Positions 1-64,000 of a stretch of 64,000 nucleotides of DNA are shown here, one piece after another; the stretch's first letter is position 1; each line of letters begins with the position of its first letter. The notes beneath the pieces were generated by a model, which was not told the origin of the DNA, searched no databases, and saw only the letters and a program-made list of their open reading frames with translations. This DNA is from Prosthecobacter sp. GTDB taxonomy: Bacteria > Verrucomicrobiota > Verrucomicrobiia > Verrucomicrobiales > Verrucomicrobiaceae. Made by a program: the position numbers and the translations under genes. The DNA is taken from contig NZ_JAXMIH010000006.1 in the NCBI RefSeq assembly GCF_034366625.1, positions 558,001 through 622,000 on the forward strand. Direction: 5' to 3'.

Positions 1-1
1 G

Positions 2-1084
2 CTGCCGCTGCTTCAGCGCTGGCTTTCCACACGGCTGGAGAAGCCGCGGCGTGTCCACACGCTGATTCTAGTGCCCACGCGGGAACTGGCGGCGCAGGTC
101 ACTGAGACGGTGCTGCGCTGCTCGGTGCATCTACCGGAGCGGATCAAAGTGGTGAGCGCGTTTGGCGGAGTTTCGATCAATCCACAGATGATGGCGCTGC
201 GCGGTGGGGCGGACTTTGTGATCGCGACGCCGGGGCGGCTGCTCGATCTCGTGGATCACAATGCGCTGCATCTTTCCTATGTCTCCGCGCTGGTGCTGGA
301 TGAGGCGGATCGGTTGTTGGATCTTGGCTTCGCCGATGAGTTGAAGCGCGTGCTCGCACTGCTGCCGAAGCGTCGACAAAATCTGCTGTTCTCGGCGACG
401 TTCCCCGAAGCCGTACAAGCTCTGGCGAAGGAGCTGCTGCATGAACCAACGGTGATCGAGATCGAAAGCGCGCCGACTGAAATGCCTGTCATCGAGCAGC
501 GCGCCATCGAGGTGGACACCGACCAGCGCACGCCGCTGCTGCGGCATTTGATCAAGACCGAAGGCTGGAAGCGCGTGCTCGTCTTTGTAGCAAAGCAATA
601 CAGCGCTGAGCATGTGGCTGATAAGCTGCGCCGCAGCGGCATCGGCGCGGTGGCCTTTCATGGCGACCTCAGTCAAGGCGCGCGCAGTCAGGCTTTGGCG
701 GACTTCAAAGAGTCGCAAATTCAGGTGCTCGTCGCCACGGACCTCGCAGGACGCGGATTGGACATCGTGCAACTGCCCGTGGTGGTGAACTACGACCTGC
801 CGCGCTCCGCCGTGGATTACACACACCGCATCGGCCGCACGGGTCGTGCGGGCGAAGCGGGTGTCGCGGTGAGCTTCATCACGGCAGAATCCCACGCACA
901 CTTCTGTCTCATCGAGAAGCGCCATCATCTAAGCATCGCACGCGAGCAGATCCCTGGCTTTGAGCCGCTGGATCTGGCACCGCCGCCCTCACCAAGCACC
1001 GGTGGCATCAAAGGCCGACGCAAAAGCAAGAAAGACAAACTGCGCGAGGCTGCAGCGCGACAGAGCGGCTCTGTTACTCGCTAA
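2..1084 (+). CDS. DEAD-box RNA helicase, 5' end outside window
   Basis: ATP-dependent RNA helicase of the DEAD-box (SF2) family, acting on structured RNA in ribosome assembly or mRNA turnover. The frame is open to the left edge, so the Q motif and Walker A are missing from the window. Visible motifs in order are PTREL (motif Ia), TPGR (Ib), LDEADRLLDLGF (II), SAT (III), VATDLAGRGLDI (V) and HRIGRTGRAG (VI). The short C-terminal tail is basic (GRRKSKKDK), as in RhlE-like members. An internal GTG at 71 precedes PTREL but cannot be the true start, because the upstream frame continues with helicase-like sequence. The gene ends by overlapping the convergent response-regulator gene by 4 bases. The family is certain; the subfamily is not. 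Confidence 0.93.
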   Translation: MPLLQRWLSTRLEKPRRVHTLILVPTRELAAQVTETVLRCSVHLPERIKVVSAFGGVSINPQMMALRGGADFVIATPGRLLDLVDHNALHLSYVSALVLDEADRLLDLGFADELKRVLALLPKRRQNLLFSATFPEAVQALAKELLHEPTVIEIESAPTEMPVIEQRAIEVDTDQRTPLLRHLIKTEGWKRVLVFVAKQYSAEHVADKLRRSGIGAVAFHGDLSQGARSQALADFKESQIQVLVATDLAGRGLDIVQLPVVVNYDLPRSAVDYTHRIGRTGRAGEAGVAVSFITAESHAHFCLIEKRHHLSIAREQIPGFEPLDLAPPPSPSTGGIKGRRKSKKDKLREAAARQSGSVTR

Positions 1085-1713
1085 ACAAGTCCTTCCTTGA
1101 GTGCCTTCGCCACGGCTCCGGTGCGCGTGTTCACCTCCAGCTTCTCGTAGATGCGGCGCAGATAGGTATCGACGGTGTGGATGCTGAGTGTAAGCCGGTC
1201 GGCGATCTCTTTTTTGATGAGACCGGTGGTCATGAGCTGGAGGATCTCTTTCTCGCGTTCACTGAGGCCGTAGTCGCTCTGCTTCGGAGCGAACTTGGAA
1301 AACATGTCGAGCACGCGACGGGCGATTCGCGAGGTCATGGGTGAGCCGCCGGTCAAGGCATCGCGCACGGCCTGGATGATCTCGGTGGCGCTACTAGTCT
1401 TCAACAGATAGCCGGCGGCACCAGCGCAGATGGCCTGGAAGACTTTGTCGTCGTCCTCAAAGACGGTGAGGATAACGACGAGCGTTTTGGGAGCGCGTTC
1501 CTTGATGAGGCGGATGCCGTCGAGGCCACTCATGCCGGGCAGACCGACATCGAGGAGGATCAAATCAGGTGTGTCGTCGTTGGCGAGTGCGGCGAGGAGC
1601 TTTTCGCACGAATCAAAATCGCGGGTGCATTGCAGGCCGGTTTCGGCATTCAACACGCGGACAAGCGTGCGGCGGAAAGCGGCGTGATCTTCGACAATCC
1701 AGATCTCGTTCAT
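1081..1713 (-). CDS. NarL/FixJ-type response regulator (REC + LuxR HTH)
   Basis: Two-component response regulator, 210 aa. The N-terminal receiver domain has the acidic pair near E8-D9, a phospho-acceptor Asp55 in LILLDVGLPG, and the conserved Lys105 in GYLLK. The C-terminal LuxR-type helix-turn-helix (about residues 145-205) begins LSEREKEILQLM and includes the recognition segment IKKEIADRLTLSIHTVDTYL. Phosphorylation by the adjacent kinase would be expected to drive DNA binding. Its ATG overlaps the kinase stop codon by 4 bases, so the pair is very probably translationally coupled. The target genes cannot be read from the sequence. Confidence 0.95.
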   Translation of the reverse strand: MNEIWIVEDHAAFRRTLVRVLNAETGLQCTRDFDSCEKLLAALANDDTPDLILLDVGLPGMSGLDGIRLIKERAPKTLVVILTVFEDDDKVFQAICAGAAGYLLKTSSATEIIQAVRDALTGGSPMTSRIARRVLDMFSKFAPKQSDYGLSEREKEILQLMTTGLIKKEIADRLTLSIHTVDTYLRRIYEKLEVNTRTGAVAKALKEGLV

Positions 1714-3632
1714 GGTAAAGTGGCCTCCAGCGTGATGCGCGTGCCTTTGCCAGGCACGCTGGTGATGTGAAGCGTGCCATCAAGCACTTCGGCACGATGA
1801 CGAAGGTTGGCGAGGCCGTTTCCGGCGGTGACGGCATCGGCATCGAAGCCACAGCCATTGTCCTCGATGCGGAGGGTAAAGCGTTTTGCCTGCCAGGTGA
1901 TCTCGATCATCACCCGCGTTGCTTGCGCATGGCGGGTGATGTTGTGCGCGGCTTCGCGGAAGAAAAGGAAGACCTGGCGATGAAACTCCAGCGAAGCGGT
2001 GGTCGGATCGTCGCCACTGGGCGTATTGAGGTGCCAGTCGATGCCTTTGAGCAGTGCGGCGGCGCTTTGACGCATGGCTTCGACGAGACTGGTCAGCTTC
2101 GGTGCATCGCCCTCGCGCACGAGCCAGATGATACCGCGCATGGAATCAGCGGCCTCGCCAGCAAGACGATGAATTTCTTCGAGTGATTCGGAGGCACCGT
2201 CTTCACGCAAGGCCAGCTCGGACATCAAACGGATGCTGCCGAGATGGCTGCCAATCTCGTCGTGCAAATCACGCGAGATGCGTTGACGCAACGCCTCCAT
2301 TTCGAGACGACGCGAGCGACGCAGGTGGAGCAGGAAGGCGAGGGTGGCACCGATGCCGATGGCGGTGAGGGCGAGGGCAAGATAGACGGCGCGCTCTTGA
2401 GCTTTACGCACGGCGAGGTTGGTTTCGATGTCGAGGAAGGCCAGGCGGCCTTCGAATTCGCGTCGCTTCGACAGATCGGCGAGCCACCTGGCCTCGTCGA
2501 GCAGCACACCGGCGCTGGCGCGGCCTTCGAGCAGATTCGCGTGATTCCACGCGGCGGTGATGGTGCTGTCAGAACTCGTCACCGTGGCCTCGCGTGCAAT
2601 GTTTTGGCCGTTTGCGAAGGCTTGCAGCTCCGCGAGCGCGAAAACGAAATCGCCGCTGCGCTCCCACAGGCGTGTGGCGGTGATTTGAATGCTGCGCGCG
2701 CGCAAACCGGGCGTGGAAAAGGCCACGGGGGTGTCGCCGGGATTGGTGAAATCGGCGGTGGTGCTGTCGAAGATGATTTTTCCATCCGCCTCGATCTTGA
2801 AGCGCTGCGGGAAGCCGAAACCGAAGCGGTCCGGGTAGTCGCGCGGATGCGCGGGGATGAGGCGGATCTCGTCGATGTCGCGCACGGAGCCGAGATCGAC
2901 GCGCAACCAGCTCGTGGAGTCTGCGCGGGTGAAAATGGCGCTGTGCCAGCCGTTGCCATTCACGGCATCGGCGCGCAGCGGCAGACCGAGCGCATGGCAG
3001 CCATCGACGACATGCCTGGGCGACCACGTGGGCAGCGTCTCGACGGATTTTGGCGCGAGCACGGGGGCATGCAGCGCCACATTTCGCCCACCGCTGAAGA
3101 CGAGCAATTCGCCGAGGCAGAAGATGAACTGATTCGCCAAGCGTGGCTTGGGCACGAGCTTCGTGGCGGTGAAACGCACATGCCGTGCCTTCACATTTAG
3201 CGCGGGGACAAACCAAGGCGCGAGCGGCATTGCCACGTCGCCCACGGTTTGATCCAGCAGCGTCGTGGATTCAGCAAAGAGCGGATCATTCGACGCGTCG
3301 ATGCGGAAGCGCCGTGGGAAACCGTGCACCTCCGCAGCGCCGAGCATCGCCGGGATGACGACGACGGCGTCCAGTGCGCGCTCCACGCCGAGATCGATTT
3401 GAATCCAACGCACCGCATCCGGCTGTGCGGTGATGCCGCTGTGGAACCCAGCGTGCTCATGCGGCTGCGGCACGGGCATGGGCGGCAATTGATTGAGCTC
3501 CGCATGAAGCCACTGATGCTCATAATCCAGGCGCGTGAGCTTCGAATTCAGCCAAGCCCAAGGCACACCAGCCTGCGCGGCGGTGGTGACAAGAGCGAGA
3601 CTGAGCAGCCAGGGCTTCAAACAGGGCATCAT
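1710..3632 (-). CDS. Sensor histidine kinase with discoidin-like extracytoplasmic region
   Basis: Membrane histidine kinase, 640 aa from the chosen start. The ORF can be extended upstream to 4094, but that extension lies inside the phosphoesterase gene. The ATG at 3632 begins a clear signal peptide (LLSLALVTTAAQAG) 47 bases after the phosphoesterase stop. Residues about 70-200 and 205-345 look like two discoidin/F5-8C-type beta-sandwich repeats, with IQIDLG and LRVDLG matching each other. One transmembrane helix spans about 415-437. A HisKA_3 dimerisation segment carries His457 in SRDLHDEIGSH. The HATPase has an N-box near N564, DNGCGFD at 591 and GNGLANL at 604. The two outer domains suggest sensing of glycan or another extracellular polymer, which is inference. 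Confidence 0.92.
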   Translation of the reverse strand: MMPCLKPWLLSLALVTTAAQAGVPWAWLNSKLTRLDYEHQWLHAELNQLPPMPVPQPHEHAGFHSGITAQPDAVRWIQIDLGVERALDAVVVIPAMLGAAEVHGFPRRFRIDASNDPLFAESTTLLDQTVGDVAMPLAPWFVPALNVKARHVRFTATKLVPKPRLANQFIFCLGELLVFSGGRNVALHAPVLAPKSVETLPTWSPRHVVDGCHALGLPLRADAVNGNGWHSAIFTRADSTSWLRVDLGSVRDIDEIRLIPAHPRDYPDRFGFGFPQRFKIEADGKIIFDSTTADFTNPGDTPVAFSTPGLRARSIQITATRLWERSGDFVFALAELQAFANGQNIAREATVTSSDSTITAAWNHANLLEGRASAGVLLDEARWLADLSKRREFEGRLAFLDIETNLAVRKAQERAVYLALALTAIGIGATLAFLLHLRRSRRLEMEALRQRISRDLHDEIGSHLGSIRLMSELALREDGASESLEEIHRLAGEAADSMRGIIWLVREGDAPKLTSLVEAMRQSAAALLKGIDWHLNTPSGDDPTTASLEFHRQVFLFFREAAHNITRHAQATRVMIEITWQAKRFTLRIEDNGCGFDADAVTAGNGLANLRHRAEVLDGTLHITSVPGKGTRITLEATLP

Positions 3633-3679
3633 TCCCGCCGCGCCGCGAAGCGCAACCCACGCGTGCGCGGGACATGCCG

Positions 3680-4807
3680 TCACGGCTTGCGTTTGGCGAT
3701 CTCGGTCGTGTCCAGCACCTCGCCGCGAAGGTTTTTGAACTGGAGCTTCATCGTTGGAGCACCAGCGGTGATAGTGAGGAGGAGGTAGTTGTCCACGCGA
3801 GCGTGGAACTTGGATTGTGGGTCTTTGTAGAGGTCGCCGTCGCCTTTGAGGCAGGTGTTGTAATAGGGGGGACCACCGCTGAGTTCGGCACGGTCGGCGA
3901 AGTAGCCGAAGCCGGTGATGAGGGCGCTGCCTTTGCGGAAATGCTCGTGCCACGCGCCTTTCGTGAGTCCCTGCACTTGCGTTTGCTTCTCGTTCATCAA
4001 AGTGAGCACGAAGCCGCTCGTGCTGGCTGCCATGGTTTCGGCGAACCATTGGAACTGCGGTGAATCCGGCTGCCAAGCGTGACAGGTCTGCCATGTGGTG
4101 CCGAAGTCCTGGATGTGATTGAGATCAAGCGCGATGAAACGCAGGTCGAAGCCGGAGAGGTCGAAGTGCCATTTCCATTCGTCGCCGGGCAGGGCGAAGA
4201 ACTCGCGATACGCGGCGGCCTCCACATCATAGACGGCATGCGCAGGCGGTTTGGGGCCGCGGCCGGTGATCTCGCGGTCGTGATTGCCGAGGATCGGCAT
4301 GAAGGGCGTGCGGCGAAAGAGATCGCGGTTGGCGTCGATGAGCGCACTGAAGGCTTTCGTGCCTTCTTTGCCCTTCTCGTGCAGGCTGGCGACGTTGTCG
4401 CCGACGGTGAGCAGCAGATGCACGTCGTCTTTGATGATGGCGCTCACGTCCTTGCCCGGCGCATAGCCCCAATCGCCGACGATGGCGATGCGGAGGTCTT
4501 TACTCGGGTAGCCTTTGAAGCTGGACACCGTCGAAACGTCATCGCCACTGCGCACGCGGTAGTGATAGACCACGTCTCTCTGCTCCAGCGGGATCTTGAC
4601 GTGATGGAGCTTGGTTTTGCGCTCCGAGATCACGCGCTGTCCGAGCGCCTCGCTGGTGCCAAACTCGACGACGGAGTCGTTGGGCGTGTCGGTTTCCCAG
4701 TTGATGATGATCTTCGAGGGATCGCTCGTCGCATGCGTGAGCCAGATGCGCTCGATGGGCGCGGCAAAAGCGGTGGTGGCGGCGAGGAGAAGAAGGGGGC
4801 GGATCAT
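3680..4807 (-). CDS. Secreted purple-acid-phosphatase-like metallophosphoesterase, distal ligands altered
   Basis: 375-aa protein with a signal peptide (LLLLAATTAFAA). Residues about 18-98 resemble the Fn3-like N-terminal domain of purple acid phosphatases. The metallophosphoesterase core follows, with GDWG at 111, GDN at 136 and GNHD at 174. These supply the first-half metal ligands. The usual second-half ligands are not where expected. The H-x-P strand motif reads VLTLMNEKQ near 268-276, and the GHxH motif appears as GFGY at 300-303. Activity may therefore be lost or changed. The start overlaps the nucleotidyltransferase stop by 4 bases, and the sensor-kinase gene follows 47 bases downstream, so one transcript is likely. 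Family confidence is good; catalytic competence is doubtful. Confidence 0.8.
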   Translation of the reverse strand: MIRPLLLLAATTAFAAPIERIWLTHATSDPSKIIINWETDTPNDSVVEFGTSEALGQRVISERKTKLHHVKIPLEQRDVVYHYRVRSGDDVSTVSSFKGYPSKDLRIAIVGDWGYAPGKDVSAIIKDDVHLLLTVGDNVASLHEKGKEGTKAFSALIDANRDLFRRTPFMPILGNHDREITGRGPKPPAHAVYDVEAAAYREFFALPGDEWKWHFDLSGFDLRFIALDLNHIQDFGTTWQTCHAWQPDSPQFQWFAETMAASTSGFVLTLMNEKQTQVQGLTKGAWHEHFRKGSALITGFGYFADRAELSGGPPYYNTCLKGDGDLYKDPQSKFHARVDNYLLLTITAGAPTMKLQFKNLRGEVLDTTEIAKRKP

Positions 4808-5259
4808 GAAGGTTTGTCTCCAGCTCGGCGGATTTCATCCAGATCGACGATGTCTTGCGGTCTGCCGGCATGTGTCTTCGCTGTGATCAAGGACTGCTTG
4901 GAAAGGTAGTTGATGGGAAACCCCTCGCTTTCATCAATGGCCCGGGTTTCCCAGCAGGATTGGAATCGCAGTCCAGGCAGAGATGTCAGGAAATCAAACA
5001 GGACCGGCGCGCGCCCCACCATGTATTGAAAGCTCTCCTGCTCGAAGTCTGCGGGTGCCACGTCGATCAAAGGCATGCCAAACTCGCCGAAGGCGCTCAT
5101 CACACGAACGGCATTGGCGGGTGACGGCTCCAGCCAGAGATCGAGATCCTTGGTAAAACGCGGCTGAGAGTAATGCATGGCCGCATAACCGCCCACCACG
5201 AGGTAGCGAACCTCATGCTTCGCGAACAGCCTTAGCAAGTCTTGAAAATCGGAGTTCAT
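4804..5259 (-). CDS. Nucleotidyltransferase-fold protein (MNT/DUF6036-like)
   Basis: Small 151-aa protein with the N-terminal nucleotidyltransferase signature: VGGYAAMHYSQPRFTKDLDL around residues 22-41, i.e. GG, then R-x-T-x-DLD with Asp38 and Asp40 as likely metal ligands. The remainder is a short helical region. Proteins of this size and pattern include antitoxin-like or orphan nucleotidyltransferases of the AbiEii/MNT superfamily; the exact substrate is unknown. The gene overlaps a short upstream ORF by 47 bases and the downstream phosphoesterase by 4 bases. That tight packing with a phosphoesterase and a kinase is unusual and may simply reflect operon insertion. The fold is well supported; the role is not. 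Confidence 0.8.
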   Translation of the reverse strand: MNSDFQDLLRLFAKHEVRYLVVGGYAAMHYSQPRFTKDLDLWLEPSPANAVRVMSAFGEFGMPLIDVAPADFEQESFQYMVGRAPVLFDFLTSLPGLRFQSCWETRAIDESEGFPINYLSKQSLITAKTHAGRPQDIVDLDEIRRAGDKPS

Positions 5260-5443
5260 TCAGATCACGTTTCTGGGCTTTCCAGGTCTCCACCACCAGT
5301 TCCCAGGCGGCCTGCCGTATCTGGGCTCCGCCTGCCTGCTGCCAGAAACGGATGTTCTGTGTGCGCATGTCATCCAAGCTGGCGCATCGAACACCGTGCC
5401 AGCCGGTGCGCGGGGATGTCGTTGTTGTTGGATGCGGTTCCAT
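5213..5443 (-). CDS. Small hypothetical protein upstream of nucleotidyltransferase
   Basis: Predicted 76-aa protein with no recognised domain. The C-terminal 50 residues form a plausible amphipathic helical segment (FWQQAGGAQIRQAAWELVVE) and look protein-like. The N-terminal 25 residues are low-quality, so translation may instead start at the ATG near 5368, giving about 51 aa. Its end overlaps the nucleotidyltransferase start by 47 bases in a different frame. Small helical partners often sit just upstream of orphan nucleotidyltransferases, so a two-component unit is possible. Nothing in the sequence proves expression. Confidence 0.45.
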   Translation of the reverse strand: MEPHPTTTTSPRTGWHGVRCASLDDMRTQNIRFWQQAGGAQIRQAAWELVVETWKAQKRDLNELRFSRLAKAVREA

Positions 5444-5526
5444 GCTGGAAGGGAAATTAGAAGCTTTCGACGCCTTTTCAATACTGCCCTGTATTCAGAT
5501 GGACAGCAGCGAACGCATAGGATGCA

Positions 5527-6891
5527 TCATTTGGCGAGAATCTCCTCCAGCACGCGGCCATCTTGCTGCGGCAGCTTGAGGTCCATGAGTTTCGCGATGG
5601 TGGGTGCCACGTCGAGATTGGCCATGCGCTCAAGCACGACGCCTTTTTTGATGCCACGGCCGCTGGCGATGAAGATGCCGTCGAGTTCGGGGTCGCCATT
5701 GAAGAAGCCGTGCGTGCCGCCGTAGTTCGTGGTGGGCGCGGTCACCGCATCGCCTGCGGCGGCGTTGTTGAAGGCGTGGCCGTCCTTGGCGTAGAGCACG
5801 AGATCGCCCATGCCCTGGTTTTCCTCCGGCGTCGGCATGCCGAGTGTGTGGCCGTCCTTGCCTTCGATCACGCGATCCACGCCTTCGGTCTGCGCGAACA
5901 TTTCCTTGAGCTTCGGCAGCAGCTCGGCCTTGCGGGCGGGATCGTTCACATAGACGAAGGCCATGCCGCCCTGGGTCATGCAAAAGGCGTCGCAAGTGGT
6001 GATCATGGGGCCGAGAGCGGTGGCGAGTCCGGCTTTTTTCAGCACGACGTTCGGATACACATACTTCGACACTTTTTTGAAGCCGTGATCGGTGGCGATG
6101 AGGAAGGTGGTGCGGTCCCGCAGGCCGCTTTCCTCCACGGCTTGGATCAAATCGCCGACGAGCTTGTCCGCGTAGGCCAGCGCGGTGTGGCTGGCCATGG
6201 TGCCGGGGCCGTAGGTGTGGTGCGTGGCGTCGGTGTTGAGCGTGTGATAGAGCAGCAGGTTGGGTTTGTGAGTCTTGAAGATGTGGATTGCGGCCTTGGT
6301 CCACATGTTGTCGAGAAAGGTCACGCTCTTGCGCTGTGGTCCGAGCTGCATCCACTCGATGTGCTCCGGCGTGATCGTGCCAGCGGCAATCATTTCCTTC
6401 ACGACCGGGCTTTCGGCCTCCGGCAGCTCCGCAAAGCTCCAGGTGATGGTGCCGGGACGCGTGACGGCCACCCAGTCGGACTCCGCCGTGGTCAGGCCGT
6501 TTTGGTGAGCGATGTCATACAGCGTGGGCACATGCACCAGCCGCGATTTATCCACCCAAGGCTCGATCTTCGCGGGTTTGTTGCCTTCTTGCCGCACGAG
6601 CAGGCCGTTGAAGAGCACGCCGTGCTTGCGCGGCTCCACGCCGGTGACGAGTGTGGTGTGGTTGATCCAGGTGATCGATGGATTGCTCACCGTCATCGCC
6701 TTCGTGCTTGCGCCTTCGGCGGCCAGCTTGCGCAGGTTCGGCACCTGCAGCGACGGATCATTCCACATCCAGGCGGGGAAGCCGTCGATGCTGATGAGGA
6801 TGACGTGATGGTCCTTGTTGCCCGACTTTGAACAAGAGGTCAAGCCGAGGACAATGACGATGCCGAGAAGAACGAGGGCGCAAAATTTCAT
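5527..6891 (-). CDS. Lipoprotein type I phosphodiesterase / nucleotide pyrophosphatase family
   Basis: 454-aa alkaline-phosphatase-superfamily enzyme hydrolysing phosphodiester or pyrophosphate bonds outside the cytoplasm. The ATG at 6891 was chosen over the longer ORF start at 7035 because it opens directly on a lipoprotein signal, MKFCALVLLGIVIVLGLTSC, with the lipobox Cys at 20. Core motifs are the metal Asp36 in ISIDGF, the candidate nucleophile Thr74 in NPSITWINHTTLVTG, a D-x-x-H pair in NTDATHHTYG, and ATDHGF near the second metal site. The pattern matches the NPP/type I phosphodiesterase family. It is divergent from the secreted glycerophosphodiesterase, 46 bases apart, suggesting joint use in organophosphate scavenging. 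The substrate is not determinable. Confidence 0.9.
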   Translation of the reverse strand: MKFCALVLLGIVIVLGLTSCSKSGNKDHHVILISIDGFPAWMWNDPSLQVPNLRKLAAEGASTKAMTVSNPSITWINHTTLVTGVEPRKHGVLFNGLLVRQEGNKPAKIEPWVDKSRLVHVPTLYDIAHQNGLTTAESDWVAVTRPGTITWSFAELPEAESPVVKEMIAAGTITPEHIEWMQLGPQRKSVTFLDNMWTKAAIHIFKTHKPNLLLYHTLNTDATHHTYGPGTMASHTALAYADKLVGDLIQAVEESGLRDRTTFLIATDHGFKKVSKYVYPNVVLKKAGLATALGPMITTCDAFCMTQGGMAFVYVNDPARKAELLPKLKEMFAQTEGVDRVIEGKDGHTLGMPTPEENQGMGDLVLYAKDGHAFNNAAAGDAVTAPTTNYGGTHGFFNGDPELDGIFIASGRGIKKGVVLERMANLDVAPTIAKLMDLKLPQQDGRVLEEILAK

Positions 6892-6937
6892 TTGGGGCGA
6901 AGGGTTACGAGTGCTTGCCTCGTTTGCTTTCTCCCTC

Positions 6938-7729
6938 ATGAAGTGCCTCGCTTTTTTTCTTCTCGCCGCCATGTCCGCCCACGCCGTCGAAATCATCGCG
7001 CATCGCGGTTTTTCCGCGCGTGCGCCGGAAAACACGCTCGCGGCGTTTGAACTCGGCTGGAAGCATCAGACCGATGCCTGTGAGCTGGATGTGTATCTTA
7101 CCGCCGATGGCAAGACCGCCGTCATTCATGACAAAGACACGAAACGCACCGCCGGTGTGACGCTGGATGTGGCGAAGTCGAAGCAGGCAGACCTGACTGC
7201 GCTCGGTGCTGGCTCGTGGAAAGGCAAAGAGTGGGCGAATGAGAAAATTCCGACGCTGGAGCAAGCGCTGGCGACTTTGCCGAAGGGCAAGCAGCGCTTC
7301 TTCATCGAGGTCAAATGCGGCGCGGAAATCGTGCCGGAGCTGAAGCGCATCCTGGAGCCGATGAAGGATCGTGCGGATCAACTTGCGATCATCGCGTTCA
7401 AGCGCGACGCGGCGGCGGAATCGAAGAAGGTGCTGCCGTGGATCAAGGTTTACCGCCTCGCTTCCGGCAAAACGAAGGACAAGAAACCCACGGACCTGAA
7501 ACAGCTCATCGCTGACACCACGGCGGACAAACTCGATGGCCTCGACCTCGGTGTGGCTGATTTTCCTTGGGATGAGACGATGGTGAAGCAGATCCGCGAC
7601 GCGGGCTTCGGCCTCTACGTCTGGACGGTCAACAAACCGGCCGATGTGCAGCGTTTTGCGAAGCTCGGCGTCGATGGCATCACCACGGATGATCCAGTCA
7701 TGGTGCGAGAGGTTTTGGCAAAGCCTTGA
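6938..7729 (+). CDS. Secreted glycerophosphodiester phosphodiesterase
   Basis: 263-aa enzyme of the GDPD family (TIM barrel), releasing an alcohol and glycerol-3-phosphate from deacylated phospholipids. The start at 6938 gives a typical signal peptide (CLAFFLLAAMSAHA) immediately before the catalytic HRG; the longer ORF from 6815 would bury it. Catalytic and metal residues visible are His22-Arg23, Glu49 and Asp51 in CELDVYL, His64 in VIHDKD, and the FIEVK strand. The C-terminal YVWTVNKPADVQRF and GVDGITTDDP motifs complete the barrel. Its length is normal for the UgpQ-type branch. It is divergent from the lipoprotein phosphodiesterase, and both point to phosphate or glycerol recovery in the periplasm. 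Confidence 0.95.
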   Translation: MKCLAFFLLAAMSAHAVEIIAHRGFSARAPENTLAAFELGWKHQTDACELDVYLTADGKTAVIHDKDTKRTAGVTLDVAKSKQADLTALGAGSWKGKEWANEKIPTLEQALATLPKGKQRFFIEVKCGAEIVPELKRILEPMKDRADQLAIIAFKRDAAAESKKVLPWIKVYRLASGKTKDKKPTDLKQLIADTTADKLDGLDLGVADFPWDETMVKQIRDAGFGLYVWTVNKPADVQRFAKLGVDGITTDDPVMVREVLAKP

Positions 7730-7745
7730 TGGCAGTGGATCTCCT

Positions 7746-8000
7746 GATCCTGTAGGGATCAGAGAAGGTAGCCGGGGGTAAAGCGAGGAACGAGCGACAC
7801 CCCCGGTTTCAATGAACGCATCGCCAAGTTCAAGGGCGCATGCCGGAGGTATGCGAGCAGCCTCCACCAGCTCAACGGCTACGAAGAGCCGATGAACGCC
7901 GCTAACATCCCCTCAGGATGCGCCCTTGATGGGAATGTGTGTCTTTCGAGGTTCCAGGGGTCTTTGACCCCTGGCTACCTTCTGCGATCCCTGCGGGATC
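7746..8000. repeat. 255-bp structured intergenic element bounded by inverted repeats
   Basis: The 350-bp gap between gdpD and the ABC-F gene is mostly one element. Its ends, 7746-7773 and 7973-8000, are inverted copies matching at 24 of 28 positions, and each starts or ends with its own small palindrome around GGGATC. Inside lie an 8-bp stem (CCGGGGGT with ACACCCCCGG, about 7772-7806) and an 11-bp stem pairing CAAGGGCGCAT (about 7831) with ATGCGCCCTTG (about 7918). There is also a small CGCAT/ATGCG hairpin near 7837-7855 and a perfect 9-bp hairpin CCAGGGGTC-ttt-GACCCCTGG near 7954-7974. No protein is encoded. It resembles a non-autonomous, fold-back intergenic repeat; a role as an RNA leader for the downstream gene is possible. 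Confidence 0.7.
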
Positions 8001-8079
8001 GACTGAACGGATCGAAATCTCGTCTGAAAAAGGTCTAATCCGTCGCAGCAGCAGCAGATTGTGCTATCTCAACCGCCCC

Positions 8080-9978
8080 ATGTCTCCCATCACCCCTGCC
8101 GTCGTTTCCGCCAAAGACCTGCGCCTTCAATTCGGGCTGCAGCAGGTCTTCAATGACGCGACGATGAGCATCCATGAGGGCGAGAAACTCGGGCTCGTGG
8201 GCCGTAACGGCTCCGGGAAGACCAGCCTCATGCGCATCCTCGTCGGCACGGAGAAACCGGACAGCGGCACGATCTCGCGGCGCAACGGCATCATCGTCAG
8301 CCACCTCGCGCAGGAGTTCACGCTCGATGACGACGCCAGCGTCATCGACAACATCCGCGGCGGCGCCTCGGTGCTGCTCGAGATGGTCGAGCGTTATGAA
8401 TCCGGCGACTACAAAGGCGATCAGGAGGACGAATTGCTGCATCAGATCCAGCTTCACGACGGCTGGGGCGTCGAAACCCGCATCAGCACCGCGATGAATG
8501 AACTCGGCGTGGCGGCGGCGGATCGTCTCGTCAAAGGACTCTCAGGTGGTGAGAAACGCCGCGTGGCTTTGGCGCGTGCGCTCGTCTCGCAGCCGGATTT
8601 GCTGCTGCTCGACGAACCGACGAACCATCTCGACGCTGAATCCATCGAGTGGCTGGAGGTGTTCCTGCGCGATTTCAGCGGTGCGGTGCTCTTCGTCACG
8701 CATGACCGCTATTTCCTCGACCGCGTGGCCACGCGCATCATCGAGATCGACGACAGCCGCATTTACAGCCATCCCGGCAACTACAGCGCGTTCCTGGAGA
8801 GCAAGGCTATCCGTGAAGGCGTGGAGGCAAACTCGGAGCGCCGCCGTCAGAGCTTTCTGCGGCATGAGCTGGAGTTTGTGCGCGCGGGCGTCCGAGGCCG
8901 GGGCACCAAACAGCAGTCCCGGCTGGATGAATTCGACCGCGTGTCCGCCATCGCGGCTCCCGAGGCCGAGCTGGTGATGGATTTGATCATCCCACCGGCC
9001 CCGCCGCTGGCGAACACGGTGGTCGATGCCAAAGACATCGGCGCGCACATCGACGACCGCTGGTTGTTCAGCCATCTCGACCTCAGCTTCGAGCCCGCCA
9101 CCTGCACCGGCATCATCGGCCGCAACGGTCTAGGCAAAACCACGTTGCTGCGCATGCTGATGGGCGAACAGCAGCCGAATGAAGGCAAGGTCGTCATCGG
9201 CAAGCGCACCATCTTCAATTACGTCGATCAGCAGCGCCTGCTGCTCAATCCCGAGAACAGCGTGATGGAGGAAGTAGCAGGACCGATGTCGGAGTTTGTG
9301 CAGTTCGGCCCGGAGAAGCTGCATGTGCGCACGTATCTGCGGCGCTTCCTGTTCACCGATGATCGTGTGACCATGCGCGTGAAGGAACTCAGCGGTGGCG
9401 AGCAAAGCCGCGTGCTGCTGGCGAAAATCCTGCGCCGCGGCGGCAACTTCCTCATTCTCGACGAACCGACGAACGATCTCGATCTCGCCACGATGCGTGT
9501 GCTCGAAGAAGCCATCATGGCCTTCAAAGGCTGCGCGCTCGTCGTCAGCCATGACCGCTACTTCCTCGACCGCGTCTGCACCCGCCTGATTGCCTTCGAA
9601 GGCCACGGCCGCATCCACGAATGCGCTGGCAACTACAGCTACTACCAGGAAAAACGCGCCGCGCGAGCCGCCGCCGAGCTGGCTCACGTCAACGCCGCTG
9701 TGAAGAAGGAAAAAGCCGCCGCCGCCAACGCCCCCAAGCCGCGCAAGATGTCGCAGAAGGAGCAGCGCGAGCTGGCCGACTGCGAAACCGCCATCGCCAC
9801 CCTGGAGAGCGAGATCGCCGTCATGGAAGCCGAACTGAGCAACCCCGAGCTGTTTGTGAAGCTCGGTGCTGGCACGAATGACTTCATCGCCAAACTCGAT
9901 GCGAAGAAGCACGAGCTGGAAGGCAAATTCACGAGCTGGGCAGCGCTGGAGGAGATCCGGGTAGCGTGTGAGGGGTGA
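8080..9978 (+). CDS. ABC-F family ATPase (Uup-like)
   Basis: Cytosolic, membrane-free ATPase of 632 aa with two ABC cassettes, of the class that acts on ribosomes or branched DNA. The start at 8080 is chosen because the conserved ABC-F N-terminus (VSAKDLRLQFG) begins there; sequence upstream belongs to the structured repeat. Cassette 1 has Walker A GRNGSGKT at 41-48, signature LSGGEKRR and Walker B LLLLDEPTNHLD. Cassette 2 has GRNGLGKT, LSGGEQSR and FLILDEPTNDLD. The linker region and a charged C-terminal coiled coil (about 575-625, after KPRKMSQKEQRELADCE) match Uup-type members. There is no neighbour-based hint of antibiotic resistance. Confidence 0.93.
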   Translation: MSPITPAVVSAKDLRLQFGLQQVFNDATMSIHEGEKLGLVGRNGSGKTSLMRILVGTEKPDSGTISRRNGIIVSHLAQEFTLDDDASVIDNIRGGASVLLEMVERYESGDYKGDQEDELLHQIQLHDGWGVETRISTAMNELGVAAADRLVKGLSGGEKRRVALARALVSQPDLLLLDEPTNHLDAESIEWLEVFLRDFSGAVLFVTHDRYFLDRVATRIIEIDDSRIYSHPGNYSAFLESKAIREGVEANSERRRQSFLRHELEFVRAGVRGRGTKQQSRLDEFDRVSAIAAPEAELVMDLIIPPAPPLANTVVDAKDIGAHIDDRWLFSHLDLSFEPATCTGIIGRNGLGKTTLLRMLMGEQQPNEGKVVIGKRTIFNYVDQQRLLLNPENSVMEEVAGPMSEFVQFGPEKLHVRTYLRRFLFTDDRVTMRVKELSGGEQSRVLLAKILRRGGNFLILDEPTNDLDLATMRVLEEAIMAFKGCALVVSHDRYFLDRVCTRLIAFEGHGRIHECAGNYSYYQEKRAARAAAELAHVNAAVKKEKAAAANAPKPRKMSQKEQRELADCETAIATLESEIAVMEAELSNPELFVKLGAGTNDFIAKLDAKKHELEGKFTSWAALEEIRVACEG

Positions 9979-10044
9979 GTTTGGGCGGCCCTGCGGAGAT
10001 TCTCGCGTGACAGTATTTGTCCTGCTCGTGTAGCCTCCCTGTCC

Positions 10045-10938
10045 ATGAAACCAACAATACTAGCGGTTGTGGCGTTGTCTCTGAGCATGCTGCCAGGCGG
10101 AGCGCACGAAGAGATCGACTACGAAATCACGAGCGCGCATGAGGGCCTGAAGGAAGCGGCCAAATTTGCGATCTCCAAAGGAGACAAGACGCTCTTTGAT
10201 ACATTGCTCAAAGCGGGCCTCCAGATCAACAAACCCCTGGATGCAGACTACAAAGAGTCGGCGCTTCATGAGGCAGTCTCGCGTGAGAACCCGGACATGA
10301 TCCGCTATTTGTTGAAGCAAGGAGCCAACCCGCTGCTTCGAGACAACGGGGGCAATCGTCCGATTGATGATCTTGAACGCGAACGGACGACGGACATCAC
10401 ACCGTTCATCACGGCCCTTGCCAGAGAGCCGACTGCCTACGACAAAAAGCAACTCATGCAGATTCCCGTGGCGGTATGGCATGAGATCCTGGGAACACCG
10501 GAGCCTGCGCCAGATCCACTCGCGCCTCCTGTTGGAGACCCGGGCGTCATTCTCTTGGTCCCCTTCGTTTCCATCAATGGAAAGGACCCAGCCCCTGAAA
10601 TGACACCCACTCTCAATGCCCATTTTCCTGGCTGGCGCTCACGCAGCCGCGCTCAAGAGACGATAGAGAATAAAGTTACCCACATCTACTGGGACACACA
10701 AACCCACGAACGTGGAGAAATCGTTGAGATAACGCTTGTTTCCTCTTCATCCAAAGAGGTGTCTGCCCGCAGTTCAGGTGCCATCACCAGCCATGTACGG
10801 AAACAAGATCTTCCGGCCTATGAGTTCAAAATCCGACGTGCCACTGGCCCCTTTCTCTCAGGCGGCGGCTGGGGCGGGCATGTCGTGCTCATCGCCGGAT
10901 ATTGGGTGAAGGTCGGCACGGCAGGCTGGGACGAGTGA
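10045..10938 (+). CDS. Secreted ankyrin-repeat hypothetical protein
   Basis: 297-aa protein with a signal peptide (ILAVVALSLSMLPGGA). Residues about 30-105 contain two ankyrin repeats: ISKGDKTLFDTLLKAGLQIN, then ALHEAVSRENPDMIRYLLKQGANPLLRD with the typical GANPLLRDNGG turn. The C-terminal two thirds has no domain I recognise. Ankyrin repeats usually mediate protein-protein contact, and the signal peptide places it in the periplasm. It converges on the DUF1080 gene with only 40 bases between them. No operon partner is evident. Confidence 0.8.
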   Translation: MKPTILAVVALSLSMLPGGAHEEIDYEITSAHEGLKEAAKFAISKGDKTLFDTLLKAGLQINKPLDADYKESALHEAVSRENPDMIRYLLKQGANPLLRDNGGNRPIDDLERERTTDITPFITALAREPTAYDKKQLMQIPVAVWHEILGTPEPAPDPLAPPVGDPGVILLVPFVSINGKDPAPEMTPTLNAHFPGWRSRSRAQETIENKVTHIYWDTQTHERGEIVEITLVSSSSKEVSARSSGAITSHVRKQDLPAYEFKIRRATGPFLSGGGWGGHVVLIAGYWVKVGTAGWDE

Positions 10939-10978
10939 TCGACGAGCGCTTCCCTCTCGCTCACATCGTGCTGTTTTA

Positions 10979-11617
10979 CTACAGCACCTTGATCTTCACA
11001 TTCCGATACCACACCGGTGCCTGCGCTTTACCGTGGAGGCCCTGGAGGCCGATGGGGCCTTTGCGGGCGAAGTCTTTGAGGGCGACGGGGAATTTGTTCG
11101 GGGTGCCGTCGGGGTTCTTCTTCACTTCGGGCCAGTTGTCGAGATTGGCATCAATCACGGTCTCGCCGTTGAAGACCACGGTCACTTGCGGGCCTTTGCA
11201 GGTGATGGTGAAGCGGTTCCACTCGCCGACGGGCCTGGCGGCGCCCTTGCTGGGCGGCATGGCGTCATAAATCGCGGCGACCATGCCGTACTTGCTGCCG
11301 TCGGCGCTGTCATGGACCTGGATTTCGAGGGCGGAGAGGACGTTCTTGATGTCGCCGGAGCGGAGGAAGACGCCGCTGTTGGATTCTGCGATCACCTTGA
11401 ACTCAAGGTCGAGGATGAAGTCGCCATACGAGTCCTTCGTCCAGAGCGTGTCGTGGTCCTTGGCGACGAGGACGCCCTCGGTGAAAGCCCAGCCGCCGGG
11501 AGCGACGGTGTTCGAGAGATCGGTGGCGAAGAGATCTTTCCAGCCGGTGGTGTCGGGATGTTCGGCGGCGAAGGTGAGGCTGAGGGTGGCGAGGAGGGTG
11601 AGGGTGATGTGTTTCAT
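10979..11617 (-). CDS. Secreted DUF1080 / 3-keto-disaccharide hydrolase domain protein
   Basis: 212-aa secreted protein with a signal peptide (ITLTLLATLSLTFAA). The start at 11617 follows from that signal; the longer ORF start at 11794 adds 59 non-conserved residues. The whole mature part is one concanavalin-like DUF1080 domain (PF06439): WKDLFATDLSN, GVLVAKDHDTLWTKDSYGDF, NSGVFLRSG, EIQVHD, and the closing GPIGLQGLHG with VWYRNVKIK. Some members act on 3-keto-disaccharides or related oxidised sugars, but many are unassigned. The family is strongly expanded in Verrucomicrobiota and Planctomycetota. It is divergent from a small lipoprotein gene. The 224-bp space between them contains a CCCCGG-N6-CCGGGG hairpin at 11734-11751. 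Confidence 0.9.
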   Translation of the reverse strand: MKHITLTLLATLSLTFAAEHPDTTGWKDLFATDLSNTVAPGGWAFTEGVLVAKDHDTLWTKDSYGDFILDLEFKVIAESNSGVFLRSGDIKNVLSALEIQVHDSADGSKYGMVAAIYDAMPPSKGAARPVGEWNRFTITCKGPQVTVVFNGETVIDANLDNWPEVKKNPDGTPNKFPVALKDFARKGPIGLQGLHGKAQAPVWYRNVKIKVL

Positions 11618-11841
11618 GGTGGTGGGCATCCAACGTGAGCTTGGAGGGAAAGGTTCCAAGTTCCAGAGGTAAAAGCGCGGCACGCCGCAGCCCCAGCGCG
11701 GTCTGCCGCCCGGCCTGGAGTCGTGCCTGTGCTCCCCGGATTGTGCCGGGGTGAATTTTATCGAATTGCTTTTTTCTCCGCCGCAGCCCATCATTCTAAA
11801 AACCAGGAAATTCCGCTCCTGATCTCATCCACGCCACCTCA

Positions 11842-12159
11842 ATGAAACTCGCTCGCTCCCTGTTCATCCTCCCGGTTCTTGCCGCCCTGTCCCTGGCCTC
11901 CTGCACCCATACCCGTCATGTGATTGGCCACGACTACAACATCACCACCTACGGCCCCGACAGTTTTGGCGGCCACGGCGGCGGTTACGGCAGTGGTTAC
12001 GCCATCTGGCCGATGCCCACTGACAACTACGCGTTGTACGGCACATTTGATGATCCTTACGCCTGGGGCGACAGCGGCTACTACCGCGCCACCCAGGCCA
12101 TACCTGCGCCAAGCTATGAGTCGACCTCATCTTCCAGGCAACAGACCTCCGGGAAATGA
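11842..12159 (+). CDS. Small glycine/tyrosine-rich lipoprotein
   Basis: 105-aa predicted lipoprotein. The N-terminus is a clear type II signal (LPVLAALSLASC) with the acylated Cys at 21. The mature part is short, rich in Gly, Tyr and Ser (GGHGGGYGSGY) and without a known domain; the tail is Ser-rich and probably disordered. It is likely anchored to the outer or inner membrane. Function is unknown. Codon use matches the neighbours and the ATG directly starts the signal, so the gene is probably real. Confidence 0.75.
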   Translation: MKLARSLFILPVLAALSLASCTHTRHVIGHDYNITTYGPDSFGGHGGGYGSGYAIWPMPTDNYALYGTFDDPYAWGDSGYYRATQAIPAPSYESTSSSRQQTSGK

Positions 12160-12290
12160 CGAAGGGATGCCGCGCCGATTCGCCCACACGAAACGCAGGG
12201 GTGATCGGCGCGATTGATCCGGCTCCTGACGCGAATGACTGAAGCCGCTGCCCGTTTGAATTCGATCACCGGCTCTGCATTCTGTGAGGC

Positions 12291-13046
12291 ATGAACCTCA
12301 ATCTCGAAGGCAAGTCCGTCGCCGTGTTTGGAGCCGCCAAGGGCATTGGGCGGGCGATTGTGGATGGTTTTGTGGCCGAAGGGTGTGCCGTGCGGGGTTT
12401 TGACCGGGAGAAGAACGCGGACTTCATCACGGCGGGTGATGTGACGAACTTTGAGGCGGTGAAGGCCTTTGCGGCGGGGTTTGAGAGCGTGGATCACATC
12501 GTTTTCTCTGTTGGGGCCGGCTCCGGGAAGTTTGGCTTTCCGTTTTGGAATCTGGAGCCGTCGGACTGGACGCGGGTGCTGGAGATCAACCTCATTGGCG
12601 CAGTGAATGTGGCGCACGCGTTTGCACCGAAACTGATTGAGCGAGGAAGTGGCTCGCTCTTGTTTCTCGTCTCCGTCGCCGGGCAGATGGGATCGCAGAC
12701 CGATCCGCCTTACAGCGCTTCGAAGGCCGGACTGATCAATTTCACGCAGTGCGCGGCGAAGGATCTCGGCCCGCATAACATCCGCGTGAACGCGCTCGCG
12801 CCCGGCATGGTGAAGACGGAGCTGAATCGGTCCATCTGGGCGGCGGGGCAGAAGAAGCTGCCGGAGGATCAATGCGTGAGCTTCGATGACTGGGCGGCGG
12901 AGAAGATCAAGAAGGTGTCACATCTCGGTCGCTGGCAGATGCCGGAGGAATATGCAGCGATGGCGACGTTTCTGGCCTCAGATCACGCGAAGAACATCAC
13001 CGGCCAGACGATCAATATCGACGGCGGGCAGGTAATGCACTCATAG
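12291..13046 (+). CDS. SDR-family NAD(P)-dependent oxidoreductase
   Basis: 251-aa classical short-chain dehydrogenase/reductase of the Rossmann fold. The cofactor loop is GAAKGIG at 14-20. The catalytic triad is Ser128 (LVSVAG) and Tyr141-x3-Lys145 (YSASK). The C-terminus has RVNALAPGMVKTEL and the terminal GQTINIDGG motif typical of FabG-like and sugar or polyol dehydrogenases. An Asp after beta-2 (GFDREK) favours NAD over NADP. The substrate cannot be assigned. It lies alone between a lipoprotein gene and the Nramp-like transporter gene, 89 bases before the latter and in the same direction. Confidence 0.93.
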   Translation: MNLNLEGKSVAVFGAAKGIGRAIVDGFVAEGCAVRGFDREKNADFITAGDVTNFEAVKAFAAGFESVDHIVFSVGAGSGKFGFPFWNLEPSDWTRVLEINLIGAVNVAHAFAPKLIERGSGSLLFLVSVAGQMGSQTDPPYSASKAGLINFTQCAAKDLGPHNIRVNALAPGMVKTELNRSIWAAGQKKLPEDQCVSFDDWAAEKIKKVSHLGRWQMPEEYAAMATFLASDHAKNITGQTINIDGGQVMHS

Positions 13047-13135
13047 CAACTGACACGCCGAGCGAGCGCCTTTCAGCCCATTGGTCCCGACACACGAAGA
13101 TTGTGGCCCCGACAAGCACACTCTAAGATCATCGG

Positions 13136-14470
13136 ATGAACCAGCCAGAACCCGCGCCCAGCCACTGGGCAGCCATCCTTCGCAGCATCGGGCCGGGACT
13201 GATCATCACGGCCTCAATCGTAGGCTCGGGCGAGGTGATCGCCACGCCGAAGGTGGCGGGGGAGGCGGGGTTCACGCTGCTGTGGTTCATCGTGCTCGGC
13301 TGTTTCATCAAGGTGTTCGTGCAGGTGGAGCTGGGGCGCTATGCGGTGAGCACGGGGCAGACAACGCTGGAGGCGATGAACAGCATCCCAGGGCCGCGCT
13401 TTATCGTGAGCTGGCTGCTGTGGCTCTGGCTCGGCATGTTTGTGGCGCTCGTGTTTCAGGTGGCGGGCATCGTCGGTGGCGTGGCGGACATCTTTGCCGC
13501 CGCCGGGCTGACGATGGACAAGAAACTGCTCGCCATCGGCGTCGGCGGTTCGTGCGCGGTGCTGCTGGCGCTGGGGCGCTACCGCCTCGTGGAGAGCTTG
13601 TCGGTGGCGATGGTGGTGCTGTTCACGCTGGCGACGGTCATCGCGGTGGGCTCGCTGCAATGGTCGCCGTATGCGATCACGGCGGCCAATGTGGTGGAGG
13701 GATTTCAATTCAAGCTGCCGGAGAATTTTGTGACCGCGTTCGGTGCGTTCGGCATCATCGGCGTCGGCGCTTCGGAGCTGATCTATTATCCTTATTGGTG
13801 CCTCGAAAAGGGCTACGCCGTGAATGTCGGCCCGCAGGACGGCACGCCGCAGCGGACCGTGCGTGCGCAGGGATGGATGCGCGTGATGCGCATCGACGCG
13901 TGGATTTCCTTTGTCATCTACACGCTGGCGACGCTCGCCTTCTACATGCTCGGTGCCGCCGTGCTGCACTCGAAGGGCCTGCAGGTGAACGACCAGGGCA
14001 TGATCGACACGCTCGCTCACATGTATGCGGAGAGTTTTGGTTCATGGAGCCTCTATGTTTTTCTCGTCGGCGCGTTTTTTGCGCTCTACTCGACGATCTT
14101 CGCCTCCACAGCCTCGAACGCACGGCTGCTGGTCGATGCGGCGGCGCTCTTCAAAGTGGTGCGCTATCCCACACCGGAGCATCGGGTTCGGGCCGTGAAA
14201 GTCTGCGTGGTGCTGCTGCCCGCGTTGTCAGTGGGGCTGTACATGCTCTGGGAGAAACCGGTCACCCTGGTTCTCATCGGTGCCGTCAGCCAGGGGATCA
14301 TGCTGCCCTTCCTGGCTGGCGCGGCGCTTTATTTCCGCCACTGCCGCCTGGACCGCGCCCTGCGTCCCGGCTTCGCATGGACGCTCTGTCTGTGGATCGC
14401 CGCCCTGTCGATGGCGGCGATCGGCGCGTATCAGGTCGTGCAGGAAATCATGAAAGCGGTTCACTCATAA
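13136..14470 (+). CDS. Nramp-related membrane transporter lacking the DPGN motif
   Basis: 444-aa polytopic protein with about 11 hydrophobic helices and the LeuT/APC-type organisation of Nramp transporters, beginning with the TM1 entry GPGLIITASIVG. Classical Nramps have DPGN in TM1 and MPH in TM6 as metal ligands. Here the TM1 position reads IVGSGEV (residues 28-34) and TM6 reads IIGVGASELIYYPYW. Substrate specificity is therefore unlikely to be that of MntH. Related sequences without these motifs are commonly labelled Nramp family in automated annotation. The stop overlaps the convergent dehydrogenase gene by 10 bases. The superfamily is confident; the substrate is unknown. Confidence 0.85.
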   Translation: MNQPEPAPSHWAAILRSIGPGLIITASIVGSGEVIATPKVAGEAGFTLLWFIVLGCFIKVFVQVELGRYAVSTGQTTLEAMNSIPGPRFIVSWLLWLWLGMFVALVFQVAGIVGGVADIFAAAGLTMDKKLLAIGVGGSCAVLLALGRYRLVESLSVAMVVLFTLATVIAVGSLQWSPYAITAANVVEGFQFKLPENFVTAFGAFGIIGVGASELIYYPYWCLEKGYAVNVGPQDGTPQRTVRAQGWMRVMRIDAWISFVIYTLATLAFYMLGAAVLHSKGLQVNDQGMIDTLAHMYAESFGSWSLYVFLVGAFFALYSTIFASTASNARLLVDAAALFKVVRYPTPEHRVRAVKVCVVLLPALSVGLYMLWEKPVTLVLIGAVSQGIMLPFLAGAALYFRHCRLDRALRPGFAWTLCLWIAALSMAAIGAYQVVQEIMKAVHS

Positions 14471-15333
14471 AGCCGGAACAACCCTGAGTGATCCAGATCA
14501 CCGAAGCCTTTTTCGTGTACAAACTTCTCCCACTGGGCGAGGGAGTTCTTCAACGTGGGTGAATCGAGGCCGACGGAATCGGCGAGTTGGGACATGAGGC
14601 GGACATCCTTGAGCTGAAGCGTGGCACGGCCACCGGGGGCGAAATCGCGGCGGACCATGCGATCGCCGTGGAGGTCAAGGATGCGGCTTTCGGCGAAGCC
14701 GCCGAGAAGGGCTTTGCGGACGAGGGCGGGATCGACGCCGGAAAGCTCGGCCATGCGCAAGGCTTGGGCGACGGCGTCGATGGTTTGAGCGACGATGAGT
14801 TGATTGGCGAGCTTGGTGACCTGCCCTGCCCCGCTGGGGCCGAGATGGGTGATATTTTTGCCAACGGCTTGGAAGATGGGCAAAGCGCGCTGGAAATTCA
14901 CCTCGCTGCCGCCGGCCATGATGGTGAGCGTGGCAGCCTCGGCACCGACCTGGCCGCCGGAGACGGGGGCATCGACCCAGTTGACGCGTTCTGCCCATTT
15001 TTTGGTCTCGGGGACGCCAGTGGTGCCAAAGTCGATGATGAGGGCATCTTTGTGCAGACCTTCGATCAAGCCGCCAGGACCAAAGACGATGTTTTCGACG
15101 ACGTCGGTCATGGTGAGATTGACGCAGATGACGCCGGGGCCGATTTCGCGGGAGAGGTCCGGCAAGGTGGCCGCACGGCGCATGCCCAGGGCCACGGCGG
15201 CCTCCGCAGGCGCGTCACTGCGATTCCAGACGACGACATCGGCCCCAGCCGCGTGCAAATGACGCGCATTGGCCCGGCCCATGTTGCCGAGTCCGACGAA
15301 TCCGATCTTGTGTCCTGCGAGTGGCTTGCTCAT
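14461..15333 (-). CDS. NAD-dependent beta-hydroxyacid dehydrogenase (HIBADH/GarR/LtnD-like)
   Basis: 290-aa enzyme of the 6-phosphogluconate/3-hydroxyisobutyrate dehydrogenase superfamily. The N-terminal NAD fold starts GFVGLGNMG at 11-19, which fixes the start at 15333 rather than the longer ORF. The substrate loop DAPVSGGQVGA spans 121-131, and the catalytic Lys174 lies in GAGQVTKLANQ. The helical C-terminal domain is complete. Members oxidise 3-hydroxyisobutyrate, tartronate semialdehyde partners or L-threonate. Divergence from a D-erythronate-dehydrogenase-like gene 56 bases away favours an acid-sugar role, which is inference. It converges on the transporter gene with a 10-base overlap. 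Confidence 0.9.
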   Translation of the reverse strand: MSKPLAGHKIGFVGLGNMGRANARHLHAAGADVVVWNRSDAPAEAAVALGMRRAATLPDLSREIGPGVICVNLTMTDVVENIVFGPGGLIEGLHKDALIIDFGTTGVPETKKWAERVNWVDAPVSGGQVGAEAATLTIMAGGSEVNFQRALPIFQAVGKNITHLGPSGAGQVTKLANQLIVAQTIDAVAQALRMAELSGVDPALVRKALLGGFAESRILDLHGDRMVRRDFAPGGRATLQLKDVRLMSQLADSVGLDSPTLKNSLAQWEKFVHEKGFGDLDHSGLFRLYE

Positions 15334-15389
15334 GTCCGGCGAACTCACATCAGGCAGCGCCTGATGGCAAACACCTTCCCAACTCACGC

Positions 15390-16358
15390 ATGAAAATCAT
15401 CATCACCGGCGGCGGCGGCTTTCTTGGCTCCCAGCTTGCGCAGAAGCTCCTCGAACGCGGCACTTGGTGCGGCCAGCCAATCACCGAGATGGTGCTGCTG
15501 GATGCGTTTTTTCGCGAAGAACCGACGGACACGCGAGTGAAGCAGGTGAAAGGCGACATTGGCGACCGGGCGACGGCTTTCGCGGCTACGGGATCGAAGT
15601 TCGATGTGATCTTCCATCTGGCCTCGATGGTGAGCGGTGAATGCGAGGAGCGCTTTGATGACGCAATGCGTGTGAACTTGGATGGCGGACGCAATGTGTT
15701 TGAGGCGGCGCGAGCGGCGGAAGGCAGGCCGCGAGTGGTGTTTGCGAGCAGCGTGGCTTGCTATGGCGGCCTCGACATGTCGCAACTGATGTCCGACCAC
15801 ACGAAACAGCTCCCGCAGACGACCTACGGCATGACGAAGGCGATGTGCGAGATGATGGTGAACGATCACACCCGCAAAGGCCACTTCGACGGCCGCAGCG
15901 TGCGCTTGCCGACGGTGATCGTGCGTCCCGGCAAGCCGAATGCCGCCGCATCGAGCTGGGCGAGCGGGATGTTCCGCGAACCGCTCAATGGCGAGCCGTG
16001 CCTTCTGCCGATCCGCCGTGAGCAGTCGCATCCAATGACCGGTTATCGCACCGTGATCGATTCGTTCATCGCTTTGAGCGAGGTCGAGGAAGCCAAACTC
16101 GGCAAAGATCGTGCCTGTGTGCTGCCAGCACACCGTGTGACGCCACAGATTGCCGAAAAGGTGATTCAAGAAGTCGCCACAGAGCGTGGCATCAAGCTGG
16201 GACCCATTGTGGATGCCTTTGATGCCCGCATTCAAGGCATCGTGGATAACTGGCCGCAGCAAGTGGATGGCTCTCGTGCGATGGAGATCGGACTGCCGCG
16301 TCCGCCGGAGCTGAAGGTGATCGTAGGGCAGTATCTCGATGATTTTGGGCCGAAGTGA
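15390..16358 (+). CDS. denD: D-erythronate dehydrogenase-like NAD-dependent epimerase/dehydratase family protein
   Basis: 322-aa extended SDR. The glycine-rich loop GGGGFLG is at 7-13, catalytic Ser near 120-121 in VVFASSVACYGG, and Tyr146-x3-Lys150 in TTYGMTK. The motifs SVACYGG, VRLPTVIVRPGKPN and FREPLNGEPC are those I associate with DenD, which oxidises D-erythronate to the 2-keto acid in four-carbon acid-sugar catabolism. The ATG at 15390 sits directly before the conserved MKIIITGGGG start. The partner kinase (OtnK-like) and isomerase or aldolase genes of that pathway are not in this window, so the exact substrate is provisional. A hydroxyacid dehydrogenase gene lies divergently upstream. 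Confidence 0.7.
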   Translation: MKIIITGGGGFLGSQLAQKLLERGTWCGQPITEMVLLDAFFREEPTDTRVKQVKGDIGDRATAFAATGSKFDVIFHLASMVSGECEERFDDAMRVNLDGGRNVFEAARAAEGRPRVVFASSVACYGGLDMSQLMSDHTKQLPQTTYGMTKAMCEMMVNDHTRKGHFDGRSVRLPTVIVRPGKPNAAASSWASGMFREPLNGEPCLLPIRREQSHPMTGYRTVIDSFIALSEVEEAKLGKDRACVLPAHRVTPQIAEKVIQEVATERGIKLGPIVDAFDARIQGIVDNWPQQVDGSRAMEIGLPRPPELKVIVGQYLDDFGPK

Positions 16359-16427
16359 ATTTCCCACCGCTTCATGCATGTCGAGCATGTCGCTTGCTGC
16401 TTTGTCAGCGTGCGCTAGCCTCATGGC

Positions 16428-17441
16428 ATGAGTGAGATACGACCCTTCCCGAATGCACCGCAGATCAAGATCGATCCACGTCGCATATTCATCGGCATTG
16501 GCGTGGTGTTCATTGCCATCGGGCTGTTCTCCGGCATCTACCAGGTGCCGGCCAATTCCGTGGCGGTGGTGCAGCGCTTCGGCGGTTATTTGAAGACAGC
16601 GGAGCCGGGGCTGCACTTCAAGCTGCCGTGGGGCATCGACCAGATCACGATCGTCGAAGTGGAGCGCCGACAGAAGCTGGAGTTCGGCACCGCCACGCAG
16701 GGCGCATCGAACCAATACCAATACGAGGAAGACTACAACGAACAGCAGCGCGAGAAGAACATGGTCACGGGTGATTTGAACGCCGTGCTCGTGGAGTGGG
16801 AGATTCAATACCATGTGGAGGAACCCATCGCCTACGTCTTCAATGTGCGCGATCCGCTGCCCACTCTGCGCGATCTTGCCGAGGCGGTGATGCGGGAAGT
16901 AGTGGGCGACCGCACCGTGGATGAAGTGCTCACCATCGGCCGCCAGGAGATGGAATTGAAGGCGCTGGAGCGGCTGCAAGCGCTGACCAATGGGTTGAAA
17001 ATGGGCGTGCATATCGACCAGATCCAGCTCGGTGATGTGAATCCGCCTGCTGGCGTCAAAGCCAGCTTCAACGAGGTGAACAGCTCCCAACAGGAGCGCG
17101 AATCCCTCATCAACCAAGCCAGCGGCGAGTACAACCGCGTGGTGCCACGCGCGCGAGGCGAGGCGGTGCAAAAAACCAGTACCGCCGAAGGTTACGCCGC
17201 CAAACGCGTCAATGAGGCCGAAGGCGATGCCACCCGCTTCAAGGCGCTGCTCGCGGAATATCTCAAAGCGCCCGAGGTCACCAAAAAACGCATCTACCTC
17301 GAAACGATGAGCAAGGTGCTGCCGTCCGTGCCCGGCAAAATCATCCTGGATGAAAAGGCATCCTCCTTCCTCCCGCTCATGAATCTCCGCCAACCCGCGC
17401 CCCAGCCGCCAGCCGCCGACCCCAAGCTCCCCGCCCGATGA
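16428..17441 (+). CDS. hflK: HflK, SPFH-domain modulator of FtsH
   Basis: 337-aa inner-membrane protein. A single N-terminal transmembrane helix (about 20-38) is followed by the SPFH/band-7 domain: VVQRFGGYLKTAEPGLHFKLPWGID, then VTGDLNAVLVEWEIQYHV, and LRDLAEAVMREVVGDRTVDEVLTIGR. A long Ala/Glu-rich helix (about 220-310) precedes a proline-rich tail. HflK and HflC assemble into a large periplasmic cage that encloses FtsH and limits its protease activity. The stop overlaps the hflC ATG by 4 bases, as expected for a co-translated pair. ftsH itself is not in the window. Confidence 0.95.
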   Translation: MSEIRPFPNAPQIKIDPRRIFIGIGVVFIAIGLFSGIYQVPANSVAVVQRFGGYLKTAEPGLHFKLPWGIDQITIVEVERRQKLEFGTATQGASNQYQYEEDYNEQQREKNMVTGDLNAVLVEWEIQYHVEEPIAYVFNVRDPLPTLRDLAEAVMREVVGDRTVDEVLTIGRQEMELKALERLQALTNGLKMGVHIDQIQLGDVNPPAGVKASFNEVNSSQQERESLINQASGEYNRVVPRARGEAVQKTSTAEGYAAKRVNEAEGDATRFKALLAEYLKAPEVTKKRIYLETMSKVLPSVPGKIILDEKASSFLPLMNLRQPAPQPPAADPKLPAR

Positions 17442-18499
17442 AAGCCCCCCTCATTCTCATCATCCTCCTCGCACTGGCCATCGTGCTCGGCTCCGGTTTC
17501 TACACCATGAGCGAAACGGAGCAGGTCGTCATCACCCAGTTCGGCATGCCGGTGGGCGAACCGGTGACCAAAGCCGGCCTGCACTGGAAGACCCCGTTCA
17601 TCCAGACCGCCAACCGCATCGAAAAACGCGTGCTGGAGTGGGACGGCGAGTCCACGCCCATGACGACGAAGAACAAAGTCTTCGTGATGGTGGGCAGTTT
17701 TGCCCGCTGGGAGATCATCGAGCCGCTGGTGTTTTTCCGCCAACTCACGGATGAGCGCCGCGCCCTCTCGCGACTGAACGGCATCATCGGCAGCGAGACG
17801 CGCATCGTCATCGCCAAGCATGACTTCATCGAGGCCGTGCGCACCACGAAGGACCGCAAGGTCGTGCGGGATATGATCAGTCCCGCGCCGGGCGCCACCG
17901 CCGGCACGCCGCTCTCCACCGCCGAGGCGCGCATCGGCGTGCTGCCCTCCATCACCAAAGGCCGCAGCGAGCTGGAGGCGGAGATTTTTGCCAACGCCGC
18001 CGAAAAGGTCAAGGATCTCGGCATCCGCCTGCTCGACGTGCGTCTCAAGCGCATCGACTACGATCCGTCCGTGAGCGAGTCCATCTACCAGCGCATGATC
18101 ACCGAGCGTCAGCAGATCGCCGACCGTTACCGTGCCGAAGGCGAAGGCGAGGCTGCGAAAATCAATGGTGAGCGGGAACGCGATCTGAGCCTCATTGAAT
18201 CCGAGGCCTACCGCAAGGTGCAGGAGATCGAAGGCGCCGCCGATGCGAAGGCCACGGAGATTTATGCGAAGGCTTATAACCAGACGCCCGAGGCCGCGCA
18301 GTTGTTTGAATTCCTGCAAACAATGTTGGCCTACAAGACCCTGATCACCCCGGACACGACGATGGTCTTCACCACCGACAGCGAACTGTTCCGCTATTTG
18401 AAGTCGAGCAGCCCGCAGGCCAAACCGGCGGCGGGTGGCACCAGCATGGAGTTCACGCCGTTGAACAAGCTGCCGACGCTGCTGGAAGTGGGGCGGTAA
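17438..18499 (+). CDS. hflC: HflC, SPFH-domain modulator of FtsH
   Basis: 353-aa partner of HflK. The N-terminal transmembrane helix is at about 4-22. The SPFH domain reads SETEQVVITQFG, then AGLHWKTPFIQT, and the later IRLLDVRLKRIDYDPSVSESIYQRM segment is diagnostic of HflC. The coiled-coil stretch with RYRAEGEGEAAKING follows. Residues 150-170 include an extra Ala/Pro-rich insert (PAPGATAGTPLS) not typical of enterobacterial HflC. The short C-terminal tail extends past the usual end. It overlaps hflK and probably ends the operon; the next gene on the other strand finishes 249 bases downstream. Confidence 0.94.
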   Translation: MKAPLILIILLALAIVLGSGFYTMSETEQVVITQFGMPVGEPVTKAGLHWKTPFIQTANRIEKRVLEWDGESTPMTTKNKVFVMVGSFARWEIIEPLVFFRQLTDERRALSRLNGIIGSETRIVIAKHDFIEAVRTTKDRKVVRDMISPAPGATAGTPLSTAEARIGVLPSITKGRSELEAEIFANAAEKVKDLGIRLLDVRLKRIDYDPSVSESIYQRMITERQQIADRYRAEGEGEAAKINGERERDLSLIESEAYRKVQEIEGAADAKATEIYAKAYNQTPEAAQLFEFLQTMLAYKTLITPDTTMVFTTDSELFRYLKSSSPQAKPAAGGTSMEFTPLNKLPTLLEVGR

Positions 18500-18748
18500 A
18501 CACAGAACAACGAAGCAGCAGGGTTCCCATGTAACCAGGCAGCCTGCTGACTTAGGGAAACACTGATTTGCACCGCAGATTGGAACGCCGCAGAGGCTTG
18601 ATTCAGAAGGCCATTCTCTGTGCCGTTTCCACCTGTATGTAGCGGCGTCCTGATTTCGAGCCACAGAGAACACAAAGCCAGGCTCTGGGTGTGGCTTTAA
18701 TCAGCGGCTCCTTAGAAAACTGAGTGCCTTTGGCGCGGCGGACGCGTT
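18500..18748. other. Intergenic region between hflC and the giant gene 3' end
   Basis: No protein-coding potential of its own. At 18662-18679 it has a weak 9-base periodicity (CACAGAGAA then CACAAAGCC), similar to the 9-base CACGGAA units at 63644-63670. No clear Rho-independent terminator is seen for either convergent gene. Confidence 0.4.
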
Positions 18749-21700
18749 TCAACGACGACGACGTCGGCGCAGCATCAGGCCGACCAGGCCGAACATCAAC
18801 AGCAGCAGGCGGCTGGGTTCGGGAACCACGACGATGATGCCGTAGCGACCGAATGCTGAGGTGTCCCATGCCAGGCCTCCAAAGCCAGTGATGTCGGGCA
18901 GGTCGAGATCGCCAGCCGTCGGACTGGCGCCACCAATGAACCCGCTGGTGTAGGCGAAAGTCATGTCCGATGCCTGCGTCCAGTCGATCAGGTTGAAGAC
19001 TTGGCCATAAGTGACCGAGGTCAGGCCTGCATCCAAGATGCGGATAGAACCATCACCATACGCGGCAGAAGCCCGGGCACCGACGGACAGGTTCGAGGTG
19101 GTGGCACCTGTGAGCTTGAGCTGGTCATGATTGGTGGAAGTGGTCGGAGCCACGTTCCAGGTGGCCAAGGCTTCAAGGCCATCAGCACCATTGGCTGAAT
19201 CGTTATCCGCAGCGCTGTTGAACAGGAGCAAGGCGCTGGCATAAGTGCCGCCTTTGTACTCATACTGTCCGTTCGAGAACGTGATCAGGGACGCGTTGGT
19301 CGGGTTGGCAACACCGAGCTGGATCTGCGAGCCGTCGGCCACGGTCAGCGCCGTCGTGCTGTCCGCCGTGAGCGTCAGTGTGCCGTTGGCGGCGCCCAAG
19401 CTGCCGCCTACCGCGAGGATGCCCACGCTGGTCGGCGTCGGATTAGTGCCGCTGCCAACGGTGACTGTGCCGCCGATGGTGCCGTCTCCAGAAAGGATTG
19501 CGGCATTGATGAGCGTGCCACCGGTTTCACCGACCGTGACCGCGCCGGTGCTGAGGCTGCCTGAGACGTGGAGCTGGCCGTCATTGACCGTGGTGGTGCC
19601 GGTGTAAACGTTGGCACCGCTGAGCACCCATACTCCCGAGCCAGACTTGGCGACGGATGTCAGGCCGGCACCGGCATTAGCCAGGGGGGTGGCAAATGTG
19701 TTCTCATCGGTGTTGGTGCCGCTCAAAGCAAGCGTGCGGGCGGTTGCGGCAGTCGGTTGCGTTGGAGAAGTCGTGCTGGTGAACACCATCGGACTACCGG
19801 ATGCGCCGGAAGCATCCAAGCCTCCACCGCTTGTGCCAAGTGTGAACTGACGGTCCGTGGTGCCGGTGGTCGCGCCAGTGCCGATGTAGCCGAGGGTACC
19901 GCCGTTGAGCACGAGATTGGCCGGGGCGGCGGCGGAGTTGCCAATGCTGCTGACGTTGCCGCCCGCGTCAAGCTTGGTGGCTTGGAGAGTGCCGGCGTTG
20001 ATGGTGGTGGTACCGGAGTAGGTGTTGGCGGTGTTACTGAAGGCCATGGTGCCTGTGCCTGCCTTGATCACATTGTCCGTGGCACCAGTGCCATTGGAGA
20101 TGACCGCGGTGACATTCAGCTCGGCGGAGCCGGCGGCGACACTGCTGCTGTCAGCAACAGTGAAGGTGCGAGTGGCAGCGCCAGGCAGGCCAGCACCCAC
20201 TGCGGTGCCACCGAAGGAGACATTGCCGGAGAGCGTTGAGGCCAGCGGGTTGCCTGCGGCATCGTAGGCCACGTTGCCAAGCAGGTTCAGTGTGCCGGCT
20301 CCAGTCGATACATTACTGGTGCTGGTGGTCGTGCCACCGGTGCCGCCGAAGGTGAGGGAGGCGATGCTGTTGTTGAATCCTGCAAGGTTGAGCAGGGCGG
20401 TTTCCCCAGCAGTGGTGGAATTCACCGTGACAGCAGTGGTGGCAGGCAGCGTGTTGTTGGCTGCCGAAGTGATGGTGCCGCGGTTGATGGTGGTGGAGCC
20501 GCTGTAGCTGTTCGGGCCACCAAGCGTAAGGGTGCCGGTGCCCTGCTTCACGACATTGAGCGTGGAACCGACGTTGTTGGTGATCGAGCCGCCAAATGCC
20601 GTGCTGGTGGCGTCACCGATGAGCAGGGTGGTGGTGCCGGTCGTCGCCGAGGTGGTAAGGAGACCGCCCGTGGTGCTTGAGTCACCCGTCAGGGAAGCAA
20701 TAGAGATGATGGCACCGCCGCCGTTGATGTCGAGTGTGCCGCCGCTGAGCACAGACACTGCGGAGGTGACCGGGATGGCGCCGAAGGTGCCATACTTCAG
20801 CAGACCACCGCTGACGATGGTCGGGCCGGTGTAGGTGTTGAAGCTGTTGGCAGGGGCAGCACCGCTGAAGGTGAGGTTCTGCAACGAAGCAAGCGTCGAG
20901 GTGGTGGCGAGGCTGAGGGTCACATCGCCGGTGCCGGTGTTGATGGCGGTAATGGTGGTGCCCGCAGCGATGCCGGAACCAGTCACCGTCGAGCCAATCA
21001 CCAGTGTCGCGGCAGGCCCAACGCCCACGTTGATGTTCGTGCCAGCCGCAGGAACCGTGGCGGCGAGGCTGACCGCATTGCCGAAGGCAAAGGTGCCGGC
21101 ATTGGTAGTGGCAATGGCGGGCTGAGAGAGAGTCACCACTGCGCCGGCGACGCTTGCAACCGTGGTGCCCGGTGCGATGCCAGTGCCGTGAACGGTCTGG
21201 CCGACGACGATACCTGCCGCAGCCGACGCGCTAAGGGTCAGCGCCGTGGTGTTGATCACCGTGGCGTTGGTAGCCGCACCTGTGGCACTCAGCGCACCTG
21301 GGGTCTGCGGGGTGAGGGTCAAGGTGCCGTTGCCGGTCTTGGTGAAGCCAGTGCCATTGCTAATGATGCCGTTGATGGCGGCGGTGGCCTGCGGATTGCT
21401 CACGTTGATGGAGCGTGCGCCGCCACCGAGATCGAGGGTGCCGTTGAGGGTCAGGTTGGAACCCGTGCCGCTGCTGTTGCCGTTGATGGTGAAGTCACCG
21501 TTGGCGATGACGTTGTTGGCGATGGTGCGGGCGGTGCCGTCGGCCAGGATGGTGGTGTTATTGGCAAGCGTCAGAGTGCCGGTGCCGAGAGGGCCTGCTG
21601 TCACTTGCAGCCCGACCGTGGTTGGCGTGCTGGCAGCACCGATGATGAGCGAGCCGACATCCACATTGACGCCACCATTGAAGCTGCTGGTCGTGCTGGT

Positions 21701-24700
21701 GAGTGCGAGGGAACCGTTGCCTGCCTTGGTGATGCCGGCGAGCGCTGTCGTGCCCATCACATTCTGGATGGGTCCGGTGATGGCGAGGCTGACTGGCGAC
21801 GCGCCTGAAGTGGTGACCGTTCGACTGGTGCCGTTGAGTTCGACAGTCGAGGCGATGGTCGGCGTCGAGGCGTAGTTGTCGTTGGTGGCGGTGATGGGCG
21901 TCACTGAAGTGAACACCAGGGTGCCCCCGGTCACCGTCGGAGTCGCGGTGCCGCCGTTGTTGTTGAAGGTGACGCTGTTGAGGGTGTTGGCACCCACGAG
22001 GGTCAGAACGCTGCCGCCATTGAGGATAACGCTGCTGGTCGAGGCGATGGAGCCGTTGTTGGAGATCTGGGTGGCGTTGGCGTTGTTCAGGATCAGGTTG
22101 CCCTGGACCTGGATGCCACCCAACTGAGCTGCCGCGTTGCCGATCTGGAGGAGTCCCTGGTTGACCACCGTGTCACCCGTATAGGTATTGGAGAAGTATG
22201 GCAGCGGGGCGGAGAAGGTGATCGGATTGCCAGCAAGAGTGCCCGTTGCATTGGCCGAGAGGACAAAGGTGGTTCCGTTGGTGATGCTGGCAATGGTGGC
22301 ACCGTTGGGGATATTGGTTCCAAACACAGCCATTCCCACGGCCAGTCCTGCGGTGCTACCAGCGCTAACGTTGGCCGAGGCATTGGTGGTGGTGAAGTTC
22401 GAGGTGGTCGAGGCAAGGAAGTTCGCGATTGGCGCACCGAAGATCAGGTTGTTGGAGGCGTGGGTGGCAGTTGCATTCACCGCTGCGCCCGTGGTGGCGT
22501 TGATCAGCGTGATGGTCGTGCCGCTCACGGTGCCGATCACGGTGTTCTGCGGGATACCGACGCCCTGGACATACATACCCACCGAGAGACCTGCAGCCTG
22601 TGCGGCACTCGCCATCGTGATGGACGCACTGGCGCTGGTCGTTGCGCCAACGGCCGTGCGACCGATGGCATTGGACAGGCCGTAGTAGGCGTTGGCCGTT
22701 CCCGTGGCGGAAGCGGCGGCGGAGAGAGTGATGGTGGTGCCATCAACGATGCTGGCGACCGTGGTGCCGAGCGGAATGCCCGGCCCTTGCACGGGCTGAC
22801 CAACAAACATGCCGAGGCTGCTGAGCACCCGCGCTGTGCTGCTGCTGGCAGTAGTGGCGGTCGGTGTGGAACGTTCCGCAGGGGCAGCGAAGTTAGCCGT
22901 CGTGGGTGTGCCGCTGGTGAGGGCGTTGGCTGAGAGAGTGGCCAAACCAGTGCTCTGATCGTAAGCGGTGATGTAGGTGTTGGCTGGCAGAGTGCCAGTG
23001 CCGCCAGTGACCGTCACGATCTGACCGACATTCAGGCCCAAGGTATTGGCTGCCACTGAGAAGGTATTCACGCCAGAGGTCAAGGTTGGAGCGGCTGCGG
23101 TTTGAGCGGCGACCGGGGCGAAGAGCAGGGTGGCAGCACCATTGCCGGTGGCGTTGGCGGAGAGAGTGACCGTGGTGCCAGAGATGCTGAGAACGGTGGT
23201 GCTCGCGGCGAGCGTTCCGGTGGAACCCACGGCGGTGGTGACGACCTGGCCGGGATAGACCACGGTTCCGACTGGGACGGTCACGGTGTTAGCACCGCTA
23301 GCCAGGGTCTGGTTCACCAGCACCTGCGAGGTGGGCGCGGTGAAGGAAGCGTCGGCATTGGTGCCGGTACCGGTGCCGACGTTCTGATTGATGGTGTATT
23401 GCGTCCCGCTGTTGACGGCGGTAACAATCGAGCCGGCGGGGATGCCCATGATGGCAGGTGATCCCATGCCGACCACCACACCGGCGACACCGCTCGCACC
23501 CGTGCTCAGCGCACCAGCGGTGTCGATCGTCGGAGAGGCCGAGGTGGTGGTATTTAGTTCAAGCCGTGGTTCAACACGGAGAGCCACCGTTGCACCACCC
23601 GACTTCACGAAATTGACCGCACCACCGCCGTTGTTTTCGAGCCGGGAGAGGAACTGGGTGGTGCCGTTGTTGGCGAACACATAAAGTGAGGAGTTGGCCG
23701 TCGTGCCCGCCGTGAAGCGTCCATTCATGAAGTTCACCGCCTGCCCGTTGTTGTTGGTGAGAAGGCCGCCAGTGCCGATGCTGATCAACTGATCCATGGA
23801 GCGCATGACGAGTCCAGCGGCGGCGGTTGCACCCGTGTTGCTGTACCTCAGCGAATTCACCGTGCGGCTGGTGATATCCGAGCGGGACGCGCCGTCATTG
23901 ATGTTATCCGTCGCGGTGCCGTTGCTCAGGTTGTTCGCATAGGCTCCGAAAGGTGTGGCACCGTTGGCACTGAAACCGATGAAGCCGACACCGAAGGCAC
24001 CGGTGACGGGATCGACGGTGGAGCGATAGCCGGCGAAGTCCGCGCCGTTGACCACGGCCCAACCGCCGATGAGGTTGTTGGTAAGTGTCGGAGCGGCGGC
24101 GATGACGATCTGCGGGTTGGCTCCCTGATTGAGGGTGGCAACGTTGGCCGCATTGACAACCCCAGCGACGGGGCCGCCGAGGTTGCCGCCACCGCTGGTG
24201 AAGTTGATGGTCGCTTTGGTGTCGCCGCGGGAGAGGCTGGGGATGGTCAGCACAGAGCTTGATCCGGTCGGCGACCCGCTGGCGAAGATGGTGTTGTTGA
24301 TCACGTTGGCACCGCCGTTGATGGTGACCGCGCCGAGGGTCTGGGTGTCGGCGATATCCGCCGCGAGGAAGGAGAGCGTGCCGCCGGTCATGTTGATGGC
24401 ATTGGTGCCGATGCGGGCGGTGGCACCGAGCACGGCGAGGCCAGAGTTGTCGAGCGTCAACGACCCGAAGGACATGTTGATCGTCCCGGTGGCGGCGATG
24501 GTGCCGTTGTCGCGGAGAGTCACCGCGCTGCGGAGTGTCAGTGTGCCGGTGCCGAGGTTGTTGGCGCTCAGGAGCGTCCAGGCACCAGCGCCCTGCTTGT
24601 CGAGGTTGATGTTGCCACCGGTAATCGCGCCAGCGAAGGTGGCGGCGGCATTCGGGACGGTGATGAGGGTGGCGGTGGTGCCGCTGAGGTTCTGGATGGT

Positions 24701-27700
24701 GCCGGCGCTGTTGGCGTAGACGTTCAAGCTGCCCTGGGTGATCTGGCGAACGGCCTGGCTGTTGCCATTGAGGTCGAAGAAGCCGCTGTTGACGAAAAGG
24801 TCGGCGACGGTCGGGACTGTGGCCGTCGGGATGACAAGGAGCGCATTCGGGCCGACTCCGGTGCCGAGCGCAAGGGTGCCATTGTTGACGATGGTGGCAC
24901 CGGTGTTGAAGCTCTTCTTGGTAATGGTGGCCGTGCCTTCGTCAGACTTCACGATGCCGCCGGAGCCGAGGATGGTGCTGCCGACGCTAAGGGTGGTGGC
25001 CGCGCCGAGCACATGGAGATGCACCGGGTTGGCAACACCGCTGATGGTGCCGCCGGAGAAGCCGCTGTTGCCAGCGTTGGCGACGATGCCGCCGCTGGTG
25101 ATGGTCAGGGTGTTGAGCGCGCCATTGTAGCCGAAGAACTGGCCGTTCGGGCTGCTGGTGGCGGTCAAATTGCCGCCGCCGAAGTAACCGATGCCGCCGC
25201 CGCTTTCGAGCGTGAGGCTCTGGATGGTCGAAGCGTTCTGGATGCTCGTGCTGCCTGTGGCCTTGGCATTCACGGTCGTGGGCACGATGTAATTGAAACG
25301 GTTCAGGCCCGCTGTCACGGCCACGGAGGCGTGGACAAAGGTCACCGTATCCGTGCCGATGGCAGTGATCGTGGCTCCGGCAGGAATGACGTTAACCGCA
25401 GCGCTGAGGGTCTGCCCCACGACCAAGCCCGAGGTCGAAGCACCTGGGAACCAGATGGAGGCGGTGGTGGTGGTGCCAGCGAAGGTGGTGCCGCGATAGA
25501 GCGCTCCAAGTCCTTCACCCGTCGGCAGGATTTGGTATTCTGCCGAGGTGAGAAGGCGGTAGCCGTTGGCATCGTGAGTCACGAAAGCGCCCACAGTGTC
25601 ACTGATGTCGATACCGATGATGTCAGGACGGATGCCGTTGGTCTTGGAACCTCCAACCGCCGGGTTGGTGCCGACCAGAGTCGGTGTGGTGGCAATAACG
25701 TTCACGCGATTGGCTCCGGCAGCACCGCCTCCAAGAGTGCCGGTGGCTCCGGCGTTCAGGATGAGCGAACCCTGATTGGTGGCGCTCTGGGCAGTCATGG
25801 TGCCGAGGCTGATGCGGGTCTGGAAGCTGGCGTTCTGGGTAAGGTTCCACTGGCTCTGGCCGGCGACGTTGGTGACAGTGTTGAGGGTCTCAACCACTGC
25901 GCCGGCAGTGCTGCCTTGGTAGTTGAGCACACCACCGCGGTTGTTGAGGACGCGGTCCGCGCTGCCTGACTGGATGGACTGCGCCCCGCCCAGGCGGTTG
26001 CTGATGGCATCCGTGGCGCTGTTGAGGGTGAGCACACCGCCTTCACCGAGGTTGGTGGTGACAAAGCCGAGCTTGCCGGTGGCCTGGTCGAGCACGACGG
26101 CGTCACCGAGGATGGTCAGGGTGCCAAGGAGGTTGCCTGAGCTGTCGCCCGTGAGCGTCCAGTCACCGGAGCCGATCTTGGTCACATTCAGCAGGCCGGA
26201 GGTGTAATCGCTCAGGAAGGTGCCCGCAAAGGTGCCACTGCTGCTGTTTCCAGTCACCAAGGTGCCAGCGGTGCTGACGTTGAAGTTTTTGATGAACGTG
26301 CCCGCCACACCACTGATGGTGCCGACAGCGATGTTCGTGTTGCCGCGCATGTCGAGGATGGTGCCAGCGTTGGCGAGGCTCACCGTCGTGTTCGCGTAGT
26401 TGGAGGCGGCAGTGTTGGTGTTCGGACCGAGCACGAGCGCACCGTTGTTCACGTTCAGCGTGAGTGTCTGGTTGCTGTAGCCGCCCAGTTGGAGCACACC
26501 CGCGCCTTCCTTGTTGATGGTGCCGCCTGCCGTGATGTTGGAGTTGAGCGCGAGGCCGATCTGCTTGTTGGACTGGCCGGCGGTGCCGCTGACCGCTGTC
26601 AAGCCGCCCATCACGTCCGCCACGGTGATGGTGGCGGCGCCGGGCAGGCTGAGCCTGCCGCTGACAGTCGGGATGACACGCACATCATCAAGGCTGGTCG
26701 CGTTGATGGTGTCAGCGGTATCGGTGAGCGTCAGGGTGCCTGAACCGGTCAGCATATGGGCGCTGCCGGTGATGCCGCCCTGGGAGTTGAACACCACTTT
26801 CGAGACGGTTTCATTGAAGCCGTTCAGATCCCACAGCGCACCACCGCGCACCGTGACCGTCGCCGTATCCGCGATCTGCTGGCTGAAGAGGCTGCGGGTG
26901 GTGGAACTGGCCACGACACCGGTGTCCCCACCGCTGTTGGTGCTGCCGGTCATGATCAGGTTGCCGGTGATGGCATTGCCGGAGCCGGTCTGGTTGTTCA
27001 GATTGAGGATGACGCCGTTCGCGTAAGCCGTGCCAGTGTAGGTGTTGGCATTGGTCAGGGTGATTTCGGGAGCGTTCCCCGTCTGGCTCAGACCCGTCAT
27101 CACCAAGTCAAACGTGCCCGTGCTGTTCGCACCGATGTCCGAATGCACGGTCAGGGTGTTGTCACCGACATGCAGGAACAGTTCAGGACCAGTGGTGGTC
27201 AGACGGCCACGGACCGTGGCGGAGCCAATGGTGCGGGCGTTGTTGTCCACGCCGGCAAGGATACCGCCGGACGTGACCGTGAGGGTGTCGGTGCCTGCCG
27301 CGAACACCAGGGTGGAGACCGCGCCGTTCATCGTCACCGAGTTAACAGTCTGACCTCCACCGGTCACCGTCTGCGTGCCGTTGAAGCGCAAGTTGCTCGC
27401 GGCAGTGGAGGTCGCGAAAGTGATGTTCTGCTCCACGAGGTTCATCTGGCGGATGCCCACCACCGGATCGTAAACGGCGAACTCCGCATTGTTGGTGGCC
27501 GTCGTCCCGTCCGCAGTGACCACCGTGGCCCAGCCGCCGACCATGCCATTGGTGTTGGTGGTGAGTCCGGCTGCGGTCGCAGTAAAGAACGGATTCGCCC
27601 CCACGATGCCCGCTCCCGCCGTGAAGGTGAGGGTGGAGCCAGTGGCACGGCTGAAGGTGCCGCCAAGATTGAGCGTGGCCTGGCCGAGACCGGCACCGCC

Positions 27701-30700
27701 GACGTTGGCGCGGAGCACGGAGTTGCCTCCCACCAAGGAAAGGTTGCCGAGGGTAACGGTTCCGACTGTGTTGCTGCGGCTGATGTATTCAAAGGCACCA
27801 CCATCAAGCTGGATGGCCACCGTGCTGGCGATACGGTTACTCATGCCCTGGATGCCGGAATCATCCCAGCGCAGGAGGGAGTTGCGGATGCTGATGGTGT
27901 CGCCAGCGCCCATGCCGGAGAGGCGGCCCTGGTCCACGAGAGCGGTGATGCTGCCCTGAAGGGTGAGATTGCCGGTGAACTGGTTGTTGTCACGCATCGT
28001 GAACTGTGTGCCGCCCGTCTTGACGAAATTCAGGTCGCCATTGATCTGGCCGGTCCAGTCACGAGCCGTGTTGACGTTGGTGATGAAGGTGGCGTTGGAA
28101 CCAGAGTTTTGGATGATGCCGCCGCTGCCCACGGTGCCGTTACGACTGAGCAGGTCGCCGAACACCTGGGAATTGCCATTCAGTTCAAGCACGCCGCCAG
28201 CGGTGATGACGAGAGCGTCGTTGTTGGCGGTGGTGGTGGTGGCATTGGCCAGCGGGGCGGTGGCAAAGCGGTAGAGGAGCGGATTGGTGTCCGGGGCGGC
28301 GGTGGCGATCTCCACGGTGCCCAGGTTGATCTGGGTCAGACCGGTGTAGTTGTTGCCCGTGGTGGAATTGAGCAACAGCTTGCCGTTGCCGGTCTTGGTG
28401 AGACCACCCGTGGTGGGAGCCACACGACCACCGAGTGCCACATCCAAGGTGAGGACAGTGCCGCTTCCGTAAGTGTGGAAGTTCCAGTTGGTGCCCACCG
28501 CAGTCGTAGTCAGCGTACCCGCGCCCGTGATGGAACTGCTGGTCTTGGCCAACACACCGCCGCTCTCAATCTGAAGGTTGCGGTTGGTGTTGACGGTGAA
28601 CGGACCGGCGTTCTCGAACGTGAGCGAGTTGATGCTGTTTGAGGTGATGCCCGTGGCGGCGGCACCGGAGTTCAAGGCTCCAGTAAGACGGATGTTGTCG
28701 TCCGCGCCAAAGGCGGTCGCCATTTCAGTGCTTGGGTTCAATGGACGCAGACCATTTGTAGTGTCATAGGTAAGGAACTGCGTCGTGGCCGTCGTTCCGT
28801 CGCTAGTCGCTGACGTGTCGCCGATGGCCCATGGGTAGATGCGCATTTCAATGCCGCTAGTGTCCGTCTGTCCGACAATGCCGACAAAGTTGGTCGGCGC
28901 AGTGGTGGTCGCCAGAATGATGTTTGTGTTCGTCGCCCCGACGCCCTGTCCGAGCGCATCACCACGAACGAAGGCGGTGGCGTTGTTCGCGCGGGAGAAG
29001 GTGCCGGTGCCGGTGGTGGTGATACGGAGGTTGGCACCGTTGTTGTCCAACGTGATGAGGTTATGGGCCAGGTTGATGGCAATCTGCAGGTCAGTGCCCG
29101 ACGTCTCATTCACCGCCGTGCTGCCGTGGCCCAGCAACTCCAGATGGCCGCCGTTCAAGGTGACGGGCCGGGTGCCGAGACGCACGCTGCTGGCTGCCCC
29201 CGAGATGTTGTCCAGCGTCAGGCGTGTGTTTGGCACGATGCCGGTGTAGGTGCCGTTGTTCAGCGTGATCGTGCCGGCATTGCCGAGTGTGCCGGCACCG
29301 CTGGCGACAATCGCGCCGAGGTTGATGGTGGTGGCGCTGTAGGTGTTGGCCGCCGTGAGGGTGAGGACGTTGTTGCCGACCTTGGTGAGGGTGAACGCGC
29401 CGCTGACGGCACCACCGAGGGTGATGTCACCCGCCGTGGCCACGCCCGAGGTGGCGTTCACGCGGTTGGAACCGATACTGGTGGCCGCACTCATCGCCAC
29501 CGTGCCGGACCAAGTGGCCGCCGTGTTGGAGGAGTTGATCAAAGCACCGAGGGAACTGACCGTGCCGACGCCGGAGACCGTGCCGGAGCCGCCGTAGCCC
29601 GCACCCGCGATGGTCAGCCCCTCGCCGGTGATGGTCAGGCCGTTTAGATCAAGCACTGCGCCGCTGACGATGGTCGCGCCGAAGGTGCCCAAGGCATTGA
29701 CGTGACCAAGCTGCAAGGTGCCGAGGTTGACGGTGGTGGTGCCCACGTAGGTGTTGTCGCCGCTGAGAAGGAGGGTGTTGTTGCCCGTTTTGGTAAAACC
29801 TGCGGTGCCTGATACGATGCCGCTCAAGGTCATGTTGCCCCGGCCACCGATGGAGGAGTTGCTACCCATGGTGATGTTGCCGCTGAGGGTCGCGGCGGTG
29901 GCGCTGCTGTTCCAGATGGCACCCTTGAAGTTGCCCGCCAAGGCCGCCGTGCCCGTGCCGTTGATGGTCAGCGCATTGCTGATGCTGAAGCCGTTGATGT
30001 CCAACATGCCGTTGGTCGCACCCACGAGGTTGGTGATGGCCCCCGAAGCGGTGGCGCTTTGCGAGATGGTGATCTGCGTCGCGCTGTCCACGCTGACGAT
30101 GTAGGCACCCGCCGGGATGCCCGTGCCGGTCACGGCCATGCCCTGCTGCATGGAGGCCGTGGAAGAGATGCCCGTGATGACAGCGGAGCCGGAGGTGGTC
30201 GTGGCGGCGGCCTGGGCTGCCAGCGTCGTTCCCGAAACGGTCACCACTCCCGAAGGTAGCGCACCCACATGATTCAGCATCACCGTGCCGTCCTGGATGG
30301 CGAGGTCGCCGGTGAAGGTGCCCGCCGTAGCGTTGTCGGCTCCGAGCATGAGGGTGCCCTGGCCGGTCTTGATGAGCGCCCCGCTAGTGCCGGTGCCCGT
30401 GACGAGCCCGGTGCCGCTCTGGGTGATGGGGCCAATGAGATTGAGCGTCCCCGCAGCGGCCGTGGTGCCGATGTTGGTGGTGGCCAGGATCACGCCAGTG
30501 CCGATGGAGGTCTCGCCACCCACGCCGAAGAAGCCGGTGCCGAAGCTGCCGGTGGCACCGTTGGTGACGTTGAGGATGGAGCTGTTGCCCAGCACCATCG
30601 CGAAGTTGCCTGCGCCCTGGGTGCCAGAAGTGTCGATCCTGTTCGCAACCTGAGGATCCACCACCACGCCGAACTGCGTGCCGAAGGTGTCAATGGTGGC

Positions 30701-33700
30701 GCTGCCGCTGGGCAGGTAGTAGGCGGTGTTGATGATGGCCGCGCCGTTGTAGCCGTTCGCCGACGTCGGAGCCGCCGTGGTGTAGTTCAGGTTGGAGGCG
30801 GCGATGGACTGGTAGGCACCGCCCGTGTCCGCGCCCGAATAGAGCAGGCGGAAGCCGCCGCCACCGCTACCGTTGGTCGGCTTGTAAACAATGGAGTGGA
30901 AGCCTGCCGTCAACGTCGTGGTGATGGCGGCGGAGTCCGTGAACGCGTGACCGAAGGCATCGCTGGCGATGGCCACACCGTCAATGTAGAGCGTCATGCC
31001 GTCATCCGTGCCGGAGCGGAAGGTGTAATCACCCGCATTGGTGATGTTGATGAAGCCGGAGAATGCCGCCGCTCCGTTGGCGAATGTTGCTGCCGTGGCC
31101 GAAGGGCGGTTCGCAAAGGAACCATCGGCAAGCTGGCTCACCACGAAGTTGGAGGCCGAGAAGCCGATTCCAGCCACCTGGCTGCTGACAGCGGCGGTGG
31201 GCGCGCTGGCCAAGGATGCGAAGGCTCCATTCAGGCCGCCGCTGCTGTAGCCGAAGCTGGTCATGTTCGCGCCGCTGAGCACGGCGCTGTTGATCTGGAG
31301 CGGGTAGGCCCCACTGAGGGTGATGGGGGCACCGCTGTTGAGCGTGGTGGTGGTACCGATCTGGATCTGGTCGGTGAAGAGCAGGGTGCCCTGACCGACG
31401 TTGATGGGCTTGTCGCCAGTGTAACCGAAGATGATGACTGTGGTGCCTGCCGCCGGGTTGATCATCGGAATCGAGCCGCCAAAGATGTCACCGCTCACAT
31501 TCACGAGGCGCAGTTGATAACCGTTGGCGCTGGAGACGTTGAGGATCTGGCCGCCGTCGAGTGTGATGTCGTTGAGCACAATGGTGTTGCCCGTGTTGGC
31601 CCCGTTGTTGCCGATGTGCAGATTCGCGGTCGTGAGCGATCCGCCCACCACGACGTTGTTCGCGTAGGTGATGAGACCGTTGCTGGCTGTGCCGTTGTTG
31701 GTGAGCGCAAGCACGCCGCCGTCGCCGATGGTGGCGTTGGTTCCGGCGAAGACCGGCGCGGTGTTGCTGTCGTTGAGGCCGGCCAGTGCCAGCGTGCCGG
31801 CGTTGACGGTGACGCCACCACCGAAAGTGTTGTTGTTGCCGAGAATGAGGGTGCCCAGACCTTCCTTGGAGATGCCGAAGGTGCTTGCACCGTCATCGAG
31901 CAGCATGTTGAGCGTCAGCACCGCCTGCGGAGCCTCCACGGTCACCGTGGTATTGCCGAGCAACGTGGTCGTCGTGTTGTTGCCGTGCAGAGCAAGACTG
32001 TTGAGGCCCTTGTAGGTGAGCTGCGTCCCGGCGAGGGTCACGGCATTGCTCAAGGTGAACGCACCTGCGGAGGTGAGGTAGGTCCCAGCCGCACCGATGG
32101 TCAATGCCCCCGTGCCGACGGGGCCGCTGGCAAAGACACTGACCACGCCGGTGATGCCGTCGCGGGTGGTGACGTTCGTGCTCGCACCGACGGCGAGGCC
32201 GCCCGCCTGCACATCCACTCCGCCACCGAAGAGGCTCGCGCCGGAGAGCTGGAGCAGGCCGTTGCCGGACTTGATGACGCCGGTGGTGGCGAGGTTCGTG
32301 GTGCTGCTGATCGGGGCGCTGATGAGCAGCGTCGGGGTGACATTCGCGACCGTGGTGTTGCCGTTGATGGTCACGGGATTGACGGTGAACGTGCGGGTGG
32401 CCCCGTTGAGATCCAAGGCGATGCCGCCGGTGCCTGCGCCAGAGATGGTGGAAACGGTTCCCGTGTTGCTGGAACTGGCCGTGATGTCGCCGTTCAGCTT
32501 CAGGATGCCGACACCCGTGATGACCGCCGGGGGGTTGGCCACAGTGCCGCCGCCATTATTGTCAAAAATCAGGCCGGCGAGTGTCTGGTTCTGGCCGTTC
32601 AGGTTCAAGGTGGCGAAGTTGCCGCGGATCACCGGAGTGATGTCGAAGTCAATCTGGTTCGCCTGGAGCAGACGGACAGTGCCACCGTTGATGATGAGGG
32701 AGTCAGCCAGCGTGGCCGCTTCAGGAATCGCAGAGAAGCCAAGCGTTCCGTTCGCACCGGTCACGTTCAGGTCGAGGAAGCCGTTGTTGGCACCGTTCGT
32801 GGTGTTGACGACCGTGCCGCCGGAGTAGGTGTTCCCGCCGTTCGTGATCTGGAGCGCACCGGTGTTGTAGCCAGTGAAGGTCAGGCGCACGAGTTCCGTG
32901 CTGTTGTCCACCACGCGGGCGTTGAGCACAACCGGGTTGGCAGTCGCCGCCGTCACCACGAAGTTGAGGTCCACAAGGGCCGAATCCACGGCACCACCGG
33001 CGGTCAGACGACCGTTGTCCACCACCGCACCAATGTTGGAATTGAAGTTGGCAGTCTTGATGATGATGCCTGCGGTGAGGTTCATCACATCGGTCACGGT
33101 GTTCGAGCCGTTTCCGAAGGTGATGGTCTGGGTCGCACCCGGATTGAGGTTGAGGGCGTTGATGTTCAGTCCGCCAGTCGGCAGAGTGATTGCTGCGGTG
33201 GCCACCTTGTAGTTTCCGGTCGCATTGCTGGCCGTGGGAAGCACGGTGCCGTCGTAGCCCTGGTAACCGGCGCTGCCGAGCGGCGCGAGTCCACCGGCCG
33301 CGTTTCCCGCCGTCGGCTCCACATAGCTCACGAGTTCCCCGCCACCGGAGTTGATCCACGGGATGATGCCGTTAATCAGGAGGCTGCTGCCGTTCGCGAC
33401 CACGATGCGAGTGTTGCTGCCCATCTGGCCCGCCGGGGTGTTGAGCAGCAGCATTGAACCGTCCAGGTGGGTCATGTTCCCCAACTCCATGACGGTGGAA
33501 CGAACCGTGCCCGCCCCAAGCCCCACCTGGAGGTTGCCACCGCCTTGGGCGATGGTGATGTCGCCGAAGGTTTCCGTGGTGTTCGTCAGGTCGCGGCCCG
33601 TGAGGATCAGGGCGCCAAAGCCGCGCAGCGCGATGGTTGCAGCATCATTGACGCGATTCGTGTGAGTCGTGGTTCCGTTGTCGTTGAGGGTGAGCGTGGC

Positions 33701-36700
33701 ACCGCTGATGTTGATGCTGGTGGTGCCAGAGAGACGGGCTTCGTCAATCAGGGTCAACGTGCCGCCGGTGAGGAGCGTGGCGCCGGTGTAGGTGTTGTCG
33801 CTGTAGAAGGTGGCGCTGTTGGCAGCCGCCTTGTTGAAGTAGAGCCCCGCGCCCTGGATGCTGCCGCCCCAGGCGGCCGTGCTGCCGGAGTTGTTCGATG
33901 AGACAAGCGTGCCCGTGCCCGTGATGATGCCGCCGGAGCCGGCGAAGGCGAAGCGGTTCGGCGAGCTGATTTCACCGACCATCTGGGCGTTGGCGCCGAG
34001 GTTCAGCGTGCCAGCGGGGCCGACCGCGAGGTTCTGGCCAGCCGTGCCGCCCTGCGCGCCCTGCCAGAGGGTGTTCGTGCCACCCGCGAGTGTCACAGAG
34101 CCATCGAGGACGGAGAAGAAGTTGTTGCCGGCGTTGAAGTATTGCTTGGTGTTGAACGTGAGGCTGCCGCCGAGGCTCTTGGTGACGTCCTGGGTGTTGA
34201 AGAACGCGGCGTTCACAGCGAGCGTGGCTCCCGTATCCACCGAGATCGCACCCGCGACGCTGGTGAAAACGATGGCTGCGGCGCTGGCTGCGGCGGGCTG
34301 CGGGGCCGTGCCGAAGAAGATGGCCGGTGCGGAGTCGGTGGCCACGAGCGAGGCACTGCCGATGGTCTGGCCCGTGCCGGTGGCGAGGATCATGCCGGTG
34401 TTGATGGCAAGCTGGGTGCCGCCGGAGGTGGCGAAGGTCACGTCCGTGTTGTTGCCTTCGATCCTGAGGGCGTTGGTCGTGCGCAGGTTCAGGCCAGGGT
34501 TGCTCAGCGCCACGGTGTCGCCGGTGATGTTGAGGACATTGCGGCCACCGGTCACGGTGGCTGCGTCCTGGGCATTCATGCCGAACGCGGTGCCACCATT
34601 CACATTGGTGAACCCCAAGTCGGTGCCAGTGCCGGTGCCATCAATGGCGGTGTAAGTCGAGTAGGCCCTGAGGTTTCCGGCAGCCCCCGCTCCAGTGTAG
34701 GTGGCGAAGTTGGTGCCTGCGGCGTCCTTTACGATGGTGCGCAGGATGATGCCATCGCCCGCAACCGTATTGGCATTGACGGGGCTGGTGCTGACAAACG
34801 TGGCAGGCATCGTCGCCACCACCGGCGTGGTGGTGAAGATGACGCGATTGGTCGTGGCGTTGAAGGTCTGGGCACTCTCAAAGAGCAGGTGACCGCCCGT
34901 GCTGGGCACGGCGAGCGAGGCAAAGGTCAGCGTGGCATTGGATCCGCCAGCGTTGGTCAGGGTCAGCTTGTTGCCACCCGGGCCGGCGGTGAGGGCACCG
35001 AAGGTCTCAGCGGAAACCGCGCCGCCGTTGGCGGTGTAGGCGAAGTTGCCGGCGTTGAGGGTCAGGGTGCGCGCGGTGCCGCCGATGCGGGTGAGCGGGC
35101 CACCGGTGGTGTCGTCAATGTTCAGCAAGCCGTTGTTCTGCACGATGATGTTGCCCGTGGCCCCGGTGAGCTGGCCTGCGCCGCTGATGTTGAACGTGCC
35201 TTGGGAGACTGTCCAACTGTTGGTGGTGTTGGCGGTGCCGGTAAGATTCAGGGTGCCCGTGCCGAACTTCGTATTCGCAGACTGGTTGGAATTGTGACCG
35301 GCAAGATTGATGATGCCCGAGCCCACGGCGATGAATTGCGGACTATTGGCTAGGGTATTGAAGGAGCTAGAACCAATGTTCAGCGTAGCTCCGCTGGCCG
35401 CACCATAGAGTTGAGTGGATGCACCCGAGTTCGTGAGGGCCCCGTTCACGGTGTTGTTGCCGCTAGCGGAGAAAATGCCTCCGGTGCCATTGATGCCGTT
35501 CAGGGAGTTTCCGGCTACAGTCTGCTGAATGGCGTTCGTCAGGGTAATACCACCCGTCAGCCAAAGTGCGGCACCACCAGCTCCACCGGGAGCCACGATG
35601 ATCTGACCGCTGCCGAGGGCGTCGGCATTGTCAATCTGGACGACACCGCCGAGGATGCGGGTGATGCCCGAGCGACCGCTGTTGTTGGCCGTGATGACCA
35701 GGGTGCCCAGGTCATTCTTCGCCAGTTCATTGCCCGCCGCGCTGAAGGTGAAGGCGGTGTCGAGGGTGGCGGTGGTGCCTGCCGACACATCAATGCCCAC
35801 GGCAGCAGCGTTGAGCATGATGGTGCGGCCCGTGAGCGTGTAGGCTGTGCCGCCATCGAAGCGCAGGCCATTGGTGGTGGAGTTCTGGCTGAGACGGATG
35901 ACGTTGGACGTGTCGCCAAAGGCCCCGTTGCTCGTGCCGGAGAGGATGCCCGCCGTCACGTCGATGATGGCGCTGGTGCCGCCGAAAGTGTTGGTGGCAT
36001 TGCTCAATTTCAAGGTGCCGTTGCCGGTCTTGGTAAGGACCACATTCGAAGCACCGGTGGCTCCGCCGGTGATCTGCCCGCTCAGCTCCATGCTGTCCAC
36101 CACGTTGGAGTTCTTCGCACCCCCAGCGACGTTGAAAGTTGGGCCTGCACCCGTGAGGGTTGAAAGGGCCACGGCATCCGACACCACGAGTCCATAGCCG
36201 TTGTTGGCCGTCAGCAGGATGCCGTTGGCGACCGAGGAGAAGCTGGTCGGGGTGATGATCTTGTTGACCGCCTGGTTGAAGAGCACGGTCTGGCCGGAGC
36301 GGCCGATGGTCAGGTTCGGCGGGGAGGCGGACATGGTGATGGCACCAAGGTTGATGGCCTCGTTCTGCACATCGCCATCGCCGTCGTGCATGATGCTGAG
36401 GGTGCCGCCGTCGTTCATCGTCACCGGCAGGGTGCCGGTCGCGCCGGTGAGATTGATGACGAGGTTGCCGAGGCCGGTCTTGGTCACGCTGGTGATGGAG
36501 CCGATGTTGGTGATCGCCCCTTGGAGCGCGGCAGTGACGAAGGGATTGTCCACGTTGATCGTCAGCGCACCGTTGGGCGTGGTGATGGGGCCGTTCAGCG
36601 TGATGATGCGGGTGGTGCCCGTGGTGGTGTTGCGGAAGGTGGGGTCGCCCTGGAAGACCACGTCGTTCACGATGGTCCGGGCGGCGTCGTTGGTCAGGAG

Positions 36701-39700
36701 GGCATTGCCCGCAGCGAGGGTCAGGGTGCCCGTGCCAACGGGGCCATTCAAGAAGGCGGTGGCGTTAGCACCAAGACCAGCGGCAACACGCGTGGTGATG
36801 TTCGTATCCGCCGCCAATAGAATGCCGCCCGCTGTGCCTGTGGTGGTCACGCCACCCGTGAAGGTGTTCGCCCCGCCGAACTGAAGGACGCCATTGCCGC
36901 TCTTGGTGATGGTGGCGGTGCCGGTGATGACGGAGGCGATGGCGAGGGTGGGCTGGTTGATCGTGTAAACCTGGGATCCGATCTGGATGGGGGCCACGCT
37001 GATGGTCTTGGTGCCGGAGCCGAGCGCCAGGGTGCCGCCGGTGATGGTGGCAGTGGTGGCGGCGTTGCTGCTGGTCGCGGTGATGGGGCTGCTGCTGGAC
37101 AGGGTAAAGGTGCCGCCGGTGCCGATGGTGACCGTGGGCGCGGCTTCACCACCGTTGTTGTTGAGAGTGATGCTGTTGAGGGTCTGATTCACCGATGCCG
37201 AACCCGTGAGCGCGGCACGCCCGTTCAAGGTCAGATCCGTCGTGGCTCCGATGGCGTTGCTGACGGTCAGGTTCGCTGTCGTCCCGGTTCCCGTGACGCC
37301 GCCGTTGATGGTGAATCCGCCCAGCGCGGGAACGACGACATCCCCGGGCGTGGTGGGGCTGATGTTCAACGTGCCGCGGTTGAGCACCGTGCCGCCGGTG
37401 AAGGTGTTGGCGGCGGTGAGGGTGAGGGCGCCGACACCATCCTTGACGAGGCGGACGGCATTGCCAAAGCCGTTGTTGGCGATGACGGAGTTGATGGTGA
37501 TGGTGCTCTGGGCGTTGTAGGTGATGAGTTCGCGGGTGCCGCTGGTTTCCGTGCCGCCGGCGGTGAGCACGCCGCGCAGAGCGGTGGTGCCGAGGGCGGT
37601 GGTGGTGTTGTTGTCACTGCGCAGCAGGCCGCCGAGTTCGAGGTTCAGGATGTCATTGGCCTCGGCAAAGGAGATGTCATTGGTGAAAGCACCGGCGATG
37701 CGCAGCATGGCAGTGGTGGTGGTGTCCGCAGTGCTGTTCGCCAAGCCGAGCATGCTGTTCGTGACGGCGGTGGCGGGAATCTGGGTGATGAGGCCGGTGC
37801 CGAAGCCCGCGTCATACCCCGTGTAACCACCCTGGCCGACGATGCCGATGCCGTTGCCCGCGTTGTAGGCGGCGTAGTCGGTGCTGTTGGCAATGGCCCA
37901 GGCGCCGAGCGCACCACCGAGCACGGTGGTGAGCGGAGTGGTGAAGACGATGCGGGCGTTGTTGCCCTGCTGGCCAAGGTTGGTGCCGGTGAAGTTGAGG
38001 GTGCTGTTGCTGGTCCGGGTCAGGCTGGCGAAGGTGAGGTCCACGGTGGTAAATGTCCCAGCTGAAGCAGTGGCCGTGACTGTATTTGCCCCTTGGGCAA
38101 TGGTCAGTGCACCGAGAGTCTCAGCAGCCGTTGAACTCACACGGCTGGTGTAAATGATCGAACCGCCGCGCAGGGTGATGGGGGCGGTGTCGCCGATGCG
38201 GTTGTTGTTCTGCGTCTGAAGACTGGTGTTGTTGCTCAGGGTCAGCGTGGCATAGTTGATGTCGATGCTGGAAGTGTTGAGGATCGTGGCGTCGTTTTCC
38301 AAGGTGGTCGTGCCGCCAAGCAGCATCGTGGCTCCGGTGTACGGGTTCGCCGACTCCAAGGCAACCGTGCTGCCGCCGATGCGGCCATAGTTCACACTGT
38401 TGGTGATCTGCCCCGCGAAGGTGCCGCCGCCGTTGGTTACCAGGGTGGCGGTGCCGGTGCTGGTGGTGACCGTGCCGGCGGTGTTAGGGAGTACGCCTCC
38501 CAAAAGACTGCCCACATACTGCGTGTTGCCATTGAGGTCGAGAGTGGCGCCCACGTCCACGCTGAGTGCTCCCACGGTACCCGCACCCGCCGCAAAGAGG
38601 GTGTTCAGCCCCCCGTTGAGTTGCAACGTGCCGCCGGAGACGTTCGTGGTGGTGTTGTGGAAGGTCTGGGTGTTCAGATCCATCTGGCCGGCCCCTGTCT
38701 TGTGGATGGTGTTTGTGAAAGAGGCGTTCACATCCAGCGTGGTGCCGGAGTCCACCTGGATGAAGCCCTGGGCAGACTGCACGATCTGGGCGGCGGTGAG
38801 AGTGTTGTTGCCCCCGGTGTTGAGGATGTTCGAGGAAGTCAGCGTGAGCGTCCGGCCCGCCGTGCCCACAGTGAGGCCAGTGCCGTTGATCTTGACGGCG
38901 TTGAGGGTGCGGCTGGCGAGGAGCGCGGCGTTGGCGGTGACATTCAGCGTATCGGTCGCCAGTGCGGTGTTGAGGTTGTTCGAGACGTTGTAGCCAGTGA
39001 AGGCCTGGAGGCCATTGGCGTTGGCCGAAACGCCGTCATGGTTGTAGCTCACGAAGTCCCCGGCAATCATCACACGGGGCACGATGCCACTGGTGGCAGG
39101 GACGATCCCGAGACCGGTGGACGTGGTGAAGAAAATCTTGTTGCTGCCGCCCAGGCTGGTGACTCCCGAGACATCCAACTGCGCGGAACTGCCGGTGAAG
39201 GTGACACCCGAGAAAGTAAGGCTGTTGCTGCCCACGCCAGTCATGTTGATGCTGCTGGCTCCCGTAACGGTGAGCGCACCCGCAGCCTCCGTGGTGGTGT
39301 TGCCGATGAAGTCCAGCACGCCGCCAGACATGGCGATCGCACCCGTGTTGGAAAGGCGATTGTCGTTGTTTGTAACGCTGTTGTCGAGCCGCAGGGTGCC
39401 CTCCGCGTTGATGGCGACAGTGCCTGCCGTCCAAACCCCATTCGCTCCGCCCAAGACGAGGGTGCCCCGGTTGGCAGTGAGCGCACCGGTGGCGGTGTTG
39501 GCCCCGGTCGAGGTGAAGGTGCCGGTGCCAGAGTAAGCGAGGCCGTTGGCCCCCGTGCCTGCGGCGTAGATGCCGTTGAGCGTGGTGTTGCCAGTGCCGA
39601 ACACGGTCAGTGTGGAGGCGGCGGTGTTCGAGATGTTGCCAGTGATGGTGAGCGAGCCGCCGGAAATGTTGTTGATCAATGAGCGGCTAGCCGCCAGTGA

Positions 39701-42700
39701 GAGCGATGTGGCGGCGGTCAACTCGATGCTGTTCGTCCCGCTGAAGGTGGCCGGATCACCGCCGAGGGTGATCGGCGTGTTGATCGCGCTCGTGCCCGTG
39801 AGGGCGATGCCGCCCTGAACCGCACCACCATTGAACGCGAATGATGATGTCGTGCCAAGCGGCGACACGCCTGCAGTCTTGTTCAGGATCAACGTGCCCT
39901 GGCTCAGGGTTGTGACTCCCGTGTAGGTATTGGCCGCGCCACTCATGGTGAAGGAGGCATCATTGGCGATGGCGATGTTCCAGGCGATCTTGCCGCCCGC
40001 CGCCGCGTTTTCGGTGATTGCGCCATTCCAGAGTGTAGAGCCGTAGCCGCGGATCTCGAAGCTCTGGGTCGCGCCGGTGGTGGCGGCTTCAAGGTTGATG
40101 AAATTGCCGTTGATGGTGAGCAGCGCCCCACCTTCCAAGTTGTTGCTGATTCTTGTCGTGTTGTTGCCAGCAGCCTTGGTCACATTGTTGTTGATGGTGA
40201 TCGCATTCTGACCGGCGATGACTGATGTGGCGTTGTTGCCCACCGTGACTGGCGTGCTGGTGGTCAGCGCGCCACCATAGGCAAAGATGGCACCGTTGCT
40301 GATGGTGATGTTGGCAGCAGTGCCAATGCCGTTCGAGGTAAGACCGAGAAGGCCGCCCGCAGCAGTGATGGCACCGGTGAACGTATTGGTCGCAGTAGGA
40401 TTGAGCACCCATACACCACCCTCCGATTTTGTGACGGCAAGAAGGCTGGTGCCATTGTTCGCCAGCACCGAGGTGATCATGTTGTTGTCCGCGTTCGAGC
40501 CACGCAGGTCCAGAGTCATCGTGAAGGCACCCGTGTTGCTGTTGGTCACAGTGCTGAGCACGAGGGCACCGCTGCCAGAGCTGTCGAGGCGATGGGTGCG
40601 GGAGGCGGTCAGAGCGGTGCTGAAGACCAATGGACGGCTGGCTGTTTCCCCCGCACCGACGTAAACCAAGCCGTCCAAGGTGGCATTGGAGTTATAGACC
40701 ATAGAGCCGCCGCTGGCACCGAGGGAGCTGGAGGTGGTGCCGGAAGCATTGCCGAAGGAACTGACGATGAGGGTGCCGCCCGTCAGGATGGTGTTGGCAA
40801 CATAAGTGTTGGCATTGCCGAGAATCAAAGGGCTGCCACCGTTCTTGGTCAGTGTGCCGCCCGCCCCACCACTGATGACACCGGACAGGATGCCCGTGGT
40901 GACAGCGGCACCGGTGTTGCCGTTGTTGTTTACCGTCACGGTGCGGGCCGCAGTGCCGAGGTTGATGTCGTTCGTGATTTCCGTCTCACCCAGCGCGGTG
41001 GAGGAGCCCAGAACAAGGGAGCTTGGATTGAAGGTGGCACCGCCCCAAGTGATGGCACCGCCGCCGAGCGTGACCACGAGGCGGTCCGAGGTGGAGGCGG
41101 CAAAGCCGGAGGCACCGCCGGTTAGCTGCACCTGATTGGTTCCCGCCGTGCTGCCCAGGGCGCGGCTGAAGGTGCCGGAGGTTTCCAGAACGCCGCCATT
41201 GATGGTCAAGAGACTGTTGGAGGAAAGACCCGTGCCGTCCATCGCACGGAGGGCACCGCCGGAAATCGTCGTCGTGCCCGAGTAGGTGTTAGCGGAGGAA
41301 GGATTGAGAATCCAGAGGCCGGCGTCCGCCTTGGTCAGGGCAGTGGCCGAGGAGTCGATGGTGTTGTTGGTGATCTGCGGGGTGAAGACGTTGTCACCGA
41401 TGGATGTGCCGCCGAGGGTCAGCGTTTTGGCACCGCCAGTGAGGAATTCGAGCGCGCCTGTGTTGCTGAAAATAAGACTGGCGTGGTTGGCACCCGTGCC
41501 CGCCGCGCCCGTTTCATTGCCATAAGTGCCGCTGGATTGGATGACAGCGTTGCCGGCGAACGAGAAGAGACGATCTGTGCTGGTGGACGGCGTTTGCGTA
41601 GTTTGGTAGATGCCGGCACCCGAGGTGTTGGCACCGGTGTAGAGCAGGGTGCCTCCACCGAAGATGAGGTTGGCAGCCGAATTACTCGAAGCGCCGAGAC
41701 CACTGCTGAGAGAACCATTGGCAATGGACGTGATGGCGAGAGTGCCTGCGTTGATGGTGGTCACACCTGTGTAGGTCTTCGCCCCGACGATGGCCTGGGT
41801 GCCGGTGCCGTTCTTGGTGACGTTCAAGAGGCCCGTGCCATCCTGAAGCGCACCGCTAAAGGTGGCGCTGGAGGTCGTGGTGCCAAGCAGTCCGATGTTC
41901 AAGGTCGCCTGGGTGGCGCTGCCGTTGCCGCTGTTGGTCACCATGCCCGATCCCGAGAGGCTGCCGATTGTGGTCACCGGATAGGTGGTGCCACCCGTAT
42001 AAAGCGCAGCAGATGCGCCGGCGGCGTTGATGTCGAGAATGCCTCCCTGCCGGATGGTGGTGATGTTACCCACGGTCGAGATGGTCCCGAGGCGCGCGGC
42101 GGAGCCAGACAACTGAATCGCACCCTGGTTGATGGTGGTGTTGCCGGTGTAAGCATTGCCGCCGAAGAGAATCAAGGTTCCGTTGCCGGCTTTCGTCAGA
42201 GATCCCGCGCCACTGCTGATAACGGTATTGGAGGCACCGGAACCAATCGACAACGCATTGCCCGTTGTCAGAGCCGCACCTTGTACGGGTGCCACTACAG
42301 GCGAGGTGCCGTTGGTGGTGACCACCAGTTCCTGAGCCGTGGTACCCAACTGGAAGGCACCTGTGATGGAGGCGGTGCCTGCGGAGTTATCAAACAACAA
42401 ACCGCCGGGGTTGGTGGTGATGGGGAGCGCCGCGCCAAGGGTGAGGGCGGCACCGCCGGTCAGTTTAAGGGAATTCACCGCACCGCCAGTGCTGTTGGCG
42501 GCCCCGCCGATAACGTAATTGACCGTGGAGGTGGGCGCGAGCGCACCGCTCCAGGCAGTTGCACCGGTGTATTGCGCGGCGTTGTTACCGCTCAGGGTGA
42601 CAAAATCCAAGCCGTTGAAGGTGGCATAGCCTGGAAGAACGCTGTTCGTAAGGGTGGGCGCGGTGGTGAAGCCAATCGTGCCAATGTCGGGCTGGAGATC

Positions 42701-45469
42701 GAGCGTGGCACCCGCTGCGCGGCTCAAATCCAGGAAGGTGAGTGTGTCAGCTCCTGTGCCGTTGGTGATTTTGACAATGCCGTGACCTGCGGCAGGATTC
42801 AGACGGCCCAGTACTTCCGTGCTGGAGCCGCCGGAGAAGCCAACGTATTCCAGAGTGCCCCCTGCACTCCCGAGGTTGGTTACAGCCTCGTTGCCGAAAA
42901 CGAGGTTGCTCGTGTTGTTGATGATGTCGCTGGAAGCCGACGCGGCATTGAGACGTAGCAAGCCATTGGTGACAGACAGGTTGCCACCGAAGTTCGTGCT
43001 CAGGGTGGGCGTGACAGACTGGCCGGAGGCGATCGCACCGACCGTCATGGTCGAGCCAATGCCGCTCACAAGAGTAACCGTTGTGCCCGAAGTGATGTCT
43101 CGGATATACCAATTCTGGCCGGCAGGCAGAGACGCATGGGTCACCTGCTGGCCGGGAACCAAATTGACAGTGCTGGCAACCGTAATGATTGGGTTGGCAG
43201 TAGTTCCAGTGCTGGCGGCCGTGGTGGTCAACACGGCGGTAGCCCCACTGGCAACACCAATGGGATAAGTTCCTGCCACAACACTTGCTGCGCCCTGGCT
43301 AATCGTGAATGTGGTGCTACTAAGGATGCCCGTGATGACCGTGCCTGCCGGAATAGTCGAGCCGGAGATCGGCTGCCCGATAACCAAGCTTGCAGTCGTG
43401 CCGGAGGTTAGGGTAAGTGTCGAACTCGCAGTGGTGCCGATGGCGGCAATAGTCACTGTCCCGCTTGACCCGTAATTCGTGGGAGCGTTCAACTGCCACG
43501 TGCCGGTGCCGTATTTGATCACATTGGTGATGCCCTTGCCATTGGTGATGAGCCCCTGAATGTCGTTGATCTGGTCGCTTGTGCCACCAAGATTCAGCGT
43601 CTTGCCCGTGGCGTTGCTGCCAGCACCCCAGTTGTTGGGAAGGATGAGCGCGGTCGGTGCGCTGCCAGACTGGTTGGCCAGCACATAGCTGTTCACCACC
43701 CCGAGATCGAGGGTCTTGTTGCTCCAGGTTTCTCCGGCACCGGTGCCAGTGTCACCCAAGAAACTCAAGGCACCATTGCCAAAGATGATACGGCGGACGT
43801 TGGTATTGGTGTTGTTGAGAACTTCGAGGGTGCGGATGGCCAGAGTACCATCGCTGATCGTGACATCACCGGTGAAGTTGGAAGCCGTGCCTGCCGTGCC
43901 TTGGGTAAAGGTCAAGGTGCCGCTGCTGTTTTTCGTGAGCGAGTGAGTGCTGCCGCTGGCAATAATCCTGCCTGTCACGATTGTTTCCCCACCGCCGCCG
44001 ATGCTCAGAGTGCGCGCCGACCCGTCAGTCTGATTCCAGAGGTTAGCATCAAGGGTGAGGGTTCCACTGGAGTTGTTGTTGATGGTGGCATTGTTGTTGC
44101 CGCCGCCGGCAATCGTGCCGCTTGCACCAAAGAAAGTGGCGCCCCATCCATTGCGCCCCGCGAAGTTAAAGGTGCTGTTCAAGCCCGTCGCCCGAAGATT
44201 CTGGAAGGCGACCGTTTGATTTTGAAAACTGGAAAGGTTGCCCAAGCTGAGGTTGCCGTCCAAGGCGTGATCGACGAACACGCTGCCGGTGGTGTTGTCG
44301 CGCACAAACACGTTGCGAGTTGAAAAGCCGCCCGGCGCATCAGTGCGGACTTCAAGAGTGCCGTTGCTCAAATCCACTGACTGCGTGCCCAGATTAAGAC
44401 CGAGTGCGCTGTTCACCGCCACGCGCACCGTGCCCGAATCAATGCGGAGCGACTGCGCATAGTTGTTGTTCGCATTCTGCAGCCAGAGGGTCGTGCCGAC
44501 GACGTTCCCGCTTTTGACGAAACGGTCATTGGCCACATCCACACCCGTCACCTGACCAGACACGTTCCAGTTGCCATTGCCCAAGAACACCTGTGCCGCG
44601 CCAGTGCCCAGATTCACGGTGCCGCTCACCGTCGTCGTGCCGTGAGTCGCGTAAGCGCGCGCCTCTGTGGCAGCCGAAGCCAGGGTGAGTCCGCCGGAGA
44701 AAGTGTTGTAACCAATGCTGACCACCCCCCCAGTCGCATTCACCGCGTTCGGGCCACGACCAGAGATGCTAATCTCACGGTTGATGGTGAGGCCGGTGCT
44801 TGATGCTGAAGTGCCTGCACCCTGAACGAGCAATGCACCACCGGAGAAACCGGGGTTGCCGGTATTGGCAATGCCCGTGACGGAGATCGCCGTGGTGCCC
44901 GTGCCGAGCTGCCCGGCGTTCGTGACGACCAACTGGCCCTGCTTGATGGACAAGTCACCGGAGAACGAGTTGGAGTTGTTCGACAGCACCAAGCTGCCAT
45001 TGCCTGTCTTCGTCAAACCGTTGGACCCCGCAACCAAGGAGTCAATCGTTGCGCGGTTGGTGCCACTGCCTGTGTTATTCACCGCAATCACTGGTGAAGC
45101 CACGCCAGAAGCCGGAGTCAGTGTGAGAGTGTCGCCAATGATCAAATACCCGTTTGAATTGAACGTCAGCCCGCCGGCGCTGATCCCCGTGCCCAGCGTC
45201 ACGGTAGCCGCCGTACCGGCAAAGATGGCGGTGTCGGTGCTGTTCGGCCAGGCGACATCTGCAGAAACACCGTCCCACCAGTTGGCCGTGATGGCATCCC
45301 AGGTTCCCGCGCCACCAAGGCCCGCTCCGGCGGTGGTGTTGCCCGCCGCCGTGGCATCTGAATCCCAGTAGAATGTGGCGGCCTGCAAGGGTTGGGCAAT
45401 CTGCCAGAATGCCACGAGTACGATCATCGACGTGCTGATGGATCTGCGGCAGGCGCGAAGTAATTTCAT
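18749..45469 (-). CDS. Giant PEP-CTERM / autotransporter-associated repeat protein (8906 aa)
   Basis: Predicted extracellular or outer-surface protein of 8906 aa, about 0.85 MDa. The signal peptide (about 1-31, ending AQPLQA) precedes ATFYWD. By eye I count about 39 PATR units (TIGR02601/PF12951 pattern: LTKxGxGTLxL, NTYTGxTT, then GTL), roughly one per 228 aa. Between them run longer GGWA...DFAxY...INSL...SGGIL superunits (about residues 2000-7200). Twelve GIPAGT-type modules occur near residues 673-820, 5081-5151, 6663-6731, 7303-7757 and 8056-8208. A PA14-like domain lies at about 4790-4897. The C-terminus is VVPEPSRLLLLMFGLVGLML plus Arg6, a PEP-CTERM exosortase signal. There is no autotransporter barrel, so the repeat name does not imply type V secretion. 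Frame integrity over 26.7 kb argues for a functional gene. Adhesion or matrix role is inference. Confidence 0.93.
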   Translation of the reverse strand: MKLLRACRRSISTSMIVLVAFWQIAQPLQAATFYWDSDATAAGNTTAGAGLGGAGTWDAITANWWDGVSADVAWPNSTDTAIFAGTAATVTLGTGISAGGLTFNSNGYLIIGDTLTLTPASGVASPVIAVNNTGSGTNRATIDSLVAGSNGLTKTGNGSLVLSNNSNSFSGDLSIKQGQLVVTNAGQLGTGTTAISVTGIANTGNPGFSGGALLVQGAGTSASSTGLTINREISISGRGPNAVNATGGVVSIGYNTFSGGLTLASAATEARAYATHGTTTVSGTVNLGTGAAQVFLGNGNWNVSGQVTGVDVANDRFVKSGNVVGTTLWLQNANNNYAQSLRIDSGTVRVAVNSALGLNLGTQSVDLSNGTLEVRTDAPGGFSTRNVFVRDNTTGSVFVDHALDGNLSLGNLSSFQNQTVAFQNLRATGLNSTFNFAGRNGWGATFFGASGTIAGGGNNNATINNNSSGTLTLDANLWNQTDGSARTLSIGGGGETIVTGRIIASGSTHSLTKNSSGTLTFTQGTAGTASNFTGDVTISDGTLAIRTLEVLNNTNTNVRRIIFGNGALSFLGDTGTGAGETWSNKTLDLGVVNSYVLANQSGSAPTALILPNNWGAGSNATGKTLNLGGTSDQINDIQGLITNGKGITNVIKYGTGTWQLNAPTNYGSSGTVTIAAIGTTASSTLTLTSGTTASLVIGQPISGSTIPAGTVITGILSSTTFTISQGAASVVAGTYPIGVASGATAVLTTTAASTGTTANPIITVASTVNLVPGQQVTHASLPAGQNWYIRDITSGTTVTLVSGIGSTMTVGAIASGQSVTPTLSTNFGGNLSVTNGLLRLNAASASSDIINNTSNLVFGNEAVTNLGSAGGTLEYVGFSGGSSTEVLGRLNPAAGHGIVKITNGTGADTLTFLDLSRAAGATLDLQPDIGTIGFTTAPTLTNSVLPGYATFNGLDFVTLSGNNAAQYTGATAWSGALAPTSTVNYVIGGAANSTGGAVNSLKLTGGAALTLGAALPITTNPGGLLFDNSAGTASITGAFQLGTTAQELVVTTNGTSPVVAPVQGAALTTGNALSIGSGASNTVISSGAGSLTKAGNGTLILFGGNAYTGNTTINQGAIQLSGSAARLGTISTVGNITTIRQGGILDINAAGASAALYTGGTTYPVTTIGSLSGSGMVTNSGNGSATQATLNIGLLGTTTSSATFSGALQDGTGLLNVTKNGTGTQAIVGAKTYTGVTTINAGTLAITSIANGSLSSGLGASSNSAANLIFGGGTLLYTGANTSGAGIYQTTQTPSTSTDRLFSFAGNAVIQSSGTYGNETGAAGTGANHASLIFSNTGALEFLTGGAKTLTLGGTSIGDNVFTPQITNNTIDSSATALTKADAGLWILNPSSANTYSGTTTISGGALRAMDGTGLSSNSLLTINGGVLETSGTFSRALGSTAGTNQVQLTGGASGFAASTSDRLVVTLGGGAITWGGATFNPSSLVLGSSTALGETEITNDINLGTAARTVTVNNNGNTGAAVTTGILSGVISGGAGGTLTKNGGSPLILGNANTYVANTILTGGTLIVSSFGNASGTTSSSLGASGGSMVYNSNATLDGLVYVGAGETASRPLVFSTALTASRTHRLDSSGSGALVLSTVTNSNTGAFTMTLDLRGSNADNNMITSVLANNGTSLLAVTKSEGGVWVLNPTATNTFTGAITAAGGLLGLTSNGIGTAANITISNGAIFAYGGALTTSTPVTVGNNATSVIAGQNAITINNNVTKAAGNNTTRISNNLEGGALLTINGNFINLEAATTGATQSFEIRGYGSTLWNGAITENAAAGGKIAWNIAIANDASFTMSGAANTYTGVTTLSQGTLILNKTAGVSPLGTTSSFAFNGGAVQGGIALTGTSAINTPITLGGDPATFSGTNSIELTAATSLSLAASRSLINNISGGSLTITGNISNTAASTLTVFGTGNTTLNGIYAAGTGANGLAYSGTGTFTSTGANTATGALTANRGTLVLGGANGVWTAGTVAINAEGTLRLDNSVTNNDNRLSNTGAIAMSGGVLDFIGNTTTEAAGALTVTGASSINMTGVGSNSLTFSGVTFTGSSAQLDVSGVTSLGGSNKIFFTTSTGLGIVPATSGIVPRVMIAGDFVSYNHDGVSANANGLQAFTGYNVSNNLNTALATDTLNVTANAALLASRTLNAVKINGTGLTVGTAGRTLTLTSSNILNTGGNNTLTAAQIVQSAQGFIQVDSGTTLDVNASFTNTIHKTGAGQMDLNTQTFHNTTTNVSGGTLQLNGGLNTLFAAGAGTVGALSVDVGATLDLNGNTQYVGSLLGGVLPNTAGTVTTSTGTATLVTNGGGTFAGQITNSVNYGRIGGSTVALESANPYTGATMLLGGTTTLENDATILNTSSIDINYATLTLSNNTSLQTQNNNRIGDTAPITLRGGSIIYTSRVSSTAAETLGALTIAQGANTVTATASAGTFTTVDLTFASLTRTSNSTLNFTGTNLGQQGNNARIVFTTPLTTVLGGALGAWAIANSTDYAAYNAGNGIGIVGQGGYTGYDAGFGTGLITQIPATAVTNSMLGLANSTADTTTTAMLRIAGAFTNDISFAEANDILNLELGGLLRSDNNTTTALGTTALRGVLTAGGTETSGTRELITYNAQSTITINSVIANNGFGNAVRLVKDGVGALTLTAANTFTGGTVLNRGTLNISPTTPGDVVVPALGGFTINGGVTGTGTTANLTVSNAIGATTDLTLNGRAALTGSASVNQTLNSITLNNNGGEAAPTVTIGTGGTFTLSSSSPITATSSNAATTATITGGTLALGSGTKTISVAPIQIGSQVYTINQPTLAIASVITGTATITKSGNGVLQFGGANTFTGGVTTTGTAGGILLAADTNITTRVAAGLGANATAFLNGPVGTGTLTLAAGNALLTNDAARTIVNDVVFQGDPTFRNTTTGTTRIITLNGPITTPNGALTINVDNPFVTAALQGAITNIGSITSVTKTGLGNLVINLTGATGTLPVTMNDGGTLSIMHDGDGDVQNEAINLGAITMSASPPNLTIGRSGQTVLFNQAVNKIITPTSFSSVANGILLTANNGYGLVVSDAVALSTLTGAGPTFNVAGGAKNSNVVDSMELSGQITGGATGASNVVLTKTGNGTLKLSNATNTFGGTSAIIDVTAGILSGTSNGAFGDTSNVIRLSQNSTTNGLRFDGGTAYTLTGRTIMLNAAAVGIDVSAGTTATLDTAFTFSAAGNELAKNDLGTLVITANNSGRSGITRILGGVVQIDNADALGSGQIIVAPGGAGGAALWLTGGITLTNAIQQTVAGNSLNGINGTGGIFSASGNNTVNGALTNSGASTQLYGAASGATLNIGSSSFNTLANSPQFIAVGSGIINLAGHNSNQSANTKFGTGTLNLTGTANTTNSWTVSQGTFNISGAGQLTGATGNIIVQNNGLLNIDDTTGGPLTRIGGTARTLTLNAGNFAYTANGGAVSAETFGALTAGPGGNKLTLTNAGGSNATLTFASLAVPSTGGHLLFESAQTFNATTNRVIFTTTPVVATMPATFVSTSPVNANTVAGDGIILRTIVKDAAGTNFATYTGAGAAGNLRAYSTYTAIDGTGTGTDLGFTNVNGGTAFGMNAQDAATVTGGRNVLNITGDTVALSNPGLNLRTTNALRIEGNNTDVTFATSGGTQLAINTGMILATGTGQTIGSASLVATDSAPAIFFGTAPQPAAASAAAIVFTSVAGAISVDTGATLAVNAAFFNTQDVTKSLGGSLTFNTKQYFNAGNNFFSVLDGSVTLAGGTNTLWQGAQGGTAGQNLAVGPAGTLNLGANAQMVGEISSPNRFAFAGSGGIITGTGTLVSSNNSGSTAAWGGSIQGAGLYFNKAAANSATFYSDNTYTGATLLTGGTLTLIDEARLSGTTSINISGATLTLNDNGTTTHTNRVNDAATIALRGFGALILTGRDLTNTTETFGDITIAQGGGNLQVGLGAGTVRSTVMELGNMTHLDGSMLLLNTPAGQMGSNTRIVVANGSSLLINGIIPWINSGGGELVSYVEPTAGNAAGGLAPLGSAGYQGYDGTVLPTASNATGNYKVATAAITLPTGGLNINALNLNPGATQTITFGNGSNTVTDVMNLTAGIIIKTANFNSNIGAVVDNGRLTAGGAVDSALVDLNFVVTAATANPVVLNARVVDNSTELVRLTFTGYNTGALQITNGGNTYSGGTVVNTTNGANNGFLDLNVTGANGTLGFSAIPEAATLADSLIINGGTVRLLQANQIDFDITPVIRGNFATLNLNGQNQTLAGLIFDNNGGGTVANPPAVITGVGILKLNGDITASSSNTGTVSTISGAGTGGIALDLNGATRTFTVNPVTINGNTTVANVTPTLLISAPISSTTNLATTGVIKSGNGLLQLSGASLFGGGVDVQAGGLAVGASTNVTTRDGITGVVSVFASGPVGTGALTIGAAGTYLTSAGAFTLSNAVTLAGTQLTYKGLNSLALHGNNTTTTLLGNTTVTVEAPQAVLTLNMLLDDGASTFGISKEGLGTLILGNNNTFGGGVTVNAGTLALAGLNDSNTAPVFAGTNATIGDGGVLALTNNGTASNGLITYANNVVVGGSLTTANLHIGNNGANTGNTIVLNDITLDGGQILNVSSANGYQLRLVNVSGDIFGGSIPMINPAAGTTVIIFGYTGDKPINVGQGTLLFTDQIQIGTTTTLNSGAPITLSGAYPLQINSAVLSGANMTSFGYSSGGLNGAFASLASAPTAAVSSQVAGIGFSASNFVVSQLADGSFANRPSATAATFANGAAAFSGFINITNAGDYTFRSGTDDGMTLYIDGVAIASDAFGHAFTDSAAITTTLTAGFHSIVYKPTNGSGGGGFRLLYSGADTGGAYQSIAASNLNYTTAAPTSANGYNGAAIINTAYYLPSGSATIDTFGTQFGVVVDPQVANRIDTSGTQGAGNFAMVLGNSSILNVTNGATGSFGTGFFGVGGETSIGTGVILATTNIGTTAAAGTLNLIGPITQSGTGLVTGTGTSGALIKTGQGTLMLGADNATAGTFTGDLAIQDGTVMLNHVGALPSGVVTVSGTTLAAQAAATTTSGSAVITGISSTASMQQGMAVTGTGIPAGAYIVSVDSATQITISQSATASGAITNLVGATNGMLDINGFSISNALTINGTGTAALAGNFKGAIWNSSATAATLSGNITMGSNSSIGGRGNMTLSGIVSGTAGFTKTGNNTLLLSGDNTYVGTTTVNLGTLQLGHVNALGTFGATIVSGAVLDLNGLTITGEGLTIAGAGYGGSGTVSGVGTVSSLGALINSSNTAATWSGTVAMSAATSIGSNRVNATSGVATAGDITLGGAVSGAFTLTKVGNNVLTLTAANTYSATTINLGAIVASGAGTLGNAGTITLNNGTYTGIVPNTRLTLDNISGAASSVRLGTRPVTLNGGHLELLGHGSTAVNETSGTDLQIAINLAHNLITLDNNGANLRITTTGTGTFSRANNATAFVRGDALGQGVGATNTNIILATTTAPTNFVGIVGQTDTSGIEMRIYPWAIGDTSATSDGTTATTQFLTYDTTNGLRPLNPSTEMATAFGADDNIRLTGALNSGAAATGITSNSINSLTFENAGPFTVNTNRNLQIESGGVLAKTSSSITGAGTLTTTAVGTNWNFHTYGSGTVLTLDVALGGRVAPTTGGLTKTGNGKLLLNSTTGNNYTGLTQINLGTVEIATAAPDTNPLLYRFATAPLANATTTTANNDALVITAGGVLELNGNSQVFGDLLSRNGTVGSGGIIQNSGSNATFITNVNTARDWTGQINGDLNFVKTGGTQFTMRDNNQFTGNLTLQGSITALVDQGRLSGMGAGDTISIRNSLLRWDDSGIQGMSNRIASTVAIQLDGGAFEYISRSNTVGTVTLGNLSLVGGNSVLRANVGGAGLGQATLNLGGTFSRATGSTLTFTAGAGIVGANPFFTATAAGLTTNTNGMVGGWATVVTADGTTATNNAEFAVYDPVVGIRQMNLVEQNITFATSTAASNLRFNGTQTVTGGGQTVNSVTMNGAVSTLVFAAGTDTLTVTSGGILAGVDNNARTIGSATVRGRLTTTGPELFLHVGDNTLTVHSDIGANSTGTFDLVMTGLSQTGNAPEITLTNANTYTGTAYANGVILNLNNQTGSGNAITGNLIMTGSTNSGGDTGVVASSTTRSLFSQQIADTATVTVRGGALWDLNGFNETVSKVVFNSQGGITGSAHMLTGSGTLTLTDTADTINATSLDDVRVIPTVSGRLSLPGAATITVADVMGGLTAVSGTAGQSNKQIGLALNSNITAGGTINKEGAGVLQLGGYSNQTLTLNVNNGALVLGPNTNTAASNYANTTVSLANAGTILDMRGNTNIAVGTISGVAGTFIKNFNVSTAGTLVTGNSSSGTFAGTFLSDYTSGLLNVTKIGSGDWTLTGDSSGNLLGTLTILGDAVVLDQATGKLGFVTTNLGEGGVLTLNSATDAISNRLGGAQSIQSGSADRVLNNRGGVLNYQGSTAGAVVETLNTVTNVAGQSQWNLTQNASFQTRISLGTMTAQSATNQGSLILNAGATGTLGGGAAGANRVNVIATTPTLVGTNPAVGGSKTNGIRPDIIGIDISDTVGAFVTHDANGYRLLTSAEYQILPTGEGLGALYRGTTFAGTTTTASIWFPGASTSGLVVGQTLSAAVNVIPAGATITAIGTDTVTFVHASVAVTAGLNRFNYIVPTTVNAKATGSTSIQNASTIQSLTLESGGGIGYFGGGNLTATSSPNGQFFGYNGALNTLTITSGGIVANAGNSGFSGGTISGVANPVHLHVLGAATTLSVGSTILGSGGIVKSDEGTATITKKSFNTGATIVNNGTLALGTGVGPNALLVIPTATVPTVADLFVNSGFFDLNGNSQAVRQITQGSLNVYANSAGTIQNLSGTTATLITVPNAAATFAGAITGGNINLDKQGAGAWTLLSANNLGTGTLTLRSAVTLRDNGTIAATGTINMSFGSLTLDNSGLAVLGATARIGTNAINMTGGTLSFLAADIADTQTLGAVTINGGANVINNTIFASGSPTGSSSVLTIPSLSRGDTKATINFTSGGGNLGGPVAGVVNAANVATLNQGANPQIVIAAAPTLTNNLIGGWAVVNGADFAGYRSTVDPVTGAFGVGFIGFSANGATPFGAYANNLSNGTATDNINDGASRSDITSRTVNSLRYSNTGATAAAGLVMRSMDQLISIGTGGLLTNNNGQAVNFMNGRFTAGTTANSSLYVFANNGTTQFLSRLENNGGGAVNFVKSGGATVALRVEPRLELNTTTSASPTIDTAGALSTGASGVAGVVVGMGSPAIMGIPAGSIVTAVNSGTQYTINQNVGTGTGTNADASFTAPTSQVLVNQTLASGANTVTVPVGTVVYPGQVVTTAVGSTGTLAASTTVLSISGTTVTLSANATGNGAATLLFAPVAAQTAAAPTLTSGVNTFSVAANTLGLNVGQIVTVTGGTGTLPANTYITAYDQSTGLATLSANALTSGTPTTANFAAPAERSTPTATTASSSTARVLSSLGMFVGQPVQGPGIPLGTTVASIVDGTTITLSAAASATGTANAYYGLSNAIGRTAVGATTSASASITMASAAQAAGLSVGMYVQGVGIPQNTVIGTVSGTTITLINATTGAAVNATATHASNNLIFGAPIANFLASTTSNFTTTNASANVSAGSTAGLAVGMAVFGTNIPNGATIASITNGTTFVLSANATGTLAGNPITFSAPLPYFSNTYTGDTVVNQGLLQIGNAAAQLGGIQVQGNLILNNANATQISNNGSIASTSSVILNGGSVLTLVGANTLNSVTFNNNGGTATPTVTGGTLVFTSVTPITATNDNYASTPTIASTVELNGTSRTVTTSGASPVSLAITGPIQNVMGTTALAGITKAGNGSLALTSTTSSFNGGVNVDVGSLIIGAASTPTTVGLQVTAGPLGTGTLTLANNTTILADGTARTIANNVIANGDFTINGNSSGTGSNLTLNGTLDLGGGARSINVSNPQATAAINGIISNGTGFTKTGNGTLTLTPQTPGALSATGAATNATVINTTALTLSASAAAGIVVGQTVHGTGIAPGTTVASVAGAVVTLSQPAIATTNAGTFAFGNAVSLAATVPAAGTNINVGVGPAATLVIGSTVTGSGIAAGTTITAINTGTGDVTLSLATTSTLASLQNLTFSGAAPANSFNTYTGPTIVSGGLLKYGTFGAIPVTSAVSVLSGGTLDINGGGAIISIASLTGDSSTTGGLLTTSATTGTTTLLIGDATSTAFGGSITNNVGSTLNVVKQGTGTLTLGGPNSYSGSTTINRGTITSAANNTLPATTAVTVNSTTAGETALLNLAGFNNSIASLTFGGTGGTTTSTSNVSTGAGTLNLLGNVAYDAAGNPLASTLSGNVSFGGTAVGAGLPGAATRTFTVADSSSVAAGSAELNVTAVISNGTGATDNVIKAGTGTMAFSNTANTYSGTTTINAGTLQATKLDAGGNVSSIGNSAAAPANLVLNGGTLGYIGTGATTGTTDRQFTLGTSGGGLDASGASGSPMVFTSTTSPTQPTAATARTLALSGTNTDENTFATPLANAGAGLTSVAKSGSGVWVLSGANVYTGTTTVNDGQLHVSGSLSTGAVTVGETGGTLINAAILSGDGTIGGTVTVGSGTNPTPTSVGILAVGGSLGAANGTLTLTADSTTALTVADGSQIQLGVANPTNASLITFSNGQYEYKGGTYASALLLFNSAADNDSANGADGLEALATWNVAPTTSTNHDQLKLTGATTSNLSVGARASAAYGDGSIRILDAGLTSVTYGQVFNLIDWTQASDMTFAYTSGFIGGASPTAGDLDLPDITGFGGLAWDTSAFGRYGIIVVVPEPSRLLLLMFGLVGLMLRRRRRR
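18752..18830 (-). other. PEP-CTERM sorting signal of giant protein 1
   Basis: The last 26 residues contain VPEP, a hydrophobic helix of about 14 residues and a run of six arginines. This is the tripartite PEP-CTERM signal recognised by exosortase (EpsH family). No exosortase gene is in the window. Confidence 0.92.
20845..21300 (-). repeat. Two GIPAGT-type modules inserted in a PATR unit
   Basis: Two protein modules (about residues 8056-8208) with cores VVGQTVHGTGIAPGTTVASV and VIGSTVTGSGIAAGTTITAI. They interrupt one PATR unit: its first half FTKTGNGTLTLTP is encoded just above 21300 and its second half NTYTGPTIVSGGLL just below 20845. Confidence 0.8.
22200..23555 (-). repeat. Six-copy tandem array of GIPAGT-type modules splitting a PATR unit
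   Basis: Six consecutive diverged modules of about 65-78 residues (protein residues about 7303-7757). Each has the pattern LxVGQxVxGxGIPxGT, then a short strand, TTxTLS, and an AT-rich turn. Examples are MFVGQPVQGPGIPLGTTVAS, LSVGMYVQGVGIPQNTVIGT and LAVGMAVFGTNIPNGATIAS. The array lies between FVKSGGATVALR and NTYTGDTVVNQGLLQIG, the two halves of a single PATR hairpin. Confidence 0.85.
25275..25480 (-). repeat. Single GIPAGT-type module in a superunit
   Basis: One diverged module (residues about 6663-6731) with core LVVGQTLSAAVNVIPAGATI. It sits between the DFAxY-like and INSL-like parts of a superunit, a different host context from the PATR-splitting copies. Confidence 0.7.
30015..30225 (-). 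repeat. Single GIPAGT-type module
   Basis: One well-conserved module (residues about 5081-5151): TTTSGSAVITG, MQQGMAVTGTGIPAGAYIVS, ATQITISQSATASG. It interrupts the connector VVTVSGTTL...GMLDINGF that elsewhere follows PATR units without insertion. Confidence 0.75.
30780..31100 (-). other. PA14-like domain inside giant protein 1
   Basis: Residues about 4790-4897 contain FSGFINITNAGDYTFRSGTD, DGMTLYIDG, GFHSIVYKP and GGGFRLLYSG, in the order typical of PA14 domains (PF07691), which often bind carbohydrate. It is the only non-repeat domain I recognise in this protein. Confidence 0.8.
43010..43450 (-). repeat. Two GIPAGT-type modules near the N-terminus
   Basis: Two modules (residues about 673-820): LVIGQPISGSTIPAGTVITG with TTFTISQGAA, then LVPGQQVTHASLPAGQNWYI with GTTVTLVSG. 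They separate GTGTWQLNAPTNYG from NFGGNLSVTNGLLRLN, again two halves of one PATR unit. Confidence 0.75.
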
Positions 45470-45981
45470 AAGGTTGGGATCAGATGAGGTGACATTTTGC
45501 CGACATCACAGTCTCGGCAAAAGCCACCTCAAATAAAGTTTTTGGAAAGAAACGATAAAGGATTAGCGTGGCATCAGACAAGACAAAAGTTCATTCTTTT
45601 TTTGCCTGTTCGCCTCTTTGATTTTGAGTTCTTTAACCTCGCGGCTGTATTACAAGAAAAAGCCGGAGATGGGGCCTGTGGAATTGCCTTATTTCGCTCT
45701 AAAATCCTGCTGATTAAGCCCCACAATCACCCGCGTCCGCCGGCACGACGAAGTTGCTGGTGTCTGACACAGACTCCAGGTTCGGCGGGCTGAGTGACGC
45801 AGGCGTTTCATCAAAAGGTTCAGGCTTCATGCCATCCCACCAACGCCTTGCCTTGCCTTGGTCAACAGGACAAAATTCTGCCCAAAGACGGAGAGGCGAC
45901 GATTCCCTGGCTCCTGATCAGGCCCAGTCAGCCTGAGTCAAAGACCGTGATATTCACGATCGGCCGCCACACGCCGGACCA
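45470..45981. other. 512-bp intergenic region between the giant genes
   Basis: No coding gene is supported. The part next to giant gene 1 (45470-45640) is its leader and carries the conserved two-block element listed separately. The remainder, toward the 3' end of giant gene 2, shows only short palindromes such as CCTGATCAGG near 45912 and no convincing terminator. The gap and private leader argue that the two giant genes are transcribed separately. Confidence 0.6.
45585..45632 (-). promoter_or_regulatory. Conserved two-block upstream element of giant gene 1
   Basis: Plus-strand blocks AAAAGTTCATTCTTTT (45585-45600) and TTGATTTTGAGTTCT (45618-45632) lie 116-163 bases before the start codon of giant gene 1. 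The same two blocks occur at 59749-59795, at nearly the same distance before giant gene 2. The first block is a small dyad (AAAAG-N6-CTTTT), and AGTTC occurs in both blocks 39 bases apart. It could be an operator, a promoter region or a leader RNA structure. Confidence 0.65.
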
Positions 45982-48900
45982 TTACCTGCGGCGACGGCGC
46001 AACATCAGGCCGAGCAGGCCGAGCAGGAGGAAGAGCGCACGGGAAGGTTCGGGGACGACGACGACGATGCCGTTGCTGGCGAACAGATCGGTGTTGAAGC
46101 CGAGACCCGCCCCGAGGGTGATCGCAGTGAAGTCGAAGGTGGTCGCGCCGGTGATATCACCCGCCGCCGTCCAGTCCAGGAGGTCAAAAATGTCACCATA
46201 CTGCGGCACATAACCGCCGAGCACGGGGCCGAACTGGAAGGTGCCGGCGATGGCCGGTGTGCTGGCGCCCGTCACATTGACGCTGTCATGCTGGGTGACG
46301 CCGACCTGGTAGTTTTCATACGATGCCTGAATGGTGAGGCCGGTGAGACTCTGGCCGTTGGCATTGAAGTAGGTAAAGATGGTGGCGGCGTCATTGGTGG
46401 TGGCTCCGCCGATTTCAGCGAGGAGGAAGCCGCCAGCATCGATGTTCAGGGTACCGGTGAGGGTGAGCTGGCCAGCGCTGGCTCCTGGGGCGAGCGTGCC
46501 GCCGCTGTTGACCTGGACATTGCCGGCCACGGTGCCCGTGCCCCCGAGGGTGCCGGTGGTCAGGATCGTGACCGCGCCAGCACCGGTGGCGGAGCCGGTG
46601 GTGTTCATGGCGAGGAGGGTGCCGGCGGTGACCGTGGTGCCGCCGGTGTAGGCGTTGCCATTGGTCAGTGTCAGCGTGCCAGTGGTGGTCTTGTCGAGCA
46701 CCCCGCCGCCGTTGAGTTCGCCGAGTTTGGTGAGAGTGCCGGACTGGGCGGCGAAGGTCACCGTGCTCGCGCCAGTTCCGATGTCGTTGCCTGTCATGTC
46801 GAGCAGACCACCGTCAAGGGTCATGGTGGCGCTGGTGGTGCCCGCGCCGCCAGTGCGCACAATGTCGCCCTGCACGGTCGTCGTGCCGCCGGTGAGGTTC
46901 ACCGCCCCGGTGGCCGTGGTGCCCGCGGCTGCCGATGCCATTGTGATGGCCGTTCCGCTCGTGGCACCGATGGTCACGTCGCCACCGGTGACGTTCAAGG
47001 TCGCGGTGGCGATGTTGCCCGATGTGGAGGTCTGCCCCATTTGCAGGATGCCGCTGCCAATCGTGACAGTGCCGCCGCCGAGGTTGACGGTGCTAATGAC
47101 GTCACGATCTCCCGCGAGGGGCGTGCCCGTCTTGACGGACATCGTCAGGCTGGTCATGTCGAGGGTGCCGGTGTCGAAGGAGAAGACGTTTGTCAGCGTA
47201 TCCCCGCGGGTGGCCTGCGTGCCGATGGCCACAGCACCTAGCAAGAGGTCAGCATTGTGGCCGGTCACGTCGAAGGTGTTCTGTGCTCCTGCCACTGTGG
47301 CGACTCCCGTTGCACCACCCGTGGTACCCATGTTGAACGCAGCACGCCCCACCCCATCCGCCGCACGGACGGTGAGCGTGCCGGTGACATCCTGGAAGGT
47401 GACGGAACCAAAGTCGCGCAAGCCGGTGCCGATGTTGATGGCGTTGACATGGATGATGTTGCTTGTCGTACCGAGCTTGAGGCTGTTGACCTGACCAACG
47501 TTGCCATTGTAGGAACCAGCGCCGCCCACGGTGAGAGCGCTCGCGGTGATGGTGGTATCCTTCGCCAGGATCAAACTTCCAAAGCCAGTGCTGTTGGTCG
47601 TGGAAGTGCTGCTGACCTGCATGATGCCGCTCGTGGTGTTCAGGGACACGTTCATGGCACCCAATGCGCTGAAGTCGGCGGTGGCGATGTTCGTGTTCGC
47701 ATTGCCCACCTGGAAAGTGACGCCCGTGGCCACAGTATTATTGACAATGAATGTCCCGTCTCCTGAAGCGGCGAACAACGTGGTGGAGCTTGCCAGGCTG
47801 CTGCCCAGCATGACGTTGCCGTTGATCGTCAACGACTTGGTGGCATCAATCGAAAGGTTGTTGGTATTGACGGCGGAGTTGGTCTGCACCGTCATGCTGC
47901 CAAAGGTGGCGTTCTCCTGAACCTCCAGGCTGCCTGCGGTAGTGATGGCGTTGGTGCTGCCGAACTGGAGTGCTCCGGTCAGGTTCTGCACAGCGGAGAG
48001 GCGGAGGATACCATTGTTGATGCTCGTTGCGCCGGTGTAGGAGTTGGACTGGTTGAGATTCCAGGTGTTGGTGTCAGTCTTGATGAGGCTTAGCACGCCA
48101 CCGATCTCGGTGAGGGTACCGATGGAGTTGATCAGAGCGACATCTGAAGTGCCGCCGAGGTTTAGGGTTTTGTTCCCGGCCATTTCAAAGCGGGCACCGC
48201 CATAGCCGATGGCACCAGAACCACTACCGTTCAGGGTTACAGCGCCCGTGGTCCCCTGCATGCCGATGAGTCGGCCGCTGGTGTGACCGGTGCCGGTGTA
48301 GGTAAGAGTGGTGGCTGTGGTGGTCAGGCCCATGCGGATGATGCCAGCCTCCGCCGTGGTCGGAGCGCCGAGCGCGCTGGCTCCACCGCCGACGTTGGCG
48401 ATGCTGTTGAAGCTCAGTGTGCCGGACTGAATCTCTGTTGTTCCGGTGTAGGTGCTAAGACCGGCCAAGGTGAGGATGTTGGTCTGATTTTTAAACAGCC
48501 CGCCCGAACCTGCCAGCACCGCGTCCACCGTTATATCACCCGTGTTGCTGAAGAAGAAGCCGGTGGAGGCGTTGATCGTGCCCGTGCCGGTGATGACTGG
48601 GCTGGCACCACTCGTGGAGACAAGACTGGCGGTGATGCTGTTGGTGCCGAGAGCCAGAGTGGCTCCTGCACCGATGCTAAGGGCACCACCGTTGCCGGTG
48701 GCATTGTTGGCACCGACGGTCAGCGTGCCGCCGCTGACCACTGTCGCTCCAGTGTAGGTGGCGGCGGCGTTCAAGGTTAGATTGCCCAAGCCGACCTTGG
48801 TGAGACCGCCGAGGCCGGAGCCGACGCTGTTGGCAAGGGCGAGATCGATGGTGTTGGTGTCGATCGTGCCACCGCCATCCAGCAGGGTGATCGTGCGAAG

Positions 48901-51900
48901 TGAAATATCGTCAGTCAAAGTTGTGCCGAGGCGAAGGGTGCCACCAGCGAAGACGAGGGAACCTGTGTTACCGCCGATGTTGTCGAGGTCGGCGATTTCG
49001 AGGATGCCTTCGTTGACTGTGGTCTTGTTGGCACCTCCGCCAGCGGTGTTCACGGCGGATAAGATGAGAGTGCCACGGCCCGATTTGGTGATGTCCGCAG
49101 CAGAGGTAAGGGGCGAGGAAATCGTGGCCGTGAGGGCCTTGGTCGGGGCACCTGAATCGGGGTTCACGACGTGGATGACGTATTCATTGGTGGCACCGAC
49201 GGTGATGCCGCTGTCGAAGCCTCCAAAGGTGATGCCGTAATCTCCGGCCACTGCCGCAGGGTCCAGTGTGAAAAGCATCGCTCCGCTAGTGACTGCGAGG
49301 GACTCGCCGACACCAGCGCCGGTGACCGCATGGGTGGCACTGGCGAGGCTGGCATTGTGCAGCACGAGCGCATTGATGGTTTTTGCGGGGCCCGAAGCAA
49401 CAGCGAGTGCCCCCGTGAGGGACTCGCGGATGTTATCCGTCGGCAGCACCTGGGCACCAAAGGTATTGTATTCCGCCAAAGTAAGCGGGCGGAAACCAGA
49501 ACCGCTCACATAGGTCACGAGCGAGTTACCCATGTGCGTGGCTGCGAGAGCTCCGGCGGTGGACTCACCGATGGCCCACGGCACGATACTGATGTTCTGC
49601 GACGCGGCTGCTCCGCCTCCGCCGACGAGGTTGGCTGCATTCGCGATAAACGCCGTCTGATTGGTCGCGTCGCCGATACGGAACTCGTTTTCCTGAGAAG
49701 AGGCACCGCCGAGGTTCGTGCCGCGCACGTTCAGCGTCGCGTCGTTGAGGCGGACGAGATCACTGATGATGAAGTCCGCGTCATCATTGGTGGAGCTGGC
49801 TTCCATGCCGATGTAGCTGGCTCCCGTGTTGAGGGTGATGAGTCCGACGGTTTCATCCCGGGTGGCGTCGTTGTTGTTCCGAAGGCTGAGTCCGCGCACG
49901 ATGGTCGGAGACGCCTGAAAGAAGCCGTCGGCCGAGTTCAGAGTGATCGGTGTGGTGTCAAGAATTCGCGTCGTGGTGATTGTGGTGGCCGTGTTGTCGA
50001 TGTCGAGCGTGCCGCCTTTGTTGATGCGGATGTTACTGGCATTGATCTGGCCGATGCCATTGATGGTGACCAGACCGGACTCCACAGTGAGTATGCCAGT
50101 GAAGCCGGTGCTGACGTTGCTCAAGGCTAGGTTGTGCGTCCCCTGCTTGATGATATTGCCATCCCCCGTGAAGAAGCCCGCAAAGGTCGTGCTGCCGCCG
50201 CTGTTGTTGATGGTCAGGGTGTGGGAGCCGACGGCCACGGTGCCATAGTCCCCGTCCGTATTGCGCGAACCACCCTGGAGACGACCGATGGTCTCATCCG
50301 CAAGCAGTTCGAGGGTCGTGGGCCTGCTGGCCGAGAGCGTGACGATCGAGGTGTCGCCGATGGAGTTGCCGGAGACTTGTAGGGTGCCCTCCTGGATTTC
50401 GGTCAACCCGGTGTAAACATTATTTCCACTGAGCAAGAGGGTTCCGGCACCCGTCTTCGTCACTCCTTGGTTGATGCGGATGTCGGAGCTAATCTCGAAG
50501 CTCTGGGTGCTGTCCTGGGTGATCACAAGCTCTGTGGCACCCGAAGCCAGCGTGCCCCCCATCATGGAAGGCGTGCCGCCCACGTTGCTGGTGATGAGGA
50601 ACCCACCGCTGCCGATGATGAGAACGCCAGTGTTCGACATGGCCACATCGGAGCCGCCCGCTGTATTGAAGCGCAGGCTGTTGATGAAGGCTCTCTGAAG
50701 CGTGCCGGTGAAACCTGTGGTTTCATCGGTGATGTGGTCACCTGTCAGCCATGTGGTGACATCATTCTTGGGCGTCGAGGCGAGGGCGACAATGTTGCCG
50801 AGACCAACGCCCGCCGTATTCTTCGTGGCAAACCAAGTCCCTGTCCCATCTTCCACCGTGGCGTAGGCCGCGTCAGAGGTGACCGTGGCACCAGTGCCGA
50901 GCATGCCGAAGGCGCTGTTGGGGCTGGTGGTGGTGATACCATTGGTGGCACTCTGCGTCCCGCCTGGCAGCATGAGACGGATGGTGCCGTCCTGGGCAAG
51001 ATTGCCCCGGGTGATGGCACCGAAGTTCAGCACAGCATCCTGCCCTGTGCCGCCGGTGACCTGGATGGTGCTCGAGCCGCCGGTGGCAAGAGTGAGACCG
51101 GTGACGCTCTGTGTGGTGGCCGCGCCGTTGTTGCCAATGAGGTTGACCCTGGCACCGCGCATGTCGAGCGGCTGGGTCACATTGATCTTGGGGGTATTGC
51201 TGACCGTGTAATTCAGGTTCAGGATGCCGTCGTAAACGATGGTGTCGCCGGTGGAGAGGAGGCCACTGTTATCGCCGGTGAGCGTCACGGTGTTAGAACT
51301 GATCTTCTCCATCGCTTCGGTAGCCGCTAACGGAGAGGCGAGGTTCGCGTTCACCGTGCCGCCGTAGAGGTCGAAATTGCCCGTCACGGTGAGGGTGCCG
51401 GTTCCATTGACAAGGCCGGAGCGGTCAAGGTTGCGGTTCCCGAAAATGAACCCCGTCACGGTCTGGTTAAAGGTGCTCATGTTGAACGTACCCACCCCTG
51501 CTCCGTCGGTGCCGATTCTCAGTTCGTCGAACTCCGTGGCGACCACCGCATCGTTGGCTCCCAGATTGATCACCCCATTGGTGTAAGCTTGGAGGGTGCC
51601 CGAGGTGAGGGTCGGCGTATTGTATGAGAGGACACCGGTTCCATTCAGGTTCAGAGTAGCTCCGGCGATGACGGCAAAGTCGTCGCGCACCTGGAATAAC
51701 CCGCTGTTCAGATTCAGGATCGTGTCGGCACCGGTGACGACCATGGCATCGCCAACGCGGCTGGTCGCAGTGGTATGTGTCCAGGTGCCTCCAGTAACCG
51801 TCATATCCGCTTCATCCCCTGTCTGGGTGATTCCCCCGCTGATGATGCCCTCGCTGCCGGCTGCGCCGGTCAGCGTGATCTTTGTCCCATCGGTGATTGA

Positions 51901-54900
51901 CACAATGTTAATTGCGCCGCTGTAAGTGATGGCGGCTCCGCCCGTGCCGTTGGCCGAGAGGATGCCGGTGCCAGTGATGCTGATCGGGCGATTCGTGGAC
52001 TGTGCGCTGGCGCCAATGAAGCGGAGCGTGCCGCCGGCGATGGTAACGGCCGCGCCGTTGCCAAGTGAACTGGCACCACCGCTGATGTCCGTGACAGTGT
52101 TGAACTCCAGTGCACCTTCTGAGAGAGAGATGTTCCCGGTGAAGCTATTCGCCCCGGTGAGGCGGATGATGTCATTGGTCACTGCCCAGGCACCCGCGTC
52201 ATCATTGATCGCGAGTGAATAGCCGGAACCGCCATCAGAGATGATTCCGGAAATGGTGACAAAAGAGTCGGCATCGCCTCCGTCTGCGGAGATGCTGCTG
52301 TTGCCGCCGAGGATGACGTTTCCGGCAAGGTTGAGCGTGCTGGAGGCATCATTAACGGTAAAGCGGGCCGAGGCACCCGTGCCACCGGAACCGAGAGTGG
52401 TGACCCCGTTCTGATTGACCACATAGTCGCTGGCGAGAACAGCGCTGATGTTGTCAATCAACACCTCTCCAATGGACCCTGCGGCAAAGGTCAAGGCACC
52501 AGTGCGATTGAGGGTCTGACCGTTGATATTCCGGTAAATGACCCGCCCGAGCGTGTTGAAGGTCACTGCACCTATGTGACCGGCATTGGCCGCAGTCGCT
52601 GGGAGGGAGGTGAAGTCCACCGTTCCGCGTTCAAAGGCCAGTTCGCCGTCCCAGGTATTGGCCAGGTTGTTGATCGTGAGGGTGCCGGTTTCCGCATTGC
52701 CGGCAGTGAGCGTGTCCACGCTGTCCACCGTCAGCCTGCCCGAGCCGCTGAGCACGTTGGTGAGGGTGATGCTCCGGGCCGCAGTGGAAACGACGGCGGA
52801 ATTGCTGTCCCGCATGTTGATGAATGAGTTACCACTGACATTCACCGTGCCGCTGTAGGTCTGGGTCGCAGTACCGGCGGAGAGCGTGCCACCCGCAAGC
52901 GTCAGAGGCATGGCCAGATTGGTCGTCGTGCTGGCGGCTCCGTTGTAGAAAAATACACCGCCGGTATTGACGGTGACGGTGGCGAAGTTGCCGTTCACCG
53001 CGTCACCGAGGGCCGCCACGTTGGTCATTTCCAGCGTGCCTGCATTGATCGTCACGTCGGCCGTGTCGCCACTATTGAAGGTCGGGTCGGCAGCAGCGGT
53101 GAGTGTGACCTTGCCAAGACCTGTCTTGGTCACGTCTCTCTCGCCCAAGAGCGAGCCCAGGGACAGGACGGAACCAGCGTCCGCCACATTCCAAGTCTGA
53201 CTGGTGGCCAGACCGCCGAGGCGCACGGGGCCGCTGATGGTCACCGCCGCAGGTCCGCCTGCCGTGATCTTGATGCCGTCGGTCGCAAGTTGTGGGGCGA
53301 TCTCGATGCGGTTCGTCGTGACGAGACCGGGGCCGATCGTCACCGAAGTCGGCGTGTTGGCAGGAGTCGTGGATGCCTCGAAGGTCAGCGAGTTGACCTT
53401 GAAGTTCTGCTCCAGCGTTGTTGTCACGGCAGCGTTCGTGGGTGCGTCCCACTGGAAGATCACGTCTGTGCCCTGCCCAGGGGTGGAAAGGGCGGGAGTG
53501 GTGCCAGCCTTGTCTTGGGACCAGTTGTTGGCATTGGCATTCCAAGTGTTGTCGGTCAGTCCGCGCCAGTAGGAAGAACCCGTGATGAGCGTTCCAGTGG
53601 TGATGAAGACGCTGTTGTTATTTGCCGTCAGTGTGATGGAACTGAAGCCGCCCGGGGTGGCCCCGAGGATGTAGTCGGTGTTCGCGAGCACCCCGCTCGT
53701 GAACCCGCCGTCCACGAAATTGAGCAATTCATAAGTCTGCCCGGCATTCAGCCCGGTGTCCGTGAGGTTGAAGGTGATTTGATTGCCGGTAAAAAGAGAG
53801 AGCGTGCCTCCAGTGGTAAGGATGAAGGTATCCGTGTTCAATTCATCGCCATCCACGGTGAGATCGCCAACATTGAGATTCAGGCTGGTCATAGTGCCAC
53901 CGCTAGAGCCAAGTTGAAGGCTGGTCAGCCCGCTGAACTTGCTGCCCGCGCCGTCAAGGAGGTTGAGAAGCCCGCCGTTCTCAACGACGACACTCGTGAT
54001 GGCAGATGGGGAGGTGATCCCGCCACTGAGGGTCAGGGCGCTGCCGCTATTGGTCACGCTCAAACCCGTTGTACCATTGAGGGCGGAGGCAATGGACATC
54101 GAGCCGCCGTTGACGTTAGTGGTGCCTTGATAGGTGAGCGTCACCCCTGTGAGGATCGAGGCACTGGCCGTGCCTGTCTTGGTGATCGAAAGCGCACCCG
54201 CTCCACTGTCGGTGATCGTGTAATTTCCGATGCCGCCGATGGTCACTGCCTGATCGTTTGCCCCAAAGGTCAGCGAAGCCGCAGTGCCAGAAGTATTGTC
54301 GATGATGGCGGTGCCAGCCGTGTTCGCGGTGAGCCCATTGATGGTCTCGGTCTTGCCATTGAGATCAAGGGTGGCGGTCAGTCCCAAACCGGGATCCAAA
54401 ACGACTTCGTTGTTCGCGGGATTGACGGCCCCGTTGGGAATCACTTCGTTTGCACCCAGACGGAGCGTTCCGGATGTGATCCTCGTCCGCCCGGTGTAAG
54501 TATTGGCTCCACCCAGGGTGAGGCTTCCGGTGCCCGCATAGATGACCCCGAAACTGGGCATCGTGCTGCTGAAGATGCCATTGAGGATCGTGTCGCCCGA
54601 GCCGTCGAATCCAATGCCCAGACTGGTGGTTCCGGCGGTCGCGGAGTAGTTGCCGCTGAGGGTCAGCGTCTTGCCGGACACGATGTTGTTCCGGATGAAA
54701 CGCGTGGTGCTCGTCGTGGAGGGATCCGTCCAGAGTCCCGTGAGGTTGATGCTGTAATCGCCGGTGAAGCCCGCGATGGTGCCGCTCGTAGCGGACTGCG
54801 TGATGGGATTGGAGATCGTGCGGTCGCCACCGTAGGCGAAAACGGTCCCGTTGCTGATCGTCAAGGTGCCGGTGCCTCCCAGTGCGTTGTCATGCCCGAT

Positions 54901-57900
54901 CCCCAATGCACCGCCGGTCACCGAAGTTCCACCAGTGTAGTTGTTGTTGTTGGTCAGTATCCACGTCGCCGAGCTGTCCACGGTGACCCCAAGAATCCCC
55001 CCGTTATCGGACAACTGACTGGTTATCATGTTGCCACCGGCATTGACGCCGCGCAGGAACAGGGTCTTGGCACCGGCGACCATGTCATTGGCCACGTTGG
55101 TGAGGATCAGCGGACCGGTGCCGTCGGCGTGGAGTTGAACGCTGCCCGTCGTGGTGTTGAGCCGGATCTTGCGGTCACTGGTCTCGCCGGTGCCAACGTA
55201 TTCCAGAATGCCTGCGCCCGTGCCGCCGTTGCCGATGGCAATGGCCCCGGCGTCCGTGTTGCCAAGGGCCGAGTTACCGACGCTGGTATTGCCCGGCGAG
55301 GTGCTGAGGCCGAGTGTCTCCACCACAAGGGTGCCCGCCCTCAGCAAGGTCTGGCCCGTGTAGGTATTGGCTGCTCGCAGATTCAAGATGCCCGTGCCTT
55401 CTTTGGCGAGATTACCAGCTCCGGTGATGATGCCGCTGATGGTGGCAAAGTCCGATCCAACGCTGGTAAAGTCACCCACATTGATCTGGCGGTAGCCGCC
55501 AGCAAGAGTGTCGGTGGCGACGCTGGTGCCCGCAGTCACGCCTGTGGCGGAATTCAGGGTAAAGGTCGTCGGACTCGTGATGGTCGCGATCGTGTAACCC
55601 GCCGGGATGTTCGGGTTGTTCGCGATCGTCTGTCCAATGGCCAAGCCAGCGGTGGTGCCGCTGGTGAGAGTGACCGTGGCGCTAGCTGCGGTGGTCGTGG
55701 CGTTGACCGTAACTGCAGCGCCTAGCGTAATCTCAAACCCACTGATGATGTCCACGTCGGAGCGGGAAACTCCGGAATTGTTCAACAGCAGGGCACCCGT
55801 GCCGAGGAAACCCGCCGTGCTGCCCCAGACGTTGCCCGTGCCGAGATCCACCGTCAGCGGCGAGCCTCCTGCGGAAAATCCACCTGCACCATGCGCCGTC
55901 CACTGAACCTGATCAGCACCCGTGCCGATGGCGCGGCTAAAGGCTCCGGAACTGGCGAGGGAACCTCCATCCAGGACCAAGTTCGAAGCGGTCGGAAGGC
56001 TGATGCCGTCGCTAACCGAAAGAGCACCGCCACGGATCGTCGTGGCACCCGAATAGCCGTTCGTGGCTTCCAGGAACCAGAGGCCAGCATCCGCTTTGTA
56101 AACGGAAGTAGCCGCAGCGCCGTTGTCGTTGATGATCGGGAAGAAACGGTTGTCTCCGGTGGACGCCCCCCCGAGGACGAGACCCTGGGGATTGCCAGTG
56201 GCATTGGCACCAAAAAGGAGCGCCCCGGTGTTGGTCCAACTGCTCGTCGCGCCATTGACCCCGTTGGACTGGATGCGCGCCCCGCCATCGGCACCACCAT
56301 TGAAGGTGAAGAGACGGTCCGTCTCGTCGTTGGTCGTGCCCGTGTAGCTGAGCCCCCCGTATGCCTGAGTGGCGCTGGTGCCGTTGAAGATGAGGTTGCT
56401 AGCCGCATTGCTGGAGGCACCGATGCCGCTGGGGTTGGTGCCGTTCTGGAGATTGTTAATGGTCACGATGCCCGTGGAGCCGATCGTTGTACTACCAGTG
56501 TAGGTGCTCAGGCCCAGCCAAGACTGGCCGCCTGTGCCAAGTTTGACCACACTCACCTTGCCGACCCCGCCGTCCTCAATGATACCGAGGGAGGTGCCAG
56601 TGCCATTGGCACCGCCGACCGTGAAGGTGACATCGGTAGTGGCACTGGTATTGCGCACGATACCGTTGTTGTTGAAGGCGTTGGTGCTGGTCGCGAGCGT
56701 GACGCCGTTCAGTTCGAGGATGCCGTCCTGACGGATGGTCAGCGCGGCGGCAGCGCCCAAACGATCAGCGCCAGCGAGACGCACGGTACCTTCGTTGATG
56801 GTGATCGTGCCGGTCTGAGCGTTCGTGCCGCCCAGACGCAAGGTGCCTGCGCCCACCTTGGTAAAGCCACCCGTGGTCGTCGCGGTGATCGGAGCATCAA
56901 GTGACAGCGAGTTGGCCCCGCCATCCACATTGATGACCAGCGCACCGCTGCCACCGGTGCTGACGCCGGTGCCCGTGATGGAGCCGGAGCCGCCGGTCTG
57001 AATGATACCGCCCGAGGCATTCGCTGTGCCTGCGGTGCGGATCGTCAGGAGGCCGGTCATGTTGAGGGCGGTCGCTCCATTGATTCGGAGAGAGTCGATG
57101 GTCACCGCCGCGTTGCTGAAGCCAGCGCCCGTGATCTCCATGCTGCGCGCCGCCGTCAGCGCGGTAGAGGTGGTGGCAAAGTCCGTATCGGTCGTGTAAT
57201 TCGGCGCGCGCAGGGCCGTCGCAGCTCCTGGCACAAAGGCGAAGTCAGAGCCATTGTAATAGAGACCGGCATTCGCGATGTTATTCACGATAGCAGTTGT
57301 CGTAAACTTGACGGTATCACCGCTGGTGGGCGCGACGATGTTCACCGTGCTGCCGCCGCCGACAGCGCCGAGCGAGGCGAAGACAATCGAGGCGGTCCCA
57401 CCGCTTCCAGGAGTGAGCCTGACGGTGCCCGAACCAGCGGTAGGAGTCAGGACTCCGAGGGTTTCCACGTTGTTGGTGCTGGCCTGGCCGAGCAGTTCCA
57501 GAATCCCACCCGCATAGACGTTGGTGGCGTTGAACACGATGGCCGACGCATCGGCAAGGATGGTCGAACTCGCGGCATTGGCCTTCAATTGCAGTGTGCC
57601 GTTCGAGATGGTGGTGGCCCCGGTGTAGGTGTTGGTGCCAGCCAGAATCCAGCGACCCGCGTCGATCTTAGTCACCAGCGTGGAGCCATTTTGAACGATG
57701 GCCCCATTGATTGTGTTGGCCCCGATGTTCGTACCGCCCAAGGTAAGCGTCTTGGTGCCTGCACCCGTGGCGGTGAAGTCCGCGTTCAGCACCAAGCCTG
57801 GACTGGTGCCGGTCTGGTTGGCGAGAATGGTCGCGGCACCCGTCGTGCCCGAAAGGTTGATCACCTTGCTGGTGGTGAGGTTCGCCAGCGAGACGTTGTT

Positions 57901-59628
57901 GCCGATGACGCTCAGGATACCAGCGTTGATGTTGACCGTAGAGGTGTTGTTCGTGATCGCGCGCCAGTCACTGATCGCCACGGTGCCGCCGTTGACGCTA
58001 ACGTTTCCGTCCAAGGTCGAAGCCGTGCCGGTGAGGGTCAACGTGCCGGCACCGGTCTTAGTGAGATTGTGGTTAAAGGCGACGGAGGTGGCGATAATGC
58101 TGCCGTTAATCAGGGTGTTACCGGCACCGCCGATGGTCATCGTGCGGGCAGCACCGTTATCCGTATTGCTCCAGAAATTCCCGGTGAAGCTGAGCAATGC
58201 ACCCCCTTGGAGGTTATTGGTGAAGGTGCTCTGCTCGTTGCCCCCGTTTACCGGCGCGGTGGTGAAGCTCATGCCGTAGCCGTTCCTGCTGTTGAAGGTC
58301 AGCGTAATATTGTCTTCAAAAGACATGTTGCCGAACGCGACCGTCTGATCCTTGGCGGAACTGCCCGGTGTATGGTCCGCAAAGATGGTGCTGGCAGCAC
58401 GGAAATAGACGTTCGCATTGGTGCCATTCGAAACCTTGACGTCCGGCGTGTCCATCAGCACGGCCAGTATGCCGCCATTCAGGTCCAGAACCGCACCCGT
58501 GGTCCCGCTGGTGCGTGTGCCGAGCACACCCGGAGAATCAATACGGACCTCGCTCTGCCCGCTGGCGGCGCTGCCGCTGACCCGGATGGTGCCGGAGAAA
58601 CCCGAGGAATCGGAAGGACTGAGAAACAAGGTGCCCCCTCCACTCTTCTCGAGCGTGCCCGAGCCGGCGAGGACGCCGGAGATGTCGTAGGAGCTGGCAC
58701 CCGCCTGATTTATTCCACCGAGAGAGTTGATGGTGGTCGCAGCGACACCCTGAACATTAAGCGGACCGGTGAGATTGAGCGTGCCGTCCGCAGCAATGAT
58801 GCGGGTGTTCATATTCGTGCCACTGAAAGCAACCCCCATGTCCACTGTGCCAGACAGGGTGTTGTTCCCGGTGCTGACGAGGGCCGCACCGTTATCCCCA
58901 ACCGGTCCTCTGCCTTGGAGGGACAGATCACGGGAGATGGTGATGTTGCCGCCCGTGCCATCGAGCACCAAAGAGCCGCCGCCGAAACCTCGCAGGTTGT
59001 TGACGCCAAGGGAACTGGCTCCCACATACGGATTGAAAGCCGCGACAACGATGGGGGAGCCGCTCGCACCCAGCGCCCCCTGACCAGTGATGATGAGGGA
59101 GCCGTTGCTGATCGTGGTGATGCCCGTGTAAGCATTGACGTTGTTCGAGAGGCGAATGGAGCCACCACCAGTCTTCGTGAACCCGGCGGAGCCGAGGATC
59201 TGGCTGTCGATCGTGGCGGACTCACCCAAGTTGGCATGTAGTGTCGGCGTCGTCCCCGCCAGGGTGAGATCACCTCCCGTGAGCGTGTACCCGCTGCGCA
59301 GGAAGCGGAGCTGATTGGCCGTGATGCCAGAGATCAGGGTCACGGTATTGAGCGTCGGAAGAATCGAAAACGGGACGCTGAAAACAGCCTCATCCACATT
59401 GGTGTTCGGCCACACCACGAGGTTGGTCGTATCCCACCAATTCATGGTGGAGGTGTTCCAAGTGCCCGTGCCCCCGAGACCCGTGCCATCGGCATTGTTG
59501 CCGGCAGTGCTGGTGTCCGTGTCCCAGTAAAAGGTCGCCGCCTGCAAGGGCTGGGCGATCTGCCAGAAGGCCATGAGTGAGATCATCAAGGTGCTGATGG
59601 ATCGGCGGTAGGCGCGAAAGTGCTTCAT
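45982..59628 (-). CDS. Giant PEP-CTERM / autotransporter-associated repeat protein (about 4548 aa)
   Basis: Paralogue of the neighbouring 8906-aa protein. The ORF can start at 59748, but the ATG at 59628 aligns the signal peptide (RRSIST...AFWQIAQPLQA) and ATFYWD exactly with the paralogue, so it is preferred. I count about 20 PATR units by eye (for example LTKTGAGTLTLTG and NTYTGATTISNGTLQL). Two or three superunits of the SLVTY/INAL/SGG type occur, near 49350-49950 and 50500-50900. One GIPAGT-type module lies at about 55505-55715. Near the end a GTVAGNVQVNSGGTLAPGAS segment precedes a short domain, FDLLDWTAAGD, shared with the paralogue. The C-terminus is VVPEPSRALFLLLGLLGLML plus Arg5, a PEP-CTERM signal. 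There is no barrel domain. Likely exported and sorted by exosortase; function unknown. Confidence 0.92.
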   Translation of the reverse strand: MKHFRAYRRSISTLMISLMAFWQIAQPLQAATFYWDTDTSTAGNNADGTGLGGTGTWNTSTMNWWDTTNLVVWPNTNVDEAVFSVPFSILPTLNTVTLISGITANQLRFLRSGYTLTGGDLTLAGTTPTLHANLGESATIDSQILGSAGFTKTGGGSIRLSNNVNAYTGITTISNGSLIITGQGALGASGSPIVVAAFNPYVGASSLGVNNLRGFGGGSLVLDGTGGNITISRDLSLQGRGPVGDNGAALVSTGNNTLSGTVDMGVAFSGTNMNTRIIAADGTLNLTGPLNVQGVAATTINSLGGINQAGASSYDISGVLAGSGTLEKSGGGTLFLSPSDSSGFSGTIRVSGSAASGQSEVRIDSPGVLGTRTSGTTGAVLDLNGGILAVLMDTPDVKVSNGTNANVYFRAASTIFADHTPGSSAKDQTVAFGNMSFEDNITLTFNSRNGYGMSFTTAPVNGGNEQSTFTNNLQGGALLSFTGNFWSNTDNGAARTMTIGGAGNTLINGSIIATSVAFNHNLTKTGAGTLTLTGTASTLDGNVSVNGGTVAISDWRAITNNTSTVNINAGILSVIGNNVSLANLTTSKVINLSGTTGAATILANQTGTSPGLVLNADFTATGAGTKTLTLGGTNIGANTINGAIVQNGSTLVTKIDAGRWILAGTNTYTGATTISNGTLQLKANAASSTILADASAIVFNATNVYAGGILELLGQASTNNVETLGVLTPTAGSGTVRLTPGSGGTASIVFASLGAVGGGSTVNIVAPTSGDTVKFTTTAIVNNIANAGLYYNGSDFAFVPGAATALRAPNYTTDTDFATTSTALTAARSMEITGAGFSNAAVTIDSLRINGATALNMTGLLTIRTAGTANASGGIIQTGGSGSITGTGVSTGGSGALVINVDGGANSLSLDAPITATTTGGFTKVGAGTLRLGGTNAQTGTITINEGTVRLAGADRLGAAAALTIRQDGILELNGVTLATSTNAFNNNGIVRNTSATTDVTFTVGGANGTGTSLGIIEDGGVGKVSVVKLGTGGQSWLGLSTYTGSTTIGSTGIVTINNLQNGTNPSGIGASSNAASNLIFNGTSATQAYGGLSYTGTTNDETDRLFTFNGGADGGARIQSNGVNGATSSWTNTGALLFGANATGNPQGLVLGGASTGDNRFFPIINDNGAAATSVYKADAGLWFLEATNGYSGATTIRGGALSVSDGISLPTASNLVLDGGSLASSGAFSRAIGTGADQVQWTAHGAGGFSAGGSPLTVDLGTGNVWGSTAGFLGTGALLLNNSGVSRSDVDIISGFEITLGAAVTVNATTTAASATVTLTSGTTAGLAIGQTIANNPNIPAGYTIATITSPTTFTLNSATGVTAGTSVATDTLAGGYRQINVGDFTSVGSDFATISGIITGAGNLAKEGTGILNLRAANTYTGQTLLRAGTLVVETLGLSTSPGNTSVGNSALGNTDAGAIAIGNGGTGAGILEYVGTGETSDRKIRLNTTTGSVQLHADGTGPLILTNVANDMVAGAKTLFLRGVNAGGNMITSQLSDNGGILGVTVDSSATWILTNNNNYTGGTSVTGGALGIGHDNALGGTGTLTISNGTVFAYGGDRTISNPITQSATSGTIAGFTGDYSINLTGLWTDPSTTSTTRFIRNNIVSGKTLTLSGNYSATAGTTSLGIGFDGSGDTILNGIFSSTMPSFGVIYAGTGSLTLGGANTYTGRTRITSGTLRLGANEVIPNGAVNPANNEVVLDPGLGLTATLDLNGKTETINGLTANTAGTAIIDNTSGTAASLTFGANDQAVTIGGIGNYTITDSGAGALSITKTGTASASILTGVTLTYQGTTNVNGGSMSIASALNGTTGLSVTNSGSALTLSGGITSPSAITSVVVENGGLLNLLDGAGSKFSGLTSLQLGSSGGTMTSLNLNVGDLTVDGDELNTDTFILTTGGTLSLFTGNQITFNLTDTGLNAGQTYELLNFVDGGFTSGVLANTDYILGATPGGFSSITLTANNNSVFITTGTLITGSSYWRGLTDNTWNANANNWSQDKAGTTPALSTPGQGTDVIFQWDAPTNAAVTTTLEQNFKVNSLTFEASTTPANTPTSVTIGPGLVTTNRIEIAPQLATDGIKITAGGPAAVTISGPVRLGGLATSQTWNVADAGSVLSLGSLLGERDVTKTGLGKVTLTAAADPTFNSGDTADVTINAGTLEMTNVAALGDAVNGNFATVTVNTGGVFFYNGAASTTTNLAMPLTLAGGTLSAGTATQTYSGTVNVSGNSFINMRDSNSAVVSTAARSITLTNVLSGSGRLTVDSVDTLTAGNAETGTLTINNLANTWDGELAFERGTVDFTSLPATAANAGHIGAVTFNTLGRVIYRNINGQTLNRTGALTFAAGSIGEVLIDNISAVLASDYVVNQNGVTTLGSGGTGASARFTVNDASSTLNLAGNVILGGNSSISADGGDADSFVTISGIISDGGSGYSLAINDDAGAWAVTNDIIRLTGANSFTGNISLSEGALEFNTVTDISGGASSLGNGAAVTIAGGTLRFIGASAQSTNRPISITGTGILSANGTGGAAITYSGAINIVSITDGTKITLTGAAGSEGIISGGITQTGDEADMTVTGGTWTHTTATSRVGDAMVVTGADTILNLNSGLFQVRDDFAVIAGATLNLNGTGVLSYNTPTLTSGTLQAYTNGVINLGANDAVVATEFDELRIGTDGAGVGTFNMSTFNQTVTGFIFGNRNLDRSGLVNGTGTLTVTGNFDLYGGTVNANLASPLAATEAMEKISSNTVTLTGDNSGLLSTGDTIVYDGILNLNYTVSNTPKINVTQPLDMRGARVNLIGNNGAATTQSVTGLTLATGGSSTIQVTGGTGQDAVLNFGAITRGNLAQDGTIRLMLPGGTQSATNGITTTSPNSAFGMLGTGATVTSDAAYATVEDGTGTWFATKNTAGVGLGNIVALASTPKNDVTTWLTGDHITDETTGFTGTLQRAFINSLRFNTAGGSDVAMSNTGVLIIGSGGFLITSNVGGTPSMMGGTLASGATELVITQDSTQSFEISSDIRINQGVTKTGAGTLLLSGNNVYTGLTEIQEGTLQVSGNSIGDTSIVTLSASRPTTLELLADETIGRLQGGSRNTDGDYGTVAVGSHTLTINNSGGSTTFAGFFTGDGNIIKQGTHNLALSNVSTGFTGILTVESGLVTINGIGQINASNIRINKGGTLDIDNTATTITTTRILDTTPITLNSADGFFQASPTIVRGLSLRNNNDATRDETVGLITLNTGASYIGMEASSTNDDADFIISDLVRLNDATLNVRGTNLGGASSQENEFRIGDATNQTAFIANAANLVGGGGAAASQNISIVPWAIGESTAGALAATHMGNSLVTYVSGSGFRPLTLAEYNTFGAQVLPTDNIRESLTGALAVASGPAKTINALVLHNASLASATHAVTGAGVGESLAVTSGAMLFTLDPAAVAGDYGITFGGFDSGITVGATNEYVIHVVNPDSGAPTKALTATISSPLTSAADITKSGRGTLILSAVNTAGGGANKTTVNEGILEIADLDNIGGNTGSLVFAGGTLRLGTTLTDDISLRTITLLDGGGTIDTNTIDLALANSVGSGLGGLTKVGLGNLTLNAAATYTGATVVSGGTLTVGANNATGNGGALSIGAGATLALGTNSITASLVSTSGASPVITGTGTINASTGFFFSNTGDITVDAVLAGSGGLFKNQTNILTLAGLSTYTGTTEIQSGTLSFNSIANVGGGASALGAPTTAEAGIIRMGLTTTATTLTYTGTGHTSGRLIGMQGTTGAVTLNGSGSGAIGYGGARFEMAGNKTLNLGGTSDVALINSIGTLTEIGGVLSLIKTDTNTWNLNQSNSYTGATSINNGILRLSAVQNLTGALQFGSTNAITTAGSLEVQENATFGSMTVQTNSAVNTNNLSIDATKSLTINGNVMLGSSLASSTTLFAASGDGTFIVNNTVATGVTFQVGNANTNIATADFSALGAMNVSLNTTSGIMQVSSTSTTNSTGFGSLILAKDTTITASALTVGGAGSYNGNVGQVNSLKLGTTSNIIHVNAINIGTGLRDFGSVTFQDVTGTLTVRAADGVGRAAFNMGTTGGATGVATVAGAQNTFDVTGHNADLLLGAVAIGTQATRGDTLTNVFSFDTGTLDMTSLTMSVKTGTPLAGDRDVISTVNLGGGTVTIGSGILQMGQTSTSGNIATATLNVTGGDVTIGATSGTAITMASAAAGTTATGAVNLTGGTTTVQGDIVRTGGAGTTSATMTLDGGLLDMTGNDIGTGASTVTFAAQSGTLTKLGELNGGGVLDKTTTGTLTLTNGNAYTGGTTVTAGTLLAMNTTGSATGAGAVTILTTGTLGGTGTVAGNVQVNSGGTLAPGASAGQLTLTGTLNIDAGGFLLAEIGGATTNDAATIFTYFNANGQSLTGLTIQASYENYQVGVTQHDSVNVTGASTPAIAGTFQFGPVLGGYVPQYGDIFDLLDWTAAGDITGATTFDFTAITLGAGLGFNTDLFASNGIVVVVPEPSRALFLLLGLLGLMLRRRRR
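46008..46065 (-). other. PEP-CTERM sorting signal of giant protein 2
   Basis: VVPEPSR, a Leu/Phe-rich helix and a terminal arginine run, nearly identical in layout to that of giant protein 1. Confidence 0.92.
55505..55715 (-). repeat. GIPAGT-type module in giant protein 2
   Basis: A single module: TTTAASATVTLTSGTTAG, LAIGQTIANNPNIPAGYTIA, SPTTFTLNSATG. Its opening TASxTLTLTSGTTA resembles the first module of giant protein 1 (near 43400), suggesting exchange between the paralogues. Confidence 0.75.
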
Positions 59629-59969
59629 AACAGTCATGGGTTGGGTGCAAAAAAAACGCTTTCGACGCAACCGCAGTTCCGCGAAGGCCCTCTTCAAACT
59701 AAGTTTGAATTTACAGTATGAAGGTTCTGAGTGACCACGAACAAGCAAAAAAGTTCATTCTTTTGCCAGCCAGCCCGCCATTGATTTTGAGTTCTAAAGC
59801 TGGCCGTTTTAATACGGGCAAATGACCGAGACTAAGACTGAGAAATCAGCTTATTGATGCCCTTTGAGCATGCTGATCAAGTCTTTCCACCGGAGATCTC
59901 GATCATCAGTGACAGGCATGCTGGATTCCGTCGCAAGACACTTCTTCACATCGCGTTTCAGGTGCCGTC
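59629..59969. other. 341-bp divergent intergenic region (giant gene 2 / sulfatase)
   Basis: Holds the leader of giant gene 2 and the upstream region of the plus-strand sulfatase. The conserved element is at 59749-59795. Between it and the giant start, CTTCAAACTAAGTTTGA (59692-59708) matches CCTCAAATAAAGTTTTT in the leader of giant gene 1 at a comparable place. No gene is supported here. Confidence 0.6.
59749..59795 (-). promoter_or_regulatory. Conserved two-block upstream element of giant gene 2
   Basis: Blocks AAAAGTTCATTCTTTT (59749-59764) and TTGATTTTGAGTTCT (59781-59795) match those before giant gene 1 exactly in sequence. They lie 121-167 bases before the chosen start, compared with 116-163 in the paralogue. 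The intervening bases are mostly different. Confidence 0.65.
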
Positions 59970-61487
59970 ATGAGACTCCCGACCCTCCTCACCGCTGCCG
60001 CCTTTTTCGCTCTTTCAGCCCTCCACGCCGCCCCGCGTCCGAACGTACTGTTCATGATGGCGGACGACCTCAACAACAGCCTCGGCTGCTACGGTCACCC
60101 GCTCGTCAAAACGCCCAATCTCGACAAGCTCGCCGCACGCGGTGTCCGCTTCCAAAACGCCGCCTGCCAGTTCCCGCTCTGCGGTCCCAGCCGGAACTCG
60201 ATCCTCACCGGGCTTTACCCCAACAGCACCGGCATCCTCACCAACTCCCAACTCTTCCGCCAGACCATCCCCAACCACATCAGCCTGCCACAGGCCTTTC
60301 GTCGCGGCGGCTACTTCGCCGCCCGCATCGGCAAGCTCTACCACTACGGCGTCCCCAACTCCATCGGCACCAACGGCCACGACGACCCCGCCTCGTGGGA
60401 ACTCGAACTCAACCCCGCCGGCTGCGACCGCCTCGAAGAACACCCCAACATCTTCTCCCTCATCCCCGGCAACTTCGGCGGCACCTTGAGCTGGTACGCC
60501 TCCCCACGTCCCGACGAACAACACACCGACGGTCTCCAAGCCAAGGACGCCGAGTGGGTGCTCGAACGCTGCGCCCGCGACAAAGACCGCCCCTTCTTCC
60601 TCGCCCTCGGCTTCTTCCGTCCGCACACGCCCTATGTCTCGCCGGAGAAATGGTTCAAAGGCTACCCCGAGGCCGAAATGCCCGTCGTTCAGGGAGTTAA
60701 GGAAGATCAGGCCGATCTCCCCACCCCCGCACTCGGCAGCTACAAAAAAGAGCAGGACAAACTCACCGACGATCTCCGCCGTCAGGCCGTGCAGGCCTAC
60801 TACTCCGCCATCAGCTTCATGGACGCCCAGGCCGGCAAAGTCCTCGACGCCCTCGACCGCCTCGGCCTCGCCGACAACACCATCGTCGTCTTCACCAGCG
60901 ACCACGGCTACCACCTCGGCGAGCACGGCCTCTGGCAAAAACAGAGCATCTTTGAAGAAAGCGCTCGCGTCCCGCTGCTCATCGCCGGTCCCGGGGCCAA
61001 AAAAGGCGTTGTGGCCAACACCCCCGTCGGCCTCATCGACCTCTACCCCACCCTCGCCGAACTCTGCGGCGTCAAAGCCCCCGAAAATCTCCAAGGTCAA
61101 AGCCTCGTCCCCATCCTCAAAGACCCCGACGCCAAAGGCCGCGGCTGGGTGCTCAGCCAGGTCGTCCGCGGCGGCGGCTTCAAACGTCAGGGTGCCAGCG
61201 CCGCCGCTGGCGACAACGGCAAACGCATCTTCGGCTATGCCCTCCGCACCGACCGCTGGCGCTACACCGAATGGGACGAAGGCCGTGCCGGCAAAGAACT
61301 CTACGACCACGAAACCGACCCCAAGGAACTCACCAATCTCGCCGACAAACCTGCGCACGCCGACGCGCAGGCCAAACTCGCCGAACAACTCCACTCCGCT
61401 GTGAAGACCACCTTCCCACCCAGCGGCGAAACACCCAAAATTCCCGAAGGCAACGTGATGTACTCGCCCATGCTCATCGATCTGTGA
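59970..61487 (+). CDS. Secreted sulfatase, iduronate-2-sulfatase-like
   Basis: 505-aa type I sulfatase with a signal peptide (LLTAAAFFALSALHA). The metal Asp pair is D32-D33 in MADDLN. The sulfatase signature CGPSRNSILTG places the formylglycine precursor at Cys71, so activation by a formylglycine-generating enzyme is needed. Further active-site motifs are IGKLYHYG, FFRPHTPYVSPEKWF and FTSDHGYHLGEHG with WQKQSIFEESARVPLL. The FRPHTPY/PEKWF signature is typical of iduronate-2-sulfatase-like enzymes. It probably removes sulfate from sulfated polysaccharides outside the cytoplasm. It is divergent from giant gene 2 and followed 150 bases later by a second sulfatase. Confidence 0.95.
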   Translation: MRLPTLLTAAAFFALSALHAAPRPNVLFMMADDLNNSLGCYGHPLVKTPNLDKLAARGVRFQNAACQFPLCGPSRNSILTGLYPNSTGILTNSQLFRQTIPNHISLPQAFRRGGYFAARIGKLYHYGVPNSIGTNGHDDPASWELELNPAGCDRLEEHPNIFSLIPGNFGGTLSWYASPRPDEQHTDGLQAKDAEWVLERCARDKDRPFFLALGFFRPHTPYVSPEKWFKGYPEAEMPVVQGVKEDQADLPTPALGSYKKEQDKLTDDLRRQAVQAYYSAISFMDAQAGKVLDALDRLGLADNTIVVFTSDHGYHLGEHGLWQKQSIFEESARVPLLIAGPGAKKGVVANTPVGLIDLYPTLAELCGVKAPENLQGQSLVPILKDPDAKGRGWVLSQVVRGGGFKRQGASAAAGDNGKRIFGYALRTDRWRYTEWDEGRAGKELYDHETDPKELTNLADKPAHADAQAKLAEQLHSAVKTTFPPSGETPKIPEGNVMYSPMLIDL

Positions 61488-61508
61488 GGTGCTGCGCCGT
61501 CAAGCAGG

Positions 61509-61576
61509 TCAAGGAATGGTCAATCATCGTTGAGATGTTTCAGTGTCACCTTCTTGACCCCTTGACCACTCCTTGA
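61509..61576. repeat. Imperfect inverted repeat between the sulfatase genes
   Basis: TCAAGGAATGGTCA at 61509-61522 is inverted at 61563-61576 as TGACCACTCCTTGA, with one mismatch and about 40 bases between. Extra GGTCAA/TTGACC copies lie beside both arms. No T-run follows, so a regulator site is at least as likely as a terminator. Confidence 0.5.
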
Positions 61577-61637
61577 CGTCCAGACCCGCCCCTCAACTCC
61601 GAAACCCGGCTGCTTACCATCGCTTCAAATCGACCTC

Positions 61638-63107
61638 ATGAAATCGCTCCTTGCCCTCCTCTTCGCCCTCAGCCCTTCGCTCTTCGCGGCTTCTCCGAAC
61701 ATCATCCTCATCAACATTGACGACCTCGGTTACGCCGACATCAGCCCCTTCGGCGGCAAAGTGCCCACGCCGCAGCTTGATCGCATGGCGAAGGAAGGCA
61801 TGAAGCTCACCAGCCACTACGCCGCACCCGTGTGCTCGCCCTCGCGTGCTGCCATGATGACCGGTTGCTACCCGAAACGCGTCCTGCCGATTCCCGGCGT
61901 GCTGTTTCCGGCGGCCGCAGTCGGATTGAATCCAAGTGCCACCACCGTCGCTGAAGTGCTCAAAGGCGCGGACTACGCCACCGCCTGCATCGGCAAATGG
62001 CATCTCGGCGATCAGCCCGAGTTTCTCCCCACCGCTCAAGGTTTCGACCACTACTTCGGCATTCCCTATTCCAACGACATGGGGCCGCGCAGCGAAGGCT
62101 CGAAGAGCAATCCTGACAAACCCATCCCGCCAGAAAAGGAAGTCGCCAAAAAAGGTGTCGATCCCAAACAGGTTGGTGGCGACGAAACCGGCCTCAAAGG
62201 CGCTTCGCAGCCGCCGCTGCCGCTCGTTGATGACGGCAACGTCGTCGAGCGCGTCAAGGCCGCCGAGCACCACACCTTCACCCGCCGTTACACTGAACGC
62301 GCCGTGAAATTCATCCGCGAGAACCAGCAGAAGCCCTTCTTCCTCTACCTCCCGCACAACGCCGTCCACTTCCCGCTTTACCCGCATCAGGACTACATCG
62401 GCAAATCCGGCATCAGCCTGCAAAAAGACTGGGTGCTCGAAGTGGACTGGAGCGTGGGCCAGATTCTCGACACCTTGCGCGAGTTGAAGCTTGATGCGAA
62501 CACGCTCGTCATCTTCACCAGCGACAACGGCGGCCCGCTTCAGCAAGGCGCCGACAACACTCCGTTCCGCGGCGGCAAAGGCAGCACCCTCGAAGGCGGC
62601 ATGCGCGTCTGCACCATCGCCTGGTGGCCCGGTAAAGTCGCCGCCGGTTCACAAACCAAGGCCACCACCTCCCACATGGACTGGCTGCCCACCTTCGGCA
62701 CTTTGGCCCGCTGCAAAAGCCTCGAAGAACTCAAGTTCGATGGCAAAGACATCTCCCCCGTTCTCCTCGGCCAAAAAGACGCCACCGGTCACGACGTCTT
62801 CCACTACTACAGCGGTTTCAATCTTCAGGCCGTTCGCAGCGGCCCGTGGAAACTCCACCTCGCTCAAAACGAGCTCTACAACCTCGACTCCGACATCGGC
62901 GAAGCCAAAAACGTCGTCGCCGATCATCCTGACATCGTCGCGCAGCTCCAAAAGCACGCCGAAACCATGAAGGCCGACCTCGGCGACAAAACCAAAGACG
63001 CTCCCGGCGTGCGCGAACTTGGTCGCGTGGCAAATCCGCTGCCTCTCATCGCCACCGATGGCACCGTGCGACCCGGCTTCAACAAGATCGCCAAAACGCT
63101 GCCTTAA
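61638..63107 (+). CDS. Secreted arylsulfatase-family sulfatase
   Basis: 489-aa type I sulfatase with a signal peptide (LLALLFALSPSLFA). Active-site features are the metal Asps in INIDDLGYAD (28-29), the signature CSPSRAAMMTG with the formylglycine precursor at Cys66, CIGKWHLGD, and TSDNGGPLQQGADNTPFRGGKGSTLEGG. This is the standard arylsulfatase A-type layout and differs from the upstream iduronate-sulfatase-like protein, so the two probably cut different sulfate esters. It requires the same maturation enzyme, which is not in the window. The C-terminal 20 residues after GRVANPLPL are a non-conserved tail. It converges on the EVE gene across a strong hairpin. Confidence 0.95.
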   Translation: MKSLLALLFALSPSLFAASPNIILINIDDLGYADISPFGGKVPTPQLDRMAKEGMKLTSHYAAPVCSPSRAAMMTGCYPKRVLPIPGVLFPAAAVGLNPSATTVAEVLKGADYATACIGKWHLGDQPEFLPTAQGFDHYFGIPYSNDMGPRSEGSKSNPDKPIPPEKEVAKKGVDPKQVGGDETGLKGASQPPLPLVDDGNVVERVKAAEHHTFTRRYTERAVKFIRENQQKPFFLYLPHNAVHFPLYPHQDYIGKSGISLQKDWVLEVDWSVGQILDTLRELKLDANTLVIFTSDNGGPLQQGADNTPFRGGKGSTLEGGMRVCTIAWWPGKVAAGSQTKATTSHMDWLPTFGTLARCKSLEELKFDGKDISPVLLGQKDATGHDVFHYYSGFNLQAVRSGPWKLHLAQNELYNLDSDIGEAKNVVADHPDIVAQLQKHAETMKADLGDKTKDAPGVRELGRVANPLPLIATDGTVRPGFNKIAKTLP

Positions 63108-63114
63108 ACGTAAA

Positions 63115-63167
63115 ACGAGTTTTCCAACTCGTTCCCCTCTCTCCAAACCACGAGTTAGAAAACTCGT
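63115..63167. terminator. Bidirectional hairpin between sulfatase and EVE genes
   Basis: ACGAGTTTTCCAACTCGT at 63115-63132 and ACGAGTTAGAAAACTCGT at 63150-63167 are inverted copies (17 of 18) with a 17-base loop. Each arm is also partly palindromic. The position between two convergent genes fits a terminator for both. Confidence 0.75.
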
Positions 63168-63168
63168 G

Positions 63169-63633
63169 CTACACCCCGCCCAGCTTGCAAATGCGGTCCC
63201 AATGCTTCTGCTCCACCGGCGTGATGGAAAGCCGGTTCCCGCGTCGCAAGATCAGCATGTCTGCCAGCTTCGCGTCAGCGCGCAGCATGTCGAGCGTCAC
63301 GAAGGTTTTGAAGTCCGCCTCCCACTTCACATCCACCATCAGCCAGCGCGGCTCCTCGCGCTTGCTGCCTTCATCAAAATATTCGGAGGACGGATCAAAC
63401 TGCGTGTGATCGGGATACGCCTCCTTCACGATCTTCACCACTCCCGCGATGCCCGGCACGTCGCAACTGGAGTGATAAAAGAACCCCAGATCGCCCACCG
63501 CCATCTGATCCCGCATCATGTTCCGCACCTGATAATTCCGCACCCCATTCCACGGCTCCGTCTTCTTCGGGCGCGCCTTCAGATGGTCAAAGGAAAAAAC
63601 ATCAGGTTCGGATTTGAGAAGCCAGTGATTCAT
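63169..63633 (-). CDS. EVE domain-containing protein
   Basis: 154-aa single-domain protein of the EVE family (PF01878, related to PUA/YTH). Diagnostic segments are the N-terminal HWLLKSEPDVFSFDHL, WNGVRNYQVRNMMRDQM, GDLGFFYHSS, PGIAGVVKIVKEAYPD, and the C-terminal LSITPVEQKHW. EVE proteins are thought to bind modified bases in DNA or RNA; bacterial members are often associated with restriction or RNA-modification contexts, but no such gene is next to it here. The length is typical and the start at the conserved MNHWLLKSEPD is secure. Confidence 0.95.
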   Translation of the reverse strand: MNHWLLKSEPDVFSFDHLKARPKKTEPWNGVRNYQVRNMMRDQMAVGDLGFFYHSSCDVPGIAGVVKIVKEAYPDHTQFDPSSEYFDEGSKREEPRWLMVDVKWEADFKTFVTLDMLRADAKLADMLILRRGNRLSITPVEQKHWDRICKLGGV

Positions 63634-63643
63634 GGAATTGCCC

Positions 63644-63670
63644 CACGGAATACACGGAAGTCACGGAAAG
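63644..63670. repeat. Three 9-base CACGGAA units
   Basis: CACGGAA starts at 63644, 63653 and 63662, exactly 9 bases apart, in the divergent space between the EVE gene and the next gene. A weaker analogue is at 18662. Confidence 0.6.
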
Positions 63671-63765
63671 GGAAATCCAAGTTCAAGCTTCTATTAAAAG
63701 TTCAGACTGTGATGTTGCCTCGATGGCCAGAATCTTTGTAAAGTAACCGCGTCAGGATGAGAACC

Positions 63766-64000
63766 ATGTCTGAGATAATCGACGCACAAAAAGACACATG
63801 CGCACAACACCATGCCGTGTTTGACCCGCCGTCACCAAGTTCACGCGTTGGCATTGCTCTTCAGACACTGCATCTCGCTCCAATTCAAGGAGTGCGCGTA
63901 AGTCCTGACGATGGAACCAACGGTTGGTTCTTGTGGGCCGGGGAATGGTCTGCTGCGGATGACTTTTTCCAACCAATGTGCTACGAGCACTTGGCAGAGC
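63766..64000 (+). CDS. Partial gene, Imm33/DUF2185-type small protein candidate
   Basis: An ATG at 63766 opens a frame that runs off the window after 78 codons. The translation includes SRVGIALQTLHLAPIQGVRV, GTNGWFLWAGEW, and DDFFQPMCYEHLAE. The GW-x-x-W-x-GE and DDFFQP-x-x-x-x-HL arrangement resembles a family of small cytosolic proteins sometimes labelled immunity-type (Imm33-like); this is recall of a pattern, not a confident match. No signal peptide is present. The C-terminus is outside the window. Confidence 0.6.
   Translation, partial: MSEIIDAQKDTCAQHHAVFDPPSPSSRVGIALQTLHLAPIQGVRVSPDDGTNGWFLWAGEWSAADDFFQPMCYEHLAE

Follow-up and report, generated by a model that had tools for sequence, protein, structure and literature searches.

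Beta-helices interrupted by a small barrel are already known from phage tailspikes, in which a single six-stranded barrel is inserted (LKA1 gp49, KP34gp57, PDB 8bke); this insertion domain occurs in one copy per chain and completes a catalytic groove with charged residues. The I-domain of the phage P22 coat protein is also counted among the nearest known systems. Closest to the domain described here is the decoration protein of Arthrobacter phage Bridgette (8eci, chain 1), a capsid protein of 126 residues that is dimeric and placed around the penton according to PMC13033339. Regarding bacterial surface proteins, PEP-CTERM signals are thought to act in sorting and surface localisation, as stated in PMC4960237.

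Here we describe six tandem modules in a giant protein of Prosthecobacter sp., encoded in a window of 64,000 nucleotides (the window being the whole stretch of DNA that was analysed). The scaffold repeat of this 8,906-aa protein is PATR (PF12951, TIGR02601), to which the modules show no meaningful match. We consider it likely that the modules are a loop-insertion domain related in sequence to a phage decoration protein and predicted to be a six-stranded barrel, which is arranged in tandem in one PATR unit and probably projects as a side arm from a beta-solenoid shaft that is otherwise continuous. Compared with the tailspike barrel, six strands are predicted, insertion into the PATR unit is shown by empty sites and the Z score to 4ru4 is 7.5, with a poor joint model; however, there are an estimated 1 to 8 tandem copies and no conserved charged residue, and any sequence relation between the two is putative. 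Unlike 8eci, which is a capsid protein in Bridgette, the modules stand in tandem within a bacterial PATR unit.

The host protein and its neighbourhood

The features of the locus are collected in Table 1. In the case of the host protein, a solenoid shaft is predicted, PF12951 matching both of its parts (15 and 13 stretches) and TIGR02601 matching as well. By eye, the N-terminus shows a signal-like stretch. At the C-terminus a sorting signal lies over the curated TIGR02595 cut-off, by which the protein belongs to the PEP-CTERM class; the Pfam PEP-CTERM model gives 11.1 bits, under its cut-off of 20.7. Given the presumed role of such signals in sorting and surface localisation, the cell envelope or matrix is the likely location. 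Classical autotransporters (type V) are defined by a C-terminal outer-membrane barrel domain. No Pfam match to such a barrel was found in the 8,906-aa protein at E ≤ 1, and as the chain ends in a PEP-CTERM signal, its assignment to this class was rejected.

In the neighbouring 4,588-aa giant the signal region is similar and the C-terminus resembles a PEP signal. Past its gene lie two sulfatase genes (59970-63107, plus strand). Further genes of the window encode a phosphodiesterase/sulfatase-like protein (5527-7035) and a protein combining a histidine kinase with F5/8 type C domains (1710-4094, minus strand).

Table 1. Positions of the giant genes, the array and the other modules within the window.
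Feature	Position	Strand	Details
Giant PATR/PEP-CTERM gene hosting the array	18749..45469	-	ORF, 8,906 aa
PEP-CTERM sorting signal of the 8,906-aa protein	18755..18826	-	TIGR02595, 23.6 bits (cut-off 16)
Two modules between PATR halves KTGNGTLTL ... NTYTGPTIVSGGLLKYG	20825..21262	-	8,906-aa protein; profile iteration
Second half of the interrupted PATR unit, NTYTGDTVVNQGLLQIG	22139..22189	-	translation; homologous module-free sites
Module M6	22196..22426	-	77 residues; 61.0 bits
Module M5	22427..22663	-	79 residues; 25.7 bits
Module M4	22664..22873	-	70 residues; 51.7 bits
Module M3	22874..23101	-	76 residues; 20.1 bits; diverged, without GIP
Module M2	23102..23332	-	77 residues; 11.3 bits (weakest); diverged, without GIP
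Module M1	23336..23548	-	71 residues; 15.8 bits
First half of the interrupted PATR unit, FVKSGGATVALR	23576..23611	-	translation; homologous module-free sites
Site C, single module in a loop without visible PATR motif	25250..25474	-	missing from 7 of 15 homologous loci
Single module	29990..30202	-	8,906-aa protein; by eye outside any PATR unit
Site A, two modules in another PATR unit	42995..43453	-	8,906-aa protein; 0 to 3 modules in relatives
Neighbouring giant PATR protein	45982..59748	-	4,588 aa; PATR matches in frame; upstream of the array gene
Single module in the 4,588-aa giant	55519..55722	-	profile

The six-module array and its entry site

An earlier note on this DNA had proposed six tandem modules with a core LxVGQxVxGxGIPxGT, located between the two halves of one PATR unit. 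With module boundaries of our own choice, all six were found by a profile at 11.3 to 61.0 bits, compared to 8.8 bits for the best of 500 shuffles of the array's 460 residues. This profile drew on 336 of the 348 module rows, with every one of the 12 window rows excluded; the test is not wholly independent, because the rows had been recruited by an iteration that started from these six modules. A set of 200 control windows was discarded as a control, since it includes a module near residue 5090 (49.4 bits). The array is confirmed as real and chance is excluded. As to the core, it is present in M4, M5 and M6 and partly in M1; in M2 and M3 the GIP letters are lost and the modules are detected by the profile. 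The location between two halves of one PATR unit was upheld, as both halves are contiguous in homologous sites.

The note had further assumed that such modules enter the solenoid at one loop. This was addressed by a strict half-motif test, in which 13 of 212 clusters, drawn from giants selected for many modules, were bordered by an orphan first half on one side and an orphan second half of PATR on the other, versus 17 of 5,000 random intervals. All 13 sites lie outside the window, and the count is an underestimate because strict motifs overlook the focal site. The enrichment makes the PATR hairpin a favoured entry, though not the sole one; as an exclusive site it was rejected, since most clusters enter elsewhere by the strict test. 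Thus entry at one loop describes this array and a general preference, but not an exclusive rule. An initial splice test at 12 bits gave spanning PATR matches in 75 of 212 clusters and in 102 of 424 random intervals; since random intervals too gave such matches, it was uninformative, and the half-motif test and homologous empty sites were used in its place.

Iteration from the six modules gave 44 modules in the four giant frames of the genome: 12 in the array protein, 1 in the neighbouring giant, and the remainder in giants of two further contigs (21 and 10). A whole-genome profile search gave 41 matches at E ≤ 0.001, every one inside the four giant PATR frames; PATR itself is matched in at least 10 frames of the genome (150 of 204 candidates scored). 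Among Verrucomicrobiaceae the module is present in 63 of 68 genomes, with many of the top matches in frames of more than 10,000 residues, and it occurs in at least 30 of the 288 genomes of a phylum sample (at most 21 candidates scored per genome). In a genome from another family of the class, an open frame of 17,232 residues is rich in modules (G168:C2:8404-50289), and another of its contigs has two more frames that bear them, of 3,081 and 2,721 residues. A homologous frame at G034:C21:61105-61578 is reported with four in-frame TGA codons.

A protein search with a 721-residue stretch found 10 proteins. Ten named relatives of the array are titled Prosthecobacter (three), other Verrucomicrobia (six) and Oxalobacteraceae (one). 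On an Oxalobacteraceae-titled contig, the relative L216 is 43% identical over query residues 320-611; the contig may be a mis-binned one of Verrucomicrobia, or a transfer may have taken place. A search with a 42-module alignment, whose reach is limited to short proteins, recovered 19. In one protein of 137 residues (P0016) a piece of the module is joined to an Lcl C-terminal domain (PF07603), and another of 697 residues (P0029) appears by eye to be largely built of modules. These two architectures indicate that use of the module extends beyond PATR proteins.

Copy number at homologous loops

Both flanks of the focal PATR unit were found in 17 of the 29 loci examined. In two of these the PATR halves are contiguous, with a gap of -1 (flank E 3e-6 and 3e-31) and of 1 (8e-7 and 9e-27). 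Gaps of 270, 270 and 276 residues correspond to an estimated four modules each, gaps of 345 and 385 residues to five each, the gap of 447-458 residues in nine loci (the window included) to six, and a gap of 587 residues to eight. These numbers above zero were estimated from gap length; profile matches there fragment or drop below threshold, giving five matches in two of the nine six-type loci, five (some partial) in the gaps of 270-276, four in that of 385 and nine in that of 587. None of the 12 loci without a left flank was scored as empty: in six of them one or two modules lie further upstream, in G001C76 two stand beside the second half, and five have none. In an alignment of ten sequences, the five-module homolog L067 lacks M3.

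Similar differences were seen at two other loops. For site A, 32 loci gave 29 rows (L224, L270 and L275 being without a usable flank pair) and, after removal of five duplicates, 24 distinct places, which were empty in 12 cases and held one module in 3, two in 7 and three in 1, while 1 further place has a module-sized insert undetected by the profile. The empty places read as plain PATR units, e.g. KNGSGTWVLSGANTYTGTTTVAGGTLKL. At site C, 8 of 15 loci carry an insert of 72-80 residues, in 6 of which a module was detected, and 7 have a loop of 22-41 residues. The shares at the focal site, site A and site C are not frequencies, because loci were chosen for having matched earlier.

The argument for insertion is one of flank homology alone; orthologous or older paralogous copies would both fit, and gain or loss may have occurred either way. 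At the sequence level, these alignments demonstrate whole-module differences at homologous loops whose flanking PATR halves remain alignable. The notion that the module is duplicable was thereby borne out, its number shifting by whole units at the focal unit, site A and site C. As related bacteria carry from none to an estimated eight copies at one place, the domain behaves as a plug-in part. When the array was compared with four distant homologs, their modules cut at alignment columns, the positional counterpart was the best match in 19 of 24 cases, the misses being M6 (three times), M1 (once) and M3 (once). The array therefore probably predates the split of these lineages and is not a fresh tandem duplication.

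Fold, phage relatives and possible role

The M6 segment (22184-22417) is predicted as a compact six-stranded fold (pLDDT 85.9), with 8eci as its best structural match, so that a small six-stranded beta barrel is the predicted structure of the module. Having also a solved phage relative, the module can be regarded as a discrete domain, as had been proposed. A 611-residue model of modules plus solenoid was poor (pLDDT 60.8, pTM 0.32). Pfam gave no family at E ≤ 1 on residues 7191-7856, PATR matches 1 of 26 modules at E 0.36, and the phage cement protein model PF09956 matches 1 of 26 at E 0.022 and 15.6 bits, under its cut-off of 24. The Pfam check suggested in the earlier note thus left its claim unrefuted: the PATR model does not cover the modules, and their reading as ordinary PATR strands was rejected. 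As far as our searches can tell, the family appears to have no Pfam or NCBIfam model; in the partly covered journals, no article naming the module or containing GIPAGT was found, nor any combining at least two of PATR, autotransporter-repeat and PEP-CTERM.

These data bear on the idea that the modules are extra, divergent coils of the solenoid with PATR-like strands and no inserted domain. Their composition, a beta-type one rich in Thr, Ala and Gly, resembles the shaft, the context is a solenoid and a single faint PATR match exists. However, the lack of PATR matches over the stretch, the compact single-module model, the occurrence of the domain in phage tail and head proteins and the ordinary PATR character of module-free homologous units make this idea very improbable.

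The relation to phages emerged in the follow-up and was absent from the earlier note. 8eci matches the module profile at E 7e-6 and 1.4e-5 with a large composition-bias term, and in a single-segment phmmer search at E 0.021 only; the module is related to the 8eci-type decoration domain by sequence and is predicted to share its fold. A scan for DNA encoding GTGIPAGT gave at least 120 viral stretches; the bacterial profile matches 104 of the 120 listed viral ORFs and leaves 16 unmatched, the stretches having been picked by the motif itself. Comparison of phage and bacterial profiles (18 of the 120 listed stretches) gave a probability of 99.5%, which is inflated because of this motif selection. 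PHROGs 10467, 5838 and 6005 match 15, 15 and 13 of 26 bacterial modules (E ≤ 0.1). The phage profile finds 172 proteins, and among the best 120 of these many have about 127-133 residues, which would be decoration proteins of a size near Bridgette's 126. In the L142 ORF, two stretches match a Pfam collar domain (43 bits), and the better of them stops at profile position 36 of 57 directly before the module; by eye, the collar appears to resume past it, FGVGDGSATFNLPDGRG, the second Pfam stretch not being located. By eye, P0028 resembles L142; its collar score of 14.3 lies under the cut-off of 24. Both match PHROG tail-fibre families. In the L092 ORF, a minor capsid/cement domain is followed by the module. 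Counting against the phage relation, a tblastn search of M4-M6 against 50,697 phage records gave nothing at E 1e-3.

The domain common to phage proteins and giant proteins could also mean that the modules are phage-linked decoys or receptors, i.e. parts of a surface protein bound or mimicked by phages. Such a link is not required by a common domain, none was found between these phages and hosts, and phages with fold matches infect unrelated hosts, e.g. Arthrobacter and Synechococcus, so that we find this explanation hardly credible.

To describe conservation, 42 well-scoring, non-redundant modules were aligned, 41 of them from 60 listed modules, and conservation consequently reflects typical modules. 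Invariant are G28, G33 and T49, and the most conserved positions hold only Gly, Thr, Leu, Ile and Ser. No charged residue stands at an invariant or near-invariant position, and groove residues of the tailspike type are missing among the conserved positions of these 42 modules; charged residues make up 1.8% of the array versus 7.2% of the rest. Enzymatic activity and a charged binding site are thus both unlikely. The lack of conserved polar-charged binding or catalytic residues, the very few charges and the variable presence among related genomes would also suit a passive spacer or filler, that is, a self-folding, inert barrel tolerated in solenoid loops and accumulating by recombination without a binding role. 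This is a real but less probable alternative: the array order kept in distant homologs and the nearly equal length of nine loci suggest some constraint. As six-module length and order persist in distant homologs, contact is put slightly ahead of pure spacing.

In the preferred reading of a decoration-related domain in a side arm, the giant protein would be exported and retained in the envelope or matrix by its PEP-CTERM signal. The tandem barrels would plug in while leaving the solenoid repeat unbroken, and may hang from the shaft as a chain of beads. Their exposed, nearly charge-free faces, rich in Thr and Ser, could make many weak contacts to polysaccharide or neighbouring fibres, with copy number tuning reach and avidity. 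A wider view, to which we give an even chance, is that an unnamed, pluggable barrel family has been traded between tailed-phage virions and giant bacterial solenoids, standing in tandem in fixed hairpins of Verrucomicrobiaceae, where the copy number per socket would be an evolving dial of side-arm length.

Altogether, as far as the searches tell, the novelty lies in the unmodelled sequence family and its arrangement in tandem, in a giant bacterial solenoid that serves as host, and in a natural series at one joint running from 0 copies to an estimated 8. Bacterial giants are tied to a domain that occurs in phage fibres, in collars and in decoration proteins and received no name from Pfam in our searches; with a curated model, phage and bacterial proteins that are at present annotated as hypothetical would be easier to label. 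Side arms on solenoid scaffolds have a natural guide in the 0-to-8 series, and the natural empty sites, which mark the joint, offer a direct test of how beta-solenoids take up foreign domains and of the way in which giant surface proteins grow.
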